DNA from: an uncultured Chthonomonas sp. | GTDB taxonomy: Bacteria > Armatimonadota > Chthonomonadetes > Chthonomonadales > CAJBBX01 | Assembly (NCBI GenBank): GCA_903951425.1 | Contig: CAJBBX010000156.1 | Location: 62,001 to 126,000, forward strand | Direction of reading: 5' to 3' | Length of the DNA: 64,000 nucleotides | Shown: piece after piece, positions 1-64,000 of the stretch | How positions within the stretch are numbered: position 1 is the stretch's first letter | How the letters are laid out: the number at the start of each line of letters is the position of its first letter | The notes under the pieces: generated by a model | The model's database searches: none | What the model saw: the letters and a program-made list of their open reading frames with translations, nothing else | Told to the model about the DNA's origin: nothing | Position numbers and translations under genes: made by a program

Positions 1-2429
1 AGGGCGACGGTATGTACTGCTCCGCCGCCCGGGTTCGGCGCAGCTCTCACCGATCCGCCCTGCAGTTCGGCCCAGCGTCGCACGGTCTCCAACCCCTGCG
101 CCCGTACACCGGCCGTTCCGGCCGTAGCGTCGCTCGACGCGGCCTCCTCATGGCTCGCATCCTGCGGCGTGGGGCCGGTGTCCGACACGCGCAGCGTGAC
201 GCGAACAACGCCGTCTCCCATATCCTCGGCCTCGGCCCATAGCGCGACGCGGCCCGCTTCCGTGCATGCGACGGCGTTGCCGGCCAGGTTCGCCAGTATC
301 TGCGAGACCCGCACGCGGTCGCCGAAGAGGGCGCCGGGTAGCGACGGAGCGGCCTCGGATGCGAGCTCCAGGCCCTTCAGCCGGGCCGTGGCCCGCAGGA
401 GGTCCACCGTCTCAGCCATCAACTGCCGCACATTGCACAGCTGCAGGGCGGTCTCGTCCGCTGGGGCGTCGCAACCGGCCACGGCAAGGAGGTCGTCGAT
501 TGGGCGCATCATGGAGTTGGCTGATCTCTCCACCAGTGTCAGCATCTCGAGCTGCTCGGCGCTGAGGGGCGTCTCGCGCAAGGCCGCCACCCAACCGAGC
601 ACACCGTGCATGGGCGTTCGGAGCTCATGGCTCATGTTACCGATCAGCCGTGCCCGCGCACTGAGGGTGCTCCGGAGCAGGTCGGTCTGCGCCGCCACCC
701 GGGCATCAAGCTCTTCACTGTGGCGCAGCCGCTCGGCCACGAACCGCGCCCGCTCTAACTCATGGCTGGCTCTGACCGCCACAATCTCCAGTACGGCCTG
801 CACGATCTCTGGTTCCTCGATCTCGGCGCGGCTGTAGAGGGCGATGAGGCCCAGCACACCCCGTTCCGTCGACCAGAGCGGGGTCCCTGCGAAGCCCTCG
901 GCTCCCAGGCGCTGCAGGAGGGCGTCCTTGGGGTACTTACGCCACACCCCTGTCGCGTGCACGGCGAGGTAGCCCGTTACCACGTCGCCTGCCGCCGTCC
1001 CATCGACGCTGAGCCGGCTCTCCGCCAGTCGGGCGATGTCCGGCGAAGCGGCCACCACGCTGACGACGCGGTCCTCGGGGTCCCATTCGCCCACGGCCAC
1101 GCCGTCTACCCGCAGTTCGCGGCTGAGGAACTGGACCATGGCGTCAAGATATGACGGGCCGTCGTCGTCCCATCCCAGGCGCGCGGCGAATTCCAGTGCG
1201 CGCGCTACGGCCTGGGCATAGGCCACGTTGCGTGCCACTGCAAGGATCAGCCGCTCGGAGCCGACGTCGATGGCCCGCAGCGTCACCTCCACCGCATGCT
1301 CGGTCCCGTTCTTCTTTCTGTGCGACGTGGTGAGGGTCATTGATCCGCCGTGGTCGGCGAGGCGGGCCAGGTGGCTCGTGACACCATCGGCCCTCTTCGA
1401 GGCGTCGACCGCCCGGAAGTTCATGGCTGTCAGTTCAGAGAAGCTGAAGCCCAGCGCCTTGCATGCCCGTGTATTGGCCATGGAGATGCGGCCGGTGCGA
1501 TCGACCACGAAGACCTCATCGGTGGACTGCTCGAAGAGCGCCTTGAACCGGTCCTCGCTCAGCCGTAACCGGGCCTCGCTACGCTCCCTGTCCGTCACGT
1601 CGGTGAAGATAATCCCGAGGTGGTCCATCTCGGTCTGGAAGGCGTACACCTCGTACGTGATGCTATCAAGCCCGCGGCGAGCCGTGTAGAGGGCCGGTTC
1701 CGCCCGTCCACCGGCCGCGGCCGCCTTTCGCAGGTTCGTCAGAGCGTCCTTGCCGCCCAGGGCAGGGAAGATCACCTCCAGCGGTTGCCCGAGGAGGTCG
1801 GCGGCCGGCCGGGCCAGCAGGTTCCGCGCGGCCTCGTTGGCGCTCTGGACCACAAGCGCGCCTTCGGTCTGCAGCGCGCAGGTCAACGTTCCGAAGGGCG
1901 CATTGTCGAGGACCTCGCGAAGGAGGCCGTTCCCGTCGTCCGCTTCGCGCCTATCAGGCGCAAGTGCGCTGACGTCGGTGAAGAACGCCGTAGAGCGGTG
2001 CGTGCCGGTGTGCACGATCTGCATGTTGAGGCAGTACTGCTTCCCGTTGGGCCTGTACTGGAAGTTGGGGACGGTAACCGGCCCGCCGCCTCCGGCCGTC
2101 CGCCTGTGCAGGATGGGCAGAACCGTGCCGACGAGGCTAGGGAATGCCTCCTCGATCGACAGGCCCACCAGCCGGGAGTGGTCCACATGCAGGATCGCAT
2201 CGGCCATCGGGTTGTAGGCGTCGAAGACGAGCCGGCCGGCGGGATCGATCACGTACGAGTGGATGCCGAAGGGCGCCCGATCCAGCAGGGCGCGCAGGTA
2301 GGTCTCGGAGTTCTGGGCGTGGGCGCGGGCGGAAGCCTCATCCAGCAGGGCATCGCGTAACCGCTCCGGCGCGACGGGACCCCGCGTCCGGCTGCTGGAC
2401 GCCTCCACCATCTGCTTCGTTCCGCTCAT
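1..2429 (-). CDS. Multi-PAS/GAF sensor histidine kinase, 3' end outside the window
   Basis: Open frame of 809 codons read leftward from an ATG at 2429 and continuing past the window edge. I see no transmembrane segment, so it is probably a cytosolic sensor. PAS-like domains lie at about residues 40-150, 165-270 and 285-400 (the last with LSEDRFKALFEQSTDEVF), then a GAF-like segment at about 430-570. The HisKA box is clear: NMSHELRTPMHG, with phospho-acceptor His601. The N box is recognisable (ILANLAGNA). After that the ATP-binding region is degenerate: G1 reads DTGPTP instead of DTGxGI, and the G2 lid reads GVRAQGLETV instead of GTGLGLxIV. It is therefore a hybrid or ordinary kinase with a modified ATP lid, or a poor kinase; a receiver domain could lie beyond the edge. 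It is divergent from the ABC transporter at 2605, and no cognate regulator is visible. Family is secure; ligand unknown. Confidence 0.85.
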   Translation of the reverse strand, partial: MSGTKQMVEASSSRTRGPVAPERLRDALLDEASARAHAQNSETYLRALLDRAPFGIHSYVIDPAGRLVFDAYNPMADAILHVDHSRLVGLSIEEAFPSLVGTVLPILHRRTAGGGGPVTVPNFQYRPNGKQYCLNMQIVHTGTHRSTAFFTDVSALAPDRREADDGNGLLREVLDNAPFGTLTCALQTEGALVVQSANEAARNLLARPAADLLGQPLEVIFPALGGKDALTNLRKAAAAGGRAEPALYTARRGLDSITYEVYAFQTEMDHLGIIFTDVTDRERSEARLRLSEDRFKALFEQSTDEVFVVDRTGRISMANTRACKALGFSFSELTAMNFRAVDASKRADGVTSHLARLADHGGSMTLTTSHRKKNGTEHAVEVTLRAIDVGSERLILAVARNVAYAQAVARALEFAARLGWDDDGPSYLDAMVQFLSRELRVDGVAVGEWDPEDRVVSVVAASPDIARLAESRLSVDGTAAGDVVTGYLAVHATGVWRKYPKDALLQRLGAEGFAGTPLWSTERGVLGLIALYSRAEIEEPEIVQAVLEIVAVRASHELERARFVAERLRHSEELDARVAAQTDLLRSTLSARARLIGNMSHELRTPMHGVLGWVAALRETPLSAEQLEMLTLVERSANSMMRPIDDLLAVAGCDAPADETALQLCNVRQLMAETVDLLRATARLKGLELASEAAPSLPGALFGDRVRVSQILANLAGNAVACTEAGRVALWAEAEDMGDGVVRVTLRVSDTGPTPQDASHEEAASSDATAGTAGVRAQGLETVRRWAELQGGSVRAAPNPGGGAVHTVA

Positions 2430-2604
2430 GGCCGTGCCCTCTCACATCTGCCGAGCGTTGCGTGCACCGGCTCTAATACAGAGTGCCGTAGGTAGGTCCC
2501 TGATCCCTTGCCGGACTGTCCATCGGCCCAATCTCGTTACTATACTGGCCCGGTTCGACGTCCGTGCCCGAAACGCCGGAAGCGTGTCGTCCGTCAACCA
2601 TGGC

Positions 2605-3348
2605 ATGATACGGACAACCGGTCTGTCGAAGTCATTCGTTGATCCCAAACGCGGGGTGATCGAGGCCGTCGCGGATGTCTCAGTGGAGTGCCGCGCAGGC
2701 GAGGTCCTTGGCCTTCTCGGGCCCAACGGAGCCGGGAAGACAACCCTCCTCCGGATGGTATCAACGCTCCTCACTCCTTCAGCGGGCACGGCAACCGTGG
2801 CGGGCTGGGACATCCGGAGCGCTCCCTCCGAGGTGCGCGCCAGGATCGGCTACCTTACCGGTGCCGCGGCCCCGTATGATAAACTCACCCCGCGCGAGAT
2901 GCTTGCCTACTTCGGCGCCCTGAACGGAATGTCCCAACCAGCGGTGCGCACTCGCACGGACGAGCTGGTCGAGCGACTCGACATGGCCTCCTTCGCCGAC
3001 CGCCGGTGCGAGCGCCTTTCAACCGGGCAACGCCAACGGGTGAACATCGCCCGCGCCGTCGTGCATGATCCACCTGTGCTGTTGCTCGACGAGCCCACCG
3101 CCGGGCTCGACGTGCTCGCCGCCCGCACGGTCATGGGCTTCATCCGAGACGGTCGCTCCAGTGGGCGCGCCGTGCTCTTCTCGACGCACATCATGAGCGA
3201 GGTCGAGACCATCTGCGATCGAGTGGCCGTCATCCACAAGGGTCGTGTCGCCGCCGTGGGCACGACCGAGGAGCTACGTGGCCGAACCGGCCGCACCGCC
3301 TTCGAGCAGGTGTTCCTGAGCCTCATTGGAGAGGAGGGGCCGGCTTGA
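2605..3348 (+). CDS. ABC transporter ATP-binding protein, NatA-like
   Basis: ATPase of an ABC-2 type exporter (247 aa). Walker A is GPNGAGKTT (about residues 39-47), the signature is LSTGQRQRV, Walker B is LLLDEPTAGLD, and the switch histidine is in STHIMSE. The frame is open further upstream to 2428, but the conserved domain begins at once after the ATG at 2605, so I use that start; a GTG at 2584 is possible. The stop codon overlaps the TTG start of the permease gene (TTGA), which implies translational coupling. NatA/NatB of Bacillus exports sodium and many relatives act on other substrates, so the substrate here is not known. Two SPFH genes follow in the same apparent operon. Confidence 0.93.
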   Translation: MIRTTGLSKSFVDPKRGVIEAVADVSVECRAGEVLGLLGPNGAGKTTLLRMVSTLLTPSAGTATVAGWDIRSAPSEVRARIGYLTGAAAPYDKLTPREMLAYFGALNGMSQPAVRTRTDELVERLDMASFADRRCERLSTGQRQRVNIARAVVHDPPVLLLDEPTAGLDVLAARTVMGFIRDGRSSGRAVLFSTHIMSEVETICDRVAVIHKGRVAAVGTTEELRGRTGRTAFEQVFLSLIGEEGPA

Positions 3349-4565
3349 AGCGCCTCAATGCCGCCGTGCACGCCCCACGTTGCGCCATGGTCGTCTTCAT
3401 TAAGGAGATACGCGAGATCTTCCGAGACAAGCGGACGGTCTTCGGCGTCGTGATCTCGCCGCTACTGCTCACGCCGGGCCTGCTCGCCCTGACAGGCTCC
3501 TTCCTCAACGGCGAGATCAAGCGGGCGCGAACCGAGGTTCTACAGGTCGGTATCGTCCAGCCGGCAGGCGCCGAAGGCACGGCCCGCGCGCTGAAGGCCA
3601 CGCCCAACGTGCGCTGGACCCCGGTGACGGCCGCCGAAGCGGAGCGCCGCGTGCGTGAGCGCACGCTGGCCGCCGCACTGGTGCTGCCCGACCGCGCCGA
3701 CGCGTTGCTGGTCGGCGACCGTTCGGTGCCCGTGCGCGTGGTCTACGACTCCGGCAGCGACAAGTCCAACGGCGCCTTCATGCGGCTGCGCCTCGCCGTC
3801 GAGGCTGCGGGCCAAGCGGTGGCGCGGCTCCGGCTCCAGCAGAAGGGCCTCACCCCCGACTTCGCGGCGCCCTTCTCCGTGGTGGACGGCGCCCTGAAGA
3901 CCGGCGGCGGACCCGGGGCGCGCATGGTGGCCGTCCTGCTGCCCTACATGCTGGCGCTGGCATGCTTTTCCAGCGGCGTCCATGCGGCGAACGACAGCGT
4001 CGCCGGCGAGAAGGAGCGCGGCACGCTTGAGACCCTCCTGGCAAGCCCCGCCACACGCTCCGAACTGGTAGCAGGCAAGTTCGCCGCGGTCACCTGCGTC
4101 TGCCTCATTGGCGCCCTGCTCTCGATTGCCGGGTTGCTGGTGCCCTTCTTCAGCGGCCTCAAGGCGTTCGAGTGGCTCGTCAAGGGCGGGCTCTCGGTGA
4201 CGCCGCTGACCATCGTCGTGGTCCTGGTCATGCAGGCGCCGCTGGCCGTGCTCTTTTCGGGCCTGCTCCTGACGCTCTCGACATTCGCGCGCAACCAGAA
4301 GGAGGCGCAGACGTACCTCGGGCCGCTGATGATGCTCATACTGGTACCCAGCATGATGTCCATGTTTCAGGGGGCCGAGGCCCCGAAATCCATGGCTCTC
4401 GTGCCGGTTCTCAACGCTTCGCTTATCATTAAGCAGGCGCTCATGCAGAGCTACGACATCGCGTTCATTGGGCTCGCCCTGGCCGCGTCGATTGCCTATG
4501 CCGCCGCCGCGATGCTCGTGTGCGCTCGATTGTTCGGGCGCGAGACGGTTCTCCTGCGCACCTAG
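3345..4565 (+). CDS. ABC-2 type transporter permease, NatB-like
   Basis: Membrane partner of the preceding ATPase (406 aa). The start is a TTG overlapping the upstream TGA, with a strong GAGGAGG ribosome site about 8 bases before it, so the non-ATG start is well supported. A transmembrane segment near residues 31-54 is followed by a large extracytoplasmic domain (about 55-190). Five or so hydrophobic segments then follow between about 193 and 397, the usual ABC-2/NatB arrangement. The cytoplasmic loop after the second segment contains GEKERGTLETLLASP, a typical ABC-2 permease motif. The substrate cannot be read from sequence. The SPFH genes begin 20 bases downstream, suggesting a membrane-microdomain link. 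Confidence 0.92.
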   Translation: MKRLNAAVHAPRCAMVVFIKEIREIFRDKRTVFGVVISPLLLTPGLLALTGSFLNGEIKRARTEVLQVGIVQPAGAEGTARALKATPNVRWTPVTAAEAERRVRERTLAAALVLPDRADALLVGDRSVPVRVVYDSGSDKSNGAFMRLRLAVEAAGQAVARLRLQQKGLTPDFAAPFSVVDGALKTGGGPGARMVAVLLPYMLALACFSSGVHAANDSVAGEKERGTLETLLASPATRSELVAGKFAAVTCVCLIGALLSIAGLLVPFFSGLKAFEWLVKGGLSVTPLTIVVVLVMQAPLAVLFSGLLLTLSTFARNQKEAQTYLGPLMMLILVPSMMSMFQGAEAPKSMALVPVLNASLIIKQALMQSYDIAFIGLALAASIAYAAAAMLVCARLFGRETVLLRT

Positions 4566-4585
4566 CGCCGACCTGGGAGGTGACT

Positions 4586-5575
4586 ATGGACGTACCTGCC
4601 GGCATGATCCTGGGCTTCGTAGTATGGTTCTTCGTCCGCTACGGCCTGGGGGGGTTCTACACAGTGGGTCAGAACGAGCGCGGCGTCAAGACGCGCTTCG
4701 GCCGGGCTGAGCGTATCCCCGGTCGTTCGACGCTCGACGACCCCATCTCCGATTCGCTCACAGACGAGGAGAAGCCGCGCTACGACTACCCCGTCGTGCA
4801 GGTCATCCCGCCCGGGGGGCCTTACTTCCGCTGGCCTTGGGAACGCATTTACAAGGTCTCCGTGGCGACGCAGACGATGAACATGGCAATGGACCTGGAT
4901 GATCCCGGCGCCAACGCCGCGGGCACCACGCTTGAGGCCGTCACCAAGGACCAGCTCAACACCGGCCTCACAGGGCAAATCCGTTATCGCGTGGCCGAAG
5001 CGAACCTCTACGCCTACCTCTTCGGTGTCAAGCGCCCCATCGTCCACGTCATGGGTTACTTCGTCTCCATCCTGCGCGAGCGCATCGCCAACTTCTGTGC
5101 GCCGGAAGACAAGAACCTAGCGCCGACGGACGGCCCTTCCAGCGAGCAGATCGGCGTCTCCATCAACGACCTGCGCAAGAACCTCCGCGACCTGAACGAC
5201 CGCATGGAGCGCGAGTGCCAGTCGTCAGTCTCGCGCTACGGCATCGTGCTGGAGGCGTCGCTCATCACCGGCATTGATCCGCCGCCCGACGTGGAGTCGG
5301 CCCTCGCGGCGATCAATACCGCGCACAACCAGGTCTCCAGCGAGGTGAGCCTCGCCCAGGCCAGCGCCGACCAGCGCATCGTCCAGTCGCGTCGCGCCGT
5401 GGAGATCGAAACGCTGAAGGCCTACGCTGAGGCCGAGCCGCTGAAGGCCCTGGCCAACCAGCTGGCCGAGCTCAAGCGGACGGGGCCTGAAGCCCTGGCC
5501 AACTACCTGCGCAATGTGCGGTTGCCACTCTACGGCAAGACGCAGCGCGCTATCCTGGAGGCAGACAGGCGATGA
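4586..5575 (+). CDS. SPFH/band-7 domain membrane protein (first of a pair)
   Basis: Membrane-anchored SPFH (stomatin/prohibitin/flotillin/HflK-HflC) protein of 329 aa. The ATG at 4586 follows a GGGAGG site; an in-frame ATG further upstream (4520) lies within natB and is rejected. One N-terminal transmembrane segment (about residues 5-22) precedes the SPFH core (VGQNERGVKTRFGR onward). A charged, alanine-rich, probably coiled-coil C-terminus follows (about 235-329), which in this family drives oligomerisation. It overlaps the next SPFH gene by four bases (ATGA), so the two are probably co-translated and may form a hetero-oligomer as HflK and HflC do. No protease gene is adjacent. Placement behind an ABC exporter suggests support of membrane-protein organisation; this is inferred. 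Confidence 0.88.
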   Translation: MDVPAGMILGFVVWFFVRYGLGGFYTVGQNERGVKTRFGRAERIPGRSTLDDPISDSLTDEEKPRYDYPVVQVIPPGGPYFRWPWERIYKVSVATQTMNMAMDLDDPGANAAGTTLEAVTKDQLNTGLTGQIRYRVAEANLYAYLFGVKRPIVHVMGYFVSILRERIANFCAPEDKNLAPTDGPSSEQIGVSINDLRKNLRDLNDRMERECQSSVSRYGIVLEASLITGIDPPPDVESALAAINTAHNQVSSEVSLAQASADQRIVQSRRAVEIETLKAYAEAEPLKALANQLAELKRTGPEALANYLRNVRLPLYGKTQRAILEADRR

Positions 5576-6519
5576 ACACATTCAGTGCGGCCTTCATGAC
5601 CTTCATCGCTTGCTTCATTGTTGTGCCCATGCTCGGCGGCATCGCCCGCCGTCTGGGCGCCTACGAGATCGTCCACGAGGCCACGCAACGCGTCTACGTC
5701 CTATTCGGCAATGTCGTGGGGATTATCGAAGAGCCCGGGTTCCACTGCCTCTGGAAGGAGTTCGGCTGGCGCGGCCTGCTGGTGAACTGGCTGGGCAAGT
5801 GCCACGTGCTGGATATGCGCATGGACCAGGAGTACGTCCGTAGCCAGGCCGTCAACTCGGAAGAGGGCGCGCCCATGGGCATCGGCGTCTGGTACGAGAT
5901 GTATGTCAGCGACCCGGTCGCTTTTCTCTTCCGCAACGCCGACCCGCGCGGTTCCCTGGCAGCCAACGTCAGCAGCGCCACGGTGCGGTGCCTCAGCAAC
6001 ATGCCACTCGAGGAGATGCTGGAGGACCGCCACACCATGAGCCTGACGGTTCGCGCCGAGGTGTCGCCCAAGTCCAGCGAGTGGGGCTACCAGATCGGCT
6101 CCATCTACGTCCGTAAGGTCCACTTCCGCGACGCCGGCATGATCCGTCAGATCGAGGCCAAGGTGGTGAACCGCCTGCGGCAGGTGACCTCGGCCATCAA
6201 GCAGGCCGGAGCCAACCAGGTCTCGGTCATCACGAGCACCGCCGAGCGCGATGCGGCTACCGAGTTCGCCCGGGCCGCAGCCATGCGCCCAGCGATCATC
6301 GGCGCCGCCCTCCACGAGATCGGGAAGGACCCCGAGATCGCCGACGGGCTCTTCCTCGTGCTGGAGACCCAGCAGCTGCTCGCCAGCTCGGCCACCGTTA
6401 CGCTGATCCCGCAGGGCTCAGGCGCACTGGGCGGACTGCTGGCGGCAGGCGATTCACCGTTGGCGCTGCCGGCGGCGCGGCCCACGCCTCCGCCGGCAAG
6501 GCATACTCCCGCTACTTAG
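5572..6519 (+). CDS. SPFH/band-7 domain membrane protein (second of a pair)
   Basis: Second SPFH protein (315 aa), starting in an ATGA overlap with the first. A hydrophobic N-terminus (about residues 5-24) is followed by an SPFH domain (VHEATQRVYVLFG, then a conserved strand and helix pattern to about residue 210). The helical region after it is alanine-rich, and the C-terminal tail is rich in Pro and Ala and probably disordered. The pair resembles HflK/HflC in organisation, but sequence alone does not allow that name. Its 3' end overlaps the convergent M16 peptidase gene by 8 bases. It is the last gene of the natA-natB-SPFH-SPFH unit. Confidence 0.87.
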   Translation: MNTFSAAFMTFIACFIVVPMLGGIARRLGAYEIVHEATQRVYVLFGNVVGIIEEPGFHCLWKEFGWRGLLVNWLGKCHVLDMRMDQEYVRSQAVNSEEGAPMGIGVWYEMYVSDPVAFLFRNADPRGSLAANVSSATVRCLSNMPLEEMLEDRHTMSLTVRAEVSPKSSEWGYQIGSIYVRKVHFRDAGMIRQIEAKVVNRLRQVTSAIKQAGANQVSVITSTAERDAATEFARAAAMRPAIIGAALHEIGKDPEIADGLFLVLETQQLLASSATVTLIPQGSGALGGLLAAGDSPLALPAARPTPPPARHTPAT

Positions 6520-9262
6520 CGCCCTTCGGGCCGGGGGCCGCCTTCAGGTCCCCGGCCACGAAGGTCGACCACCCGTCTACCTTCACCACACGCCGGTAGG
6601 CCGCCGTCACCTCGACCGCCGTCAGTTGCCTGAGCCGGGCCTCGTACTGCGCGTCCCACGCGTGGGTCCGGCCGACCATCTCCTTCTCCGCCAGCGCCCC
6701 GGCGAGTGCCCGATCGTCTGACCGCTGCACCTCGCGGCTGTCAAGCATCCCCGCCACGGCCTTGGCGACCTCCTCCTGCGTGAACCCGTCGCGGTCCGCC
6801 CGCGCCAGCTCGTCGGCGGCCGCATGCTTCAGCCGAGCCAGGTTCTGCGGCGCGCAGATGGCGTAGGCCGTGAGCCTGGCGCTCTCATCCTCCGGCGGGG
6901 CGAGAAGGGCTGCATAGACGCTGTAGCTGAGCCCCTCCTTTTCGCGGATCCGCGCACCCAGCCGCGAGTCAAGGTCGCCGCCGCCCAGCACGTAGGCCGC
7001 CACGGACAGGGCAGGAAAGTCCGGCGATGAGTCGGATATGCGGATTGGCTGGCAGATGAACGTGGCCGCGCTGGGCTTGTCATCCAGGTTGCGCTCCTGC
7101 TCTGCGGTCTTCGCATCGACGTACGGCCGCGCGATCCGGACCGCGGCGGTCGGCGCCCGCCATCCGCCCAACTCCTGGCCGATCACCTGTGCGGCCGCGT
7201 TCGGCACGAAGTCGCCCACCAACGCCACCGAGCAGCTCTGGGCGCCCAGCAGCGCCCGGTGCAGCGACCGGATGCGCTCAGGCGTCGCCGCCTCCGTTGC
7301 CGCCAGCGCCTCGTCGACGGTGAGTTGGCGGCGCACGTCGCCGGCCGGGTAGGGCGCCAGGAAGCGCTTGAGCATCAGCGTGGCTACGGCGTCTGGATCG
7401 TCGCGCTGCTGCTCCAGGATGGCGATCCGCTCCTGCTGCAGCGCCTTCAGCTCGGTGGCCGGGAACGACGGTCGACGCAGCGCCTCGGCCAGCAGCCGGA
7501 TGCACCCGGCCAGGTGCTCCCGCGTGGTCTCCACGGTGGCCGTCAGTGTGCCTCCGGTCACGGAGACGCCCATCCGCGCCATGAGCAGGTCCTGCGCGTC
7601 CTCGATCTGTTGTCGAGTTCGGGTTGTCGTCCCTCGCAGCAGCATCTCGCCCATCAGCGCCGCATCGGTCTGTTTGCCCTGCAGCGCCTGTACGGAGCCG
7701 AACCGCAGCGTCAGCGCCAGGTGCGCCCTGCGTCCTCGGGTTCGCTTCGGCACCATGGCCAGCCGCACCAGCCCCGCCTTGCGCCGCAATGTGCGGCTCT
7801 CGATGGCGTTGGGCGTCGGGTCGAACGTGTCGCCTTCGGACGCCGCGCCGGAGGGGCGTATCGCCTTCAGTTCGGTTTCGGGCTCTGGCCGGGCGGGCAC
7901 GTCCACCTGCTCGACGCGCTTGCCCGGCACATAGAGGCCCACGGTCCGGTTTGCCCGGCGCAGGTACCGGTCCGCCACCGCTGCCACGGAGCGTTGCGTC
8001 ACGGTCCGCAACCGGTCGCGATGCAGGAAGATGAGCCGCCAGTCGCCCATGGCGATCCACTCGCTCAACTCGAGGCCCACCTCGGTGGATGAGGCCAGCC
8101 GCAGCTCCATCTCCTTCAGCAGCCGCGCCCGGGCCCGGGCGACCTCAGACTGCGTCGGAGGCGCCGAACGGAGGCCCTCCAGTGCGGCCAGCATGGCGTG
8201 CCGGGCCTTCTCCAGACTTGCGCCGGCCCGCACCTCTGCCGAGAAGGTCAGCGTGCCCGGGTCCCGCATCTGGTACGCCCCGCCGCCCACGGAAGCGGCC
8301 AGGCCCGTGGGCACGAGGGCCTTGTAGAGCCGCCCCGACGGGGTGTCTGCCAGGATCATGGCGAGTACATCGATGGATGCGTAGTCTCGGTGCGCGCCCG
8401 ACGGCACGTGGTAGGCCGCCGCCACGCAGGGCACGCCGCCCGCCCGGCGCAGCGTCACGGTCCGCTCGCCGTCCTGCGGCGGCTCCGCCGTGGTGTCGGG
8501 CCAGAGCGCCTGGCCGGAACGGGGGATGGCTCCGAACGACCTCTGGACCAGTGCCAGGGCGCGCTCCGCGTCGAACCGGCCCGTGACCAGAAGCACCGCG
8601 TTGTTGGGCTGGTAGAAGCGCTGGTAGAACTGCCGCAGCCGCTCGATGGGCACGTTCTCGATATCTGACCGCGCTCCGATCGTCGCCTTGCCGTAGTTGT
8701 GCCACAGGTACGCAGTGGAGAGCACGCGCTCCGACAGCACGCCCATGGGGTCGTTCTCGCCCATCTCAAACTCGTTCCGCACCACCGTCATCTCGGAGCC
8801 GAGGTCCGCCTTGGCCATGAAGGCGTTGACCATGCGGTCGGCCTCCATGTCCAGCGCCCACTCCAGGTTCGCGTCCGTGGCCTTCAGGGTCTCGTAGTAG
8901 TTGGTTCGGTCGTACCAGGTGGTGGCGTTGTTCTGCGCCCCCCGCGCCGTCATCTCCGGGGCCAGCTTCGGGTGCCGGGCGCTCCCCTTGAACATCAGGT
9001 GCTCAAGCAGGTGCGCCATGCCCGTCTCGCCGTAGCCCTCGCTTCGCGACCCGACCAGATAGGTTATATTCACCGTGACCGTCGGTTGTGATCGGTCCGG
9101 GAAGATCAGCACCCGCAGGCCGTTGCCCAGCTCATACTCCGAGATGCCCTCCAACTGCCGCACAAGCCGGGGCCCGCCGGGCTGCGCGAAGGTAGCGGCT
9201 GAGTAGGCGAGTAGCACTAGCGCGGCGAATGCGGCGACGAGGGTGCGGAATGGCGACGGCAT
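6512..9262 (-). CDS. Exported M16 family zinc peptidase with two M16 modules
   Basis: Protein of 916 aa with a signal peptide (hydrophobic residues about 7-26, probable cleavage after TFA) and two tandem M16 halves. The first half carries the inverted zinc motif HLLEH at residues 84-88, with the expected downstream glutamate region (NEFEMGEND). The matching place in the second half (AALMGEMLLRG) lacks the histidines, so it is probably the inactive partner half, as is usual in processing-peptidase-like M16 proteins. I chose the ATG at 9262 because an AGGAGG site lies 8 bases upstream and the signal peptide begins there; an upstream in-frame ATG at 9295 lies in folK. Expected role: degradation or processing of peptides in the periplasm. 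It is probably transcribed with folK, 11 bases upstream. Confidence 0.92.
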   Translation of the reverse strand: MPSPFRTLVAAFAALVLLAYSAATFAQPGGPRLVRQLEGISEYELGNGLRVLIFPDRSQPTVTVNITYLVGSRSEGYGETGMAHLLEHLMFKGSARHPKLAPEMTARGAQNNATTWYDRTNYYETLKATDANLEWALDMEADRMVNAFMAKADLGSEMTVVRNEFEMGENDPMGVLSERVLSTAYLWHNYGKATIGARSDIENVPIERLRQFYQRFYQPNNAVLLVTGRFDAERALALVQRSFGAIPRSGQALWPDTTAEPPQDGERTVTLRRAGGVPCVAAAYHVPSGAHRDYASIDVLAMILADTPSGRLYKALVPTGLAASVGGGAYQMRDPGTLTFSAEVRAGASLEKARHAMLAALEGLRSAPPTQSEVARARARLLKEMELRLASSTEVGLELSEWIAMGDWRLIFLHRDRLRTVTQRSVAAVADRYLRRANRTVGLYVPGKRVEQVDVPARPEPETELKAIRPSGAASEGDTFDPTPNAIESRTLRRKAGLVRLAMVPKRTRGRRAHLALTLRFGSVQALQGKQTDAALMGEMLLRGTTTRTRQQIEDAQDLLMARMGVSVTGGTLTATVETTREHLAGCIRLLAEALRRPSFPATELKALQQERIAILEQQRDDPDAVATLMLKRFLAPYPAGDVRRQLTVDEALAATEAATPERIRSLHRALLGAQSCSVALVGDFVPNAAAQVIGQELGGWRAPTAAVRIARPYVDAKTAEQERNLDDKPSAATFICQPIRISDSSPDFPALSVAAYVLGGGDLDSRLGARIREKEGLSYSVYAALLAPPEDESARLTAYAICAPQNLARLKHAAADELARADRDGFTQEEVAKAVAGMLDSREVQRSDDRALAGALAEKEMVGRTHAWDAQYEARLRQLTAVEVTAAYRRVVKVDGWSTFVAGDLKAAPGPKGAK

Positions 9263-9273
9263 GGGGGCGCCTC

Positions 9274-9789
9274 CTACGGGCGTGGTGATGGCCAATCGAG
9301 CCTCCGAACGGATTGCGCGGCGACAGGACCTCGGGATGCCGCCTCGGCCGCCGTGAGGCCTCCCGGCAACCGCAGGCCCGGGGCGACCTCGGCCAGCGGG
9401 AGCAGAACGAAGGCCCGCTGGGCCATGCGCGGATGCGGCAGCGTGAGCCGATCGCCTTTGAGCCGCGTCCGTCCGAGCAGAAGCAGATCGATATCGATGG
9501 TCCGCGGAGCGTGGTGCGTGGCCCGTTCGCGGCAGCCGAGCCGCTCCACCCGTTCGATGATGTCAAGGATCGCCGGTGCGGAAAGGTAGGTCTCCACCGC
9601 CGCCACGGCATTCAGGTAGGCGGGGCGCTCCTCGTAGGGCGCACCCACATGTTCGGTCTCATACAGGCTGGAGACCGCCACCGGGGTCAGGCCGCATCCT
9701 GCCAGTCTATCAAGCGCCAGGCTCAGATTGGCCTGGCGCTCGCCGACATTGGACCCGAGCGAGAGGTAGGCGACGGCGGTGCGTTTCAT
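9274..9789 (-). CDS. folK: 2-amino-4-hydroxy-6-hydroxymethyldihydropteridine pyrophosphokinase
   Basis: Folate pathway enzyme (171 aa, normal length) that transfers pyrophosphate from ATP to hydroxymethyl-dihydropterin. The N-terminal LSLGSNVGER motif, the substrate-loop region (TEHVGAP, YLNAVAAVET) and the signature R-T-I-D-I-D-L-L-L-L-G around residues 95-106 are all present, followed by LPHPRMAQRAFVLLPL. No other folate genes (folP, folB) are adjacent. The ribosome site of the downstream M16 peptidase lies just past its 3' end, so the two are probably one transcript. Cytoplasmic. Confidence 0.96.
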   Translation of the reverse strand: MKRTAVAYLSLGSNVGERQANLSLALDRLAGCGLTPVAVSSLYETEHVGAPYEERPAYLNAVAAVETYLSAPAILDIIERVERLGCRERATHHAPRTIDIDLLLLGRTRLKGDRLTLPHPRMAQRAFVLLPLAEVAPGLRLPGGLTAAEAASRGPVAAQSVRRLDWPSPRP

Positions 9790-9830
9790 GGAAGGCCATT
9801 ATGCAACCTTCCGGGCGTGGGCACAAGCAG

Positions 9831-9866
9831 AACGGCCCCCGGCGTTGCAGCGCACCGGGGGCCGTT
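9831..9866. terminator. Perfect 12-bp hairpin between folK and the prepilin-like gene
   Basis: AACGGCCCCCGG at 9831-9842 pairs without mismatch with CCGGGGGCCGTT at 9855-9866 around a 12-base loop. It lies 15 bases after the stop of the minus-strand prepilin-like gene. There is no T-rich tract on the minus strand after it, so it may stop transcription weakly or act as an RNA 3' end stabiliser. Confidence 0.6.
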
Positions 9867-9880
9867 GAGAGGTTACGAAC

Positions 9881-10651
9881 TTACGGGAAGTCGATCAGGG
9901 CCGGATCCCAGCCGTTCGTGCAAGCATCCGCGTTCCATGCCCAGTGCATGTCGACGTCGTTCGCGGCGGGATTGCACTGAATCTGCCGATGGGCGCTCAT
10001 GCGCATGAACTTGACGTGGCCGTCCACGAAGGAGGTGTTGTTCGCGGAGGTCTTGTGGAACGCCCACTGGCCGGAGCCGGAGTGCGGCGCGCCGGTCTGC
10101 CAGTTCTCGATCAGCATGACGCGGTTCACGGGAGTCTGGTACATGGCGAGGCCGCGCTTGCAGCGGGCGGCCACGGCGTTGGCCAGCTTCCACTCGTAGC
10201 TGATGCCGTCGAACTTGTAGCCCAACTGGGCCATGCGGGTCATCGACTGCCCGCCGGAGAACCAGTCCTTGTAGGTGCCGGGAGCGGAGCTCGGGCACTG
10301 GAAGATCTGGGCGTTCTTGACGTACGGATAGACGGCCACCGCCCACCACTGGGCCTGCATGTGGAAGTCGTCGACGCCGCGGCCGTCGGCCTGGTTCCAG
10401 CACTGGAAGTCGCCGCCGGGACATCCGCCGTGCGAGCACTCCGGCCGGCCGGCCATGAACTGCTCGTCGTAGTCCTGGGTGTACATAAGCATGCCGGTGG
10501 TCAGCTGCTTCAGGTTGCTGACGCAACTGGTCTTGCGGGCCTGCTCACGGGCACGTGCGAACACCGGGAAGAGGATGGCTGCTAGAATCGCAATGATAGC
10601 GATTACAACCAGCAGCTCGATGAGGGTAAACCCTCGCTTGCGGACCTGCAT
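9881..10651 (-). CDS. Prepilin-like protein with N-terminal cleavage/methylation domain and H-X9-DG motif
   Basis: Pseudopilin-like protein of 256 aa. The N-terminus is a textbook type IV prepilin signal: basic MQVRKRG, cleavage before FTLIELL, then a hydrophobic helix [17 protein letters not shown]. The C-terminal part contains the H-X9-DG motif (His of AFHKTS, then FVDGHVKFM), typical of the large DUF1559-like pilin family known mainly from Planctomycetes and Armatimonadota. The start at 10651 has an AAAGGAG site 7 bases upstream; the frame is open further but without prepilin logic. It lies downstream of a small lipoprotein gene, about 11 kb away from the main pilus locus, and would depend on the pilD at 26475. 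It could be a major pilin or a secreted pseudopilin; which is unknown. Confidence 0.9.
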
Positions 10652-10707
10652 TGCTAGCTCCTTTGGTCGAGTGGGGGGCACAATGACGCCCACGGTACGG
10701 GTGTGAC

Positions 10708-10929
10708 CTACTTGCCGGTGAGGCCGCCGGGCGCGTTGCCCAGGGTTCCAGTTCCGCCGGAGCCCGGGGTGGCGGTCCCGCCCGGAGGATGGCCGGCAGT
10801 CAGCGCGCCGGTCTGGCCCGGCATAGGCGGCTTGTTGCTGACGCCGGGTCCTGGGGGTGACTTCTTGGGGCCGCATCCCGCCAGGATCAGGCTCAGCGGA
10901 ATGAGCGCCAGCATCGATCTGCGCAACAC
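10708..10929 (-). CDS. Small proline/glycine-rich lipoprotein
   Basis: Protein of 73 aa beginning at a GTG (GGAG site 11 bases upstream). The signal sequence ends in the lipobox LILAGC, with the lipidated Cys at residue 19. The mature part of about 55 residues consists of Pro, Gly, Thr and Ala with two lysines after the Cys, and is probably unstructured. It is 56 bases upstream of the prepilin-like gene on the same strand and probably in one transcript. No family is recognised. It could be a spacer or anchoring lipoprotein for the pilin; this is only suggested by context. Confidence 0.65.
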
Positions 10930-11003
10930 CTTCTCACGTTCTCCTTCGTGCCTGGATCGGGGCCCGCTGCATTCAGGGGTGCAGCTACTCCCGTTCCGCC
11001 TAA

Positions 11004-11033
11004 GACCGGTGGGTATCTGCTACCCTCCCGGTC
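11004..11033. promoter_or_regulatory. Strong imperfect hairpin in the divergent region
   Basis: GACCGG (11004-11009) and GGGTA (11011-11015) pair with TACCC (11021-11025) and CCGGTC (11028-11033) around a TCTGC loop, with small internal bulges. It would lie in the 5' leader of the minus-strand lipoprotein/prepilin transcript. Function unknown. Confidence 0.5.
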
Positions 11034-11034
11034 T

Positions 11035-11048
11035 GGCAACGCGTTGCC
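11035..11048. promoter_or_regulatory. 14-bp perfect palindrome, possible operator
   Basis: GGCAACGCGTTGCC is a perfect inverted repeat lying between the divergent lipoprotein and PPIase genes. It sits immediately downstream of the candidate minus-strand promoter at 11056-11084, the place where a repressor would block initiation. Confidence 0.4.
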
Positions 11049-11055
11049 ATGCAGA

Positions 11056-11084
11056 AGCGTAACAAACAGGCCCGAATCTGTCAA
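11056..11084 (-). promoter_or_regulatory. Candidate sigma70 promoter for the lipoprotein/prepilin unit
   Basis: On the minus strand a perfect -35 TTGACA (11084-11079) is followed after 17 bases by TACGCT (11061-11056), a weak -10. Direction and distance fit transcription of the lipoprotein and prepilin-like genes. Confidence 0.35.
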
Positions 11085-11219
11085 GGGCTGTCAGTCTATT
11101 CGCCGTCCCGCGAGGTCCTTCCTCCCTGTCTGGGTCCATATCGCAAAATCGCCGGGTCGCTCGGCGGGCGCGGGTACCATACTGGCACAGTGACACCGGC
11201 CAATGGAGGGCATCCCAAC

Positions 11220-12257
11220 TTGAAGCGATACGCAGCAATCGGCGCTCTGGCGCTCCTGGCGGTTCTGGCGGGATGCCAGAGCGGCCCGAAAGTAGCAGCC
11301 ACCGTCAATGGCGACAAGATCACCGAGGACGAGTTCTTCGGGCGCGTCCAAGAGGTCGATGCCATCGAGCTCTACGGCTCCGCTCGGTCCGGCGGCTCGA
11401 CCAAGGCCGGTGAATACGCCATGCAGCAGCTCATCACCGAGCGCATCATGGAGAAACTGGCCGCCGATAAAGGCGTAAAGGTGACCGACGCCCAGGTCGA
11501 CGCCTACATCGCCTTCACAAAAAAGTTCCCCGAGGCAGGCGGCGTCACCGGCCCGAACCCCATGCGCAGCGATGCGGCCGCCAAGCGCGAGGCCCGCATG
11601 CAACTGGTCATTCGCTCGCTGGCGATGAAGCCGCTGAACATAGGCCCCGCAGACCTGCAAGGAATGTACAACCAGCTCAAGCCACGCCTCATGGAGCCGG
11701 CCCAGGTGCGATTCCGCGTTATCATGGTCAGCTCGAAGAGCGTGGCCGCCGAGGTCATAAAGAGCCTCAAGGCCGGCGTCTCCTTCGAGACCCTGGCCCT
11801 CACCAAGTCCGAGGACACGACCACCAAGGCGAAGGGCGGCGACAGCGGCTTCGTTCCCGAGCCGGGCCTCCCGCCGGCCCTGGCAGCGGCCCTCAAGAAG
11901 CTGACGCCCAACCAGACCGCGTCGGACTTCGTCTCCGTGACCTTCCCCGGCCAGCAGGGGCAGCCCCCGGTCACCCGCTTCTTCCTCCCGCGCCTCCTTG
12001 AGACCAAGCCGGGCCGCCTGATGCCCATGGACGAGGTGAAGCCGCTGATCGAGGGCATGGTGCTGCAGCAGAAGGACGCCAACGCCCCGCAGCGCGTGCG
12101 TGAGCAGGTCCGCGAGTTCACCGAAAAGGCCGAGATCAAGGTCGAGCTGCCGCAGTACAGCGACCTGGTCAAGAAGATCCGCGACTCCCTGGCTCCTTCG
12201 CCCGCGGTGCAACCGGGCGGCCCTCCGCCTCAGTCAGCTCCTGCGCCGGGCCAGTAG
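11220..12257 (+). CDS. Parvulin-type (PpiC/SurA-like) peptidyl-prolyl isomerase lipoprotein
   Basis: Outer-envelope folding factor of 345 aa. I start it at the TTG at 11220: GGAGG lies about 8 bases before it, and a lipoprotein signal follows directly (AVLAGC, lipid Cys19). The N-terminal SurA-like helical part (VAATVNGDKITEDEF, about residues 28-150) precedes a parvulin domain (about 155-265: VRFRVIMVSS, then FETLALTKSED and GGDSGFV). The C-terminal tail is Pro-rich. In this family the protein binds unfolded secreted or outer-membrane proteins and isomerises X-Pro bonds. It is followed after 14 bases by the MazG fusion gene. The long frame upstream of 11220 has no sensible start. Confidence 0.88.
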   Translation: MKRYAAIGALALLAVLAGCQSGPKVAATVNGDKITEDEFFGRVQEVDAIELYGSARSGGSTKAGEYAMQQLITERIMEKLAADKGVKVTDAQVDAYIAFTKKFPEAGGVTGPNPMRSDAAAKREARMQLVIRSLAMKPLNIGPADLQGMYNQLKPRLMEPAQVRFRVIMVSSKSVAAEVIKSLKAGVSFETLALTKSEDTTTKAKGGDSGFVPEPGLPPALAAALKKLTPNQTASDFVSVTFPGQQGQPPVTRFFLPRLLETKPGRLMPMDEVKPLIEGMVLQQKDANAPQRVREQVREFTEKAEIKVELPQYSDLVKKIRDSLAPSPAVQPGGPPPQSAPAPGQ

Positions 12258-12271
12258 TCGCTACACCGCAC

Positions 12272-13729
12272 ATGATCACTCTTGTCGGGTTGGGGCCGGC
12301 CGGCGCCGGTTCCCTCTCCGTGGCCGCGCGCGATGCACTGCGCGCGGCCGCTCCTTTGTGGTTCCGCACCGGCCGCCATCCCGCCGCCGAAGAGCTGGCC
12401 CGGGAAGGCCTCCGCTTCGAGACCTTCGACGCCCTCTACGAGGCCGGTGAGTCGTTCGCAGAGGTCTACGCCGAGATCGCCCGCCGCGTGCTGGAGGCCG
12501 GCCGCGCCGGCGACGTGGCCTATGCCGTGCCGGGCCACCCGCTGGTGGGCGAGGAGGCTGCGCGGCAGATCCTGGCGGCGGCCCGCGAAGAGGGCCTTCC
12601 GGTCCGTGTGGTCGGCTCCGCCAGCTTCGTCGAGCCCGCCCTGGCCGCCGCCGGGGCCTCGCTGGGCGAGGGGCTCTGCATCATCGACGCGTTGGCCATG
12701 GACCGCCTGCAGCTCCGGACCGACCTCGCCACGCTGATTTACCAGGTCTATGACCGCACGACGGCCTCCGACGTGAAGCTCGCCCTCATGCGCCGCTTCC
12801 CCGATGAGTGGGAGGTCACCGTGGTCCGCGCCGCCGGCGTGGCGGGGCAGGAGAGCGTCGAGTGGTTGCCCCTCTACCGGCTGGACCGCGTCGACCACGA
12901 CCACCTCACCAGTGTCTATGTGCCGCCCTTGCCCGAGGGGCGCCGCGTCACTATGGACGACCTAGTGGCCGTCATGGCCCGCCTCCGCGCCGAGGATGGC
13001 TGCCCCTGGGACCGCGAGCAGGACCACCTCACGCTGCGCCGTTACCTCTTCGAGGAATGCTGCGAGGCCATCGACGCCATCGACGCCGGCGACATGGACG
13101 ACCTCTGCGAGGAGCTGGGCGACATCCTGCTCCAGATCGTCTTCCACGCGCAGATCGAGGACGAAGTAGGGGGCTTCACCACCGACGCCGTGATCGCAGG
13201 CATCGTGGAGAAGCTCATCCGCCGCCATCCCCACGTCTTTGCCGATGCTACCGCAGAGGACCCCGACGCCGTCATTCGCACCTGGGAGCGGATCAAGCAG
13301 GCCGAGCGAGCCGGCGCACCGCCCCAGTCCGTGCTGCACGGAGTGCCGGCCGCCCTGCCGGCCCTCATGCGCGCCATGGCCGTGAGCAGGAAGGCCGTCC
13401 GCGTGGGCTTCGAATGGAACTGCCTCGAAGATGTGCTGGATAAGGTCGAGGAGGAGCTACGCGAGCTTCGCGCGGCCATCGCCGAGGATGACGCCGCCCA
13501 CGTGCGCGCTGAGATCGGCGACCTCCTTTTCGCCATCGTGAACGTCGCCCGTTGGCGCAACGTCGATCCTGAGGAGGCGTTACGGTCCATGCTTGCGCGG
13601 TTCACCGCCCGGTTCGCCTACATCGAGGCAGGGGCCGATGCCCAGGGGCGCGAACTGGAGACCCTAACGCTGGCCGAGATGGACGCCCTCTGGGACGAGG
13701 CCAAGGCCAAGGGGATCGGGGCGTCATAG
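12272..13729 (+). CDS. mazG: Tetrapyrrole-methylase-like / MazG nucleotide pyrophosphohydrolase fusion (YabN type)
   Basis: Two-domain protein of 485 aa, the architecture of Bacillus YabN. Residues 1 to about 215 form an SAM-dependent tetrapyrrole-methylase fold (VGLGPAGAGSLS at the start, later AYAVPGHPLVGE). Residues about 225-485 are MazG, with GCPWDREQ, the metal-binding glutamate helix EECCEAIDAI and EELGDILLQIVFHA, followed by a second MazG-like helical repeat (EIGDLLFAIVNVARW). MazG hydrolyses NTPs, including damaged or signalling nucleotides, to NMP and PPi. The role of the methylase part is unknown in this family. It is tightly packed with neighbours on the same strand. Confidence 0.95.
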   Translation: MITLVGLGPAGAGSLSVAARDALRAAAPLWFRTGRHPAAEELAREGLRFETFDALYEAGESFAEVYAEIARRVLEAGRAGDVAYAVPGHPLVGEEAARQILAAAREEGLPVRVVGSASFVEPALAAAGASLGEGLCIIDALAMDRLQLRTDLATLIYQVYDRTTASDVKLALMRRFPDEWEVTVVRAAGVAGQESVEWLPLYRLDRVDHDHLTSVYVPPLPEGRRVTMDDLVAVMARLRAEDGCPWDREQDHLTLRRYLFEECCEAIDAIDAGDMDDLCEELGDILLQIVFHAQIEDEVGGFTTDAVIAGIVEKLIRRHPHVFADATAEDPDAVIRTWERIKQAERAGAPPQSVLHGVPAALPALMRAMAVSRKAVRVGFEWNCLEDVLDKVEEELRELRAAIAEDDAAHVRAEIGDLLFAIVNVARWRNVDPEEALRSMLARFTARFAYIEAGADAQGRELETLTLAEMDALWDEAKAKGIGAS

Positions 13730-13742
13730 GAGGAAGCTGCGC

Positions 13743-14612
13743 ATGATCCGAAGTCTCCTCAGTCTCGCCGCCTGCCTCCCCGCGTTGGGCGTCGGCGCGC
13801 AGACGGCTCCCGAGCCGCCGCCCGAGCCGCTCTCCGGCGTCTCCATCGGCGCGTGGCATCCCTGCTTCGTGGGCGTCGATCGCACCCCGGTCAGCTGCAC
13901 CGGGCCTGTCGCCATGCAGGGCCAGGCGCTCCGCATCGACCTCCGGGCCAAGGGCCTCCGCTTCATGGCCACACCGCCCGACCGCCGAGGCAGGAAGGAG
14001 GTCCGGGGCCTCCGCACCAGCTCCTTCCTGGCCCGCTACCAGATGCAGGGGGCCATCAACGCGGCGCCCTTCGGTCCCGTGGTCAACGATGAGGGCAAGG
14101 ATCAGGACGTCGTGGGTCTCATGGTCTCCAACAGCCGCCTCGTGTCGAAGCCCGAGGCGAGCCCCGCCCTCCTGCTCACCGGCCGCAACAAGGCCTGCAT
14201 CGCCGAGGCGCCGTTCATCCTGCGCGGCGTGCGGAACGCCGTGGCGGGCTTCGGCCTGGTGCTGAAGGCGGGCGTCAACGTGGGCGCCGGCGGCGTCCGG
14301 CATCCGCGCACCGCCGCCGGCATCAGCCCCGACGGCCGAACCCTCTACCTGTTGGCCCTGGACGGTCGCCAAACCGGCTACAGCGTCGGCGCCACCACGC
14401 AGGAGGTGGGCCAGTGGCTGGCGCTCCTCGGCGCCTCCGAGGGGATCAACCTTGACGGCGGCGGCACCACGGCCATGGTGATCCAGGGCCCCGACGGTAG
14501 GCCGCAGGTGCTCAATCGGCCCATCCATGGCGGCATTCCAGGGACCGAGCGCGTTTCGGCAAGCCACCTCGGGTTCCGCGCCCGGCGTCTGCGGGCAAGC
14601 CGAACGCCCTGA
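13743..14612 (+). CDS. Exported phosphodiester glycosidase family protein (NAGPA/DUF2233-like)
   Basis: Secreted protein of 289 aa: signal peptide at residues 1-20 (LLSLAACLPALGVGA), then a single domain. The C-terminal half has the family signature: HPRTAAGIS followed by TLYLLALDGRQ, GYSVGATTQEVGQWL and INLDGGGTTAMV, and a late NRPIHGG. In characterised members this fold uncovers or cleaves GlcNAc-1-phosphodiester bonds, and bacterial relatives often act on cell-wall glycopolymers. The substrate here is unknown. The ATG at 13743 follows AGGAGGAAG. It lies between mazG and the glycyl-radical-like gene, each separated by fewer than 20 bases. Confidence 0.88.
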   Translation: MIRSLLSLAACLPALGVGAQTAPEPPPEPLSGVSIGAWHPCFVGVDRTPVSCTGPVAMQGQALRIDLRAKGLRFMATPPDRRGRKEVRGLRTSSFLARYQMQGAINAAPFGPVVNDEGKDQDVVGLMVSNSRLVSKPEASPALLLTGRNKACIAEAPFILRGVRNAVAGFGLVLKAGVNVGAGGVRHPRTAAGISPDGRTLYLLALDGRQTGYSVGATTQEVGQWLALLGASEGINLDGGGTTAMVIQGPDGRPQVLNRPIHGGIPGTERVSASHLGFRARRLRASRTP

Positions 14613-14626
14613 TCAGGAGGGGAACC

Positions 14627-16780
14627 ATGTCCGAACTAAAGGTGCGCCCATACGCCGACTGGATCGAGGCCCTGCGCCTCACCAAGGCCGAACACACCAG
14701 CTCCAAGCTGGCCCGCGACGGCTACCACGATGTCGACGACCACGGTTGCATCCCGTGGCCGGAGCCGATCCCGTTCGGGCGCGAGGTGAGCCATCCGGAC
14801 GGCGGCACCTACGGTTTCGGGGCCTGTGGGCGCAGCCTTGGCGCCTGGCTCGCCGGCCATCCGGTCTACATCCACCCGCTCAGCGCCGTGGCGGGCGCCT
14901 GGACCACCCATCCACCCGGCGTCGGCGGATGGCGGCCGGAGGACCGCGCCCACCACCTATCGGAGCGCCAGGCCAAGTACAACATCATCCAGCCCGGCAT
15001 CGGCGCGATGAACCATAGCGGCCCGGACATGCGCATCGGCCTTGACCTGGGCTGGCCCGGCCTGCTGGCCAAGCTGCGCCGCTACCGCGCCGTCAACAAC
15101 CCCGCCGATGCGTCGTTCTACGACGGCGAGGAGGCCGTGGTCGAGGGCGCGCTGGCCTGGATCGCCCGCCACGTCACCGAGGCACGCGCCATGGCCGCCG
15201 CCCAGCCGGATCCCGCCGCCGCCGCGAACCTGCACGAGATCGCCGACATGAACGAGCGGCTCTGCGCCGGTCCGCCGGCCACCCTCCGCGAGGCCTGCCA
15301 GTTCCTGGCCTGGTTCCAGGCCATCGATCGCATGTGGTTCTGCGGCGGCGCCCTCAGCCAGCTGGACGAGCTGCTCCGCCCCTACTACGAGGCCGACAGG
15401 GCCGTCGGGCGCACGAGTCCCGAGCACGCCATCTGGTGCTTCGCGGCGCTCTTCTTCAACGACACGCACTACTCGCAGATCGGCGGTCCGCATCCCATCG
15501 ACGGCCACGACGTGACCAGCGAGGTCTCCTTCCTGCTCCTCGAGGCCGCCCACCGCCTCCGCATCCCCAGCAACCTCGGCGTGCGCGTGCATGCGGGGCT
15601 GGACCCCGCCCTCCTGCGCCGATCCGTGGAGCAGAACTTTGAGGCCGGCACGGGCGCCTGCTACCCCTGTTCCGACGGCCTTGACCCAGGCTACGCCCGC
15701 AACGGCGTACCCGTGGCGCTGGCTCGCATGCGCGCCAAGGTCGGCTGCAACTGGACCGCCTTGCCCGGCATCGAGTACTGCCTGCAGGATATCTGCCGCA
15801 TCTGCCTCGTCTCGCCCCTCCTGCACGCCATGGACGACCTCCGCGTCGATCCTGCGCCGAGCATGGAGCGCCTCTGGGTCTCCTACGACGGTCACCTGGC
15901 GGCCGCAGTGGAGACCCTCAAGGAGGGGCTCGACTGGCACATGGCGCACCACGCCGCCAACTGCCCGGAACTGGTGCTGAACCTGTTCGCCCACGGCCCC
16001 GTGGAGCGCGGCCTCGATATGGCCGGCGGCGGCGTGGACATCTACCGCCTGACCACCGACGGCGTGGGCCTCGCCACCGTAGCCGACTCGCTGGCCGCAG
16101 TGGAGCGCCGCGTCTTCAACGAGGGGCGCATCGGTTGGCAGTATCTGATCGAGGCGCTGGACGCCGACTTCGAGGGCTTCGAGCACATCCACGCCCTGCT
16201 GCGCGGCGGCCCCCGCTACGGCGCGGGCGGCACCCGGGCCGACGAGTGGGCGGCGCGGGTCTCGGCGCTCTTCACCAAGCTGGTCCGCGAGACCCCCACA
16301 CCCGGCGGGTACACCGTCCTGCCCGGCCTCTTCTCGCATGGCGTCGTGCGCGAGTTGGGCCGGAACTTGGGTGCCACGCCCAACGGTCGCCGCGCCGGCG
16401 GGCCCATCTCGCACAGCGCCGACCCGGATCCCGGCTTCATGGCCGGTGGCGCCGCTCCCACGGCCAAGGCGGCCGCGGTGGCTCTGGTCCAGCCCGGCTG
16501 GGGCAACACCACGCCGCTCCAGCTCGACGTGGATCTGGGCACAGCGCGTGCAGCCGGGGGCATCGAGGCCGTGGAGGCTCTCATCCGAGCCCACAACCAG
16601 ATGGGTGGAACGCTCGTGAACCTCAATGTGCTAGCCAAGGAGCAGTTGCTGGCCGCCCACGCCGACCCGAGCCTCTACCCGGACCTCGTCGTGCGCGTCA
16701 CCGGATACAGCGCCTACTTCCGCTCGCTGTCGCCCGAGTACCGGCAGCAGGTGGTGGATCGCATCCTGGCGGAGGCTTAG
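14627..16780 (+). CDS. Glycyl-radical enzyme family protein with atypical active-site cysteine loop
   Basis: Protein of 717 aa related to pyruvate formate-lyase-type glycyl-radical enzymes. The C-terminal radical loop is present (RVTGYSAYF, radical Gly693), preceded by the family's [13 protein letters not shown] and [12 protein letters not shown] segments. The cysteine in the expected place is Cys374 in [10 protein letters not shown], 319 residues before the glycine. The surrounding motif is neither the GCxE of the dehydratase/lyase branch nor the CC of pyruvate formate-lyase: the Glu place is Trp376. Cys345 and Cys348 (CYPC) are further candidates. No radical-SAM activating enzyme gene is in the window. 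Reaction unknown. The ATG follows AGGAGGGG. Confidence 0.82.
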
Positions 16781-16805
16781 GCCGGAGCGGCCGGAGGAGC
16801 GGGCG

Positions 16806-18854
<2,049 letters not shown>

Positions 18855-18882
18855 TGGGCCTCGCAACGCGATCGGAGGAGAC

Positions 18883-19317
18883 ATGCCGCGCATTCTGGCG
18901 TTGGACCCCGGCTCGAAAACCATCGGGACGGCCCTGAGCGACGAGACGTTCACACTGGCCTCGCCGGGCCGCACGATCCTGCGGCAGCCCGAGGGCTACC
19001 GGAAGGACATGGCCGCCGTGCGCGACCTGGCCGAAGCCAACGAGGTCTGCGAGGTGATCGTGGGCCTCCCGCTGATGATGGACGGCTCCCGGGGCGAGCA
19101 GGCCATCCGCGCCGAGGAGTTCGCTGAGCAGTTGCGCCGCTTCGTATCCGTGCCTGTGGTCATGCAGGACGAGCGGCTCACCACCGCCGGCGCCGCCCGT
19201 GCGCTGCATGAGGCTGAGATGACCCACTCCCGCCGGAAGAAGGTGGTCGACTCCGTGGCCGCCTGCCTGCTCCTGCAGACCTACCTGGAGGTAAGGCGAC
19301 GCCCCGCCGCCCTGTAG
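18883..19317 (+). CDS. ruvX: Putative Holliday-junction resolvase / pre-16S rRNA nuclease RuvX (YqgF family)
   Basis: RNase H-like nuclease of 144 aa, normal length for the YqgF/RuvX family. The first acidic motif is LALDPGSKTIG (Asp7). Then VIVGLPLMMDGS and the DERLTTAGAARALHEA helix lead to a final KKVVDSVAACLLLQ with the last catalytic Asp. In E. coli this protein matures the 5' end of 16S rRNA. ATG at 18883 with GGAGGAG 4-8 bases upstream; an open extension back into uvrB is rejected. It is directly followed by mltG, an order also found in Firmicutes (yrrK-yrrL). Confidence 0.93.
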   Translation: MPRILALDPGSKTIGTALSDETFTLASPGRTILRQPEGYRKDMAAVRDLAEANEVCEVIVGLPLMMDGSRGEQAIRAEEFAEQLRRFVSVPVVMQDERLTTAGAARALHEAEMTHSRRKKVVDSVAACLLLQTYLEVRRRPAAL

Positions 19318-19367
19318 CCCGGCGCAAGAGGCGTAGCCCTCTGGGCGGCTGCTTCTGGGCGCTGTTC

Positions 19368-20366
19368 GTGCCGGCGCTTGCCGCGGCCGCATGGGCCGCG
19401 TGGCAACTCACGCCTGCCTCCGCCACCCGTCCGCGCCGCCTCGTCACCGTTCGCCAGGGCCATACCCTCGCATCGGTGGGTCGGAGCCTGGAGGGTCTGG
19501 GCCTCATCCGCAGCGCGCGCGTCTTCACGCTCTACGCCCGGCTTCGCGGCATGGATGCCCGCGTCATGCCCGGCCGCTACCGCATCTCGCCCAGCCTTCC
19601 GGCGCCCGAGATCCTGCGCAGGCTCAACACGGGCTTCCGCGACGACGAGGGCGTCGTCACGATCTGGGCGGGCTCAACGGTGGCTCAGATCGCCTCGGTC
19701 CTCAAGTCGGCAGGCTCCATCCGAGATGCCGACGCCTTCGAGGAGTTGGCCCGCCGGCCCGCGGGCCGTGTCCGGTGTCCCTTCCCGTTGCCCTCCACGG
19801 GCCTGGAGGGCTATCTGGCGCCCGACACCTACGACTTCGACCCCGGCGCCCAACCTGCCGTTGTGGCCCAGGCGATGCTCGACGCCTTCGTTCGGAGCTT
19901 CTATGAGCCGAGCCGGGGCGATATCGCACGGTCGGGGCGGAGCATTCACCAGATCGTCACCATGGCCGCCATGGTAGAGCGCGAGGCCGGCGTCCAGGAG
20001 GACCGACCGCGCATCGCCGGGGTCATCGTGAACCGGCTCCAGAAGGGCATGCGGCTGCAGATCGATGCCACCGTGCTATACGCCCTTGGCCGCCACAAGA
20101 CGCGGGTGATGTACTCCGACCTCCGCACTCGGTCGCCCTACAACACCTATCTGCACGCGGGCCTGCCTCCGGGCCCCATCGCCAATCCCAGCCTTGAGTG
20201 CCTGGAAGCCGCCCTGCACCCTGAGGAGCACGACTACTTGTACTATGTCTTAGGCCCCACGCCGGGCTGCCACGTCTTCGCCGCCACGCCGGAGCAGCAC
20301 CAGCGCAACGTGGCAGCCTACCGCGCCCGCCGCCGCGCCCGGGAGGCAAGCCGCAGTGGCGCCTGA
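19368..20366 (+). CDS. mltG: Endolytic murein transglycosylase MltG (YceG family)
   Basis: Peptidoglycan enzyme thought to release nascent glycan chains at the inner membrane. An N-terminal membrane segment leads into a LysM-like region (VTVRQGHTLASVGRSL), then the YceG catalytic domain with the catalytic glutamate in MVEREAGVQED, and VIVNRLQKGMRLQIDATVLYALG. Late motifs SPYNTYLHAGLPPGPIANP are canonical. The start is uncertain: the GTG at 19368 begins inside the hydrophobic helix and has a poor ribosome site. Upstream codons continue the frame as RRKRRSPLGGCFWALF, a natural basic-then-hydrophobic anchor, without ATG, GTG or TTG; a CTG at 19341 has AAGAGG 9 bases before it. Its end overlaps yqeG. 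Confidence 0.93.
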   Translation: MPALAAAAWAAWQLTPASATRPRRLVTVRQGHTLASVGRSLEGLGLIRSARVFTLYARLRGMDARVMPGRYRISPSLPAPEILRRLNTGFRDDEGVVTIWAGSTVAQIASVLKSAGSIRDADAFEELARRPAGRVRCPFPLPSTGLEGYLAPDTYDFDPGAQPAVVAQAMLDAFVRSFYEPSRGDIARSGRSIHQIVTMAAMVEREAGVQEDRPRIAGVIVNRLQKGMRLQIDATVLYALGRHKTRVMYSDLRTRSPYNTYLHAGLPPGPIANPSLECLEAALHPEEHDYLYYVLGPTPGCHVFAATPEQHQRNVAAYRARRRAREASRSGA

Positions 20367-20892
20367 GCATCGCCCGACAGGCCGCCTGCGGAGGCTCTGT
20401 CCCGACCGCTACTGCCCGCTGGGCGTCACGGAGATCAATCCCGACGACCTCGTGCGCCTCGGTATCCGCGCCGTGCTCCTCGATGTGGACAACACACTGG
20501 TCGGCTGGCAGCGCGAGGACGTGCCTGACGGCGTGGTGCAGTGGGTCGCGGCGTTGAAGGCCGCAGGGCTACTCCTCTACCTGGTCTCGAACACGCGCTT
20601 CCCGCGCCGCCTCGCGCGGCTCGCCGCGACACTGGATGTGCCCTACGTGCGCCGTGCGGCGAAGCCCCGCCGCGCGGGCTTCCTCGAGGCGCTGGCCGAT
20701 CTGCAGGTCGATCCGTCCGAGGCCGTCATGGTGGGGGACCAGATACTCACGGACATCCTCGGCGGAAACCGGGTGGGCATGCGGACCATCCTGGTGGCGC
20801 CCATGGCCCGGCGCGAGTTCGTCGGCACCAAGCTGACCCGGGTGGCCGAGGCGGTTGTGCTCATCTGGCTCCGCCGGACGGGCAGGCTCTGA
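20356..20892 (+). CDS. yqeG: YqeG family HAD-type phosphatase
   Basis: HAD superfamily IIIA phosphatase of 178 aa. Motif I is LLDVDNTLV (Asp43 nucleophile, Asp45), motif II is VSNTR, the motif III Lys is in AAKPRR, and motif IV is VMVGDQILTDILGGN. The sequence before motif I (LCPDRYCPLGVTEINPDDL) is typical of YqeG. It starts at a GTG inside the end of mltG, with GGGAGG about 8 bases upstream. In Bacillus yqeG sits in an operon with yqeH and the shikimate dehydrogenase gene; here yqeH is absent but aroE follows. Its physiological substrate is not established. Confidence 0.93.
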   Translation: MAPEHRPTGRLRRLCPDRYCPLGVTEINPDDLVRLGIRAVLLDVDNTLVGWQREDVPDGVVQWVAALKAAGLLLYLVSNTRFPRRLARLAATLDVPYVRRAAKPRRAGFLEALADLQVDPSEAVMVGDQILTDILGGNRVGMRTILVAPMARREFVGTKLTRVAEAVVLIWLRRTGRL

Positions 20893-20980
20893 TCGTTGGC
20901 CCATTTTGCGCCGACGGGGAACAGGGCGGGCGCCGGCGTCGTCGAACGTTCAACCCTCGGTGTGCGGGAGTGAGAGCCAG

Positions 20981-21859
20981 GTGATTCGGCACGTCGTCAG
21001 CGGTCGCACGCAGGTGCTGGGTGTTTTCGGCCATCCCGTCGAGCACTCGGTCTCACCGTGCATGCACAATGCTGCTGCCGCCGCGCTGGGCCTGGATTGG
21101 GTGTACGTTCCGTTCCCTGTCCGGCCGGAGGCGCTGTGCCGGGCCCTCAAGGCCCTGCCTGCGCTGGGAGTACGGGGTGTGAACCTCACCATTCCACACA
21201 AGCTCGCAGCTGTGGATGCAATGGACCGTCTTGCGCCGTCGGCCGCAGCGCTGGGAGCGGTCAACACCGTGGTGGTGACGGACGGCCTGCTGGAGGGACA
21301 CAACACCGATCCGGCGGGCTTCATGGCGCCTCTGGATGCGGCCGGGTTCAGCGTGGACGGGGCGTCCGCGGTGGTTCTGGGAGCTGGCGGGGCGGCTCGA
21401 TCAGTCGTCTGGGCGCTGGCCTCGGCGGGCGCGTCGGTGACCGTGGCGAACCGAACCGTTGAGCGGGCTGCCTCATTGGCAGCGGACATGAATACCGCAG
21501 GGGCCATGCCCGTGGTAAGCTCCTTGGGCGTGTCTGACGAATCGGCGCTGGGCGCCGCCATCGGCGAGGCGTCTCTGCTGGTGAACACCACGCCTGCCGG
21601 GATGTACCCGAACGTGGCGGGGTTGCCGCCGGCGCCGCTCCCGGCGCTGCATGCCGGTCTGCTTGTGTACGACCTGATCTACCGGCCTCGCCGGACGCGA
21701 TTGCTGGCCGCGGCCGAGGCCGCGGGATGCGCGGTGCTTGATGGTCTGCCCATGCTGGCGTACCAGGGCGCCGAGTCGTTTCGTATCTGGACGGACGTGG
21801 CGCCGCCGGTAGGCGTCATGCTCTCTGCGGCCGATTCGTTCCTTCAGGCCGCCGGTTAG
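20981..21859 (+). CDS. aroE: Shikimate dehydrogenase
   Basis: NADP-dependent reduction of 3-dehydroshikimate to shikimate (292 aa). Substrate-binding domain: VFGHPVEHSVSPCMHNAA, NLTIPHK with the catalytic Lys, and HNTDPAGF. Nucleotide-binding domain: VLGAGGAARSVVWAL, followed by VANRT, where the Arg typically selects NADP. LPMLAYQGAESF closes the sequence as usual. I start at the GTG at 20981 after CGGGAG; the frame is open to 20855 but enters yqeG. Other shikimate genes (aroC, aroK, aroB) lie 34 kb away on the far side of the pilus locus. Confidence 0.95.
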   Translation: MIRHVVSGRTQVLGVFGHPVEHSVSPCMHNAAAAALGLDWVYVPFPVRPEALCRALKALPALGVRGVNLTIPHKLAAVDAMDRLAPSAAALGAVNTVVVTDGLLEGHNTDPAGFMAPLDAAGFSVDGASAVVLGAGGAARSVVWALASAGASVTVANRTVERAASLAADMNTAGAMPVVSSLGVSDESALGAAIGEASLLVNTTPAGMYPNVAGLPPAPLPALHAGLLVYDLIYRPRRTRLLAAAEAAGCAVLDGLPMLAYQGAESFRIWTDVAPPVGVMLSAADSFLQAAG

Positions 21860-21885
21860 TCGGTTCCTTGCGGCGCATCCGCTGG

Positions 21886-21914
21886 TTGCGGGTGCCTACG
21901 AGGTATGTTATAAT
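21886..21914 (+). promoter_or_regulatory. Probable sigma70-type promoter of pilB
   Basis: A perfect -10 TATAAT at 21909-21914 is preceded after 17 bases by TTGCGG (21886-21891), a partial -35. It lies in the aroE-pilB gap, 55 bases before the pilB start, and probably drives pilB, pilT and pilC. Confidence 0.65.
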
Positions 21915-21969
21915 CGACGCGCTCTGGCGGCGACATGCCCGCCATGGTCACTAGACGAGGTGGCGCACG

Positions 21970-23781
21970 ATGGCAACGGCACGTAAGAGCATGGGTGACT
22001 ATCTGGTTGAGCGTGGTTACATCACCGCCGACCAGTTGACGGAAGCCCTGGGTATGCAGCGGCAGTCCAAAGGTGATCTGGCGAAGATCCTGGTCGAGAG
22101 CAACATCGCCAGTGAACGCGACGTCACCGAGGCCCGTGCATACGAGTTGGGCGTCCCGTTTGTGGATCTCAATAAGTTCGCGCCCGAGTCCGGGGCCGTG
22201 AACGTCGTGCCGGAGCACGTGGCCAAGCGGCACAACGTGGTTCCGATCAAGAAGGACAACGCCACGAACACCCTGATCGTGGCCATGTCCGACATCAATA
22301 ACCCCTATGCCGCGGACGACCTGCGCATGGTCTCCCGATGCACCGTGCGGGCCGCCTTGGCCGCTCCCGGCGCCATCGAGGATGCCCTGGCTCGCGTCTA
22401 CGGCAATTCGGCTCCCGCCGCCCCCACGACGGCCGTGGCGGTGGCGGCCACGCAACCCGGCATGAACCCGCTCAAGCCCGGTGCGGCGCCTGCCGCCACC
22501 GGCATGGGCGACCTCATGGCCGTGATGCGTGAGAACGTGGCCAAGGTGGGCTCCAGCGGCGAAGAGGCCCTTGAGGACGACGCGGAGTCGGCCGCCCTCA
22601 TGGCCGAAGAGGCCCCGGTCATCCGCGTGGCCAACGCGCTGATCCAGCAGGCCATCAAAGAGGGTTCGTCGGACATCCACATCGAGCCGGACCGCCGTGG
22701 CCTTCGCGTGCGGTACCGCGTGGACGGCGTCCTGCACGAGACGATGATGATGCCGAAGTACATCCAGGCGCCGCTCCTCTCGCGCTTCAAGATCATGGCC
22801 GAGATGAACATCGCCGAGCGGCGCATCCCGCAGGACGGACGTATTCCGATCTCCTACGAGAAGAAGGACTTCGACCTCCGCGTCTCCTGCCTTCCCAGCC
22901 TCCACGGCGAGAAGATCGTCTGCCGAATTCTGGACAAGTCCAGCGTCATGATCGGCCTGGCCAAGCTCGGCTTCTCCAGCGAGAACCAGTCGCAGCTTGA
23001 GGAACTTATCAGCCAGCCGAACGGAATGGTGCTCTCCACCGGTCCCACCGGGTCCGGCAAGACCACCACCCAGTACTCGGTGCTCAACAAGCTGAACTCG
23101 ATCGAGAAGAACATCCTCACGATTGAGGACCCGGTCGAGTACCAGCTCTCCGGCATCACCCAGGTGCAGGTGAACAAGAAGGCGGGCCTGACCTTTGCAT
23201 CGGCGCTCCGCTCCTTCCTCCGCCAGGACCCCGATATCATCATGGTCGGTGAAATGCGCGACCTGGAAACCGCTGAAATCGCCATCGAGTCAGCCCTTAC
23301 CGGCCACCTCGTGCTCTCCACCCTGCATACCAACGACGCCCCGTCTGCCGTCATCCGAATGGTCGACATGGGCGTGGAGCCGTACCTGATCTCCGCCACC
23401 GTCATCGGCGTTATGGCCCAGCGCCTCGGCCGAAAGGTCTGCCAGTCCTGCAAGGAGCCGTACGAGGAAGACGCCCAGCTCCTGCGCCGCTTCGGCTTCA
23501 AGCCGGAGAGCGAGGACCAGAAGATCACGCTCTGGCGCGGCAAGGGTTGCGAGGCCTGCAGGCACACAGGCTACAAGGGCCGGTTGGGCATCTACTCGCT
23601 CCTGCGGATGAATGACGAGATCGCCGAACTGATCGTCCGCCGCGCCCCGCTGGCCGATGTCCGCGATGCGTCCAAGGCGAACGGAATGCTCGAGTTGCGT
23701 GAGGACGGCCTGCAGAAGGTGCTCGAGGGGATCACGACGCCGGACGAAGTGATGCGCGTCGTCTTCACGGCCGGCCACTAG
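21970..23781 (+). CDS. pilB: Type IV pilus assembly ATPase PilB (GspE family)
   Basis: Cytoplasmic extension motor, 603 aa. The N-terminal MshEN domain (GDYLVERGYITADQL to about residue 150) is followed by an Ala/Pro linker (about 150-180). The ATPase domain has Walker A GPTGSGKTT (about residue 357), an Asp box (NILTIEDPVEYQL), Walker B (DPDIIMVGEMRD), a His box (LVLSTLHTNDAPSA) and a four-cysteine zinc motif (CQSC...CEAC, about residues 491-530), typical of PilB/GspE rather than PilT. It powers pilin insertion together with PilC. ATG at 21970; pilT follows after a hairpin at 23811. Confidence 0.97.
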   Translation: MATARKSMGDYLVERGYITADQLTEALGMQRQSKGDLAKILVESNIASERDVTEARAYELGVPFVDLNKFAPESGAVNVVPEHVAKRHNVVPIKKDNATNTLIVAMSDINNPYAADDLRMVSRCTVRAALAAPGAIEDALARVYGNSAPAAPTTAVAVAATQPGMNPLKPGAAPAATGMGDLMAVMRENVAKVGSSGEEALEDDAESAALMAEEAPVIRVANALIQQAIKEGSSDIHIEPDRRGLRVRYRVDGVLHETMMMPKYIQAPLLSRFKIMAEMNIAERRIPQDGRIPISYEKKDFDLRVSCLPSLHGEKIVCRILDKSSVMIGLAKLGFSSENQSQLEELISQPNGMVLSTGPTGSGKTTTQYSVLNKLNSIEKNILTIEDPVEYQLSGITQVQVNKKAGLTFASALRSFLRQDPDIIMVGEMRDLETAEIAIESALTGHLVLSTLHTNDAPSAVIRMVDMGVEPYLISATVIGVMAQRLGRKVCQSCKEPYEEDAQLLRRFGFKPESEDQKITLWRGKGCEACRHTGYKGRLGIYSLLRMNDEIAELIVRRAPLADVRDASKANGMLELREDGLQKVLEGITTPDEVMRVVFTAGH

Positions 23782-23810
23782 TCCGCCGGTCGGCGCGGGC
23801 GCTGATTATG

Positions 23811-23834
23811 GGGCGGAGCCGATAGGCTCCGCCC
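23811..23834. promoter_or_regulatory. 10-bp perfect hairpin with GATA loop between pilB and pilT
   Basis: GGGCGGAGCC (23811-23820) and GGCTCCGCCC (23825-23834) pair fully around the loop GATA. No T tract follows, so it more probably sets mRNA stability or expression ratio between the two motor genes than ends transcription. Confidence 0.5.
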
Positions 23835-23870
23835 TGAAGGTCTAAGAAAAGCAGTCTGGAGGTAGTCGGT

Positions 23871-25064
23871 TTGACTGAGCAAACTCAGGTTGTGAACACC
23901 CAACCTGCTACGTTTCCCACGATGCCTACCACGGCGCCCGCCGCCCCCGTGCGCGTTCCCATTGAGGACGCGCATATCGACGATCTGCTGAAGATCGTCG
24001 TCGACAAGGGTGGTTCGGACCTGCACCTGGCGGTCGGCATACCTCCTATCCTGCGCGTCGACGGGCAGCTCGTGCCCACCAACTTCACGATCGTCAGTCC
24101 GCAGGACTCCCAGCGGCTGATCTACGACATCCTGACCGACGACCAGATCCAGCGTTTCGAGACCTCGCTTGAGCTGGACTTTTCGTACCAGGTGCCCAAC
24201 ATGTCCCGGTTCCGCGTCAATGTCTATCGCGACCGGGGCAATGTGGCCACCGCCTTCCGAGTGATCCCTTCGCGCATCCCCACCATGCAGGACCTGGGGT
24301 TGCCCCGGGTGCTTGAGGACCTCACCAAGCTGCCCCGCGGCCTGGTGCTTGTCACAGGCCCCACCGGATCCGGCAAGTCGACCTCACTTGCGGCTATGAT
24401 CAACCGGATCAACAACGAGAGTAGCGTCCACATCCTCACCATCGAGGACCCGATCGAGTACCTGCATACCCACCGCCTCAGCGTGGTGAACCAGCGCGAA
24501 GTGGGCGGCGACACCAAGGCCTTTGCCAATGCCCTTCGAGCAGCCTTGCGCGAAGACCCGGATGTCATCCTCGTCGGCGAAATGCGCAACCTCGAAACGA
24601 TGCAGATGGCCGTCTCCGCAGCGGAAACGGGCCACCTTGTCTTCGCGACGCTCCATACCAACTCTGCGGCGACCTCGGTCGAGCGCATCGTAGACTCCTT
24701 CCCGCCCGGCCAGCAGGAGCAGGTGAGGCTACAGCTCTCCAACAACCTGCAGGCCATCGTCTGCCAGCAGTTGCTGCCCCGCGCCAACCAGCCGGGACGC
24801 GTCTGCTGCATGGAGATCATGACTGCCAGCCCGGCCATCCGGAACCTGATCCGCGAGAACAAGGCGCACCAGATCACCTCGATGATCCAGACCAGCGCCA
24901 ACCTCGGGATGCAGACCATGGACCAGGCGCTTCGCGACCTCTATCTTCGCGGCGTCATCACGTTCGAGCTCGCCATGGAGCGCGCTATGAACCCGGTGGA
25001 ACTGGAGAAGATGATTCGTACCGCAACCATGCCGATGGCCGGCCAGGGCGGGCGCGGCATGTAA
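23871..25064 (+). CDS. pilT: Type IV pilus retraction ATPase PilT
   Basis: Retraction motor, 397 aa. A Thr/Pro/Ala-rich N-terminal extension (about 30 aa) precedes the PilT core (IDDLLKIVVDKGGSDLHLAVGIPP). Walker A is GPTGSGKST (about residue 163), with an Asp box (ILTIEDPIEYLH), Walker B (DPDVILVGEMRN), a His box (LVFATLHTNSAATSVERI) and the late PilT segment RLQLSNNLQAIVCQQLLPR. The zinc cysteines of PilB are absent. The start is a TTG with GGAGG about 9 bases upstream. Presence of both pilB and pilT implies retractile pili rather than a pure secretion system. Confidence 0.97.
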   Translation: MTEQTQVVNTQPATFPTMPTTAPAAPVRVPIEDAHIDDLLKIVVDKGGSDLHLAVGIPPILRVDGQLVPTNFTIVSPQDSQRLIYDILTDDQIQRFETSLELDFSYQVPNMSRFRVNVYRDRGNVATAFRVIPSRIPTMQDLGLPRVLEDLTKLPRGLVLVTGPTGSGKSTSLAAMINRINNESSVHILTIEDPIEYLHTHRLSVVNQREVGGDTKAFANALRAALREDPDVILVGEMRNLETMQMAVSAAETGHLVFATLHTNSAATSVERIVDSFPPGQQEQVRLQLSNNLQAIVCQQLLPRANQPGRVCCMEIMTASPAIRNLIRENKAHQITSMIQTSANLGMQTMDQALRDLYLRGVITFELAMERAMNPVELEKMIRTATMPMAGQGGRGM

Positions 25065-25106
25065 CCGTCCCGCAAAGGGCGGCACTGAGTATCAGGGGGC
25101 AATCCC

Positions 25107-26351
25107 ATGGCAACATTCAGCTATACAGTCAGGGACTCGGCGGGGATGACACGCTCCGGCACCACCGAGGCCGAGAACGCCGAGATCCTGCGGCGCCGGT
25201 TGCAGGAGCAGGGCTTCACCGTCGCTGATGTGCAGCAGACTGCCGCCGCCAAGAAGAAGCAGGCAGGGCAGGGCTGGGGGCGCGTCAAACTGGCCGACCT
25301 CTCGGTCTTCTGCCGCCAGTTCTCCACCATGATCGACGCAGGCGTCTCGCTCGTGCGTGCGCTGGACGTCCTAGGCGAGCAGACGCAGAACCCTAAGCTC
25401 CGCCGCATCCTGCTGGACATCCAGCAAGAGGTGGAGTCCGGGCAGACGCTCTCCAAGTCGATGTCCAAGTACCCCAAGACGTTCAGCAACCTCTTCCTGG
25501 GCCTCGTGAAGGCGGGAGAAGTCGGAGGCGTCCTTGAGGAGTCGCTGCAGAGGCTGTCAGGCTTCCTTGAGTCGGACATGGAGCTTCGCCGCAAGGTGAA
25601 GGCGGCCATGACCTACCCGACGCTGGTCGTCGTGGTGGCCGTCGGCATCGTGGTTGGCCTCTGTACCTTCATCGTCCCCAAGTTCATCGAGCTGTTCCGG
25701 GACCTGGGCGTGAAGGAACTGCCGCCCATGACCCAGATCCTCGTCGACTTCAGCGACTTCCTGAAGACGAAGTGGTACATCGGGATCACGATCGTCGTGG
25801 TCACGTGGGTCGCTGTCAAGTACTTCGGCACCACCCGCATCGGCCGTCGAGTGATCGACAGGATCAAGCTCAAAGTGCCGGTCTTCGGGCCCCTGCATCA
25901 CAAGATCGCCCTGGCGCGCTTCGCCCGCACGCTCTCCACGCTGCTGGTTTCCGGCGTGCCGATCCTGCAGGCGCTCGAGACGGTGGCGGGAACGGTGGGC
26001 AACGGCATCATCGCCGAGGCCATCATGCAGGCCCGAGCCCGCATCCGTGAAGGAGATCGGATCAACGATCCGCTGGAGAAGAGCGGCATGTTCCCGCCCA
26101 TGGTCGTCCACATGGTCTCCATCGGTGAGGAGTCTGGAGCTCTCGACACGATGCTGTCGAAGATCGCCGAGTTCTATGAGCAGGAGGTTGAGGCTACCCT
26201 TCAGAGCCTTACCGCCGCCATCGAGCCGATCCTCATCGTGGTCCTGGGCTTCTGCGTCGGCTTCATCGTCATCGCCATGTTCCAGCCGCTCATCGCGGTG
26301 ATCCAGAACCTGACATCCGGCGGCGGCGACGACAAGAGCTCCGCCGAATAG
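25107..26351 (+). CDS. pilC: Type IV pilus inner-membrane platform protein PilC (GspF family)
   Basis: Platform protein of 414 aa that connects the motor ATPases to the growing pilus. The N-terminal small domain (FSYTVRDSAGMTRSGTTEAEN) is followed by two GspF domains: the first from about residue 70 (LADLSVFCRQFSTMIDAGVSLVRAL), the second from about 275 (LARFARTLSTLLVSGVPILQALE). Three hydrophobic segments are at about residues 172-192, 222-245 and 375-400. It ends with the usual PIL/VLG membrane segment. Spacing from pilT is 42 bases with a GGGGGC-rich ribosome region. Confidence 0.97.
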   Translation: MATFSYTVRDSAGMTRSGTTEAENAEILRRRLQEQGFTVADVQQTAAAKKKQAGQGWGRVKLADLSVFCRQFSTMIDAGVSLVRALDVLGEQTQNPKLRRILLDIQQEVESGQTLSKSMSKYPKTFSNLFLGLVKAGEVGGVLEESLQRLSGFLESDMELRRKVKAAMTYPTLVVVVAVGIVVGLCTFIVPKFIELFRDLGVKELPPMTQILVDFSDFLKTKWYIGITIVVVTWVAVKYFGTTRIGRRVIDRIKLKVPVFGPLHHKIALARFARTLSTLLVSGVPILQALETVAGTVGNGIIAEAIMQARARIREGDRINDPLEKSGMFPPMVVHMVSIGEESGALDTMLSKIAEFYEQEVEATLQSLTAAIEPILIVVLGFCVGFIVIAMFQPLIAVIQNLTSGGGDDKSSAE

Positions 26352-26474
26352 CGGGCCGGGCGACTGTGGCGCGGTTGGCGTCTGTGTGATCTAAGGTGGG
26401 GCGCGTGGTCGGCCTGATGGCCCATGCGCCCTGCCCATCATAGTTCCTGGCTGGACCTGGGGAAGGGTGGCGGC

Positions 26475-27485
26475 GTGCCGGAGGTTCCGAGCGAAGTGTG
26501 GCTGGTGCTGGCGGGGCTCTTCGGCGCTGTCGTAGGGAGCTTCCTCAACGTCGTCATATGGCGCATGCCCCGCAACGAGTCCATCGCGTTCCCGGGTTCG
26601 CACTGTCCGCGATGCAACCACGAGCTCTCGGCGTGGGAGAACGTGCCGGTCCTCAGTTGGCTGCTGCTGCGGGCCAAGTGCCGGAAGTGCCGAATGCCGA
26701 TCTCGGCGCGGTACCCGGCGGTTGAGCTGCTGAACGCGACCCTTTGGGTGGCATGCGTGGCGCATTTCGGGCCGGGGCCCGATGCCGTAGCCTACTGCCT
26801 GTTCAGTTCGGCGATGATCGCGGCGTTCGCCATCGACTGGGAACACTACATCATCCCGGACGAAGTGAACGCCTTCGCATTGTTTGTCGGTGTAGCTCGT
26901 GACCTGTACGGCGCCTGGGCCGGTGAGCCCGCGCACGCATTGTTGATGGGCTGGATGCCCCGGTCGGTGGCCGCGGGCATCCTCTGCGCGTCTGCCTTCG
27001 TGGGAGTGCAGATTCTTGGTCGGGCGCTGTTCCGCCAGGACGCGATGGGTGACGGCGACGTGAAGCTGGCGCGCGCCATTGGGGCCGTCCTGCCGTTGCA
27101 GCTTGCCGGGGTATCTTTCTTGTTCGCTATCGCGGTCGGCGCGCTAGTCGGCACTGCGATGCTGGCGGTGGCCGCGCGCTCCGGCCGGAATCAGCCGGCG
27201 GCAGAGGCAGACGAGCTTCCGATGCCTGAGCCGACGCCGTGGCCGGTGCTTCTCAGGTGTGGCCTGATCTATATGACGTATCTGGACATGTTGCCGGCCA
27301 GGGCCAATGCCGCACTGGTGCGCTGGTCCGGCGCTGAGGATTTGGCTGAAGGGGAGGACGACGATTTCCGTCCCGGCCCCACGCATATCCCGTTTGGGCC
27401 ATACATGGTGTTGGGCGCCGCGCTCTCCGTAGCGTTCGGGCAAGCCGCCGTGGATTGGTACCTGACGACCATCGGAATGAAGTGA
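26475..27485 (+). CDS. pilD: Prepilin peptidase / N-methyltransferase PilD
   Basis: Polytopic membrane aspartic protease that cuts and methylates prepilins. From the GTG at 26475 the protein has 336 aa and starts MPEVPSEVWLVLAGL, the classic PilD beginning; GGGGAAGG lies just upstream, whereas the earlier ATG at 26424 has no ribosome site. The zinc-type cysteine pairs are CPRC and CRKC (both of the CxxC form). The catalytic aspartates are in IDWEHYIIPDE and GDGDVKL. About seven to eight transmembrane segments are visible; an extra charged loop (about residues 235-260) and a C-terminal membrane helix lengthen it. It should process the five prepilin-like proteins of the window. Confidence 0.94.
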   Translation: MPEVPSEVWLVLAGLFGAVVGSFLNVVIWRMPRNESIAFPGSHCPRCNHELSAWENVPVLSWLLLRAKCRKCRMPISARYPAVELLNATLWVACVAHFGPGPDAVAYCLFSSAMIAAFAIDWEHYIIPDEVNAFALFVGVARDLYGAWAGEPAHALLMGWMPRSVAAGILCASAFVGVQILGRALFRQDAMGDGDVKLARAIGAVLPLQLAGVSFLFAIAVGALVGTAMLAVAARSGRNQPAAEADELPMPEPTPWPVLLRCGLIYMTYLDMLPARANAALVRWSGAEDLAEGEDDDFRPGPTHIPFGPYMVLGAALSVAFGQAAVDWYLTTIGMK

Positions 27486-27646
27486 CGAGCGGGGCGCCAT
27501 CTGGGCGTCGAAGGGGCAGGGCAGGTTGGGAACACCGCCCGCCCGGAGGTCGTCAGTCTGTGGGTAACCGACGCGGGAGAGGGCGTTCTCAGATGTCCCG
27601 CCGCTTATACGCGCCTCGCATCGCGTAAGGGGCTTGGTGAACCGTC

Positions 27647-28567
27647 ATGCATAGAAGACAATCTGCCCGGGCGTTCACGCTCATCGAGTTGCTGACCGTT
27701 ATCGCGATCATCGCGGTTCTGGCGGCGATCCTTTTCCCCATGGTCGGATCGCTGCAGGAGCAGGCTCGGTCATCCTCCTGCATGTCGCAACTCCACCAGG
27801 TCTACGTGGCCGCCATGGTTTATCGCGAGGACGAGGGCGCGTTTCCGCCCGCGCTACTCGGCTATGTAGAGGTCCAGGACGCAAGCGCGGGCTGCACGGC
27901 CGACCCGACCATGGCGCGTGGGATCCCCTACGGCGGCGCCGGCTCGCCGTCGCCCGTGGGTAGCGTCACCAACGGCTTCCTCTATCCCGAGCAGATCAAG
28001 GCGGCGTCTACGTTCACGTGCCCCGATACTCCTGGGCCGGAGCGTGACAAGATCACCGTGGCCTACTTCCCGAACACGCAGAGCGGCGACCCGCTGGCGG
28101 CGGGGTACTGGGATCGGAGCTGGATCGGCGACGCCCTGAGGGCCAAGGGATGTCCCTCGGACGCGGCCGGGACGGTCGACTGCTTCTGGGATATCGATGC
28201 CAACGACCCGTGCCTGGGGCACCTCCATATGCAGCCGCGCTACTTCTACGTCTCGGATGCCTTCGATGTGAGTCCGCGGATCGGCACGGACAGCAAGCCC
28301 GTGCGCGACGCCAACGGCCAGATCATCTACGACCGACACTACAGCCCGGACTGGACCGGTGTTCGCGGAGCGACAGACTGGGTCAACCAGTTGAAGTACT
28401 CTGCTCCGCCCACGGCCACGACGCTGCTGACCCTCTGCACCTGGCATACCGCCGGCGCACGGTCGGATAGCGCCACGGCGATCAACCTGGCCGGCACAGC
28501 CAAGAAGATATCAATCCGCGATGCCATGTCCAAGGGTCCTGCCGCGTTCGTCGGCAGCGACGGCTAG
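27647..28567 (+). CDS. Prepilin-like protein (306 aa)
   Basis: Type IV prepilin signature: basic MHRRQSARA, cleavage before FTLIELL, helix TVIAIIAVLAAILFPMV. The following EQARSSSCMSQLHQVYVAAMVYREDEGAFPP matches the post-helix pattern of the planctomycete/armatimonad prepilin families. The C-terminal globular part (about 250 aa) has several Cys and aromatic residues and is longer than in typical pilins. It ends AFVGSDG; a clear H-X9-DG motif is not seen. It starts 161 bases after pilD with a weak ribosome site (GGTGAA). It is first of a run of four pilin-like genes, so it could be the major pilin or a minor one. Confidence 0.88.
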   Translation: MHRRQSARAFTLIELLTVIAIIAVLAAILFPMVGSLQEQARSSSCMSQLHQVYVAAMVYREDEGAFPPALLGYVEVQDASAGCTADPTMARGIPYGGAGSPSPVGSVTNGFLYPEQIKAASTFTCPDTPGPERDKITVAYFPNTQSGDPLAAGYWDRSWIGDALRAKGCPSDAAGTVDCFWDIDANDPCLGHLHMQPRYFYVSDAFDVSPRIGTDSKPVRDANGQIIYDRHYSPDWTGVRGATDWVNQLKYSAPPTATTLLTLCTWHTAGARSDSATAINLAGTAKKISIRDAMSKGPAAFVGSDG

Positions 28568-28591
28568 CGGGAGCTCCGAGAGGGCTGTGAC

Positions 28592-30400
28592 ATGAAGACG
28601 CGACAGCGCGGTGCCTCGCTCATAGAAGTGCTGGTGGTGATGGTGCTCCTCACTGTGGGCATCCTATCGCTGGTGCGCCTGTTCCCCGGCGGCTTCTATG
28701 TCAACAAGACCACCGAGTCCGCTACCCTGGCCGCACGCCTGGCGAAGCAGGAGCTGAGCAGGTACGCCAACAGCTCGGCTACGCTGATGGATGGCGTGGT
28801 GCCGGCCGTCATCGTGCAGGACGCCAACTCGCCTACCGGGTACTACATCCGTGCGGACCTTGGCGTGACGCCTGACGACCTGAGCCCCGGCGCGGCCGCT
28901 CCCGGTATCGATCCCTACTACCTCTCGGACATCAGTAAGTACCGATGGATTAAGGGCGAGACGGTGCGCATTCCGCCGCCGTCGCCGTTGGGCCCGGGCG
29001 TTCGCGGCTCGGTCTACATGCTGACCGCAGGACCCGCGTTTGACTTCCCGGGTATCGACTTCTCCGGCGCGGTGGTGGACAGTATCGCCGTCTACGGCTC
29101 GCCGCTTATCCGGCGCATCCAGCAGGTCGAGGACGAGTCGTCGCCGTTGCTGGGCGGCCCATCGCAGTACGCTATCGATTACGACGACGGCGCCATCGCC
29201 TTCTACCCGGCGACATTCCAGCGCACGTTCCAGATCAACTACTCGTACAACGACGACGACGGCCAACTGCAGAGCGTCCTGTCGCAGCCCATCGTAGTGC
29301 CGGCAGCCGGCTATCCGACCTGGCAGCCGATCTACGTTGCGGGCGGCCGAAACGTGGTGCCCGGCACCGACGTCGTCTCGCGGCGCTTCACGCGGGTATC
29401 CTTCCCGCCGTCGTTCAGCAGCGATCCGTACGAGTATGCCCTGGTGCCTCGAACGAGCAGCGTCGCCGACTTCGCCACTATGGGCGTGATGATCTTCAAC
29501 CCGCTGGGCCGCGACTACGTAGAGACCGGCGCGTACGGCTCGGTCCCGTTCTCCGCGAAGATCGACTACAACGTGCTCGATTGGCGCATCATCCGTGATG
29601 ACAGGCCCATGCCCGCAGTAGCGCCCTACTCGATCCGGCTGAGCCTGAAGAACGTGTTGGCCGTCGGCGATATGCAGGATGACAACAAGACCTATGGCGG
29701 CCTGTGGCGCGCCGCCGGCGCACCGGCAGCCGACGTGCTGGTCTACAGCCTGGCCAACGGCGCCGAAGTTCCCCGCGACCAGTACACCGTGGACTACCGG
29801 GAGGGCGTCGTCTACTTCACGAACCCATATGGCGCCGCCAACGCGTCCGGCAACTACCGGATCCTCTACAAGGCGCGCGGCGGCTGGGGCGTTCAGGTGC
29901 AAAAGGCCGCGTCGAGCTATCGTCGAGCTTCGGGGCACGGGGCCAACCTCGGCTACGCAGAGTTCTACCTCGGCGGCGGCTCGTCAGGCGGCGTTGCGAC
30001 GAGGATGTACTTCCCGCCCATGGATGCCGGCCGCACGATCACGATCCGCGACGTCTGGTATGTCTCCCGCAACAGCATTACGGGAACAGAAACCGTCCGG
30101 CACGCGACCAATGAAACGTACAAGATCAACTCCTCTGTGTCTGCCTTCGAGCCGGTCGGGCCTGGCCGCCTGACGTGGATCGACCTGCGCGACAACCATG
30201 ATTCGGTCACCGATCGGGCCGTGGGATGGGCGCTCAGCGAGCCTGTACAACCGGCGCAAGGCGTCCAGGGGATATCGTTCAAAGCGCGGACCGTCTGGAG
30301 CGACGGCGGGCAGGTCACGAAGACCGATAGCGGTAACGTGGCCCGCGTCCGCTGGCGCAAGATCGATCTGGACACATTCCTGACCCGCAGCCCCTATTGA
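28592..30400 (+). CDS. Very large prepilin-like protein, PilV/GspI-like N-terminus (602 aa)
   Basis: N-terminus MKTRQRGASLIEVLVVMVLLTVGILSLVRLFPGG (given here in parts: RQRGA, SLIEV, then hydrophobic helix) is a class of prepilin signal close to PilV/GspI, with Ser at +1 and Glu at +5. The rest is a beta-rich extracellular domain of about 560 residues, three to four times the size of ordinary minor pilins. It contains two copies of a short strand module, AIDYDDGAIAFYP (about residues 195-207) and TVDYREGVVYFTN (about 400-412), also seen in the giant proteins downstream. It lies 24 bases after the previous pilin gene. Functional class secure, exact role inferred. Confidence 0.85.
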   Translation: MKTRQRGASLIEVLVVMVLLTVGILSLVRLFPGGFYVNKTTESATLAARLAKQELSRYANSSATLMDGVVPAVIVQDANSPTGYYIRADLGVTPDDLSPGAAAPGIDPYYLSDISKYRWIKGETVRIPPPSPLGPGVRGSVYMLTAGPAFDFPGIDFSGAVVDSIAVYGSPLIRRIQQVEDESSPLLGGPSQYAIDYDDGAIAFYPATFQRTFQINYSYNDDDGQLQSVLSQPIVVPAAGYPTWQPIYVAGGRNVVPGTDVVSRRFTRVSFPPSFSSDPYEYALVPRTSSVADFATMGVMIFNPLGRDYVETGAYGSVPFSAKIDYNVLDWRIIRDDRPMPAVAPYSIRLSLKNVLAVGDMQDDNKTYGGLWRAAGAPAADVLVYSLANGAEVPRDQYTVDYREGVVYFTNPYGAANASGNYRILYKARGGWGVQVQKAASSYRRASGHGANLGYAEFYLGGGSSGGVATRMYFPPMDAGRTITIRDVWYVSRNSITGTETVRHATNETYKINSSVSAFEPVGPGRLTWIDLRDNHDSVTDRAVGWALSEPVQPAQGVQGISFKARTVWSDGGQVTKTDSGNVARVRWRKIDLDTFLTRSPY

Positions 30401-30414
30401 GGCGAGATGGCGCA

Positions 30415-32415
30415 ATGAGAACCCGGAATAGCCAGGGGACAAGAAGGCAAGCCTTCACGCTCATCGAGGTTCTGGTAGTGATGGCCATCACGGCCATCCT
30501 GCTGGGGCTGATCCTTGGGCCGCTCATGCAGGGCTTCAACCTGACCCAGCGCGCTCAGGTGCAGGTGCAGGCGCAGTCCACCGCGCGGGCCGTTCTGGAG
30601 CACGTCGAGCGCGACCTCGCGAACGCCGTCTACGTCTTCGACAACTCCAACCGGCCGCTGAACCTCTGGGTCCGCGACGGCGCCGGCGGACCGATGATCA
30701 GCCGGTTGGACTACGCGCTGGTCGACTACGTGCCGCCGGCCTACGCCAACGACCAGAACCCTGGTTATACCGGTTCAATCGATCCAACCACGGGGCTCCC
30801 GTCGGACCGCAGTACGCTGGCGCTTCCCGTCGCGCCGGGGCGGATCATTGTTCGGTGCTGGCTGGGCCTCAAGGACAACCGGACGGTGAGCGACGGCTCT
30901 GCATCGGGTCGGCCGGCGAAGCCCTACTTCAATTTCTTCGATGATCCCAAGGGCGCCAGCTACGAGCAGCACAACCCGGTGATCCTCTACCAGGCTACGG
31001 TGTCGCCCTACACGCCGGCCGGGCAGATCGATACCCGCCTGTTCAACATTGGCAGGTTCGGGACCCTGAGCGCGGCGCTGGCAGACGCGAACTTCTACTA
31101 CGACAACGACCAGGCCTCCGGCCAAATGCCCGGCTGGAAGGACTGGAACGATGACGGCCGGGTGAACTACTCGGAGAACTGGCGCACCGTCGGCCGGGCG
31201 CTCGTACCCACGGACAAGGCGGACATGGTCGTCGCCACGCGGGACCGGAACAAGAAGCCGGTCTTCGACACCGACCCCGGCACAGGCGCCGTCACCATGC
31301 GCCTCAACACGCTGGCCCGCTTCCAACCCACCTATGTGGGCAACGACCCGGGCGCCCCCAGCGCCGTGAGCGATGCCGCCAACGAGCAGCCCTACGGCTT
31401 GGCGCCCAGTACCAGTGTGGAGTCCTACGGGCACTGGGCGTGGCCCTACCGTGTGTATGTCTATCGGAGCGCGCTGAACGCCGCTGTACTCAGCTACTTC
31501 ACATGGTCTGGCTCCGGCAACGTGCGGTTCATGGAGTTCGACACCTCTTCGGGAGCGATCACGAACGGCGGCGGCGCCGGCGAGGACACGGGCTTCAACC
31601 CGCTGAACCCGACGAACCTGCCAATGAGCCCGGTGGCCGGGCGGTTCCTGATGGTGTCGGTCGACGAACGGCGCGGCGCGGTGGGCTTTGCCTTCCCGCA
31701 CTGGATCACCCAGGGCGGCAGGCAGGAGCCGACGGTGCTATCGCCTGCGGCCGTGAATGCCGAGTTCGACTACGCTCGCAGCCAGGCGTCGGGCCAGCTC
31801 AGTGCGATAAGGTATGCCAGCCTCCTGGTGGCATCTGACGACAATCCGACCGGCGTGACGCCCGCATTGAACCCGTCGGACGCCAATCCGGTACTCTCTC
31901 GCATCCCGGACGCACGCATCGTGCCGGGCTCCGAGGCAGTTACTGGTCCCGACCAGCGCCCGGGTCCCAACTACGGCAGGCCGATCGCCTACACGCGAGT
32001 ATCCCGCCGCCAGGACCCGAAGTCGCTGGGGCTCAACGAGTACATGATCAACTACGGTGATGTGAGCAACGCCAACCTAGGGATCACCGATACTGATGCG
32101 CGGGTCCAGGCCATGCGGCGGGCCGTGCAACGCGTAGGGACGATCATCTTCAACAGCCAGGAAGACGCTGCGGGTTCGATCAACTCGCTACCCGTGCAGT
32201 ACGTTGACAGCTCGGGGGCGATCCGCGACGCGGCCGACGTTGCAGTGACCTTCCAGGTGCAGAACAATCGATCATCGGATGTCGTCAAAGCCGACTACCT
32301 GACCCGCCAGCTGATGACCTTTGCTCTTGGGGTCCGGTTGTACGAAAAGAACTCGGGGCAGCCCCAGCAGGTGTCACTGACGCAGAAGATCCGCGTCCGG
32401 AACCTGCAGCGCTGA
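30415..32415 (+). CDS. Very large prepilin-like protein, PilW/GspJ-like N-terminus (666 aa)
   Basis: Starts at the ATG at 30415 (a TTG at 30397 in the same frame overlaps the preceding stop). The prepilin motif is RRQAFTLIEVLVVMAITAILLGLILGP. The next part (QVQAQSTARAVLEHVERDLANAV) fits PilW/GspJ minor pilins, which cap the pilus tip complex. The C-terminal domain is beta-rich and very long. It contains an EF-hand or dockerin-like calcium loop, DWNDDGRVNYSE (about residues 244-255). The end of the protein (LMTFALGVRLYEKN) resembles the last strands of GspJ-like proteins. Part of an apparent operon with pilin genes on both sides. Confidence 0.85.
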   Translation: MRTRNSQGTRRQAFTLIEVLVVMAITAILLGLILGPLMQGFNLTQRAQVQVQAQSTARAVLEHVERDLANAVYVFDNSNRPLNLWVRDGAGGPMISRLDYALVDYVPPAYANDQNPGYTGSIDPTTGLPSDRSTLALPVAPGRIIVRCWLGLKDNRTVSDGSASGRPAKPYFNFFDDPKGASYEQHNPVILYQATVSPYTPAGQIDTRLFNIGRFGTLSAALADANFYYDNDQASGQMPGWKDWNDDGRVNYSENWRTVGRALVPTDKADMVVATRDRNKKPVFDTDPGTGAVTMRLNTLARFQPTYVGNDPGAPSAVSDAANEQPYGLAPSTSVESYGHWAWPYRVYVYRSALNAAVLSYFTWSGSGNVRFMEFDTSSGAITNGGGAGEDTGFNPLNPTNLPMSPVAGRFLMVSVDERRGAVGFAFPHWITQGGRQEPTVLSPAAVNAEFDYARSQASGQLSAIRYASLLVASDDNPTGVTPALNPSDANPVLSRIPDARIVPGSEAVTGPDQRPGPNYGRPIAYTRVSRRQDPKSLGLNEYMINYGDVSNANLGITDTDARVQAMRRAVQRVGTIIFNSQEDAAGSINSLPVQYVDSSGAIRDAADVAVTFQVQNNRSSDVVKADYLTRQLMTFALGVRLYEKNSGQPQQVSLTQKIRVRNLQR

Positions 32416-32461
32416 CGGAGCGGGCTGACCACCGCCTTTGCATAATGGGAGCCGGACAGGC

Positions 32462-35416
32462 ATGAAATCCACCTCAGGAGTGCGTATCGCGCAGAGCCGG
32501 CGCAGCCGGAGCGGCCAATCGCTGATCGTGGCCGTGGTCGCGCTGTTCGTGCTGCTGTTTCTGGGCGGCGTGTTTGTCGGGATGATCTCCAGCAACCTGC
32601 TCAACACGGGCAGGGCGCGGGATACCATCTCGGCCTACTCGCTGGCCGAGGCCGGGGCACGCTATGCGTCGGAGTTCCTCGAGAACAGCCCGGAGGGAGC
32701 GGACTGGCGTCCGGCGCCGACGCCTCTGCTGGATAGCCGCGATCCCGACCGCCGATGGCTGGAGACGGGTGAGTACACGCGACTGATGCTGGACAAGGGC
32801 CGCGCTCTGGTTCGCGTCAGCATGAAGCCCGACCCGGCCGACCCCAATGGAAAGTACATCGACATCGAGTCGGTTGGTCGCTCAGGCGTCCTGGATCCCA
32901 CGGACCCGACGACTTACGTCAGTTCGCCAGCGCCGCGCCTGAGCCGCACCATCCGGGCGAAGAAGGCCATCGGCATCACGGACTACCTGCGGTATGTGAC
33001 GAACCGCGACCGCGAGAGCAAGTTTGAGGCGACCCTGGGCGTGCCCCCGATCGGCGTGCCGCTCTGGATGCAGCTCGGGGGATTGCCGGTCCGCACCCTG
33101 GGCGGCAGCCCGAGCTTCCCGACGCCCGGCGCTCCGATCCGCGTGAACGGCGACCTGCGCCTCCTGCCCAACGTTACGCTGGCTGTCAACCCGGCCAACC
33201 ATGAGTCGGTGCTTGTTGCGGGCAAAGTGAAGGTCGCGTCGGAGGTGGCCGGCGACCCTGCGCAGCAGTCGCCCCGCTTCAGGAACCTGAGCGCGGCCCC
33301 AGGCAATGTGGATCCGTCAGGCTTGCCGACGATCATCCCCAGCGAAAGCGCCCAGTACAGCACCTTCGGCGGATTGCTTCGTGACGACAGTCCCGCACCG
33401 GACAGCAACGCTACGTCAAGCGGCTACACTCGGAGCATCTCCGCGCTGCCGCCGCCCAGCCTTGAGGCTGTAGACCAGTCTACCGGCGTCAACCGGTACC
33501 GCCTCTCCACGCGGGACTCGGGGCTCTGGATTCGTCGCAAGCGGGACAACCGGTACGTCAACACCGGGCGGTTCGGCCTCGGCGCGGGTCTCTACGTCGA
33601 CAACACCAGCAGCACCGAGAAGCAGAGCCAGGCCATCGACGGCGGCCAGTCGCTCCGGTCGCTCTGGCTGAAGCCGGGCAGCAACTACTGGACCGGACCT
33701 TACTACATCCCGCCCGGCGCCTACGTCGAACTCGGCTACCAGGTGGTCCAGGAGCAGGCGGCCGACGGCACTCCGGTGGCGGGCCAGTACGTGAGCCAGC
33801 CGGGCTTCCGCGTGGTCCGCGACGCTTCCGACCGCCTGTGGCGTGATCCCAACGGCGTGGTCAGCACCCGTGAGCAGGCCTTCACCTATTTCATCTACAA
33901 GCCGGTGGGCCAGAAGCCGGTGGTGAAGCTGGACAACGCCTTCTTCCGGGCCTTCCTGCGCAGCGACCAGGGGATGACCGACGCTGAGATCGACCGCTTC
34001 CTGCCGGCCTTCAACGGCGTCGTCTACGCCGAAGGTAACGTGCGGGTGCGTGGGTTGCTTCCGAACCTGGCGAACCTGCCCGTGCGTGTGCAGTCCGGCG
34101 ACATCGATAGCCTGAGCGTAGCCGAGATTCGCGCACGGGTGAACGCACCGGCTTTGACGCTCGTCTCCGGCGCCTGCATCTATATTGAGGGAAGTATCGT
34201 TCGCGAGCGCGGCGGGACCGAGTCCGGCTCGGCCGGATCCATGCTGGCGTTGCTAGCCAAGGACTACGTGGTGGTCAACACCACGATGTTTGTAGCCGCG
34301 AACAAGGGAACGATGCCATTCGTGGCCAGCAACGACGACGAGGCGGCCCCGTTTCATACGAACGTGACTGTGGAGGAGGCCGGCCAGGCGCCGCCCTTCT
34401 CGCTTAGTTTCCAGTTCGGCGACGACCCCACGCAGTACACGTCGGACGGCGGCTACAATGGCGTGCAGTTGCTCACGCGGCACGGCGCACCGGTCGGCGT
34501 GACGTACATGAACCTGCTGATCAACGAAGCCTTCCCGCTACCGGGCCAGTCGCCCATGTACGAGTTCAATGTCCTGCCGAACGCGCCCTTCGTCTATCCG
34601 ATGACGAACGGCAGCCTGCAGGGCGCCGACCTCTTCGAGCAGCGGGCGTTCTCGCTGGCCGGCGGCGGCACGTACACGCTCCTGACGACGCCGGGCGCGG
34701 TGAACACCCTGCGACCGAGCGTCGATCCGAACTACACCTCGGGGCAGGGGACGCAGGACTACCTCTTCAGCAGGATGGCAGTGGCGCCGCTGGATGTGCG
34801 GATTGAGGCGGTCCTCTATGCCCAGAACGGCTCGTTCTTCATCATTCCAGGCTACCCGCTGAACACGAACCCGGCCGACACCGAGGTGGCCGCGCGGCGC
34901 AACGCCGAGGCCAACGGCGGCGCGGCGGGCTCCATGCTTCGGCCGCCGGGCACCGCCGATGTGTTTCCGTTCTACGCGCAGCCGACGGATGTCCGGATCA
35001 CTGTGGTTGGCGCCGTGTCGGAGAACCGCACGGCGTCGGTATCCGACCAGGCGGCCTGGATGCAGCTCTGGGGATACATCCCGGCGCTGTACGGCAGCAC
35101 CGATGCGGAGGGGCGGACCGCGGCGACGCCGCCTAGGGAACACCTCTTCGTGACCGAGACGGGCATGTCGGTCGACCATCGCGCCAATGTTGAACGGACC
35201 GCGAAGATAACGCGTGGGCTCAGGTTCCTGTATGATCCCGCGCTGATGGCCCCCTATGTCGGCTACAGCCCCGGAGGCGGCGCCTTCAACAGGGCTCCGG
35301 GCGGATGGGTGAACTACACCGGCGGTGCGTTCCGGCAGGATGAGCACGGGCGCACGTTGCCTCCGTTGCCCAGGCTGCCTGTCTGTCCGGGCTTCGTCTT
35401 CTTTGGTGAGGCGTAG
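32462..35416 (+). CDS. PilX-like minor-pilin-family protein (984 aa)
   Basis: The N-terminus from the ATG at 32462 carries RSRSGQSLIVAVVALFVLLFLGGVFV, the PilX/GspK-type signal (GxSLIVAxxxLFVLL) in which the usual Glu+5 is absent. It is followed by ISAYSLAEAGARYASEFLEN, typical of PilX. PilX proteins are normally below 200 aa; this one carries about 900 residues of extracellular beta-rich sequence, including a region where gene products of this type sometimes report N-terminal export followed by a carbohydrate-like passenger. I do not recognise a named domain there. Located between the PilW-like gene and the first giant protein, the place of pilX before pilY1 in Proteobacteria. Confidence 0.78.
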   Translation: MKSTSGVRIAQSRRSRSGQSLIVAVVALFVLLFLGGVFVGMISSNLLNTGRARDTISAYSLAEAGARYASEFLENSPEGADWRPAPTPLLDSRDPDRRWLETGEYTRLMLDKGRALVRVSMKPDPADPNGKYIDIESVGRSGVLDPTDPTTYVSSPAPRLSRTIRAKKAIGITDYLRYVTNRDRESKFEATLGVPPIGVPLWMQLGGLPVRTLGGSPSFPTPGAPIRVNGDLRLLPNVTLAVNPANHESVLVAGKVKVASEVAGDPAQQSPRFRNLSAAPGNVDPSGLPTIIPSESAQYSTFGGLLRDDSPAPDSNATSSGYTRSISALPPPSLEAVDQSTGVNRYRLSTRDSGLWIRRKRDNRYVNTGRFGLGAGLYVDNTSSTEKQSQAIDGGQSLRSLWLKPGSNYWTGPYYIPPGAYVELGYQVVQEQAADGTPVAGQYVSQPGFRVVRDASDRLWRDPNGVVSTREQAFTYFIYKPVGQKPVVKLDNAFFRAFLRSDQGMTDAEIDRFLPAFNGVVYAEGNVRVRGLLPNLANLPVRVQSGDIDSLSVAEIRARVNAPALTLVSGACIYIEGSIVRERGGTESGSAGSMLALLAKDYVVVNTTMFVAANKGTMPFVASNDDEAAPFHTNVTVEEAGQAPPFSLSFQFGDDPTQYTSDGGYNGVQLLTRHGAPVGVTYMNLLINEAFPLPGQSPMYEFNVLPNAPFVYPMTNGSLQGADLFEQRAFSLAGGGTYTLLTTPGAVNTLRPSVDPNYTSGQGTQDYLFSRMAVAPLDVRIEAVLYAQNGSFFIIPGYPLNTNPADTEVAARRNAEANGGAAGSMLRPPGTADVFPFYAQPTDVRITVVGAVSENRTASVSDQAAWMQLWGYIPALYGSTDAEGRTAATPPREHLFVTETGMSVDHRANVERTAKITRGLRFLYDPALMAPYVGYSPGGGAFNRAPGGWVNYTGGAFRQDEHGRTLPPLPRLPVCPGFVFFGEA

Positions 35417-35464
35417 GGGCCAAGTGGCATCCATGCAGGCTTTGAACGGTCAGGTGATCCGACC

Positions 35465-38400
35465 ATGAGAATACCAAGATGGCTTCTGGGCGTGGGATTG
35501 GCCGCGCTGGCTCTTCCGTCGCTTCGGGCGCCGGCCGGGGCGGATGCGGTCACCTACGCCTCCACGCGCCAGATCGTGCGGGCGGGCATCATCGCGTCCA
35601 GTGCCCTCAACATCGGCTCTACGGGGAGCGAGAACCCTGATCCGCATGTCTTCTTCGTGCTGGAGAGCCGGGCCGACCTGAAGCCCAGCGGACTGGAGTA
35701 CGTGAACCCGCTGGCGCCGGCCGCCATCACCGGCGATATCTATGCCCGGTGGAAGCGTCGCGACCGGACAGGCAACGATCCCGCGTTTGTCGCGGGCTCC
35801 GCGCTGGCAGACGTGTTCCGCGTGGGCGCTCGGGTCACCAAGGATATGGGCGCGTACTGGGAAGTTAACGTGGATACTGTGGCGTCCCAGGACCTGCAGC
35901 AGTTCGACGTGCTCTTCCTGCACTCTCACAAGGCCAACATAGCCTTCCCGGCCGAAGTGCGCGAGAAGCTGCGCCGGTACGTGGATAGTGGCGGCACACT
36001 CTGGATTGAGCAGTGCGGCAATATGACGTTCGCCAATGGCTCGCCCTTCATGCTGGACGTGCAGTTCAACGCTGCGGCGTCGGCAGGGGGTCCGGGCACC
36101 CCGGGCGGCGTCATCGCGGCGCCCAACCATCCGCTCCTGAACCAGCCCTATGCGCTCTCGGCCAACGAGATCCAGTCGCTGGGTGACAAGAACATCCGCT
36201 TCTGGTACCTCTACTATCCGTTTGACGCCAACCTGAACCCGACTAACGCGCCGGGCATCGACGACCTGAACCCGCCCGCGTCGCACACACTGGTACCGGT
36301 GGTCTGGAACAGCCGCGGCTACGCGCCCATCGACGACGTTCGCCCGAACCCCGGCTGGCGGCCGTATGTGCTGGCAGGTCAGGTGGGCGCGGGACGCGTC
36401 GTCTACACCGCGCAGGATACGGGTTGCGCCATCAACGACTATGTCGGCGGCGTGAACGTGGGCTTCGGCGGCAATAGCGGGGCGATTAGCGGCAGCTACG
36501 TGCTGGGCTCGAAGGCGTCTGACGCCAAGTTCGCCTACAACCTGAGCGTCTGGGCCACTTCCCATCGCACGGTGGGCTCGGACGTGCGGCGCGTCGGCAG
36601 TTCGCCTGCTCGCACTGCGGCGGTACTGGAGGAGAAGTGGACCGCGCCCGCAAACGGTGCGCTGGACAGGCAGGTGGGCGGCGCGGTCTTCTTCAAGGGC
36701 TGCCTTTACGCGGTCGGCGGCGACCTCGTGCTTCGGTGCTACACGGCGAAGCCGGGCACCGACCTTGACGGCGACGGCAACCCGGATCAGGGCATCGCGG
36801 ACTTCGTCGCGGGCGCCCCGTATGACCTCATCTGGCAGGTGGACCTTAACCGCTACGGTTCCGGCGATGTTAAGGGCGCTTCGGCTCCCACCGTCATCGA
36901 GTTCTACGATCCGACCTTTGTGGGCGCGACCAACGGACTTGTCAACCAGCAGCAGCGCGAACTGGTGGTGGTAACCCTCTCGAACGGCGCCGTAGTCGCG
37001 TGCCGCGCCTTGCCGCGCACCGCCGACGCGTCTGGGCGGCTTGTTCTGGCGGGCGTGCAGAATGGCGAGAATGTGGACTGGGTCGTGCCGTCGTCGCAGA
37101 CCGGCGCCGTGGACTTCGGCGCACCCACGGTGGACCTCGCGGCGGCTGAGCGGTTCTACTGGCCCATCCCGGCCCCGGCGTGGTCCGAAGGCGCCCTCTT
37201 CGTAGCGCTAAACACCAGCAAGGGTGGCGTGGTCGCGGCGATTGATCCGCGGCGCGGATCGAGCCTCTTCCGGCTGCAGAAGCCGGTGGGCGTGGGCGAG
37301 TCCATGGTTCCTGACCAGGCCGCCTTCCCGCTCACCGCGATCTGGGGCTCGCCTGCAGTGGGCTATGTTCGCGATAACGCGACGGGCGCGGTGGACAAGG
37401 TCATCTATGTCTCAACGTCGCCTGGCGGCGGACGGGCCGCGCAGGTTCTGGGCATCCCCTTTATGACCCGCGGAGAGCCTCTGACGGTCGTCTCGTCGGC
37501 CACCAGCGTCTTCCGATCGCGGGCCCGTGTGCCCTGGTTCGTGCCGAACACGGCAGGCGCGGACGGTGACAACCTGATGCTCCGGCCCCGCGTCTACTGC
37601 ACGTACCGCGACGCTGCGACCACGGCCTACGGCTCCAAGGAACTGACCTATACCACGGCGACGTCGCCCGGGGCCAACGAGTTTACCGCCAAGTTTGACA
37701 TGGGCGAGGCCCGCGTCATCATCGGCTCCAGCGTCAACGTTCCGTTCGAGCGAGGAGACGGCACCACCGGTTCCGTTGGCGTGTCGCAGCCGTACGACGA
37801 GCGGTTCACGTTCTACGCGGACTATGTGTACAACTGGTCGCCGCTGGCTACTGATCCGCCGGTCAAGGTGAACGCGCGTTCGGCATTCATCGCACCGGAT
37901 CCCACCAGCACGAACTTCACCTTCAGCCAGGGCGTCACGCTCACCCCGGATGACCTGATCCTGTTCCAGTCCTACACCGCGGCGGGTATGCCCGGGAGGT
38001 CGACGCTCTTCGCGGCCAACGAGCAGGGCTCAGCGCAGTCGCGGCTGAAGTGGACCTACGTCCTGAACCAGCAGTTCCAGATGCGGGTCAACGGCGAGTT
38101 GATGACCATCATGCCTCGGTTCCTCGACGCCAGCAGCAGGTACCCGCTGGACGCGGTCTTTGTGGGACAGCCAGCGTACAACCACGACACCGTCTATGCC
38201 GTTGCCAGGGTCGGCGGAGCGCAGTTCCGCACCTCGGTCCTCTGCGCGTTCCGAGCGAAGCCAGACTTCGTGCTGCACCTCGGCAGGCCGATCGACCAGG
38301 GCGTGCGCATCCGCGTTCGGCAACCGAACCCATACACGACCACCGGAGATCCCGACGCGTTCATCGAGTTGGCCGCAACCCAGTACACGGTTGACTACTC

Positions 38401-40480
38401 AGCACAGACCATCCGCATATCGGCCATGGCGCCGCCCGGAGCGGTCTCGACAAACTACGTCTCCGCGTCGCTGCCGTTTGTGGTCCAGGTGGGGACAGCC
38501 GCCGAGCAGGTGATCTGGGGTTCGCGCATTGACCCCACCGGAGCGCGCCGAGGCGGCTCGGACGGTGTCGACAACCTGCTCTGGTACACGTTCCTGCCGG
38601 GCATCGCTAGCACCTCGCCCATGGTTCAAGGCGATGTGGTCTGGATCGGCCTGACGGACGGGCGGCTGGTGAGCTATGACGCCGACCCGGCCACGACCAA
38701 CCCGGCCTTCCAGGCCAACGGCGACCGTGTGGATGTCTCGCCGCGTTGGGTGGTTACCACCGGCGCCGCCGGGCTTGCGAACCCGCCCGCCATGGTGGAC
38801 AACGTCATGGCAGTGGCCACCGCCGGCGGCATCGTGGCCTATGAAGACAATATCACCGTGGTGGCCGATAGCCAGCGCATCCTCGAGGTGAACGCCGCAG
38901 GGGATGCCGTCTGGTCCTGCGACGGCACCCGTGCATACAGCGTGGCCGGCGGCAGCCTGACGGACTACACCGACCCGCTGAACCCCATCGTCGGCTCGGG
39001 CGTTCCGGCGGCGCAGATGGTGCCGTTCGCCAAGCCCGCCGTCGTCCGGCGCATGGGCTCCAACGGTTTCCTGGTGGTGGACACCGGGAACAACCGCGTG
39101 GTACACATGGACCGCGGCGGCTCTGTGATCTGGGAAGTGAACCGGCTGTTCGACGACTACCGCGGCCTGCTGCGCCCCGGCGATCCGCTGACGCTGAACC
39201 AGCCTACGGACTGCTCCTACTGGACCGAGTTCGAGAGCAACCTGAGCATCTCGGGCGGCGGCTTCTCGTACTCGGGCGCGGGCTACATCACGCACTATCT
39301 GATCGCCGATACGGGCAACTTCCGCGTGATTGAGCTGATCGACGTCCATAGGCTGGACGGCTCGATCGTCATGCTCCGGCGCGTCAACTTCGTCAGCAGC
39401 ACCTTGGCCAGCCAGGGCAAGCGCTACAAGTACCGATCGGTGCAGCGTGTGGTCCTGCGCAACTCGGACCTGCCGGCCGATCCGCCGAGCTGGCGCCAGA
39501 ACCCGTACGATCCGAACCTGGCCCCGCTACCCATGCGGTACCTGACCCTGGCCGCGGTTCAGAACGCGCGGATGGTGGACCCGTCCACGCCGCAGTTCGC
39601 CGCGCAGGGACTGGTCGATACGTCGGAGTCGGGCGGTGGCTCGCTTGCAGTGCTGAAGGAGTCGGGCGATCCGCTGGCCGTCATCAGCAATCTTCGCATC
39701 CCCAACGGCTCGGGCGGCGTGCTTGTCCAGCCGATCTCGGGCCCGGTGTTCATTTCCATGTTCACCGAGGCGGCTGCCGGCGGCATGGCCGTGCGGTTCC
39801 TGATCGTGGACTCCAACGGCTGCTACCAGGCACGGCTAAACTTCGTCCAGCACGCCGGCGCACCGGCCTACACAGAGCCTGTGATGGACGTGGAGTGGTT
39901 GCTCACGGCAGATGACTACTATCGGATGACAGGCAAGCAGCTGCAGGCGGCGAGCATGGTGCGGTTGACCGCATCGGCCAACAACCCGCAGTTCCCTGGG
40001 CTCCGGCAGTTCCTCATCGCCAACCGGTTCAGCGGCTCCGATGATCCGGCGGTGTTCAACGGCGGCACGCCCTTCTTCAACTCGAATGTCGGCAATCCGA
40101 CGGATGGCAACATCACCGGTCCTTCGGACTTCCATGGCGAAGTCTTCGTCGTGAACCCGTCGACCTTCTCGTTCGGCGGCACGCACGGCTATATTCCGGA
40201 TTACAGCGTTGTCGCGGGGTCGTTCCTGTGGCCCAACGACGGTCAGCCGTACATGGTCCAGGGCTCGGCCGTGAACATGCCGCGCGCCAGTATCATCCGC
40301 CGCATTCCTGCGGAGACGGTGCCGCGGCCGCCGGACAGCGTGATTCGCAACGCGGACGGCAGCGTGCTGAACGTCGGCTCCGCGGCCGTGGGAACACTGA
40401 TCCGCAGCGTCGGGTCGAACGATAGGGGATCGAACACGGCAACGCTGGAACAGCCGGGTTTTGCCGACCGGCCCAACTAG
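35465..40480 (+). CDS. Giant exported beta-propeller-type protein 1 (1671 aa), PilY1-like position
   Basis: Signal peptide at residues 1-27 (LLGVGLAALALPSLRAPAGA). The N-terminal part (about 30-330) resembles DUF4159/GATase-like domains: FDVLFLHSHKANIAFP, then REKLRRYVDSGGTLWIEQCG. A WD/PQQ-like propeller region begins near residue 395 (GGAVFFKGCLYAVGGDLVLRCY) and contains a calcium-type loop DLDGDGNPDQG. Strand module TVDYSAQTIRIS is at about 976. NHL-like repeats FLVVDTGNNRVVHM (about 1199) and LIADTGNFRVIEL (about 1279) follow. It is 49 bases after the PilX-like gene and before a second giant. By layout it takes the place of PilY1, a tip adhesin and calcium-dependent regulator of pilus retraction; no sequence proof. 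Confidence 0.8.
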   Translation: MRIPRWLLGVGLAALALPSLRAPAGADAVTYASTRQIVRAGIIASSALNIGSTGSENPDPHVFFVLESRADLKPSGLEYVNPLAPAAITGDIYARWKRRDRTGNDPAFVAGSALADVFRVGARVTKDMGAYWEVNVDTVASQDLQQFDVLFLHSHKANIAFPAEVREKLRRYVDSGGTLWIEQCGNMTFANGSPFMLDVQFNAAASAGGPGTPGGVIAAPNHPLLNQPYALSANEIQSLGDKNIRFWYLYYPFDANLNPTNAPGIDDLNPPASHTLVPVVWNSRGYAPIDDVRPNPGWRPYVLAGQVGAGRVVYTAQDTGCAINDYVGGVNVGFGGNSGAISGSYVLGSKASDAKFAYNLSVWATSHRTVGSDVRRVGSSPARTAAVLEEKWTAPANGALDRQVGGAVFFKGCLYAVGGDLVLRCYTAKPGTDLDGDGNPDQGIADFVAGAPYDLIWQVDLNRYGSGDVKGASAPTVIEFYDPTFVGATNGLVNQQQRELVVVTLSNGAVVACRALPRTADASGRLVLAGVQNGENVDWVVPSSQTGAVDFGAPTVDLAAAERFYWPIPAPAWSEGALFVALNTSKGGVVAAIDPRRGSSLFRLQKPVGVGESMVPDQAAFPLTAIWGSPAVGYVRDNATGAVDKVIYVSTSPGGGRAAQVLGIPFMTRGEPLTVVSSATSVFRSRARVPWFVPNTAGADGDNLMLRPRVYCTYRDAATTAYGSKELTYTTATSPGANEFTAKFDMGEARVIIGSSVNVPFERGDGTTGSVGVSQPYDERFTFYADYVYNWSPLATDPPVKVNARSAFIAPDPTSTNFTFSQGVTLTPDDLILFQSYTAAGMPGRSTLFAANEQGSAQSRLKWTYVLNQQFQMRVNGELMTIMPRFLDASSRYPLDAVFVGQPAYNHDTVYAVARVGGAQFRTSVLCAFRAKPDFVLHLGRPIDQGVRIRVRQPNPYTTTGDPDAFIELAATQYTVDYSAQTIRISAMAPPGAVSTNYVSASLPFVVQVGTAAEQVIWGSRIDPTGARRGGSDGVDNLLWYTFLPGIASTSPMVQGDVVWIGLTDGRLVSYDADPATTNPAFQANGDRVDVSPRWVVTTGAAGLANPPAMVDNVMAVATAGGIVAYEDNITVVADSQRILEVNAAGDAVWSCDGTRAYSVAGGSLTDYTDPLNPIVGSGVPAAQMVPFAKPAVVRRMGSNGFLVVDTGNNRVVHMDRGGSVIWEVNRLFDDYRGLLRPGDPLTLNQPTDCSYWTEFESNLSISGGGFSYSGAGYITHYLIADTGNFRVIELIDVHRLDGSIVMLRRVNFVSSTLASQGKRYKYRSVQRVVLRNSDLPADPPSWRQNPYDPNLAPLPMRYLTLAAVQNARMVDPSTPQFAAQGLVDTSESGGGSLAVLKESGDPLAVISNLRIPNGSGGVLVQPISGPVFISMFTEAAAGGMAVRFLIVDSNGCYQARLNFVQHAGAPAYTEPVMDVEWLLTADDYYRMTGKQLQAASMVRLTASANNPQFPGLRQFLIANRFSGSDDPAVFNGGTPFFNSNVGNPTDGNITGPSDFHGEVFVVNPSTFSFGGTHGYIPDYSVVAGSFLWPNDGQPYMVQGSAVNMPRASIIRRIPAETVPRPPDSVIRNADGSVLNVGSAAVGTLIRSVGSNDRGSNTATLEQPGFADRPN

Positions 40481-40512
40481 CCCGGCTCAGTTGGTCAATC
40501 GGGGTGGGGTGG

Positions 40513-40542
40513 GGTCCGGAACGCAGTACGGCGCTCCGGACC
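40513..40542. terminator. Hairpin between the two giant genes
   Basis: GGTCCGGA (40513-40520) pairs with TCCGGACC (40535-40542) around 14 bases, and a second small hairpin CCTTG/CAAGG (40541-40553) overlaps its end. No T tract. It may partly attenuate transcription between the giants. Confidence 0.4.
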
Positions 40543-40621
40543 TTGCCGCAAGGCGCCCTCCCGGGCTATCAAATGCGTTAGGTGGGGCCACATTGGCCGT
40601 ACGGATAGGGTGGATCGTTCC

Positions 40622-43600
40622 ATGAAGCACACTCGAATGAGTTCCCTTGCCGGGCTGGCGGCGGTGCTGGCAGCCACGATCGGCGTGCCGGGAGCTTGTC
40701 AGACGTTCACCGACAGCGACTGGCTTCACGGGCGCGGCGGCCCCCAGCGGCGCGGCTCCAACGGGGATCCCGGCCTCGATTCCGCTACCAGGCAGCTCGG
40801 CCGCGTTTGGGTCTATCCTGCGACGCGTGACCTGCCGGCTGAGATCGTGGTCGACAACACCACGCTGCCTCCCGCGGCGGCCAACGCCACCGGCCAGGGC
40901 TTCGTAGTCTCCGGCGCCTGGACCTACCCGACTGTAGCAGATCGAGCGTACGGCGCATGGCCGCCGAGCGACCAGACCGCGAGCAAGCTGGGCGACTATG
41001 TCTACGCGCCCGCCATCGCCAGCGCCGACCTGGCCACGCTGGGCACGGACATCCTGGCCGGCCTGCCAGTGCTCGGAACCGACGCTGCAAGCACCACCGC
41101 CTATCGGACGATCCACAATGCCCTGAAGGCCAGCACCAACTACGCTCGCTGGACCTTCGGTACTGCCTACCCGGCGGCGACCAAGCAGGGCCTGGTTGAC
41201 GTCGGTAGCCGCGGCCTGCAGCCCAACCAGCGCTATGCCGTCTACATCCGCTTCCCATCCAGCGGCACCACCATCGGCGCTGATGCGCACCCTAACATCG
41301 ACCACGCCATGGTTCGCGTGAGCTGGGGCTCCGACCCTGACGATCCTATCACGAGCCGCATCTTCATGGTGGACTTCGGGCAGACGGGCGGCACGTGGAT
41401 CCGGATCCGCGCAGGCTCGGGCGACGATCGGTACTTCCCGTACGACGGAACCAACCCCCTACGGGTCACGCTTTATGCGGAGACGCCGGATGCGGTCACC
41501 GACACGTCGGCATTCCCGTACTCGCCGGTCATCGTGGCGGACGCTGTGCGTCTGGTGCCCGAGGCCCTGCGTGGCGAGATCCATGCCCCGGCCGTGAGTG
41601 CGGTGCTCCCGGCGGGCGACGCGACGGGTCATACCGCGTACACCCAGTTGACCTACTTCGGCCGCGATGAGACGACCGGTCCGGCATACCTTTTCCCGAC
41701 GACGGCCAGGTACACCAACTCGTCAGGTTTCGGCTCCGTGACGCTGGATCCGTCCACCGCCTACAACGCCGCCACGAACCCCATCATCGCAGATCCCACC
41801 TCCAGCATCCGGTCAGCCGTCTTCTACTGCATGCAGGACGATGTGGACACCGTGACGCCGAGCAACGGGAAGTACGGCAGACTGCGGTGGCGGTACGTTG
41901 CGCGGACCGCCCAGACCAAGAACACCACTGTGGACGACGCGGATGCGGGCTTCAGCACGGGTGTGACGCCGCAGGACTTCCCTGTGCTCGACCCGGTTCC
42001 TGCCTCGACGGACGATTTCTACGGCGCGAACTACCGCGCCGTGGCGGCCCAGGCGAGCGCCGTCACGCCGCGCACCGCCACATGGAGAGCGAGCCTGCCG
42101 GAAGGCACCTACTCGATCTACGCATGGATACCCGGCGCCGCCTCGCTGAACCCCACCCAGGTGGCTCGGAAGGCTCACTACGCCATCGCGACCTTGGCGG
42201 GCACCGTGGACGTGTGGCTTGACCAGCGCAACGCCTCGGACACCGCCACGCAGAAGTTCGGCACGTGGCGGCTCCTGACGTCGGGTGTCCACTTCATCCC
42301 GGCCACGGCAGGCGCCACGGTCGACGCGACTGTCGTGCTCGACAACGTGTCGGCGGAAGATGCAGCCGCGGCTCGCGCGGTTGTGGCGGACGCGATCCAG
42401 TTCGTGGCAGAGTCGCAGACCTCAAACAGCGTGGTTGCGTCACCGCTCGTCGCCGACGTGGCCTGGCCGTCGGGCGTCAAGCGCAAGGTCGTCTACTTCG
42501 GCACCACGGATGGGCATCTCTGGGCGTTGGACGCCCTGGGCGTGGGCGGCCAGAGCACGCTGACCACACCCTACTGGGTCTACCCCTCGGTTGCGAGCCC
42601 GGACCCGACCACCGACCTGAACGGCGACGGAGCCTTCAGCTTCCCGCAGGACGACCCCAACTTCATCTCGGACCCGATGAGCGGGCGGCCGAACCAGGCC
42701 ATCGACGGAGAGATGACGCCTGCCCGCCGGGCCGGCATTTCGACGTTCACAACCAAGAACGTGTTGCCGGACCTCGGCGCCTTCACCTCCTCGCCGATCT
42801 ACGTGGAGACCGAGAAGGGGCTGGCCCCCAACATCGTCCGAACGCCGTTCATCGTGGTGGGCAACGCCAACGGCAGGCTGTATGCGTTTGACCCGGTGGG
42901 CCGTGTCGATGCCACCAACGAGCCTTTTGCAACGACGATCTCCGCGGGCGATGTCACGGGCGTGCCCGGCACGACGCGGCGCCTGATGACCTGGCCGACC
43001 ACGGCTCGCGACAAGTGGCTCGACGCAGGCGGCACGGTCGCGCCGAAGCCGTTCAGCGCCTTCGCCGACGATGCGGGAGTGGTCTCCATTGCCTCGGCGC
43101 CGGCAGCGCCAAAACTCGATACGGCATTCCGCACCGATCGTGTGGTAATCGGCGCCGGCGACGGTCACGTCTATGCGGTAGACCTTCAGGGGCTCGACAC
43201 CAAGGAGCGCATCTCCAACCCGACCAAGGATGGCGCGGCGATCTGGCAGTTCCCTGAGAGCACGACCAGTCTCCCGCCCATCATGCTCAGCGGCGCCCTG
43301 ACGACCGACGACAACAGCGGACGCTACGTCTTCTCGGCCGGTGGCCGGGTCTACTGCGTGCGCGCACCGGATACCGCGGCGGGCCAGCCCAAGGATGCCG
43401 ACGGCTACCTGCGCCCGGACTGGGTCTACCCCTACGCGGTGGCGCCCGGCAACCCGGCCAAGGACAATGACGCAGCAGTGGAGGAGACCGAGTTCACGGC
43501 TCCGGCCTACAAGGCTACGGTACACGCAGACCTGAACAGCGGCAACGCGGTGGCCTTCGTCGCCAACAAGGACGGACGCGTCTTCGCGCTGGATGCCACG

Positions 43601-46600
43601 CCTACCACCAATCCGTCAGCCGGCCCGACGGTCCTTTGGCAGAGCGCCAGCCGCGGCAGCACTCGGGCGTCGGCCGTCTACATCGACTCGCTTCCACCGC
43701 AGGTTCGGTACGGGCTTGCGACGGCTCATCGCAACCCGGCTGTGGTCCTTCCGCTGGAGACCGGCGGGATCGTCGGCTTCTCGGCAGTGACCATCGGCGC
43801 CTCGGACGCCGGCATTCCTGTCTGGAGCTTCGGCGATGCTACGGTCGGCAGCGTGCCCCTGACGGCGCTGGGCGCCAACAACATCCCGTTGGCGGCGCCG
43901 GTCTCGTACCCCACGAGCTCTGCAGGGCGCGGCGCGGACGCCATCACGGCGAATACGTGGGCCTACAGCGGCGACGACGGCAACCCACAGACCGGCGAGC
44001 CGCACGGCCAGATGCGCGCCTACTGGCGGACCGCGTGGGCCAATGACTTGCTCGGCCTCGACATGCAGACGCCCGACGAGCCCGAGATTTCTGACGAGGA
44101 CGGCGAATCCACGATCAGCCTGCGCGGCGTCGAGGTCTGGAACGCCGAGAAGGACAAACCGGCGCAGCCGAACCCGGTCTGGGAGCGCTTCGGCGATACG
44201 GTGGCGGCCACAGCCAAGTCGGGCTTTACCGAGTGGGCGGCCGGCCACCACAAGGCCGATAGCGTGGGCGATCCGGACAACATGGTCGTGTACGAGTGGG
44301 GCGATACGATCTATACGGCGGCCTGGGGCATCATCCGCTCCACGGTGGCCAATCCGCCGCTTCCTACCGTCACGTTCCGCCTCTTCGGGTCGGGCCAGAG
44401 TCGACCGTCTCTCACCGTCGGCTCCCAGCGTGACGTCACGCTGGACGCGTTCGACTACGGCGACGGCTCGAAGGCTTACGCCTGGGTGGCGAAGATCGCC
44501 TTCCCCTTGGGCCGCGGCTCCGAGGCGGACGCACAGACGCCGGGTCGTCGTTACACGGTCTACGCCCAGGCTCAGTTGAACAGCAACGGCATCAACATCC
44601 CGTCGCTGCAGCTTGCGGCCGGCCAGTCCCTCATCAAGAAGTCAGACAATTGGCACCTTGAGCTATCGGCAGCCAACGAGAACAAGCTGGCCATCACCGA
44701 TAAGCGCACCATGGCCATCGCCCATCCGCTGGCCGTGAGCACGCGCGGCGCACCGGGCGGCGCCGGGGTCGGTCCGGCCGTGCCGAACGTGATGGGCTGG
44801 ACACTGACGCCGACGGGCGGCGCAGCTATTCAGGAGTTGTTGGCCAACGGCAACCACCGCTATAACCCGCCGGTGGGTCAGGGCGCACAGAAGGACATGG
44901 TGGCTCCGCTTGGCCTCGTAGGACACGGCGGAAGCGCTACCTACGTGGGCGTCGATGGCGCGGGCAACCGGCGCGACTCGTTCCTGGTGGCAGACCGCAG
45001 CAACCTGTACAAGCTGGGCCAGGCGCTGAACAACATCCGCGTCGAGCGGCGCGGCCTCGGCTGGAGCTACAACAAACAACTGGGCGGCGCTCGCGGCGCG
45101 ACCGGCGACGTGATGAACCCGCTGCCGTGGGAGTCCTTCCCGACGCGGGTGCCCAACGTCTCCAAGGACTACCCGGACATGGACGCCTCGCGCGTCACCC
45201 TTCGAGTGGGGTCCATGGACATTGGGACCAAGGCTGCCACGCTCCCCACCGCATGGGACAGCGCGACCTCGACCAAGCGGCTCAACTACGTCCCTGTTGA
45301 CCTGTCGGTGCAGGTGCCCAAGTTCCAGCCGGCCAACGTGTCGGCGGCCAACGCTTACGAAGACATCAACGGCAATGTCCGTGCCCTCTACGGCCCCATG
45401 CGGACCGATACCGGGTTGCCCGCCACGTCGGGCCTCTTCTCGCCCAGCGCGGGCTATGTGGGCCGGATCGTGGTCTTCGTCGACAACAACGGCGACGGCA
45501 AGTACCAGGGCGCCGCTGTCCAGACCTCGGCACAGCAGGCGCAGACCCAGTCGCGCGAGGAGGTCTACCGCTCCGTGGGTGTGGGCCTGGCGGTATCGCC
45601 GGACCTGAACATGCGGACCGAGGAAGAGACCATCGACCTGGGGCGCGCGCCGCACGGCGCCGGGCTGACGCCGACGATCCCGTTCCTGCCGTCGGGCGTC
45701 GGGCCATACGTCAACACGCCATCGCCGTTCGACTCTTCCAACGGCTTCCGGCTCTTCGCCCCGTTCACCGTCCGAAACCAGGGCAATGTGAACCTGACGA
45801 ACCTTCGGGTGGCCAAGGCTGTCGGCAATGCCGCCACCGCCGCCAACCCGCTCCTATGGCCAAGGCTCAACAGCGACCAGGTGTCGTCGCTGCAGTCGAC
45901 ATACCTGAGCTCAGGAGCGCCGATCCTGCTGGGCGGCCTCGACCCGCTGGCCAACTGGCGCCTGAACACGCCGATAGTGGCGCGCGCGTATCCGTTGCCC
46001 ATCGGCGCGGCGGGCGGCGCGGCCAACCTGGGCATCGTCTCCTCGCTGGACCATTCGCGTGGCAACGGCCAGTACGATATCGAGATTGACTGGAGCCTGG
46101 CTCCGTACAGCGCCGCGGCTCCCTGGCCGTTTAGCCTGGCGACGCTCGGCGTGGCAGGCGGCAATCCGTATATTCCGGCGTCGAACCCGCTGGGATGGGC
46201 CGAGGGCGTAAATGCCGTTCCGACGCTCCACAAGGCGCGCCCAGGCGACGGGACGGGCACGACCCTCTCGATCCCCGACGTCTCCTACGGCGACCCTCTG
46301 GGTGTCCTGGCTACACTGCGCGCCTCTGGGCGAGACGTCCGGCCGCGCATCGGCATCGCTCCCCCGGTGGGTGCGCCGGTGGGCACCTACACCGGCGTGG
46401 TGAACGTCTTTGAGGATGCGTTGCCCTTACAGTGGCGCGAGTGGACTGCCCACTACGCCTCGGCGAATGGCGGCGTGAACCCGCTTGCCACGGCTGCCGA
46501 CAACGACGGCATCCTGAACCTGAAGATCGATCCTGCCACGGGAGCCATGGTCGGTTCGGCCGTGGAGCCCACGGTGCAGAACCCGTTCCAGCTCCGCCTG

Positions 46601-48730
46601 ACCGTATCGGAAGCCAGGCTGACCAATGCGCCCCTCTTCCCGACGGCCGGCGGATCGATCATGCAGACCGACGGGACCTTCCCGCAGATCGACCTTCGGG
46701 TCCCGAGCGCGAACAACCCCAGCGCCGCGGCTTTCGGGGCCAACCTGTCGCCCTCTGCGGCCCGGGATCGCGTCAGCGGCGCCATGATGCTCGTCTGGTC
46801 CAGCAATCGGCCCAACAACGCGGGGTCGGCGCCGGAGCGGGCTGACGTGCCGTGGAGCCTCTTCACGTCGCAGCTCACCGGCGTGTCCGGCGCCCTCGGC
46901 GCCTTCGGGCCGCTCTACGGCTGGCGATACGAACAGGCCAATGCCCAGCCCACGCGCTGGTGGCAGCCGCTGGCGGCGTCGGCGCAGTTCCCGGGCCTGA
47001 CGGCCCCGGGCGGCCTCTTCCCGTCGGAGACGGCGGACATCAAGGGTAGCGCCCAGACCCCCGTGGTGGCGGGCGCCATCGTCACCAATCCGGTCGGCGA
47101 CCCGCTCACGGTGCATTCGGCGCCTGCGCTGGTCCAGACGGAGGGCGTACCCAACCCGGCTCAGCCGCTGTGGCTCTTCTGGCAAGGCGCCGTGAACAAG
47201 ACGGCGGGCGCCGGCCTGACGATGGACAGCCGCACCTTCTATGCACCAGTGCGCAACCAGGGAGGCGTCCTTGCGCCGGACCTGACCGTCAACAACGGCG
47301 TGCCCTTCTCATTCCTCAATGACCCGGCGCTACCGAAGTACTCGCCGCGGCCGTTGCTGGCCGGCGGGGGCGCGTTCCTTTTCTGGCACGGCGGTGCGAG
47401 CGGGCGGACACGGCTCTACTACAACGTTAACACGGCCAACATCACCACGCCGACCGCTTGGAGCGCCGACGCCGCGCTACCCGTGCCGGGCGGACTGCAG
47501 ATGGTTGCCGACCCGATACCTGTCCCGCGGCGGCGCGGCGACGGAAACACGATCACCGAGATCGACGTGGTGTTCACCGGGCAGTACGCCGGCAAGCGGA
47601 CGCCTGAGATCTTCCTCACGCGGTACAACGTCGGCGACCTGATGAACCGGCGGCCTGCGCTGGCGGTCCGGGCGCAGGCCCGCGTCACCGGCGAGCTACT
47701 GGTTCGGCAGGGCGCGACCCAGACCTGGCAGTCGCGGGATGTGGCCTGGATCTTCCGTGACCCCACCACCGGCGCATGGGTCGACGGTACGGGCAACAGC
47801 GCCCAGATCGCGATCTATGTCAACGGCGCACGGGTGAACCTGGGAACGCCGACCTACGATAGCGTGACCGGTAAGCTCTACTTTAACTCAACCCTGGGCG
47901 GCCGCTTGGTGGTCAACCCGCAGTCCGGCGCGGTAGCATTCACCGACGTCGCTCCGGGCGCTCGCGATGCGGTCACCGCGGACTACACGCCGCGCACGCT
48001 CAGGCTGAACGTGACACGCTCCGACAGCGGCGTTGTTGCGGCGCCGGCGGGCTGGGGCGGCGACCCGGGCTTCGCGGCCCAGCCTCACGTGGTGGCTGCA
48101 GGGGCCAACGGATCTCCCGTGGCGTTCGTAGACCGTGCCGTCAACCCCGTCGCCTCTGCTGACCCGTCCGGCGACCTCGTCCGGTCAGGGCAGGTAGGGA
48201 ATGCCCCGGCCACGGTGTCGAGAATGTGGGTGATCTACCGCAAGACCGGCGGCGCCGAATCGGGTGGCTCCGGTGCGCTGTTCTACAAGACCATGCGGCT
48301 CGCGGTTCGGCTCCCGAGGCCGATCCTGCGCAGCACGGTGGGCGGGGCCCTGAGGGTTGCCAACAACGTCACCGTAGCCGGTAATCGGGGCCCGGTGGAG
48401 ATTGACTGGATCCGCGGCCGCCTCTACTTCACAGAGGTCGACGAGGGCCAGCGCGTGACCGTTACGTTCAACCATAGCGGCGGCTCGCTGACGGCCGACT
48501 ACACGGTCGGGTGGGTCGACGAGATGAGCGTCGCGAGCACACCAGCCGACCAGACGGCAGGTGAGGCGCTGCTGCCCACGCGGTCGGTGGTGAACGAGGG
48601 ACAGGTATCCGCCTTCAAGGATCCGTTCCAGGACAAGGTGTGGGTCTTCTGGTCCAGCACCCGGGCGGGCACGACGGACCTATATTACATGGCCGTGAGC
48701 CCGTCGTTCTACCCGCGCTCAGCTTACTGA
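40622..48730 (+). CDS. Giant exported protein 2 (2702 aa) with golvesin-like and propeller domains
   Basis: Signal peptide at about residues 1-28 (SLAGLAAVLAATIGVPGA). Two golvesin/xanthan-lyase-like ligand domains are suggested: one ending near residue 310 (VIVADAVRLVPE), one at about 470-600 (ATWRASLPEGTYSIYAW, VVADAIQFV). A PQQ-type propeller follows (about 620-1060) with repeats YFGTTDGHLWALDA, VVGNANGRLYAFDP, VIGAGDGHVYAVDL and FVANKDGRVFALDA. CARDB-like text FTVRNQGNVNLTNLRV is near 1715. Calcium-type loops are DLNGDGAFSF and DNNGDGKYQG. Strand modules VTGKLYFN and RGRLYFTE are near the C-terminus. One uninterrupted frame of 8.1 kb. Probably surface or pilus-associated; not a PilY1 homologue by any motif I can see. 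Confidence 0.8.
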   Translation: MKHTRMSSLAGLAAVLAATIGVPGACQTFTDSDWLHGRGGPQRRGSNGDPGLDSATRQLGRVWVYPATRDLPAEIVVDNTTLPPAAANATGQGFVVSGAWTYPTVADRAYGAWPPSDQTASKLGDYVYAPAIASADLATLGTDILAGLPVLGTDAASTTAYRTIHNALKASTNYARWTFGTAYPAATKQGLVDVGSRGLQPNQRYAVYIRFPSSGTTIGADAHPNIDHAMVRVSWGSDPDDPITSRIFMVDFGQTGGTWIRIRAGSGDDRYFPYDGTNPLRVTLYAETPDAVTDTSAFPYSPVIVADAVRLVPEALRGEIHAPAVSAVLPAGDATGHTAYTQLTYFGRDETTGPAYLFPTTARYTNSSGFGSVTLDPSTAYNAATNPIIADPTSSIRSAVFYCMQDDVDTVTPSNGKYGRLRWRYVARTAQTKNTTVDDADAGFSTGVTPQDFPVLDPVPASTDDFYGANYRAVAAQASAVTPRTATWRASLPEGTYSIYAWIPGAASLNPTQVARKAHYAIATLAGTVDVWLDQRNASDTATQKFGTWRLLTSGVHFIPATAGATVDATVVLDNVSAEDAAAARAVVADAIQFVAESQTSNSVVASPLVADVAWPSGVKRKVVYFGTTDGHLWALDALGVGGQSTLTTPYWVYPSVASPDPTTDLNGDGAFSFPQDDPNFISDPMSGRPNQAIDGEMTPARRAGISTFTTKNVLPDLGAFTSSPIYVETEKGLAPNIVRTPFIVVGNANGRLYAFDPVGRVDATNEPFATTISAGDVTGVPGTTRRLMTWPTTARDKWLDAGGTVAPKPFSAFADDAGVVSIASAPAAPKLDTAFRTDRVVIGAGDGHVYAVDLQGLDTKERISNPTKDGAAIWQFPESTTSLPPIMLSGALTTDDNSGRYVFSAGGRVYCVRAPDTAAGQPKDADGYLRPDWVYPYAVAPGNPAKDNDAAVEETEFTAPAYKATVHADLNSGNAVAFVANKDGRVFALDATPTTNPSAGPTVLWQSASRGSTRASAVYIDSLPPQVRYGLATAHRNPAVVLPLETGGIVGFSAVTIGASDAGIPVWSFGDATVGSVPLTALGANNIPLAAPVSYPTSSAGRGADAITANTWAYSGDDGNPQTGEPHGQMRAYWRTAWANDLLGLDMQTPDEPEISDEDGESTISLRGVEVWNAEKDKPAQPNPVWERFGDTVAATAKSGFTEWAAGHHKADSVGDPDNMVVYEWGDTIYTAAWGIIRSTVANPPLPTVTFRLFGSGQSRPSLTVGSQRDVTLDAFDYGDGSKAYAWVAKIAFPLGRGSEADAQTPGRRYTVYAQAQLNSNGINIPSLQLAAGQSLIKKSDNWHLELSAANENKLAITDKRTMAIAHPLAVSTRGAPGGAGVGPAVPNVMGWTLTPTGGAAIQELLANGNHRYNPPVGQGAQKDMVAPLGLVGHGGSATYVGVDGAGNRRDSFLVADRSNLYKLGQALNNIRVERRGLGWSYNKQLGGARGATGDVMNPLPWESFPTRVPNVSKDYPDMDASRVTLRVGSMDIGTKAATLPTAWDSATSTKRLNYVPVDLSVQVPKFQPANVSAANAYEDINGNVRALYGPMRTDTGLPATSGLFSPSAGYVGRIVVFVDNNGDGKYQGAAVQTSAQQAQTQSREEVYRSVGVGLAVSPDLNMRTEEETIDLGRAPHGAGLTPTIPFLPSGVGPYVNTPSPFDSSNGFRLFAPFTVRNQGNVNLTNLRVAKAVGNAATAANPLLWPRLNSDQVSSLQSTYLSSGAPILLGGLDPLANWRLNTPIVARAYPLPIGAAGGAANLGIVSSLDHSRGNGQYDIEIDWSLAPYSAAAPWPFSLATLGVAGGNPYIPASNPLGWAEGVNAVPTLHKARPGDGTGTTLSIPDVSYGDPLGVLATLRASGRDVRPRIGIAPPVGAPVGTYTGVVNVFEDALPLQWREWTAHYASANGGVNPLATAADNDGILNLKIDPATGAMVGSAVEPTVQNPFQLRLTVSEARLTNAPLFPTAGGSIMQTDGTFPQIDLRVPSANNPSAAAFGANLSPSAARDRVSGAMMLVWSSNRPNNAGSAPERADVPWSLFTSQLTGVSGALGAFGPLYGWRYEQANAQPTRWWQPLAASAQFPGLTAPGGLFPSETADIKGSAQTPVVAGAIVTNPVGDPLTVHSAPALVQTEGVPNPAQPLWLFWQGAVNKTAGAGLTMDSRTFYAPVRNQGGVLAPDLTVNNGVPFSFLNDPALPKYSPRPLLAGGGAFLFWHGGASGRTRLYYNVNTANITTPTAWSADAALPVPGGLQMVADPIPVPRRRGDGNTITEIDVVFTGQYAGKRTPEIFLTRYNVGDLMNRRPALAVRAQARVTGELLVRQGATQTWQSRDVAWIFRDPTTGAWVDGTGNSAQIAIYVNGARVNLGTPTYDSVTGKLYFNSTLGGRLVVNPQSGAVAFTDVAPGARDAVTADYTPRTLRLNVTRSDSGVVAAPAGWGGDPGFAAQPHVVAAGANGSPVAFVDRAVNPVASADPSGDLVRSGQVGNAPATVSRMWVIYRKTGGAESGGSGALFYKTMRLAVRLPRPILRSTVGGALRVANNVTVAGNRGPVEIDWIRGRLYFTEVDEGQRVTVTFNHSGGSLTADYTVGWVDEMSVASTPADQTAGEALLPTRSVVNEGQVSAFKDPFQDKVWVFWSSTRAGTTDLYYMAVSPSFYPRSAY

Positions 48731-48752
48731 GGGTAGACCGTGTAGTTGTATG

Positions 48753-48780
48753 CGCCGCCGTGGGGGAGCCCTCGGCGGCG
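48753..48780. terminator. 8-bp GC hairpin after the second giant gene
   Basis: CGCCGCCG (48753-48760) pairs with CGGCGGCG (48773-48780); a GGG/CCC pair extends it in the loop. It is 23 bases past the stop of the giant gene and ahead of a separate promoter, so it is a probable end point of the pilin/giant transcript, although a T tract is lacking. Confidence 0.5.
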
Positions 48781-48819
48781 GCCATTGGTGGGGTCGCAAC
48801 GAGGAGCCGGCGATCGTCC

Positions 48820-48848
48820 TTGACTCTTCGGGGAGAAGTTGCTACAAT
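48820..48848 (+). promoter_or_regulatory. Strong sigma70-type promoter of the pilM-pilQ unit
   Basis: TTGACT (48820-48825), a 17-base spacer and TACAAT (48843-48848): one mismatch from consensus in each box. It lies 73 bases before pilM, so the alignment/secretin genes are transcribed apart from the pilins. Confidence 0.8.
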
Positions 48849-48921
48849 CTAAGGTCTTCGTTGGCCCTTCAGTGCGCCGACGGAGTCGTTCTCGCTCACA
48901 TAGAATCGCGGAGGACCGGGC

Positions 48922-50199
48922 ATGGCGAGGTCGGGAGGACCGACGGTAGGGCTGGACATCGGCTCCAAGTACATCAAGGTAGCCGAAGTAGTCCCGAGCC
49001 GAAACGGCGTTGCCGTGCGGGCTCTCGGGATGGCTCCCACGCCTCCAGGCGCCCTGGAAGCGGGGGTCATCGTCGACGCGAAGCTCTTGGGCGACGCGAT
49101 CAAGAAGCTGCTCAAGGAGGCCGGCGTCGGCACACGCAGCTGTGTGAGTTCAGTATCAGGTTCGGGCGCGCTTGTCGTCCGAGTGATCGAAGTCCCGAAG
49201 ATGTCCGACTCCGAGTTGGCGGAGACGATGAAGTGGGAAGTGGAGCGCCACGTCCCGTTCGCCGCCAATGAAGTGATCATGGACTTCCAGGCCATCCAGC
49301 GCACCGACGACGATCCGGACGCCCAGAACATGGAAGTCCTGCTCGCGGTTGCGCAACAGGACATGGTCGACAAGCATGTAGAGGCCCTCTTTGCCGCGGG
49401 CCTTCAGCCGCGCAGCATCGATGTCGAGCCCCTGGCCGCCTCGCGCTGCCTGGTGGAGCTTGGCCCCGATCCGTGGGGTAAGAAGACAGTCGTCGTGGTG
49501 AACATCGGCGCGTCGATCACCGACATCGGCATCTTCCGAGATGGTGTGCTCTCCTTCCCGCGGACCCTGCCTCTGGCCGGCGACGCGATGACAAGCTCCA
49601 TCATGTCCCAGACCGGCCTTGAGGCCGATGCCGCCGAGGACCTGAAGCTACAGCACGCCGCCGTCCTCATGGGGCAGGCCCCGGCCGCACCGGCGCCGCA
49701 ACCTTCTGTAGCGGGTGGTTCCGACCTGGGGTTTGTCGACTTTTCATCGGGTGATGACAGCGGGTTGGACCTGTCTACGCCCACACTCGGTGAGCCCGAG
49801 CCGGTAGCCGCTCCTGTGGCGGCCCCCTCAGGCGATCCGACCACCATGCAGGTGTTCGGCGCCATTGCGCCGACGCTGGGCGACCTTCTGTCCGAAATAC
49901 GCCGCTCCATCGAGTACTACCGGGGTCGGTCATCTGACGGGCACATCGACCAGGTGCTCCTCTGCGGAGGAAGCGCGCGCATCAAAGATTTGGACAGGTT
50001 CCTGGCCGGCGAGCTGGGCGTACCCACCCAGGTGGCCGATGTATTCAAGTTCGCGCCTGTGTCAGCGAAGAGCGTTACTCCGGACTACCTGGAGACCATT
50101 GGCCCGTCGTTCGCCGTAGCCGTGGGCCTTGGCGCTCGAGATCTGGTCGCTGTACCTGCCACTGCCGCACCAAGCGGCCGCGGCAAGCGCAAGAAGTAG
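48922..50199 (+). CDS. pilM: Type IV pilus assembly protein PilM (actin-like ATPase)
   Basis: Cytoplasmic actin-fold protein (425 aa) that binds the N-terminus of PilN and couples the motor to the alignment complex. Phosphate-1 motif VGLDIGSKYIKVAEV is at the start. PilM signatures MKWEVERHVPF, VEPLAASRCL, VNIGASITDIGIFRDGVL and LLCGGSARIKDLDRFL are present. Compared with ordinary PilM (about 350 aa) it has an insertion of about 60 residues, rich in Pro, Ala, Ser and acidic residues, at about 250-312, just before the SEIRRSIEYYRG helix. It ends in a basic tail. First gene of the unit. Confidence 0.95.
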   Translation: MARSGGPTVGLDIGSKYIKVAEVVPSRNGVAVRALGMAPTPPGALEAGVIVDAKLLGDAIKKLLKEAGVGTRSCVSSVSGSGALVVRVIEVPKMSDSELAETMKWEVERHVPFAANEVIMDFQAIQRTDDDPDAQNMEVLLAVAQQDMVDKHVEALFAAGLQPRSIDVEPLAASRCLVELGPDPWGKKTVVVVNIGASITDIGIFRDGVLSFPRTLPLAGDAMTSSIMSQTGLEADAAEDLKLQHAAVLMGQAPAAPAPQPSVAGGSDLGFVDFSSGDDSGLDLSTPTLGEPEPVAAPVAAPSGDPTTMQVFGAIAPTLGDLLSEIRRSIEYYRGRSSDGHIDQVLLCGGSARIKDLDRFLAGELGVPTQVADVFKFAPVSAKSVTPDYLETIGPSFAVAVGLGARDLVAVPATAAPSGRGKRKK

Positions 50200-50218
50200 G
50201 GGAGGGAAGGAGCCGCTC

Positions 50219-51013
50219 ATGGTCCGTATCAACCTCCTGCCGCCGTACATCTACGCAGGCGCCAAACGTCGCAATGTGAGCATCCTCTGGGTGGTCATGG
50301 TGCTGGCTGTCGTTGGCGGTTTTATGTTCTGGAAGGTGACGATCGATACGCAGACTGCGAAGATCGTGGCCGACAAGGAAGCGCTCCAGCCGCAGATGGA
50401 TGAGGCCAAGCGGCTGCAGTCCGAGGCGGATCGCATTCTTGCGGAATCTGCCGAGATCACGAAGAAGCGCGACTTCGTCGCTGATGCTCGCAAGCATCTC
50501 GCGACCACGTACCCGCCGCTGATCGACAACGTGCGGAAGTACACGATGAAGAACGTGCTCTATAGCCAACTGACGCCCGCCGGGCAGACGGTGAGCCTAT
50601 CCGGGTACGCCACGAGCCTGGCGCAGGTTGGCCACTACATGATGTGGATGGAGCGGAACCCCGAGATCAACAGCCTGGATATCGGGCTGAGCGGGATTCC
50701 CAGCTTCCCCGTCACTCCCGGCCTGAACGGGAACGGCGGCGGCGGCCTGCGTCCACCGGGCGCCGGCGGCTACGACTTCACGGTGACCTTGAACCTGGTG
50801 AAGCCAGTGGCGGGCGCGCCGAGCTATGCCGGCGGCGGCGGCGCCCAGCAGGCCGCTGGCGGCGCGATGGCCGGCGGGATGATGATGGGTGGCGCCCCGA
50901 TGATGGGCGGCGGGGCTGCGGGTAGCGGCTTCGGTCCCGGCACCGGCGGTGGCATGACGGGTCCGAGCGGCGCACCCAGTGTGGGCGGCAAGTCGGACAA
51001 AGAGGATTATTAG
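50219..51013 (+). CDS. pilN: Type IV pilus inner-membrane alignment protein PilN with Gly/Met-rich tail
   Basis: The ATG at 50219 after GGAGGGAAGGAG gives MVRINLLPPY, the conserved PilN N-terminus that PilM grips. One transmembrane helix (about residues 20-37: VSILWVVMVLAVVGGFMFW) and a periplasmic coiled coil plus ferredoxin-like part (about 40-200) follow. The last 60 or so residues are Gly, Ala and Met (GGAMAGGMMMGGAPMMGGG), absent in classical PilN. Length 264 aa against about 180-200 in Proteobacteria. pilO follows after 4 bases. Confidence 0.92.
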   Translation: MVRINLLPPYIYAGAKRRNVSILWVVMVLAVVGGFMFWKVTIDTQTAKIVADKEALQPQMDEAKRLQSEADRILAESAEITKKRDFVADARKHLATTYPPLIDNVRKYTMKNVLYSQLTPAGQTVSLSGYATSLAQVGHYMMWMERNPEINSLDIGLSGIPSFPVTPGLNGNGGGGLRPPGAGGYDFTVTLNLVKPVAGAPSYAGGGGAQQAAGGAMAGGMMMGGAPMMGGGAAGSGFGPGTGGGMTGPSGAPSVGGKSDKEDY

Positions 51014-51017
51014 TCAT

Positions 51018-51953
51018 ATGTCAAAACTAACAGTCCTTCACATTAACATCATCGGAATCGCCATAGCCATCATCGTCGGGGCCGCGCTCTACTTCACCGT
51101 GATCACCAAGGCGAACGATGCCCAGAAGGTGGCTCAGGGGGAGTACGACGCGGTCAAGACCGAGGCAGACAAGCTTCCCGCCGCCAAGCGGAACCTGGCC
51201 GACGCCACGACCGGTCGCGCGGCGGCCATCGCTCAGTACAGCGCCTTTGAGGGGCAGTACATGCCCGTCATCGGCTACGACAAGGATGTTCTGCGCAACA
51301 TGATGCGGAACTTCTGGCCTAACGGCGGGAAGTCTTGGCCTGAGCGGTACATCAAGGTGTTTCGATCCTACATGGCTGCAGAGCAGAAGCGCAACGGCAT
51401 TGTCTGGGAGAACCCCGGTGTGCTGGTGCTGCCCAGCTTCGGCCCCGATCCGAACCGGATCGACGCGGCCGGCGCCGGTGAGGGGCTTGGTCCGGTGCTG
51501 CACTATAGCTACCAGATGAGCGTGCGCGCCCGGAACCTTCCGTCCTTGGTGCGGCACATTCAGAGCTGGTCAACAGCCAGAGGTTTCGGCGTCCCCACGG
51601 TGGACGGCCTGCAGATCCAGGGCAACTCGCCGAACCTTACGGCGTCCTACAACCTATCGCTTACGATCATCCTTCGTGATGTCGATGCTAAGTCGATCCC
51701 GCAGTCGAACGGCAGGATCACTGGTAGCGGCGGCGGCGGCGGCCCTATGGGTGGCATGGGTGGCATGGGTGGTGGCGATCGTGGCCGCGGGATGATGGGC
51801 GGCATGGGAATGCCGGGCATGGGCGGACCTCCTGGAATGTCACCGACCGGCATGGGTAGTGGCGGCGGCGCCCCGGCCGGAATGATGTCCGGCGGCGGCG
51901 CACCAGCCGCTCCGATGATGTCGGGCGGCGGCATGGCGATGGGCGCCAACTAG
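51018..51953 (+). CDS. pilO: Type IV pilus inner-membrane alignment protein PilO with Gly/Met-rich tail
   Basis: Protein of 311 aa: short cytoplasmic start, transmembrane helix at about residues 8-28 (INIIGIAIAIIVGAALYFTVI), coiled coil (about 30-80), then a globular periplasmic part with SYQMSVRARNLPSLVRHIQSW, the PilO ferredoxin-like motif region. The last 75 residues are a GGM-type low-complexity tail (GGMGGMGG, RGMMGGMGMPGMGG, SGGGAPAGMMSGGG). The start ATG at 51018 is supported by AGAGGA 11 bases upstream. PilO pairs with PilN in other organisms. Confidence 0.88.
   Translation: MSKLTVLHINIIGIAIAIIVGAALYFTVITKANDAQKVAQGEYDAVKTEADKLPAAKRNLADATTGRAAAIAQYSAFEGQYMPVIGYDKDVLRNMMRNFWPNGGKSWPERYIKVFRSYMAAEQKRNGIVWENPGVLVLPSFGPDPNRIDAAGAGEGLGPVLHYSYQMSVRARNLPSLVRHIQSWSTARGFGVPTVDGLQIQGNSPNLTASYNLSLTIILRDVDAKSIPQSNGRITGSGGGGGPMGGMGGMGGGDRGRGMMGGMGMPGMGGPPGMSPTGMGSGGGAPAGMMSGGGAPAAPMMSGGGMAMGAN
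51728..51949 (+). repeat. Low-complexity Gly/Met coding repeat in pilO
   Basis: GGC/GGT and ATG codons recur in short units (GGC-ATG-GGT and variants) through the last quarter of pilO. It codes for the tail described there and has parallels in four neighbouring genes. Confidence 0.75.
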
Positions 51954-52023
51954 CTGTGCAGATAGCATCAGGCAGTGTAACGGGCGGAGCACCGCATACG
52001 TCGCATAGACGAGGTGAGAGAAC

Positions 52024-52872
52024 GTGACCAAGCAGAGGATATGGCTCACAGCGACACTGGCAGCCGTGCTGGGCATCGGTTCGCTGGCCCTCGTCGGCTG
52101 CGGCGGTGGCGAATCCACTGAGGAGACCCCTGCCGCAGACGCATCCGGCGGCGGAAGTCCCTCCGGCGGGATGATGTCTGGCGGCGGCGCTCCCGGTGGC
52201 GGAGCGCCTATGATGCCAGCCGGCGGTAGTATGGCGATGATGAGCGGACCTCCCGGCATGGGTGGCGGCGGAGTGATGGGTGGCGGCGCTGCCCCTGCTG
52301 CAGCGGCCGGTGTTGCGCCGAAGGTGAAGACGGCTCCACCTGGCAGCAGGCTGGATCCGTTCGCTCCTTGGTGGAACTCAACGCCGCCTCCTCCTCCGGC
52401 CATCGGCCTCGTGCCGCAGATTCGCCTTGCCGCGTTCGGCACAGCGAAGAAGCCGGTTGAGGAGAAGGTGGTCGTCCAGGAGGTGCCCACGCGGCGCGTG
52501 GCGGGGATCGGCAACGGTCCAGGCGTCTACGCCCTGATCGAGGGTCCCGAGGGCCAGAGCGTTGTCCGCCCCGGCGACTCGGTAGGCGACTACAGGGTTG
52601 AGTCCATCACCGCGTCTGCTGTCGTGCTGAAGCGAACCGTGGGGAACGAGACCTATATCCAGACGGTACCCCTGACCGATGTCGGTGCGCAGTCGGCCGG
52701 CGGACTGATGGGCGGCCCCGGAGCTCCGGGCGGACCGGCCATGGGTTCTGGCGGTGGTATGCGCGGCCGGCGCCCAGGCGGCATGGGCATGATGGGTATG
52801 CCCGGCATGGGCGCCATGGGCGGTAAGGGCGGCGGCGCGTTCGGTGGCGCCGGTATGAACTCGGAAGACTGA
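52024..52872 (+). CDS. pilP: PilP-like periplasmic lipoprotein with Gly/Met-rich segments
   Basis: Lipoprotein of 282 aa starting at a GTG (GAGGTGAGAGAAC upstream); lipobox LALVGC with Cys near residue 22. A first Gly/Met/Pro segment (about residues 38-95) is followed by a PilP-like core: LDPFAPWWN, IRLAAFGTA, RRVAGIGNGPGVYALIEGPEGQSVVRPGDSVGDYRVESI (in parts), and SAVVLKRTV. These fit the PilP/GspC homology-region fold that links PilNO to the secretin. A second GGM tail (about 225-280) ends in NSED. The pilP name rests on position between pilO and pilQ and on the HR-like core, not on strong identity. Confidence 0.8.
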   Translation: MTKQRIWLTATLAAVLGIGSLALVGCGGGESTEETPAADASGGGSPSGGMMSGGGAPGGGAPMMPAGGSMAMMSGPPGMGGGGVMGGGAAPAAAAGVAPKVKTAPPGSRLDPFAPWWNSTPPPPPAIGLVPQIRLAAFGTAKKPVEEKVVVQEVPTRRVAGIGNGPGVYALIEGPEGQSVVRPGDSVGDYRVESITASAVVLKRTVGNETYIQTVPLTDVGAQSAGGLMGGPGAPGGPAMGSGGGMRGRRPGGMGMMGMPGMGAMGGKGGGAFGGAGMNSED

Positions 52873-52958
52873 TATCTGACCGCGTTTGGCGTGCTGCGCT
52901 ACGGCGTAGTTCGGCTGAGCGCTGAAACATGTTGCAACAACCCAGGAGGAAGGCTTCG

Positions 52959-53717
52959 ATGGCAAGCGCATTCCGGCGTGCAGTTGGCACGGTTAGTCTT
53001 GTAGCACTGGCTGTCGTGCTTGGTACGGTGGCGGCTCCGGCCGTAGCCCAGGACGGTGGCAGCACCGAGGTGAACACGAAGAAGGTCACGCTCAACCTGG
53101 AGAATGCCAACATCCAGTATGCGCTGAAGATGCTCTTCCAGATGGTGAACGTGAACTACAACATTGATACCAATGTTCAAGGCTCCGTGACCATTTCGCT
53201 CAACGAGGTGGGCTTCCGTATCGCCCTTGAGCAGATCCTGAAGTCGAGCCAGTCGCAGCTTCCGCTCACCTACCGCGTGGAGGACGGCATCTACCACGTG
53301 TCGGTGAAGCAGGAGGTCATCGAGGAGCAGCCTGCTGATACCGGCAGCGAGACCGAGACGACGCCCGTGAAGAAGGCCAGGACCCAGAAGATCCAGATCA
53401 ACTTTGCTGACTCGATGGATATCGCCATGGTCTTCGGCGGCGGCGCTATCCAGTCCAATCAGTCGCGCATGGGCATGGGCGGCGGCGGCTACGGCGGCGG
53501 CATGGGCGGCTACGGAGGCGGCGGTGGCATGGGCGGCATGGGCCAAGGCGGCATGGGCCAAGGCGGCTTCGGCGGCGGCGGCGGCGGCTTTGGCGGCAAT
53601 AGCTTCGGCGGCGGCGGCGGCGGCTTTGGCGGCAACCGCGGTGGCGGTGGCTTCGGCGGCGGCGGCGGTGGCTTTGGTGGCGGCGGCGGCTTCGGCGGCA
53701 ATCGCGGCTCTTTCTAG
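52959..53717 (+). CDS. STN (secretin N0-like) domain protein with glycine-rich tail
   Basis: Exported protein of 252 aa: signal peptide (LVALAVVLGTVAAPAVA), then an STN/N0-type domain (about residues 40-112: VTLNLENANIQYALKMLFQMVNVNYNIDTNV in parts, AFRIALEQIL-type LEQILKSS, YRVEDGIYHVSV). A linker with acidic residues and a second small strand segment (KIQINFADSMDIAMVFGGG) follow, then about 80 residues of almost only Gly with Met, Phe, Tyr and Gln. There is no secretin pore domain. Start at the ATG at 52959 with AGGAGGAAGG upstream. It may be a split N-terminal secretin ring or a pilotin-like partner for the next gene. Confidence 0.82.
   Translation: MASAFRRAVGTVSLVALAVVLGTVAAPAVAQDGGSTEVNTKKVTLNLENANIQYALKMLFQMVNVNYNIDTNVQGSVTISLNEVGFRIALEQILKSSQSQLPLTYRVEDGIYHVSVKQEVIEEQPADTGSETETTPVKKARTQKIQINFADSMDIAMVFGGGAIQSNQSRMGMGGGGYGGGMGGYGGGGGMGGMGQGGMGQGGFGGGGGGFGGNSFGGGGGGFGGNRGGGGFGGGGGGFGGGGGFGGNRGSF
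53469..53705 (+). repeat. Low-complexity glycine coding repeat
   Basis: GGC-dominated repeat (GGCGGCGGC, GGCATGGGCCAAGGC) coding for the Gly tail of the STN protein. It leaves all six frames open, which creates false ORFs. Confidence 0.8.
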
Positions 53718-53778
53718 GCGGTCGGCGAGCGGCAAGACCGACGCTGGCGTAATGGAACTCCGAGGGAGGACACAGACC

Positions 53779-55524
53779 ATGGGCTTCGGGAGGCGTTCGA
53801 CCGGCCTTCTATCTCTTAGCTTGGTTGCCGGGTTGGTGCTAAGCGGTCCCGTTAGGATGGCCGCTGCGCAGGAAGCCTCAATGGCTGCCCCGGTGATGGT
53901 CAATCGCGTCGACCTCGTCGACGCGGACCTTCAGGCCGCTGTGCGCATGCTGATGGCGCAGACCGGCGTCGAGATTGTGATAGAGTCAAGCGACAAGCCG
54001 TACGGCCGCGTCAACCTGACGCTGGAGAAGAAGTCGCTTAGCTCAGTGTTGAACATGATCTGCCTGGCTGCCGGCGCCTCGGTGCGGCAGGAGGGCGGGG
54101 TCTATGTGATCGGGCCCAAGGGCGCGGCGAAGCCCGAGGTCGAACCGGCCAAGGCAGTCGATGCGGCTCCCGCGCCGCTGCCGGAACCAGCGCCCGTGAA
54201 GAAGATGCGGGTCGAGCGGATACGGTGCATCAACGCCCGGCCGTCTGAGTTGCTCTCCTTCATGGGGCGCGACGCAGGCCCGTTGCCGGACATGATGCGC
54301 AAGCTCATGTTCGACCAGATGCCTGACCGCAACGCATACTCAAAGGTTGAGCCGGTCAACGTGAACCAGATGTCGCGCAACATTGTTCCCCCGGCGGTGA
54401 CGACGTCGTCGCAGGCCCCGAACACCGGCGCCGAGGCCCAGCAGTTTGGTGGCCGCGGCGGCGGTATGGGCGGCGGCGGCATGATGGGCGGCATGGGTGG
54501 CATGCAGGGCGGCATGGGCGGCATGGGCGGCGGCGGTATGATGGGCGGCATGGGCGGCATGCAGGGCGGCCGCGGCGGCGGCATGGGCGGAATGGGCCAG
54601 GGCGGCATGGGCCAGGGCGGAATGGGCCAGGGCGGACAGGGCCTGCTTCCCGAGGGCATCCTCTCGGTGCTTGCCTATGACATCGACAATACGCTCATTG
54701 TGCGCTCACAGGACGAGGACGCCCTTCGCGAACTCAAGGAGATCATCCGCCTTCTTGATATCGCGCCCCGGCAGCTCATGATCAAGGCGGAACTGGTCGA
54801 GGTTTCGCAGAACGAGCTTCGGCAGTTCGGCATCGATTGGCAGTTAGCACGCGGCACCCTGTCCGCAGGTGCAACGGGCATTGCTCCGCCCGCGCCGGCG
54901 GCGGTGTTCATGAACTACGCAACAGGTAACATTGCCGCGCAGCTTCGGTCGTCGCTCTCCACTTCGGGCCGCGGCCGCCAGGTTAGCGCTCCGATGGTAA
55001 CGACGCTTAACAACCTGCCAGTGAGTGTCTTCATCCAGCAGAGCATCCCGGTCTTCTCCAGTAGTTCGACCAGCGGCAACGGCTTCAGCAACTCCGGTTC
55101 CGGCGTTGCGGGTGTCGTGGACGTATCCTCTGGAATGTTCGTTGTGCCGCGCATCAACGGCGACGAGTCAGTGACGCTGACCGTTATGCCCATGGTGCAG
55201 ACGGTCGCTGGTACGGTTACCGGTCCCGACGGCACTACCGCGCCAATCGTGCATAGCCAGCAGGTTGGCCCGATCACCCGGCGTGTCCGCAATGGCGAGA
55301 CCATCGTCATCGCCGGCATGGTGACCAAGGCCGATAGCACGAGCCGCAAGAGTGTTCCGCTGTTCGGCGACCTTCCGTTGATCGGCAAGCTGTTCCAGGG
55401 TCGTGAGGCGGTGGTGGCAGACAACGAGCTACTTGTGTTTGTAACGCCGACGATTCTCCGGGACAGCAACAGCACGGAGCCCGAGGTGACCGTTACCGGT
55501 GGCTCGCCTCGCGTTAGCCCGTAG
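53779..55524 (+). CDS. pilQ: Type IV pilus secretin PilQ-like, with Gly/Met-rich insertion
   Basis: Outer-membrane secretin, 581 aa. Signal peptide (LLSLSLVAGLVLSGPVRMAAA), STN/N0 domain (about residues 44-115), Pro/Ala linker, then a KKMRVERIRC strand region. A Gly/Met insertion follows (about 224-288). Then an N1/N3-like domain (ILSVLAYDIDNTLIVRSQDEDALRELKEIIRLLDI in parts). The pore domain includes QLMIKAELVEVSQNELRQFGIDW, VSAPMVTTLNNLPVSVFIQQ, and the C-terminal signature VRNGETIVIAGMVTKAD...VPLFGDLPLIGKLFQG. The start at 53779 has GGGAGGA upstream. A strong terminator follows. Confidence 0.95.
   Translation: MGFGRRSTGLLSLSLVAGLVLSGPVRMAAAQEASMAAPVMVNRVDLVDADLQAAVRMLMAQTGVEIVIESSDKPYGRVNLTLEKKSLSSVLNMICLAAGASVRQEGGVYVIGPKGAAKPEVEPAKAVDAAPAPLPEPAPVKKMRVERIRCINARPSELLSFMGRDAGPLPDMMRKLMFDQMPDRNAYSKVEPVNVNQMSRNIVPPAVTTSSQAPNTGAEAQQFGGRGGGMGGGGMMGGMGGMQGGMGGMGGGGMMGGMGGMQGGRGGGMGGMGQGGMGQGGMGQGGQGLLPEGILSVLAYDIDNTLIVRSQDEDALRELKEIIRLLDIAPRQLMIKAELVEVSQNELRQFGIDWQLARGTLSAGATGIAPPAPAAVFMNYATGNIAAQLRSSLSTSGRGRQVSAPMVTTLNNLPVSVFIQQSIPVFSSSSTSGNGFSNSGSGVAGVVDVSSGMFVVPRINGDESVTLTVMPMVQTVAGTVTGPDGTTAPIVHSQQVGPITRRVRNGETIVIAGMVTKADSTSRKSVPLFGDLPLIGKLFQGREAVVADNELLVFVTPTILRDSNSTEPEVTVTGGSPRVSP
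54449..54640 (+). repeat. Tandem Gly/Met coding repeat inside pilQ
   Basis: The unit coding for MMGGMGGMQGG occurs twice (about 54481-54510 and 54538-54567), followed by three near-identical 15-bp units coding for GMGQG (about 54593-54637). Confidence 0.8.
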
Positions 55525-55542
55525 TTCAGTCGACCCGATCGG

Positions 55543-55584
55543 AACGGAGCGGCCCGCGTACTCGCGGCGCCGCTCCGTTTGTTT
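55543..55584 (+). terminator. Rho-independent terminator after pilQ
   Basis: AACGGAGCGGC (55543-55553) pairs with GCCGCTCCGTT (55569-55579), with an inner CCGCG/CGCGG stem and a TACT loop, then TTTGTTT. It is the only hairpin in the window with a proper T tract and marks the end of the pilM-pilQ unit. Confidence 0.88.
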
Positions 55585-55604
55585 ATGTATGGACTGGCGG
55601 TAAC

Positions 55605-56786
55605 ATGGGTAATGCATTGCAGGTTATGACGTCCGGGGAGTCCCACGGCCCAGGATTGACGGCCATTGTCCAGGGCCTTCCGGCGGGCATGCCCGTGGAC
55701 ATCGGCTGCATTGACGATCAACTCAAACGGCGACAGGGCGGGTATGGCCGCGGCGCCCGCCAACAGCTCGAGTCAGATCGGGTGCAGATCATCTCGGGGG
55801 TCAGGCTCGGCAGGACGTTGGGATCGCCCGTAACGCTGCAGGTGGTCAACAAGGACTTCGCTAACTGGGGCGATCGCATGTCCGTTGCGGGTGTGGCTGT
55901 TCCGCCGGCCCCGATCGTGGAGGCCCGGCCGGGGCACGCGGACTTCGCAGGAATGCTGAAGTACGGCACCGGCGACCTGCGCGACATCCTGGAGCGATCC
56001 AGCGCACGGAACACCGCGGCGCTGGTGGCCGCAGGTGGGCTGTGCCGTCAGTTCCTGCGCCACTTGGGTATTGAGGTATTGAGCCACGTTGTTGTTCTGG
56101 GCGGCGTCCGCGCCGGAAGGCCTCAGGCTGCGGATTTCGGCCGCGTGATCGCCGCAGCGGAGGCGTCCCCAGTTCGCTGTGCCGATCCAGTGGCATCAGT
56201 CCGTATGGTCGCTGCCATTGATGCCGCGGCTGAGCGAGGGGACACGTTGGGCGGGGTGTTCGAGGTCATCGCCACGGGCTGTCCGCCCGGCCTGGGATCG
56301 CACATCCAGTGGGATACCCGGCTCGATAGCAGGCTGGCGGCCGCTATCATGGGGATTCAGGCCATCAAGGGCGTGGAGATCGGAATGGGCTTCGGCGTCG
56401 CCGAGATCGCCGGCTCGCAAGTTCACGACGAGTTGTTCCACGATGGCGGCTCAGGCTACTCGCGTAGCACGAACCATGCCGGCGGGGTTGAGGGCGGTAT
56501 GACCAATGGGGAGCCGGTCGTGGTTCGCGGGGCGATGAAGCCGATCTCGACCATGAAGTCACCCCTTCGGTCGGTGAACATGGCCACGCTTGAAGCTTCA
56601 GTTGCCCACTTCGAGAGGTCGGATGTCTGCGCTGTACCTGCTGCCGGCGTCATCGGCGAGGCCATGGTCTGTATAGTTCTTGCCGAGGCTTGCCTGGCCA
56701 AGTTCGGTGGGGACGGGATGCAGGAGTGCCTCAGGAACTTCGAAGGCTACGTGGCGGACATCGCAGGGCGGGGGTATGTATGCTGA
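55605..56786 (+). CDS. aroC: Chorismate synthase
   Basis: Last step to chorismate: anti-1,4-elimination of phosphate from EPSP, needing reduced FMN. 393 aa. Family motifs are GESHGPGLTAIVQGLPAG near the N-terminus, RRQGGYGRG, a central RSSARNTAALVAAGG (usually R-ASARETAARVAAGA), and the C-terminal NHAGGVEGGMTNGEPVVVRGAMKPIST (in parts). All are typical of the long Firmicutes-like class. It starts just after the pilQ terminator and overlaps aroK by seven bases, so aroC, aroK and aroB are one operon; its promoter is not clear. Confidence 0.97.
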   Translation: MGNALQVMTSGESHGPGLTAIVQGLPAGMPVDIGCIDDQLKRRQGGYGRGARQQLESDRVQIISGVRLGRTLGSPVTLQVVNKDFANWGDRMSVAGVAVPPAPIVEARPGHADFAGMLKYGTGDLRDILERSSARNTAALVAAGGLCRQFLRHLGIEVLSHVVVLGGVRAGRPQAADFGRVIAAAEASPVRCADPVASVRMVAAIDAAAERGDTLGGVFEVIATGCPPGLGSHIQWDTRLDSRLAAAIMGIQAIKGVEIGMGFGVAEIAGSQVHDELFHDGGSGYSRSTNHAGGVEGGMTNGEPVVVRGAMKPISTMKSPLRSVNMATLEASVAHFERSDVCAVPAAGVIGEAMVCIVLAEACLAKFGGDGMQECLRNFEGYVADIAGRGYVC

Positions 56787-57325
56787 GCGGCCGGCAACCG
56801 TCGCTGATCCTGGTCGGGTTCATGGGTAGCGGGAAGACGACCCTGGCTCGCAGCCTGGGCCAGCGGTTGTCGATCCCGGTGGTGGACCTTGACGCCATGG
56901 TTGCTGACTGGGCCGGGGCGCCGATACCTACGCTGTTCAGCACCCTCGGCGAGCCGGTCTTCCGGGCCCTGGAGGCCGCCGCCGTGCAAATTGCGGTCCG
57001 CGGGAACGCATCGGTCCTCGCGACCGGGGGCGGATCGGTGGTCAGACCCGCATCAGCTGCCGCGCTGAGCTCGGCCGGCTTGGTGGTGTACCTGTCGGCT
57101 CCCGCGTCTGCTCTCGTGGCGAGGGTGGGCAGGGGCAATGGGCGGCCCATGGTGAGCGGTTCCGCTGATCGTGGTGCGAGGGTCCACGCGCTGCTGGCGT
57201 CGCGTGAGCCGATCTACCGATCTGTGGCGCACATGGAGGTGGACACGTCCCTGAGGAGCGTAGCCGCCGCCACGGCAGTGATCGCGGAGCGGTACGTCCA
57301 AGTCTGTGCCGATTGGGGGAGTTGA
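56780..57325 (+). CDS. aroK: Shikimate kinase
   Basis: Phosphorylates shikimate at the 3-hydroxyl (181 aa). Walker A is GFMGSGKTTLARSLG (about residues 13-27). The shikimate-binding VVDLDAMVADWAG has the conserved Asp pair, GEPVFRALE follows, and the glycine motif is ATGGGSV. The lid is RGNGRPMVSG. The start ATG lies inside the end of aroC (ATGCTGA), consistent with coupled translation; an upstream in-frame ATG at 56690 is within aroC. Confidence 0.94.
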   Translation: MLSGRQPSLILVGFMGSGKTTLARSLGQRLSIPVVDLDAMVADWAGAPIPTLFSTLGEPVFRALEAAAVQIAVRGNASVLATGGGSVVRPASAAALSSAGLVVYLSAPASALVARVGRGNGRPMVSGSADRGARVHALLASREPIYRSVAHMEVDTSLRSVAAATAVIAERYVQVCADWGS

Positions 57326-58425
57326 TGGAGCAGGTTCGGGTTGAGCTGGGACAGAGGGGCTACACGATCTCGGTGGGCGCCGGCATGCTGGCCGGTTCAC
57401 TTGAGGCTGGCCTTGCGGCGCTGCAACCAACGTCCGTCCATGTGGTCACGCATCCCTCGCTATGGCGCACCTGGTCAGGCTCGCTTGGCCCCACAGTGTC
57501 CGGCTCCGAGCCGATATTGCTCCGGCCCGGGGAGCGGCACAAGCATCTTGGAGCGGCGGCATCGATCCTCGGCGAGTTGGCCGAGAGGCGGGCGGACAGG
57601 CAGTGCGTGGTCGTTGCGCTAGGGGGCGGCGTGGTGGGCGATGTGGCCGGATTCGCTGCGGCGTGCTACCTGCGCGGCGTCCGGTTCGTGCAGGCGCCCA
57701 CGACGCTCCTGGCGCAGGTTGATGCATCGGCGGGCGGGAAGACCGGCGTTGACCTGCGTCAGGGCAAGAATCTGGTGGGGGCGTTCCACCAGCCCTCGGC
57801 TGTGGTGATCGACACTCAGACGCTGGCTACGCTGCCGGCCAGGCACATGCGATCTGGAATGGCCGAGATTCTCAAGCATGGTATAATTGCCGACGAGGCG
57901 TATTTCGAGTTCGTGACTTCCCGACGGACCGGACGGTGGCGCCCGTTGCCTGACTGGTTGGAGCCGGTGATCGCCCAGTCATGCCGGATTAAGGCGCACG
58001 TGGTGAGCCAGGATGAGCGCGAGGGCGGCCTCCGCGCGATCCTTAACTTCGGGCACACTGTGGGCCATGCGATCGAGACCCTGACGGGCTACAGGCAGTT
58101 CAGCCACGGTGAAGCCGTGGCGGTCGGGATGGTTGCGGCCGCCCTCGTGAGCGAGCGTGTGTGCGGGGCGCCTGCCGGTCTGGTCCGGCGCGTGGTGGAC
58201 GGCCTAACGGCCTACGGACTGCCCTGGTCGCTGCCGGAGTCGTGCAGCGACGATGAGATCGTGCGCGTAGCCATGCATGACAAGAAGACCTCCGGCGGAA
58301 TCCTGCGGATGGCCCTGACGCCCGGGGTTGGGCATGCCACCGTGATGCCGGTTGATGCGCTGGTGCTGCTCGATGCGCTGCGTTGCCACCGCGCGCTGCG
58401 CCCTTCGGGGAACGTGCATGGCTAG
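57325..58425 (+). CDS. aroB: 3-dehydroquinate synthase
   Basis: NAD- and zinc-dependent cyclisation of DAHP to dehydroquinate (366 aa). The NAD-binding GGGVVGDVAGFAAACYLRGV and substrate QAPTTLLAQVDASAGGKTGVDL motifs (in parts) are intact, as are the metal ligands (Glu in GMAEILKHGIIAD, His in NFGHTVGHAIE, His in SHGEAVAVGM). The ATG at 57325 overlaps the TGA of aroK (TGATG). The pilQ-aroK-aroB neighbourhood matches that of Pseudomonas and other pilus-bearing bacteria. Confidence 0.97.
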   Translation: MEQVRVELGQRGYTISVGAGMLAGSLEAGLAALQPTSVHVVTHPSLWRTWSGSLGPTVSGSEPILLRPGERHKHLGAAASILGELAERRADRQCVVVALGGGVVGDVAGFAAACYLRGVRFVQAPTTLLAQVDASAGGKTGVDLRQGKNLVGAFHQPSAVVIDTQTLATLPARHMRSGMAEILKHGIIADEAYFEFVTSRRTGRWRPLPDWLEPVIAQSCRIKAHVVSQDEREGGLRAILNFGHTVGHAIETLTGYRQFSHGEAVAVGMVAAALVSERVCGAPAGLVRRVVDGLTAYGLPWSLPESCSDDEIVRVAMHDKKTSGGILRMALTPGVGHATVMPVDALVLLDALRCHRALRPSGNVHG

Positions 58426-58693
58426 CCGCACCAACTCCCCGCCCCGCATGGCCGCTTCCGAACGGCTCGATGTGGCGCTGGCGGCGGCGTGGCTGCTCGT
58501 TCCGGCGCTGCAGTACGCAGGAACCCTCCAGCGCACCGCCCTGGTCACCAGAGGCGTGGCCCCGGCTGAGGCCCTGGCAGGTCTCGATCTGACGGCGGTG
58601 TACGCCCTCTTGCTGGTGGTCACGATCCTGAGAGCCGCTCTGACCGCTATGAGGCGGCCTGTCACTACGGAGGGCGCCCATGATCGGTCGTAA
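58418..58693 (+). CDS. Small membrane protein of unknown function (91 aa)
   Basis: Starts with an ATG overlapping the end of aroB (ATGGCTAG) and its own end overlaps the start of the PASTA pseudokinase gene by 14 bases. A hydrophobic segment at about residues 20-40 (LAAAWLLVPALQYAGTL) and a second at about 60-80 (AVYALLLVVTILRAAL) suggest two membrane helices joined by a short loop. The coupling at both ends makes it a real gene. It might assist the pseudokinase; no family recognised. Confidence 0.7.
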   Translation: MASRTNSPPRMAASERLDVALAAAWLLVPALQYAGTLQRTALVTRGVAPAEALAGLDLTAVYALLLVVTILRAALTAMRRPVTTEGAHDRS

Positions 58694-60506
58694 CGTCGGC
58701 GGTCGGTACGATGTCCTGGAGCGGGCAGGCGAAGGGCCTGTGTACGACGCATTCAAGGGACGAGACCGCACGCTGGACCGCGTCGTTGCCCTGCGGGCGT
58801 TGCGGCCCGAGTTGGCATCCGATGCAACGGTGGCGCAGACGCTTATGCGGTCTGCGGCCGGGGCGCAGTCGCTGGCGCATCCCAACATCGCCCGAGTGCT
58901 GGACGTGGTTCAAGGGCAGGGATCGGTCGTCGTTATCGAGGAGCACGTTCGCGGTATCGACCTGAAGGAGCGGATTCGGCGGATAGCCCCGCTCCAACCG
59001 GCCCTCGCGACGGATACAGCGCTGGCCATTGCTGAGGCGCTGCAGTGCGCGCATGCGGCGCACATCGCCCATGGCGATGTGCGCCCGCACCATGTGGTGC
59101 TCGGGACGGACGGCGCGTGCAAGATCGTGGGCTTCGGGTTCGCCGCGCTCGCGCTCGTGCCCGCTGCGGAGGCTACGGCGCTTGGAGATGAGGCCGCGCC
59201 GTACCGGGGGCCTGAGTACTGGACCGCCGGCGCGATCACGGCTGCGTCGGATATCTACGCGCTGGGCGTGACGCTCTTCGAGATGCTAACGGGCGCGTTG
59301 CCCTTCCCCGGGGACTCGCGCGACGCCATCGGCCGCCGGCACCTGGGCGAGATGGCTCCGTCGCCTCGGGGCCAGAACGCGGGTGTGCCGCGGGCGCTGG
59401 AGACTGTGGTGGCGCGGGCCATGGCCAAGCGGCCAGAAGAGCGCTACGCGAGCATGGCCGATATGGCGGCCGACCTGAAGCTGATCCGCGATGCGCTACG
59501 CTTCGGGCGTCCGGCTCCGGAGTTGCCGCCAGTGCGGCAGTCGCCCCTAACACCCGCGCCGGTTGCCGCAGCGGCCACGCGCCCCACGGCGCCGCAGGCC
59601 AGACGGCCGCTGGAGCCCCTGATCGACATGAAGCCGAGCCCGGCGACGGAGCCGCCGGCGGAGGTGGCCCGCATGCGCGTTGTCGTCAACGAGGATGATC
59701 GCGTGCCGGCATTCCTACGGTACGCCATCGGGTCGGTGGTCGCCATCATCGTCATCGGCCTGGTGCTGGGCGCGGCGCTCTGGCTCACATCGTACAGCAA
59801 GCCGCAGGAGAAGCAGTTCCCCGACCTAGTGGGCGTCTCCATCACCGACGCGCAAAAGACGGCGGATGGGCTGGGCATTCGGCTGACGACGCGCGAGGAG
59901 TACAACGACCGCTACGAGCCGGGCGCCATCTACCGGGTTGATTACGAGGGCCGGACCATCAAGGCGGGCAGGACTGTGGCGGTGTGGGTAAGCAAGGGCT
60001 CGCGCACGGTCTGGGTGCCCGACCTGTCCGGGATGCCGGCGGCCGAGGCTGAGGCCAAGCTGAAGGAGGCGGGCCTCGTCCTGGGGAAGGTGGACCGGCG
60101 CACGTCACGGCGCGTGACGGCGGGCTCGGTGATCGAGCAGGATCCGGCGAGCGGCAGGCGAGTGGACCGTGACTCCGCGGTGGCGGTCGTCGTCAGCGAC
60201 GGGTCCGACGACCCGGTCGTCGACAGCGGGACGAGCACCGACGAACCGGCGCCGGATGCCGCCGAGACGCGGCGTTACACGATCCGCTTTGAGGTCCCGG
60301 CCGACGGCGCCGGCTCACGGCGAGTCCGCGTGGAGTACACGGACCTGAACGGCTCCCACGATGCCCTGGATGAGACGCACGATGAAGGCGACCGCATCCG
60401 CGAGACGGTGGATGTGGCCGGCGAGGAGTTGACCTTGAACATCTACTTCGGCGACGACGCGTCTCCGGCGCACACGCAGACGATCAGGTTGAGGCCACGA
60501 CGATGA
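58680..60506 (+). CDS. PASTA-domain Ser/Thr kinase homologue with degenerate kinase domain (predicted pseudokinase)
   Basis: Layout of PknB/PrkC: kinase-fold domain (residues about 8-270), Pro/Ala linker, one transmembrane helix (about 345-367), two PASTA domains (about 377-445 and 447-517), and a C-terminal beta domain (about 530-608). Key catalytic sites are altered: VAIK lysine is Arg39 (VALRAL); HRD reads HGD (131-133), keeping the Asp; the following Lys is Arg135; the catalytic-loop Asn is His138; DFG is GFG (151-153); the glycine loop is shortened (AGEGPVY). SDIYALG and the large lobe are preserved. In Firmicutes prkC lies near rpe, as here. It probably senses muropeptides and signals without normal phosphotransfer. 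Confidence 0.9.
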   Translation: MIGRNVGGRYDVLERAGEGPVYDAFKGRDRTLDRVVALRALRPELASDATVAQTLMRSAAGAQSLAHPNIARVLDVVQGQGSVVVIEEHVRGIDLKERIRRIAPLQPALATDTALAIAEALQCAHAAHIAHGDVRPHHVVLGTDGACKIVGFGFAALALVPAAEATALGDEAAPYRGPEYWTAGAITAASDIYALGVTLFEMLTGALPFPGDSRDAIGRRHLGEMAPSPRGQNAGVPRALETVVARAMAKRPEERYASMADMAADLKLIRDALRFGRPAPELPPVRQSPLTPAPVAAAATRPTAPQARRPLEPLIDMKPSPATEPPAEVARMRVVVNEDDRVPAFLRYAIGSVVAIIVIGLVLGAALWLTSYSKPQEKQFPDLVGVSITDAQKTADGLGIRLTTREEYNDRYEPGAIYRVDYEGRTIKAGRTVAVWVSKGSRTVWVPDLSGMPAAEAEAKLKEAGLVLGKVDRRTSRRVTAGSVIEQDPASGRRVDRDSAVAVVVSDGSDDPVVDSGTSTDEPAPDAAETRRYTIRFEVPADGAGSRRVRVEYTDLNGSHDALDETHDEGDRIRETVDVAGEELTLNIYFGDDASPAHTQTIRLRPRR

Positions 60507-61183
60507 CGGTCCGCCTGGCGCCCTCGCTTCTCTCAGCAGACTTCGGCGCGCTCAACGAGGGTGCGCGGGCTTGCGCCGCCGCCGGCGCCGAGATGCTGCA
60601 CTTTGACGTGATGGACGGTTCGTTTGTGCCGAATATCACGTTCGGCTGGCATGTGGTGCGCGCCCTGCGACCGCACTCGCGGGCCGTCTACGATGTACAC
60701 CTGATGATCGAACGGCCGGAGCGGTACGTCACCCAGTTCGTGGAGGCCGGCGCCGACGTCCTGACCCTGCACGTTGAGGTATGCACCCATCTCCAGCGAG
60801 CGCTGGCCGAGATACGCAGGTGCGGCGCCAGGGCGGGTTTGGCGCTGAACCCGGCAACCCCCGTGGATGTGCTTGACTACGTGATGGACGACCTCGACCA
60901 GATCCTGGTGATGACCGTGAACCCGGGTTTTGGCGGGCAATCGTTCATTCCGGCCATGTACGCGAAGATCGAGGCCGTGCGGGCCCGGATCGACGCGACC
61001 GGCCGCGAGATCGCCCTGCAGACCGACGGCGGCATCAGTCCGGCCAATGCCGCCGCAGTGGCTCGAGCCGGCTGCGACACCATGGTGGTGGGCGCTGCCG
61101 TGTTCGGCCACCCGCAAGGGCTGGCCGCTGGCATCCAGGCCATGCGGCAGTCCCTGACTGCGCCGGACGCCGCCACGGCCTAG
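60503..61183 (+). CDS. rpe: Ribulose-phosphate 3-epimerase
   Basis: Pentose phosphate TIM-barrel enzyme of 226 aa, interconverting ribulose-5-phosphate and xylulose-5-phosphate. LAPSLLSADFGAL at the N-terminus, metal-binding HFDVMDGSFVPNITFG, VHLMIERPERY, MTVNPGFGGQSFIPAMYAKI and QTDGGISPANA are all canonical, with catalytic Asp residues in DVMD and TDGG. It starts in an ATGA overlap with the pseudokinase gene. Confidence 0.97.
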   Translation: MTVRLAPSLLSADFGALNEGARACAAAGAEMLHFDVMDGSFVPNITFGWHVVRALRPHSRAVYDVHLMIERPERYVTQFVEAGADVLTLHVEVCTHLQRALAEIRRCGARAGLALNPATPVDVLDYVMDDLDQILVMTVNPGFGGQSFIPAMYAKIEAVRARIDATGREIALQTDGGISPANAAAVARAGCDTMVVGAAVFGHPQGLAAGIQAMRQSLTAPDAATA

Positions 61184-61204
61184 CCGCGGCGCAAGGAGGG
61201 AGCC

Positions 61205-61624
61205 ATGGGCCAACCGCCCAGCCGATACGCGCCGTTCGGCATGAGCCTGCGGCAGAGGCGCCTGCGCACCGCAGGGGTGTTCCTGCTCTTGCTTGTGACC
61301 GGCATGGCGCTCTTTGGGGCCGGCAACCCATACTTCCGATCTGTGGCATCGCCGGACGTCACGGCCCTGGCGCGAGAGGCCATCGTGGCGCGCCGGTCGG
61401 GCGCCATCGCGTCGCCCCAAGCCGAGTCGGCGAGGCGGGTCGTGCAGACCAAGCTGATCACAATCTACGGCTACTGGGTCGGTTGCTTCCTTCTCACCAC
61501 AGCCGTGGTTGCCATTGCCCTGCTTGATGTGCGCGAGATCCGGTGCGAGCTGCTGTTGGCCCGGAAGGCGATCTGGCACCACATCGAAGAGGAGGCGCGC
61601 GCCAAGAAGGAGCCTGCCTCCTGA
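61205..61624 (+). CDS. Small two-helix membrane protein of unknown function (139 aa)
   Basis: ATG with AGGAGGGAGCC upstream. Two hydrophobic segments: about residues 22-40 (AGVFLLLLVTGMALFGAG) and about 92-112 (YWVGCFLLTTAVVAIALLDV). The part between them is about 50 residues and probably outside; the C-terminus is charged (LLARKAIWHHIEEEARAKK) and probably cytoplasmic. It lies between rpe and ribD on the same strand. No family recognised. Confidence 0.7.
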   Translation: MGQPPSRYAPFGMSLRQRRLRTAGVFLLLLVTGMALFGAGNPYFRSVASPDVTALAREAIVARRSGAIASPQAESARRVVQTKLITIYGYWVGCFLLTTAVVAIALLDVREIRCELLLARKAIWHHIEEEARAKKEPAS

Positions 61625-61641
61625 CCGGAGACGCCCTGCAC

Positions 61642-62742
61642 ATGCGGCGAGCCCTGGCGCTGGCCCGCCGTGGATGCACGACGCCTAATCCGATGGTTGG
61701 GTGCGTAATTGTGCGCGACGGCGAGGTGGTCGGCGAGGGGTTCCACAGGCTCGCCGGTACGCCCCACGCTGAGCCCGTAGCCCTGGGGCAGGCAGGTGAT
61801 GCGGCTCGCGGCGGCACGGTCTACGTCACGCTGGAGCCCTGCTCACACTTCGGTCGCACGCCGCCATGCGCCCCAGTCGTGGCGGCTGCGCGGCCCGCGC
61901 GCGTGGTGGTGGCCACGCTCGATCCCAACCCCGTGGTCTCCGGTCGCGGTATCGCGGCGCTGCGCGACGCCGGCATCACCGTGGAGGTGGGGCTTCTGGG
62001 CGAGGAGTCGCGTCGGCTGAACGAGGCCTACTTCCACTTCCGGGCCCGGCACAGGCCGCTCGTCACGCTCAAATGGGCGGCGACGCTAGACGGCAAGATT
62101 GCCACGCGGACCGGGGACTCGCGATGGATCAGCGGCGAGAAGTCGCGGGCGCTGGTGCACCGGTTGCGGGCGAGGAGCGGCGCGGTGCTGGTGGGCATCG
62201 GTACGGCGCTGGCCGACGATCCGCTACTGACGGCCCGCTACCGAGGCGCACCCCGACAGCCGCTACGCGTGGTTCTGGACAGCCGGCTCAGGCTACCGGT
62301 GGCCTCGGCGCTTATGGCGTCGGTGAGTCGGACCCCGATGCTGGTGTGCTGCGGCCCGGCGGCTCCCGACGACAACGCCCGGCTCCTCAGCGAACGCGGA
62401 GCGGAGGTATTGCGGCTGCCCGAGGCCAGGGCGGGCGGGCTTGACTTAACAGCGCTGATGGAGGCGTTGGCAGCGCGGCAGGTCGATAGCCTTCTGGTGG
62501 AGGGCGGCGGCGCCACGCACGCGGCCTTCCTGGCGGCCGGGCTTGCGGACCGTGCGCTGGTTTTCGTGGCGCCCAAGGTCGCCGGCGGCGTCGACGCTCC
62601 CACCGCCATTGAGGGGACCGGCTACGCCCTCATGCGCGAGGCCCTAGCCGGTTCGGTACGTTCGGTGCGCCGTGTCGGCGGCGACGTGTTGCTCGACGTG
62701 GCCTTCACGTCGTGCGATGCGGAGGCCGTTACTCCACTGTGA
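61642..62742 (+). CDS. ribD: Bifunctional riboflavin biosynthesis protein RibD
   Basis: Deaminase plus reductase (366 aa) of the riboflavin pathway. Zinc deaminase domain: HAE at residues 42-44, EPCSHFGRTPPC with Cys67 and Cys76. Reductase domain from about residue 145: LKWAATLDGKIATRTGDSRWIS, LVGIGTALADDPLLTAR, and LLVEGGGATHAAFL. I start at the ATG at 61642 (GGAG 12 bases upstream); the frame is open into the preceding gene. No ribE, ribBA or ribH follows, since the next gene is convergent glmS. Stops overlap with glmS by 14 bases. Confidence 0.95.
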   Translation: MRRALALARRGCTTPNPMVGCVIVRDGEVVGEGFHRLAGTPHAEPVALGQAGDAARGGTVYVTLEPCSHFGRTPPCAPVVAAARPARVVVATLDPNPVVSGRGIAALRDAGITVEVGLLGEESRRLNEAYFHFRARHRPLVTLKWAATLDGKIATRTGDSRWISGEKSRALVHRLRARSGAVLVGIGTALADDPLLTARYRGAPRQPLRVVLDSRLRLPVASALMASVSRTPMLVCCGPAAPDDNARLLSERGAEVLRLPEARAGGLDLTALMEALAARQVDSLLVEGGGATHAAFLAAGLADRALVFVAPKVAGGVDAPTAIEGTGYALMREALAGSVRSVRRVGGDVLLDVAFTSCDAEAVTPL

Positions 62743-64000
62743 CGCTCTTCGCGAGGTTGCGCGGCTGGTCGATGTCGCAACCGCGGGCCAGCGCCACGTA
62801 GTAGGCCAGCAGCTGTAGCGTGCAGAGCGCGGGGATCGGGGTCAGCGCCGAGTGGGTCTCCGGGATACGGAGCAGGTGGTCCACCTCGGGCGGCGCTTCG
62901 CGGCTGTCGTTGATCAGCGCCACCACGGTGCCCTCGCGGGCCTTCACCTCGCGTAGGTTGCTGAGCATCTTCTCATGGGTTGCCGCCTGTGTGCAGAGCC
63001 CGACCACCGCGACACCGGGCTCCACAAGTGCCAGCGGGCCGTGCTTCATCTCGCCCGCGGCGTAGGCCTCGGCATGGATGTAGGAGATCTCCTTCAGCTT
63101 CAGTGCGGCCTCGGTGGCGGCGGCGAAGTCGTAGCCCCTGCCCAGATAAAAGAAGCAGGAGTGGCCACCCAGCGCCTGCGCCACGGCGGCGACCTCGTCG
63201 GAGCGATCCAGGCAAGCGGCCAGCGCCTCGGGCAGGGCGGCCAGCGAACGGGCCAGCGCTGCGCGGGCGTCGGCTGACGCCTCGGCGCTACGTCCAAGAT
63301 AGAGGGCAAGGCAGGCCAGTGCGGCCACCTGGGCCAGGTAGGCCTTGGTGGATGCCACGCCGATCTCGGGCCCGGCGCGGGTGTAGAGGACGGCGTCGGC
63401 CTCGCGGGAGAGCGTGCTGCCCACGGCGTTGACCACGGCCAACGTGAGCGCGCCCCGGCGCTTGGCCTCGCGCAGGGCGGCCAGCGTGTCGGCTGTCTCG
63501 CCGCTCTGGCTGATGAAGAGGGCCAGGTCGCCGGCGCCGACGATGGGGTCGCTGTAGCGGAACTCGGAGGCGAAGGCGGCTTCCACCGGACGGCGCAGTA
63601 GCTCCTCCATGAGGCGCTTACCGACCAGTCCGGCGTGGTAGGCGGTGCCGCATCCCACGATTATAACTCGTCGGACGTGGCTCCACTGCTCGGGCGTGAT
63701 GGCCACGTCGGGCAGTTCCACGGCGCCGTCGGCCATGAGGCGGCCGCGGAGCGTCTCGCGGACGGCGACGGGGCCTTCGTGGATCTCCTTCAGCATGAAG
63801 TGGGTGAATCCGCCCTTCTCTGCCGCCGATGCGTCCCAGGTCACCTCCATGGGCTTCCTCTCGACCTCCTGCCCGGCGGCGTCGGTGATGCGAACGCGAT
63901 TGGGCCCGATCTCTGCCACGTCGCCATCCTCCAGCACGAGCACAGAGCGGGTGTAGGGGAGCAGGGCCGGGATATCGGAGGCCAGGAAGTTCTCGCCCGC
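62729..64000 (-). CDS. glmS: Glutamine-fructose-6-phosphate aminotransferase, C-terminal 423 residues
   Basis: Only the last part of the gene is in the window: the frame is open to base 64000, and the N-terminal glutamine amidotransferase domain (about 190 residues in the family) would lie to the right. Visible are the end of the linker (GENFLASDIPALLPYTRSV), the SIS1 domain (VGCGTAYHAGLVGK, FISQSGETADTLAAL) and SIS2 (YLGRGYDFAAATEAALKLKEISYIHAEAY in parts, GEMKHGPLALV), then CDIDQPRNLAKSVTVE at the end, as in all GlmS. It makes glucosamine-6-phosphate for peptidoglycan. No glmS ribozyme can be assessed because the 5' region is outside. Confidence 0.97.
   Translation of the reverse strand, partial: AGENFLASDIPALLPYTRSVLVLEDGDVAEIGPNRVRITDAAGQEVERKPMEVTWDASAAEKGGFTHFMLKEIHEGPVAVRETLRGRLMADGAVELPDVAITPEQWSHVRRVIIVGCGTAYHAGLVGKRLMEELLRRPVEAAFASEFRYSDPIVGAGDLALFISQSGETADTLAALREAKRRGALTLAVVNAVGSTLSREADAVLYTRAGPEIGVASTKAYLAQVAALACLALYLGRSAEASADARAALARSLAALPEALAACLDRSDEVAAVAQALGGHSCFFYLGRGYDFAAATEAALKLKEISYIHAEAYAAGEMKHGPLALVEPGVAVVGLCTQAATHEKMLSNLREVKAREGTVVALINDSREAPPEVDHLLRIPETHSALTPIPALCTLQLLAYYVALARGCDIDQPRNLAKSVTVE

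Follow-up and report, generated by a model that had tools for sequence, protein, structure and literature searches.

A clade of glycyl-radical enzymes with tryptophan at the position of the eliminase glutamate

One gene in the 64,000-nucleotide stretch of DNA from an uncultured Chthonomonas sp. that was analysed here (the window) raises the question of what a glycyl-radical enzyme (GRE) does when its cysteine loop carries neither the glutamate of the eliminases nor the double cysteine of pyruvate formate-lyase. The GRE eliminases (glycerol dehydratase (GDH), PDH, CutC, HypD, and IslA) are described as having in common a CXE motif, the Glu of which contacts a hydroxyl group of the substrate (PMC7077986, PMC8473560). 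This motif is absent from the window protein, as is the double Cys of pyruvate formate-lyase, the window protein having a single Cys. The initial annotation had reported a GCNW loop with the same two absences alongside the glycine loop RVTGYSAYF; translation of the gene returns both loops as described, and the alignment agrees on what the cysteine loop lacks. A sequencing error as the source of this loop is ruled out, as the same loop recurs across independent genomes. The features of the locus are collected in Table 1.

Table 1. Positions of the gene, its active-site loops, its neighbours, and the activase of the same genome (window numbering unless a contig is given).
Feature	Position	Strand	Basis or remark
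GRE gene, GC[NHQ]W clade, 717 aa	14627..16780	+	ORF, Pfam, and tree
Cys loop R369-D388: catalytic C374, W376 (Cys+2), invariant E383 (Cys+9), D388 (Cys+14)	15731..15790	+	alignment
H130, aligned with GDH H164; kept in 66/66 family rows with a letter	15014..15016	+	alignment
Gly loop RVTGYSAYF, radical glycine G693; T692 class-specific	16694..16720	+	alignment
Ribosome-binding site AGGAGG, 6 bases 5' of ATG	14615..14620	+	sequence
NAGPA phosphodiester glycosidase (PF09992, 1.2e-24)	13743..14612	+	14 bases upstream of GRE
mazG-like gene	12272..13729	+	named by eye; same strand as GRE
uvrB-like gene	16806..18854	+	named by eye; 25 bases downstream of GRE
TIGR02494 activase	G000:C145:26418-27257 (L032:9233-10306)		CX3CX2C and two ferredoxin-like cysteine clusters

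The 717-residue frame is free of stops, and its product matches the Pfam families PFL-like (2.7e-67, 228.3 bits against a cut-off of 24.3) and Gly_radical (4.1e-11, 43.8 bits against a cut-off of 22.2). The protein thus combines a PFL-like barrel and a Gly_radical domain with a retained catalytic Cys and radical Gly, and it belongs to the GRE superfamily; it is almost certainly a genuine, oxygen-sensitive radical enzyme. No NCBIfam cut-off was passed by the window protein, and every equivalog that it hit scored far below its own cut-off, the best match being TIGR01774 with a score of 204 against a cut-off of 678. The X-succinate synthases (BssA, MasD) gave weak sequence matches (9o8u, 2.7e-26; 4pkc, 4.9e-24), and the tree described below contains neither. 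An AlphaFold model built from 11 sequences has a mean pLDDT of 62.9, with values below 50 in the active site; a reading of the pocket from structure was dropped for this reason, and the pocket residues discussed below rest on the sequence alignment alone. Viral contigs were searched as a source for a deeper alignment, and no sequences were found in them. All 50 of the Foldseek matches listed for the model are GREs with TM ~0.5, and given this score the result was used only as confirmation of the superfamily.

The Trp at Cys+2 is found in all 72 rows collected from Armatimonadota, Chloroflexota, Latescibacterota, Clostridia, and Bacteroidota (71 distinct, since L017 and L261 are one gene), and the loop reads CHW in 38, CNW in 32, and CQW in 2. 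The same column holds Glu in eight of nine reference GREs, the other, PflB, having Ser, and among the paralogues of the window genome it holds Glu in seven of eight and Gln in one. Because the loop is invariant across phyla, this pattern is far beyond chance. Left out of the count are L141 (a GCNR loop, clustered by BLAST and outside the clade in the tree), the second rows of L252, L239, and L251, which have other Cys loops, two pieces in L244, and the N-terminal fragment in L143, which holds no loop. The loop GCNWTALPG itself also occurs in contigs of Chloroflexi, Latescibacterota, and Clostridia (58-68% identity to the window protein) and in relatives of 95% identity in other Armatimonadota, and remoter members have GCHW or GCNW followed by PGxE. 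C374, E383, and D388 are each kept in 68/68 core rows, the radical G693 is kept in every Gly loop aligned, and the near-invariant residues of the clade are E383, Y282, H423, D478, H596, Q632, N665, and T692. GREs without Glu at Cys+2 were also seen with other loops, namely GCNR in G047 (L141:6884-9070) and GCMQ in the window genome (G000:C133, L006).

In an LG+G4 tree of 65 rows, the 34 GC[NH]W rows are united in a single clade (support 100) whose stem measures 1.04 changes per column; all 12 references, a set without BssA, HPAD, and IslA, lie outside it. Among the references used, this clade has no characterised member, and the window gene does not fall inside a characterised clade with a GCNW loop, the placement that the initial annotation had named as refuting its proposal. 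The GCQW row L150 is the sister of the GC[NH]W clade with a support of 99; as the tree was made by a short, quick method with a long-branch warning that includes L150, this position is less certain than the clade itself. L150 and L263 are GCQW enzymes related to the clade and weakly similar to the window protein, and they are possibly a further subclass. A search of the open PMC literature returned no title on a GCxW loop or clade; subscription papers and preprints lay outside this search, and absence from print is not claimed. By profile search at E 1e-100, carriers of the family make up 13 of 291 Armatimonadota genomes; of 391 genomes sampled from the class that contains the clostridial Oscillospiraceae genome G047, 29 are carriers, as are 7 of the 64 from the phylum to which the Latescibacterota genome G042 belongs and 2 of 400 sampled from that of the Chloroflexi genome G041. 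Additionally, two marine Bacteroidota plasmid records carry a family member with 40% identity.

No activase was found in the window. Together with the unusual loop, this is all that speaks for a non-radical relative in which radical chemistry has been lost, one of the two readings first offered for this gene. The retention of the catalytic Cys and the radical Gly throughout the clade speaks against this reading, as does the distribution of activases. A GRE-activase gene is found in the same directon in 42 of the 72 rows by an automatic rule, and four more activases adjoin the GRE (L132, L251, L256, and L260). Furthermore, the TIGR02494 profile matches in 55 of the 56 carrier genomes tested, which comprise a set of 14, a set of 13 Armatimonadota (five of which overlap with the 14), and 34 others, with matches in 14/14, 13/13, and 33/34, respectively. 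In the exception, G817, the contig ends within an activase ORF that directly follows the GRE, such that 56/56 carriers have an activase. Among the Armatimonadota, TIGR02494 is matched in 13/13 carriers versus 75/278 non-carriers (Fisher p 9e-8), a figure weakened by relatedness, which the test ignores, and by other activase-needing GREs in the carriers. G025 and G049 each contain a single Gly_radical domain and a single TIGR02494 activase, and the two are adjacent. Because the Cys and Gly are kept, an activase lies in the directon of most relatives, and all carriers tested have an activase, the enzymes of this clade very probably work by radical chemistry, and a non-radical relative is extremely improbable. 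A lack of activases in all carriers, which was suggested at the outset as an argument against radical chemistry, is not what these genomes contain.

The genome of the window (G000) encodes nine GREs and has a single TIGR02494 match over the cut-off, located on contig C145, whereas the window lies on C156; the earlier statement that there is no radical-SAM activating enzyme nearby therefore holds. PF13353 also matches four other places in this genome, one of them a short radical-SAM-like ORF, which leaves some room for other activating enzymes. The C145 activase groups with the activase of a same-family genome without the GRE, and it lies outside the 13-row set into which 12 of 15 GCxW-linked activases fall; as it falls apart from these, a dedicated activase partner in the window genome is not claimed. 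Either a shared activase acts on the window GRE in trans or the enzyme is idle, and activation in trans would be the expected case. The nine GREs of this genome appear to share one TIGR02494 activase; none of them was seen beside it, and activases are usually described as dedicated (PMC8473560). One of the nine, G000:C48 (L007), is a trans-4-hydroxyproline dehydratase by cut-off (1265 versus 1100 bits) and has no neighbouring activase. The activase and the GRE are on different contigs in 12 of the 13 Armatimonadota carriers.

An idle enzyme would mean that the window copy was acquired without its own activase and is dormant in this genome. The missing adjacent activase and the separate lineage of the sole TIGR02494 activase are consistent with this possibility, as is the distribution of the gene near the window genome: the window genus has the GRE, and all nine same-family genomes of other genera are without it at E 1e-60, which suggests a horizontal, recent arrival. 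Dormancy is nevertheless quite improbable, as comparison among three species of the genus shows purifying selection on the gene. The dN/dS of the window GRE is 0.074 against G001 and 0.065 and 0.088 against two pieces in G002, similar to that of the HypD of this genome (0.068), which argues that the window GRE is used. Additionally, the active-site loops are unchanged, the ribosome-binding site is strong, and the gene is kept in 12 of the 13 Armatimonadota carriers though the activase is on another contig.

Comparison with the closest known systems offers insight into what such an enzyme may do. The best PDB profile match of the window protein is the B12-independent GDH (1r8w, 1r9d; 2.6e-71), which is also its nearest solved structure by sequence. 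The positions of GDH C433, H164, D447, and G763 are conserved in the window protein, but GDH E435 is replaced by W376, GDH H281 and S282 align to a gap, T692 precedes the radical Gly, and the window protein belongs to a separate clade. The side chains of H164 and D447 are presumably among those lining the GDH pocket. The second profile match is PflD of E. coli (8yjo, 3.1e-71), which is also the best Foldseek match among those listed; the title of a related PDB entry names 1,5-anhydromannitol-6-phosphate. The Cys loops of PflD and the window protein are similar (VGCVELSIPGRTYGLHD is one of the two loops compared), but PflD retains the CXE Glu and sits in a separate, well-supported clade, and the AlphaFold model is too poor for fold details to be compared. 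The trans-4-hydroxy-L-proline dehydratase HypD is also a GRE but has the CXE motif, and the window protein scores 138 against the HypD cut-off of 1100. Pyruvate formate-lyase (PflB) shares the Gly_radical domain and the lack of Glu at Cys+2 with the window protein, but it has the double Cys motif and is distant in the tree, and the window protein scores 52.7 against the PflB cut-off of 994.2.

The best explanation of these findings, with a probability of roughly 0.6, is a working GRE of a distinct clade, marked by G-C-[NHQ]-W with PG-x-E later in the Cys loop, that breaks a C-O bond of a sugar or cyclic polyol by radical chemistry although the CXE Glu is missing. First, a radical-SAM activase would place the radical on G693; this activase would be the product of the same-directon gene in most relatives, and in the window genome it is most likely the unlinked C145 enzyme. 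Next, the radical would pass from G693 to C374, and the resulting thiyl radical would take a hydrogen from a substrate of carbohydrate origin, a sugar or cyclic polyol being the probable one. Finally, a C-O bond would be broken, as in the dehydratase-type GREs. With a Trp in place of the Glu, acid/base catalysis would have to come from other groups, and the candidates among the invariant side chains are E383, D388 (GDH D447), H130 (GDH H164), Y282, and H596.

Of these candidates, E383 could also be read in a more conventional way. Its column holds Glu in all clade rows with the loop and in 0/14 comparison GREs, and it may be that E383 at Cys+9 spatially replaces the Cys+2 Glu in an ordinary diol dehydration of a small substrate, such as glycerol or propanediol, with D388 and H130 serving as matches to GDH. 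Such a relocated base is improbable, as neither microcompartment nor 1,3-propanediol genes were noticed in the neighbourhoods read, the GDH side chains H281 and S282 align to a gap, and the neighbours are sugar-type instead.

The neighbours of the window gene had been described as housekeeping genes, which is mostly correct (MazG, UvrB, RuvX, and AroE by eye) but passes over the NAGPA gene immediately upstream on the same strand. Across the family, Gfo/Idh/MocA genes account for 31 of 213 genes in GRE directons versus 13 of the 526 genes of these loci that lie outside the directons (p 4e-9 in a test that ignores relatedness), and they occur in the directon of only 16 of the 72 rows. The clostridial operons combine the GRE and activase with two or three Gfo/Idh/MocA genes and a xylose-isomerase-like TIM barrel, the Chloroflexi loci contain ThuA, GH32, and GH29, and the Flammeovirga and Persicobacter loci are annotated with GH130, GH47, a cellulase-family hydrolase, a sulfatase, and Sus transport genes. 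Further sugar-related neighbours across the family include ManA-like, sulfatase, and FGGY kinase genes. These neighbourhoods point to carbohydrates. As the neighbours differ between phyla, with NAGPA being the only sugar-like neighbour in the window lineage, one common substrate is not established, and in an NCBIfam scan of the neighbours none passed a curated cut-off naming a substrate. Inositol was considered due to the recurring MocA dehydrogenases and TIM-barrel isomerases and was set aside, since the NCBIfam models for inositol gave no neighbour a score above cut-off. URO-D methyltransferase-like or B12-binding corrinoid proteins are found near L139, L231, L242, L251, and L252; a coupling to corrinoid or URO-D proteins was rejected, as their presence near several loci is inconsistent. 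In two marine Bacteroidota, a conserved small protein that is cupin-like by eye lies directly 3' of the GRE (L102:17161-17571, L103:17145-17564), and a Pfam scan of the L102 protein gave no match.

Some of these neighbours are also consistent with a radical enzyme that does not eliminate water. It could act as a C-C lyase, as a decarboxylase, as an epimerase, or as a radical isomerase, with Trp376 stacking on the substrate and a base at Cys+2 unneeded. Epimerase-like, isomerase-like, and cupin-like genes are all present near members of the family, PFL, a C-C lyase, is likewise without the Glu, and the CXE motif, described as conserved in GRE eliminases (PMC7077986, PMC8473560), is absent in 72/72 rows. 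However, the nearest enzymes in profile and fold are the C-O lyases GDH and PflD, the GDH-like H130 and D388 are retained, and genes for a CoA or thiol partner were not noticed when the neighbourhoods were read through. Chemistry of this kind is regarded as unlikely, though less so than a relocated base.

The still tentative proposal of a new reaction class is strengthened by the separate clade without characterised references, by NCBIfam scores far below the cut-offs, and by the universal Trp at Cys+2. The boldest reading, put at somewhat under even odds, makes the GC[NHQ]W clade a separate class of GRE reaction in catabolic operons for sugars and polyols, wherein ring polyols or intact sugars would be cleaved or rearranged by the thiyl radical without the CXE base, the Trp at Cys+2 would stack on the substrate, and E383, H596, and Y282 would supply the acid/base groups. 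The enzyme is of a known kind, and it is classed as a variant, not as a system new in category; there is a fair chance that its chemistry is new. Some of the most difficult reactions of anaerobic metabolism are performed by GREs, and the assignment of further clades has brought new chemistry to light, as exemplified by isethionate sulfite-lyase (PMC6453916). Because this clade breaks the loop motif of the eliminases, its mechanism would test the need for the Cys+2 Glu in radical C-O cleavage, and its substrate can be searched for through the operons in which the enzyme is paired with an activase and with Gfo/Idh/MocA dehydrogenases.

Follow-up and report, generated by a model that had tools for sequence, protein, structure and literature searches.

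The pil operon described here raises the question of what a type IV pilus machine does with glycine-rich, low-complexity segments that are carried by five neighbouring proteins. The operon lies in a window of 64,000 nucleotides, the whole stretch of DNA that was analysed, from contig CAJBBX010000156.1 of an uncultured Chthonomonas sp. (Armatimonadota). Homologues of PilM, PilN, PilO, PilP and PilQ are encoded together, as established by Pfam, NCBIfam and PDB profile matches together with synteny across 61 complete operons. The pilM gene (48922..50199, forward strand, as are all features given below) was identified by matches to Pfam PilM_2 (1.9e-55) and TIGR01175 (4.5e-70). The pilN gene (50219..51013) encodes a transmembrane protein with a periplasmic domain; a profile of 39 relatives matches Myxococcus PilN 3jc8 (5.3e-18), and PF05137 was found in 8 of them. 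For pilO (51018..51953) the assignment was based on gene order, a profile with PilO as its top PDB match (E 2.3e-3), and PF04350 in 4 of 42 relatives. The PilP-like lipoprotein (52024..52872, lipobox LVGC) gave profile matches to PilP 2ivw, GspC 3oss and PilP 4av2, with T2SSC/PilP found in 5 of 31 relatives. The pilQ gene (53779..55524) encodes a secretin (Pfam Secretin, 5.2e-31), the model of which has V. cholerae PilQ 6w6m as its top Foldseek match (3e-22). Motor and processing genes are all present in the same window at 21970-27485, namely pilB (21970-23781), pilT (23871-25064), pilC (25107-26351) and pilD (26424-27485), which were recognized as a set through Pfam T2SSE, T2SSF and Peptidase_A24. 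An Rfam search of the window returned no matches.

Gene order, domain content and the inferred chain from inner to outer membrane are like those of the type IVa PilMNOPQ systems of Neisseria, Myxococcus, Pseudomonas and Vibrio. This homology is backed by profile and fold searches. What sets the Armatimonadota operon apart is that PilN and PilO have glycine-rich tails, that PilP contains two segments and PilQ an insert in its N1 domain, and that the gene of an additional STN protein separates pilP from pilQ.

The stand-alone STN protein (52929..53717) is composed of a signal peptide, an N0 domain, the first half of an N1 domain, a disordered glycine-rich tail and an RGSF tip. Residues 51-171 match TIGR02515 PilQ (3.7e-14), alignment to the PilQ profile with hhalign gave 99.9% (E 1e-32), and the top matches of a profile search of the PDB were all PilQ. 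The AF2 model was matched by Foldseek to N0 of PilQ 4ar0 and also to Dot/Icm OMC chains. On these profiles and the predicted fold, the protein is a PilQ paralogue, a duplicate of N0 and half of N1. Its chain stops halfway through N1, and neither a Secretin domain nor a beta-barrel was found with Pfam or AF2, so it does not count as a secretin. Its relatives often terminate in R-x(0-3)-[FWY]-COOH (39 of 65 against 1.4 expected). Bacterial SSB is likewise built from a folded domain, a glycine-rich linker and a conserved C-terminal tip ending in Phe. The likeness in fold, disordered glycine-rich tether and conserved aromatic-ended C-terminus is a lead only, the two proteins not being homologous and the STN tip being basic-aromatic, whereas that of SSB is acidic. 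Legionella DotD (PMC2951367) resembles the STN protein in being an N0 fold that stands free within an outer-membrane complex; however, it is an N-terminally extended lipoprotein that belongs to a type IVB secretion system, whereas the STN protein is related to PilQ by paralogy and has its glycine tail and Arg-aromatic tip at the C-terminus. The stand-alone N0/half-N1 protein with this tip represents a conserved and hitherto uncharacterised pilus protein.

Class I segments, rich in Gly with Pro, Ala and Met, are found in PilN, PilO and PilP. They form the C-terminal tails of PilN (50801..51010; Gly/Ala/Pro/Met) and PilO (51672..51950; Gly/Met/Pro/Ala), and in PilP they flank the homology-region domain, with segment 1 (52093..52344) lying between the lipid anchor and that domain and segment 2 (52663..52869) serving as the C-terminal tail. 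Class II segments, which combine Gly with Phe, Tyr, Arg and Gln, are found in the STN protein and PilQ. The STN tail (53409..53714; Gly with Phe/Met/Asn/Arg) ends in NRGSF and is predicted by AF2 to be disordered at residues 179-259. The PilQ insert (54391..54690), which is also Met-rich here, comprises about 100 residues that are disordered in the AF2 model, in N1 between alpha1 and beta2; residues 183-286 have a pLDDT of <50 and are flanked by N1 helices (155-178) and a strand (294-300). The STN chain leaves its fold at the point where PilQ bears the insert. The two classes were told apart by composition with 96% cross-validated accuracy, and the notion that all five segments are of one kind was therefore rejected. 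A sequence-only reading of this DNA had described common Gly/Met-rich segments in five proteins and a different insert in PilM. Glycine segments do lie at about the places it named, and the mid-protein insert of PilM is Pro/Ala/acidic instead of Gly-rich; GGM as the conserved trait did not hold up. The trait that is conserved is glycine richness: GGF/GGG dominates in the STN tail, and PilQ inserts with at least 4 Met occur in 6 of the 61 operons, Met being typical of this genus and rare elsewhere.

To estimate the background, 460 kb of this genome were sampled without targeting, and a pattern search was added. A Gly/Met segment is encoded by 5 of 6 operon genes but by just 1 of the 293 genes predicted elsewhere in the sample (Fisher p=1.9e-9), and by 1 of 172 and 0 of 160 background genes in two relatives, so the equal rate in unrelated genes that the earlier reading had named as its refutation was not encountered. 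Across 6.08 Mb there are 9 exact copies of the 17-base core of GGNATGGGNGGNATGGG, 4 of which fall inside the 5-kb pil operon. A second, T2SS-like operon of this genome provides an internal control, its PilN-, PilO- and GspC-like inner-membrane proteins being without Gly tails (maximum 6-10 Gly per 40 residues).

The phylum survey covered 61 complete pilMNOP-STN-pilQ operons of Armatimonadota. Glycine-rich segments were counted in 60 STN proteins, 45 PilQ, 39 PilN, 37 PilO, 32 PilP and no PilM. They are nested: tails of PilO or PilP never occur where the PilQ insert is absent (0/37 and 0/32), and that of PilN does so once (1/39). Independent contrasts gave r=0.56 for PilN-PilQ, 0.50 for PilO-PilQ and 0.37 for PilP-PilQ, values left unchanged by GC3, so the correlation across pilN, pilO, pilP and pilQ proposed earlier persists after phylogenetic and GC correction. 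The idea that the STN tail covaries with the others was rejected, as no such covariation was seen in the contrasts; its Gly content is near the ceiling and its presence nearly universal. The other refutation proposed, absence of the segments from sister species, was also checked; they are retained both there and in most of the phylum. Fifteen of the 61 operons are without segments in PilN, PilO, PilP and PilQ, and a type IV pilus machine of this phylum can therefore do without them. Outside it, no Gly-rich segments were found in the recovered parts of 10 loci from Aerophobetes, Actinobacteria-labelled and Methylomirabilota MAGs, and with those 10 loci representing other phyla, the segments are provisionally regarded as specific to Armatimonadota.

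Relative to sister species, dN/dS was 0.04-0.23 for the segments: about 0.10 for the PilN tail, about 0.08-0.09 for the PilO tail, 0.04-0.10 for both PilP segments jointly and 0.06 for the PilQ insert. By this codon-based measure, the segments are under purifying selection. Repeats that expand almost neutrally in GC-rich DNA and pass to neighbouring genes by gene conversion could account for the imperfect tandem units of the STN and PilQ segments and for the copying of pilN-pilO tail DNA that is clear in some genomes (identical codons at 16/16 in L057, 23/26 in L044 and 21/26 in L061). Such an origin is nevertheless very unlikely. Random expansion was rejected on the basis of the low dN/dS, of GC independence (there is no association of segments with GC3, and full sets occur in genomes of 45-50% GC) and of the confinement of the segments to the pil operon; in addition, the STN tail is kept in all but one operon, and common peptides survive where synonymous sites have been randomised (6/21 versus 6.6 expected in L104; also L072, L075 and L161). 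Segments of PilN, PilO and PilP have longer peptides in common within than between genomes (p=6e-18, 6e-8 and 1e-7), an excess that was not found between PilP and the STN protein, which are encoded by adjacent genes (p=0.44). Against close relatives, the own-genome excess of PilN-PilO tail matches is modest (17/29, p=0.026). In this genus the similarity of the two tails is not above expectation, and a general rule that PilN and PilO tails always match was rejected, being true in some lineages only.

Copper binding or a methionine oxidation buffer, both suggested by the earlier reading, would fit the average of 6-10% Met in the PilN, PilO and PilP segments but are now disfavoured as highly improbable. 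Met is near zero in these tails in several lineages that keep them Gly-rich (L130 has 25, 24 and 26 Gly per 40 residues and no Met) and is rare in PilQ outside this genus; with phylogeny controlled, it covaries among PilN, PilO and PilP only (PilN-PilO 0.68), not with the STN protein or PilQ; and His and Cys are nearly absent (about 0.3% or less and about 0.2% or less). Met also limits the analogy with GroEL, the nearest case among Gly/Met tails that have been studied, in which GGM-type C-terminal tails on the subunits of a ring machine are selected, matter for function (PMC11978752) and take up polyproline II helices (PMC12571646). By this analogy, the segments would coat the passage and act as chaperone or lubricant through short-lived contacts with pilins or with the pilus as it grows, which could be useful to a machine serving dozens of different pseudopilins; the genome has 50 pseudopilin-family matches, and the 9 GGM pattern matches include its own GroEL gene. 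GroEL is, however, a non-homologous cytoplasmic chaperonin with a 24-residue tail in which Met is always prominent, whereas in the pil segments Met is optional and Gly conserved, and such substrate handling is considered quite unlikely. Somewhat less unlikely are passive spacers, entropic linkers or bristles of any tolerated low-complexity composition that would provide length and flexibility without cohesion or specific contact. Met, Phe, Tyr, Ser and Asn drift between lineages while glycine stays constant, disorder is predicted for the PilQ insert and STN tail, and the PilP linker of Neisseria is unstructured, probably binding PilN/PilO (PMC3441751). Spacers do not readily explain two unmixed compositional classes, low dN/dS, peptides common to PilN, PilO and PilP, or a conserved STN tip, and because C-terminal tails join nothing, a linker function accounts for segment 1 of PilP and the PilQ insert and for nothing else.

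It is well supported that the segments are conserved, selected, co-evolving and predicted-disordered periplasmic parts of the type IV pilus machine of Armatimonadota. That they form a flexible meshwork in the periplasm is plausible, since the proposed refutations failed, purifying selection acts and occurrence is correlated across pilN, pilO, pilP and pilQ. The data suggest that the pilus channel is surrounded by a common soft layer for packing or tethering, which appears to be previously undescribed; searches of the open-access literature, several of them narrow, found no description of segments rich in Gly in proteins of pili or secretins or in Armatimonadota. As a tentative mechanism, to which we give a little less than an even chance, the segments would act as a phylum-specific, flexible brush-and-tether layer. 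The secretin vestibule, which narrows from 90 to 60 A in PilQ (PMC7545093), would be surrounded by a soft collar of STN tails and PilQ inserts, each subunit of the ring contributing one insert and the STN tails supplying Phe, Tyr and Arg "stickers" at Gly spacing. The STN protein may be seated as an extra N0-like layer or as an adaptor binding PilP, which itself binds PilQ N0 (PMC3441751), and would be held by its tail with the tip docked on a partner. On the inner-membrane side, PilN, PilO and PilP tails would constitute a chemically distinct, mutually similar brush. Between them, the two brushes would maintain a loose coupling of the inner half to the outer half and fill the wide vestibule, even as the motor pulls and pilins of many kinds move through. 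Against this brush-and-tether layer, C-terminal tails, unlike linkers, need not touch, the 15 operons noted above do without the PilN, PilO, PilP and PilQ segments, PilN and PilO tails of this genus are not unusually similar to each other, and STN Gly content, near its ceiling, does not covary with the other segments. A more specific version appears distinctly improbable: the class II segments, with Gly spacers and Phe, Tyr and Arg as compared with RGG/FG low-complexity domains, would form an FG-nucleoporin-like disordered gate in or around the secretin and, with a cohesive class I brush, a selective, self-sealing collar that passes the moving pilus and keeps the envelope tight.

That five machine parts in contact with one another have gained disordered tails across a phylum, in a coordinated and nested way, is unusual evidence for disorder itself being a structural component that selection maintains in an envelope nanomachine. 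Channel sealing by the secretin and mechanical coupling during pilus movement thereby become testable. An acidic C-terminal motif, considered as a further feature of class I tails and too weak to be claimed as one, showed no enrichment in tailed PilN but was enriched in PilO and PilP, being present in 19 of 57 tailed PilO versus 4 of 28 others, and in 15 of 39 tailed PilP versus 5 of 43.

The pilM-pilN-pilO-pilP-STN-pilQ operon, in which STN denotes a stand-alone N0-domain protein, occupies positions 48922-55524 of the window and is followed by aroC and then by aroK-like and aroB-like genes, the latter two called by position. Positions 21970-27485 of the window carry the genes for the pilus motor (pilB, pilT, pilC, and pilD), and a very large predicted secreted protein (2706 aa) is encoded at 40610-48730 on the forward strand, immediately upstream of pilM. 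In database searches, the identities of the operon proteins were weak by single protein and firm by family profile. The PilN profile matched Myxococcus PilN (5e-18), the top match of the PilO profile was PilO (2e-3; PF04350 was found in four relatives), the three top matches of the PilP profile were PilP, GspC, and PilP, and those of the STN profile were all PilQ. PilQ had a Pfam Secretin match and was matched by Foldseek to V. cholerae PilQ (3e-22). The Gly-rich segments that the sequence-only reading had reported in five of these proteins (C-terminal tails of PilN, PilO, and STN, two segments of PilP, and an internal insert of PilQ) were present as described when the sequences were checked.

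The genome is an Armatimonadota MAG, and the closest named contigs belong to Lac Pavin and La Plata MAGs labeled Armatimonadetes or Chthonomonas. Sixty relatives were searched within the phylum, 56 operon regions were extracted, and 80 named loci were added, giving 113 distinct loci after deduplication and 61 complete operons, fewer than the genomes because many contigs break within Gly-rich repeats. Assemblies ended repeatedly inside the STN or PilQ repeat (e.g. L041, L043, L049, L050, L061, and L068), so the operon is often split in MAGs, and some repeat lengths may be assembly-limited.

Using a threshold of 14 or more Gly per 40 residues, a segment was found in the STN tail of 60 of the 61 operons, the PilQ insert of 45, the PilN tail of 39, the PilO tail of 37, PilP of 32, and PilM of none; the segments are real and conserved. 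PilM length ranged from about 394 to 799 aa in relatives (e.g. L086 and L089), apparently through low-complexity additions to this cytoplasmic protein. A PilO or PilP segment never occurred without the PilQ insert, and a PilN tail did so once. Parsimony on a tree of operon cores required 6-11 changes per gene, so several events underlie the association. The expected co-occurrence across pilN, pilO, pilP, and pilQ was borne out by independent contrasts, all positive (N-Q 0.56, O-Q 0.50, P-Q 0.37, O-P 0.33, N-O 0.31, N-P 0.26) with no GC3 effect, and full sets were also found at 45% GC.

The segments fall into two classes, which could be assigned from composition alone with 96% cross-validated accuracy (n=325 segments). 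Those of PilN, PilO, and PilP (class I) combine Gly with Pro, Ala, and Met and, by established topology, sit on the inner-membrane side; those of STN and PilQ (class II) combine Gly with Phe, Tyr, Gln, Asn, and Arg, are scarce in Pro, and by the same topology sit on the secretin side. The segments are under purifying selection: their dN/dS against two sister species was 0.10 for PilN, 0.08-0.09 for PilO, 0.04-0.10 for PilP, 0.21-0.23 for STN, and 0.06 for PilQ, values near or somewhat above those of the folded cores and far below 1, to which repeat alignment adds uncertainty. PilN, PilO, and PilP of one genome have longer peptides in common than those taken from unrelated genomes (p=6e-18, 6e-8, and 1e-7). 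In some lineages this sharing is recent DNA copying (in locus L057, 16/16 codons are identical); in others the peptide is retained with synonymous codons randomized (in L104, 30/32 residues but 6/21 codons are identical, against 6.6 expected), which suggests that the peptide itself is maintained. Hardly any exchange was seen across the pilP/STN boundary, though the genes are adjacent.

Within this genome, a GGMGGM-coding pattern occurs nine times, four of them inside the operon. In 460 kb of untargeted sequence, a Gly/Met segment was found in 1 of 293 other predicted genes versus 5 of 6 operon genes (p=1.9e-9); the background genes were predicted by a simple ORF heuristic, so that counts are approximate, and the contrast is large. 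Another of the nine matches is the GGM tail of GroEL (L008, 4285-5940, reverse strand). A small predicted single-TM protein of unassigned function (L005, 6835-7158, reverse strand) has a Gly/Met/Pro-rich tail like those of class I, and a large efflux-pump-like protein (L006, 5027-8587, reverse strand) has a GMGGMGG segment within a predicted loop.

Profile comparison of STN with PilQ gave 99.9% probability, spanning N0 and the start of N1. The AlphaFold2 model of STN has a confident N0 fold and is disordered from residue 179 onward; Foldseek matches it to N0 of PilQ and to the Dot/Icm outer-membrane complex. The insert of the PilQ model (residues 183-286, pLDDT under 50) interrupts N1, lying after the first helices of that domain and before its next strand, at 294. 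By these results, STN is a copy of the PilQ N-terminus, ending where PilQ is interrupted; it is no secretin, because the barrel domain is absent. An Arg-x(0-3)-Phe/Trp/Tyr motif ends STN in 39 of 65 relatives, against an expectation of 1.4 from shuffled tails (at most 7 in 2000), is also kept where tails are Ser- or Asn-rich, and resembles a docking tip carried by a flexible tether.

The linker of PilP lacks structure and is likely to bind PilN/PilO, and the folded PilP domain binds PilQ N0 (PMC3441751); the vestibule of PilQ tapers from 90 to 60 A (PMC7545093), and outer-membrane complexes include free N0-like proteins (PMC2951367). In GroEL, the Gly/Met tails have a function and are in part polyproline II (PMC11978752, PMC12571646). 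The segments may accordingly be pictured as a brush-and-tether layer surrounding the pilus channel, within which STN would be an extra, tethered N0 element. Such a layer would place the segments around the lumen, might be cohesive, could have a mechanical or sealing role, and would offer the tip a partner. The strongest rival is that the segments are passive spacers. Gly-rich segments of this machine are apparently undescribed in the open-access literature searched, and they mark it as a novel form of the type IVa pilus apparatus.

A T2SS-like operon of the same genome (L003) encodes GspK and PilN-, PilO-, and GspC-like proteins, none of which has a Gly-rich tail (maximum 6-10 Gly per 40); by this comparison, only the pilus machine has Gly-rich tails on its inner-membrane components. 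Gly-rich loops are present in the GspD of the T2SS-like operon, and therefore Gly loops in secretin N-domains may be common. This second, GspD-like secretin, with several Gly/Met-rich loops, and the next gene, encoding a DUF5666-like protein whose C-terminal tail is strongly GGM-rich, are the two genes at 5033-5938 and 5935-8808 of L003 (both reverse strand). Spread over many contigs, the genome has 50 matches to the PF07596 (DUF1559/SBP_bac_10) pseudopilin family, 7 secretins, and 9 matches to T2SSE ATPases, in keeping with the 79 pilin-like genes reported for Fimbriimonas (PMC4072686).
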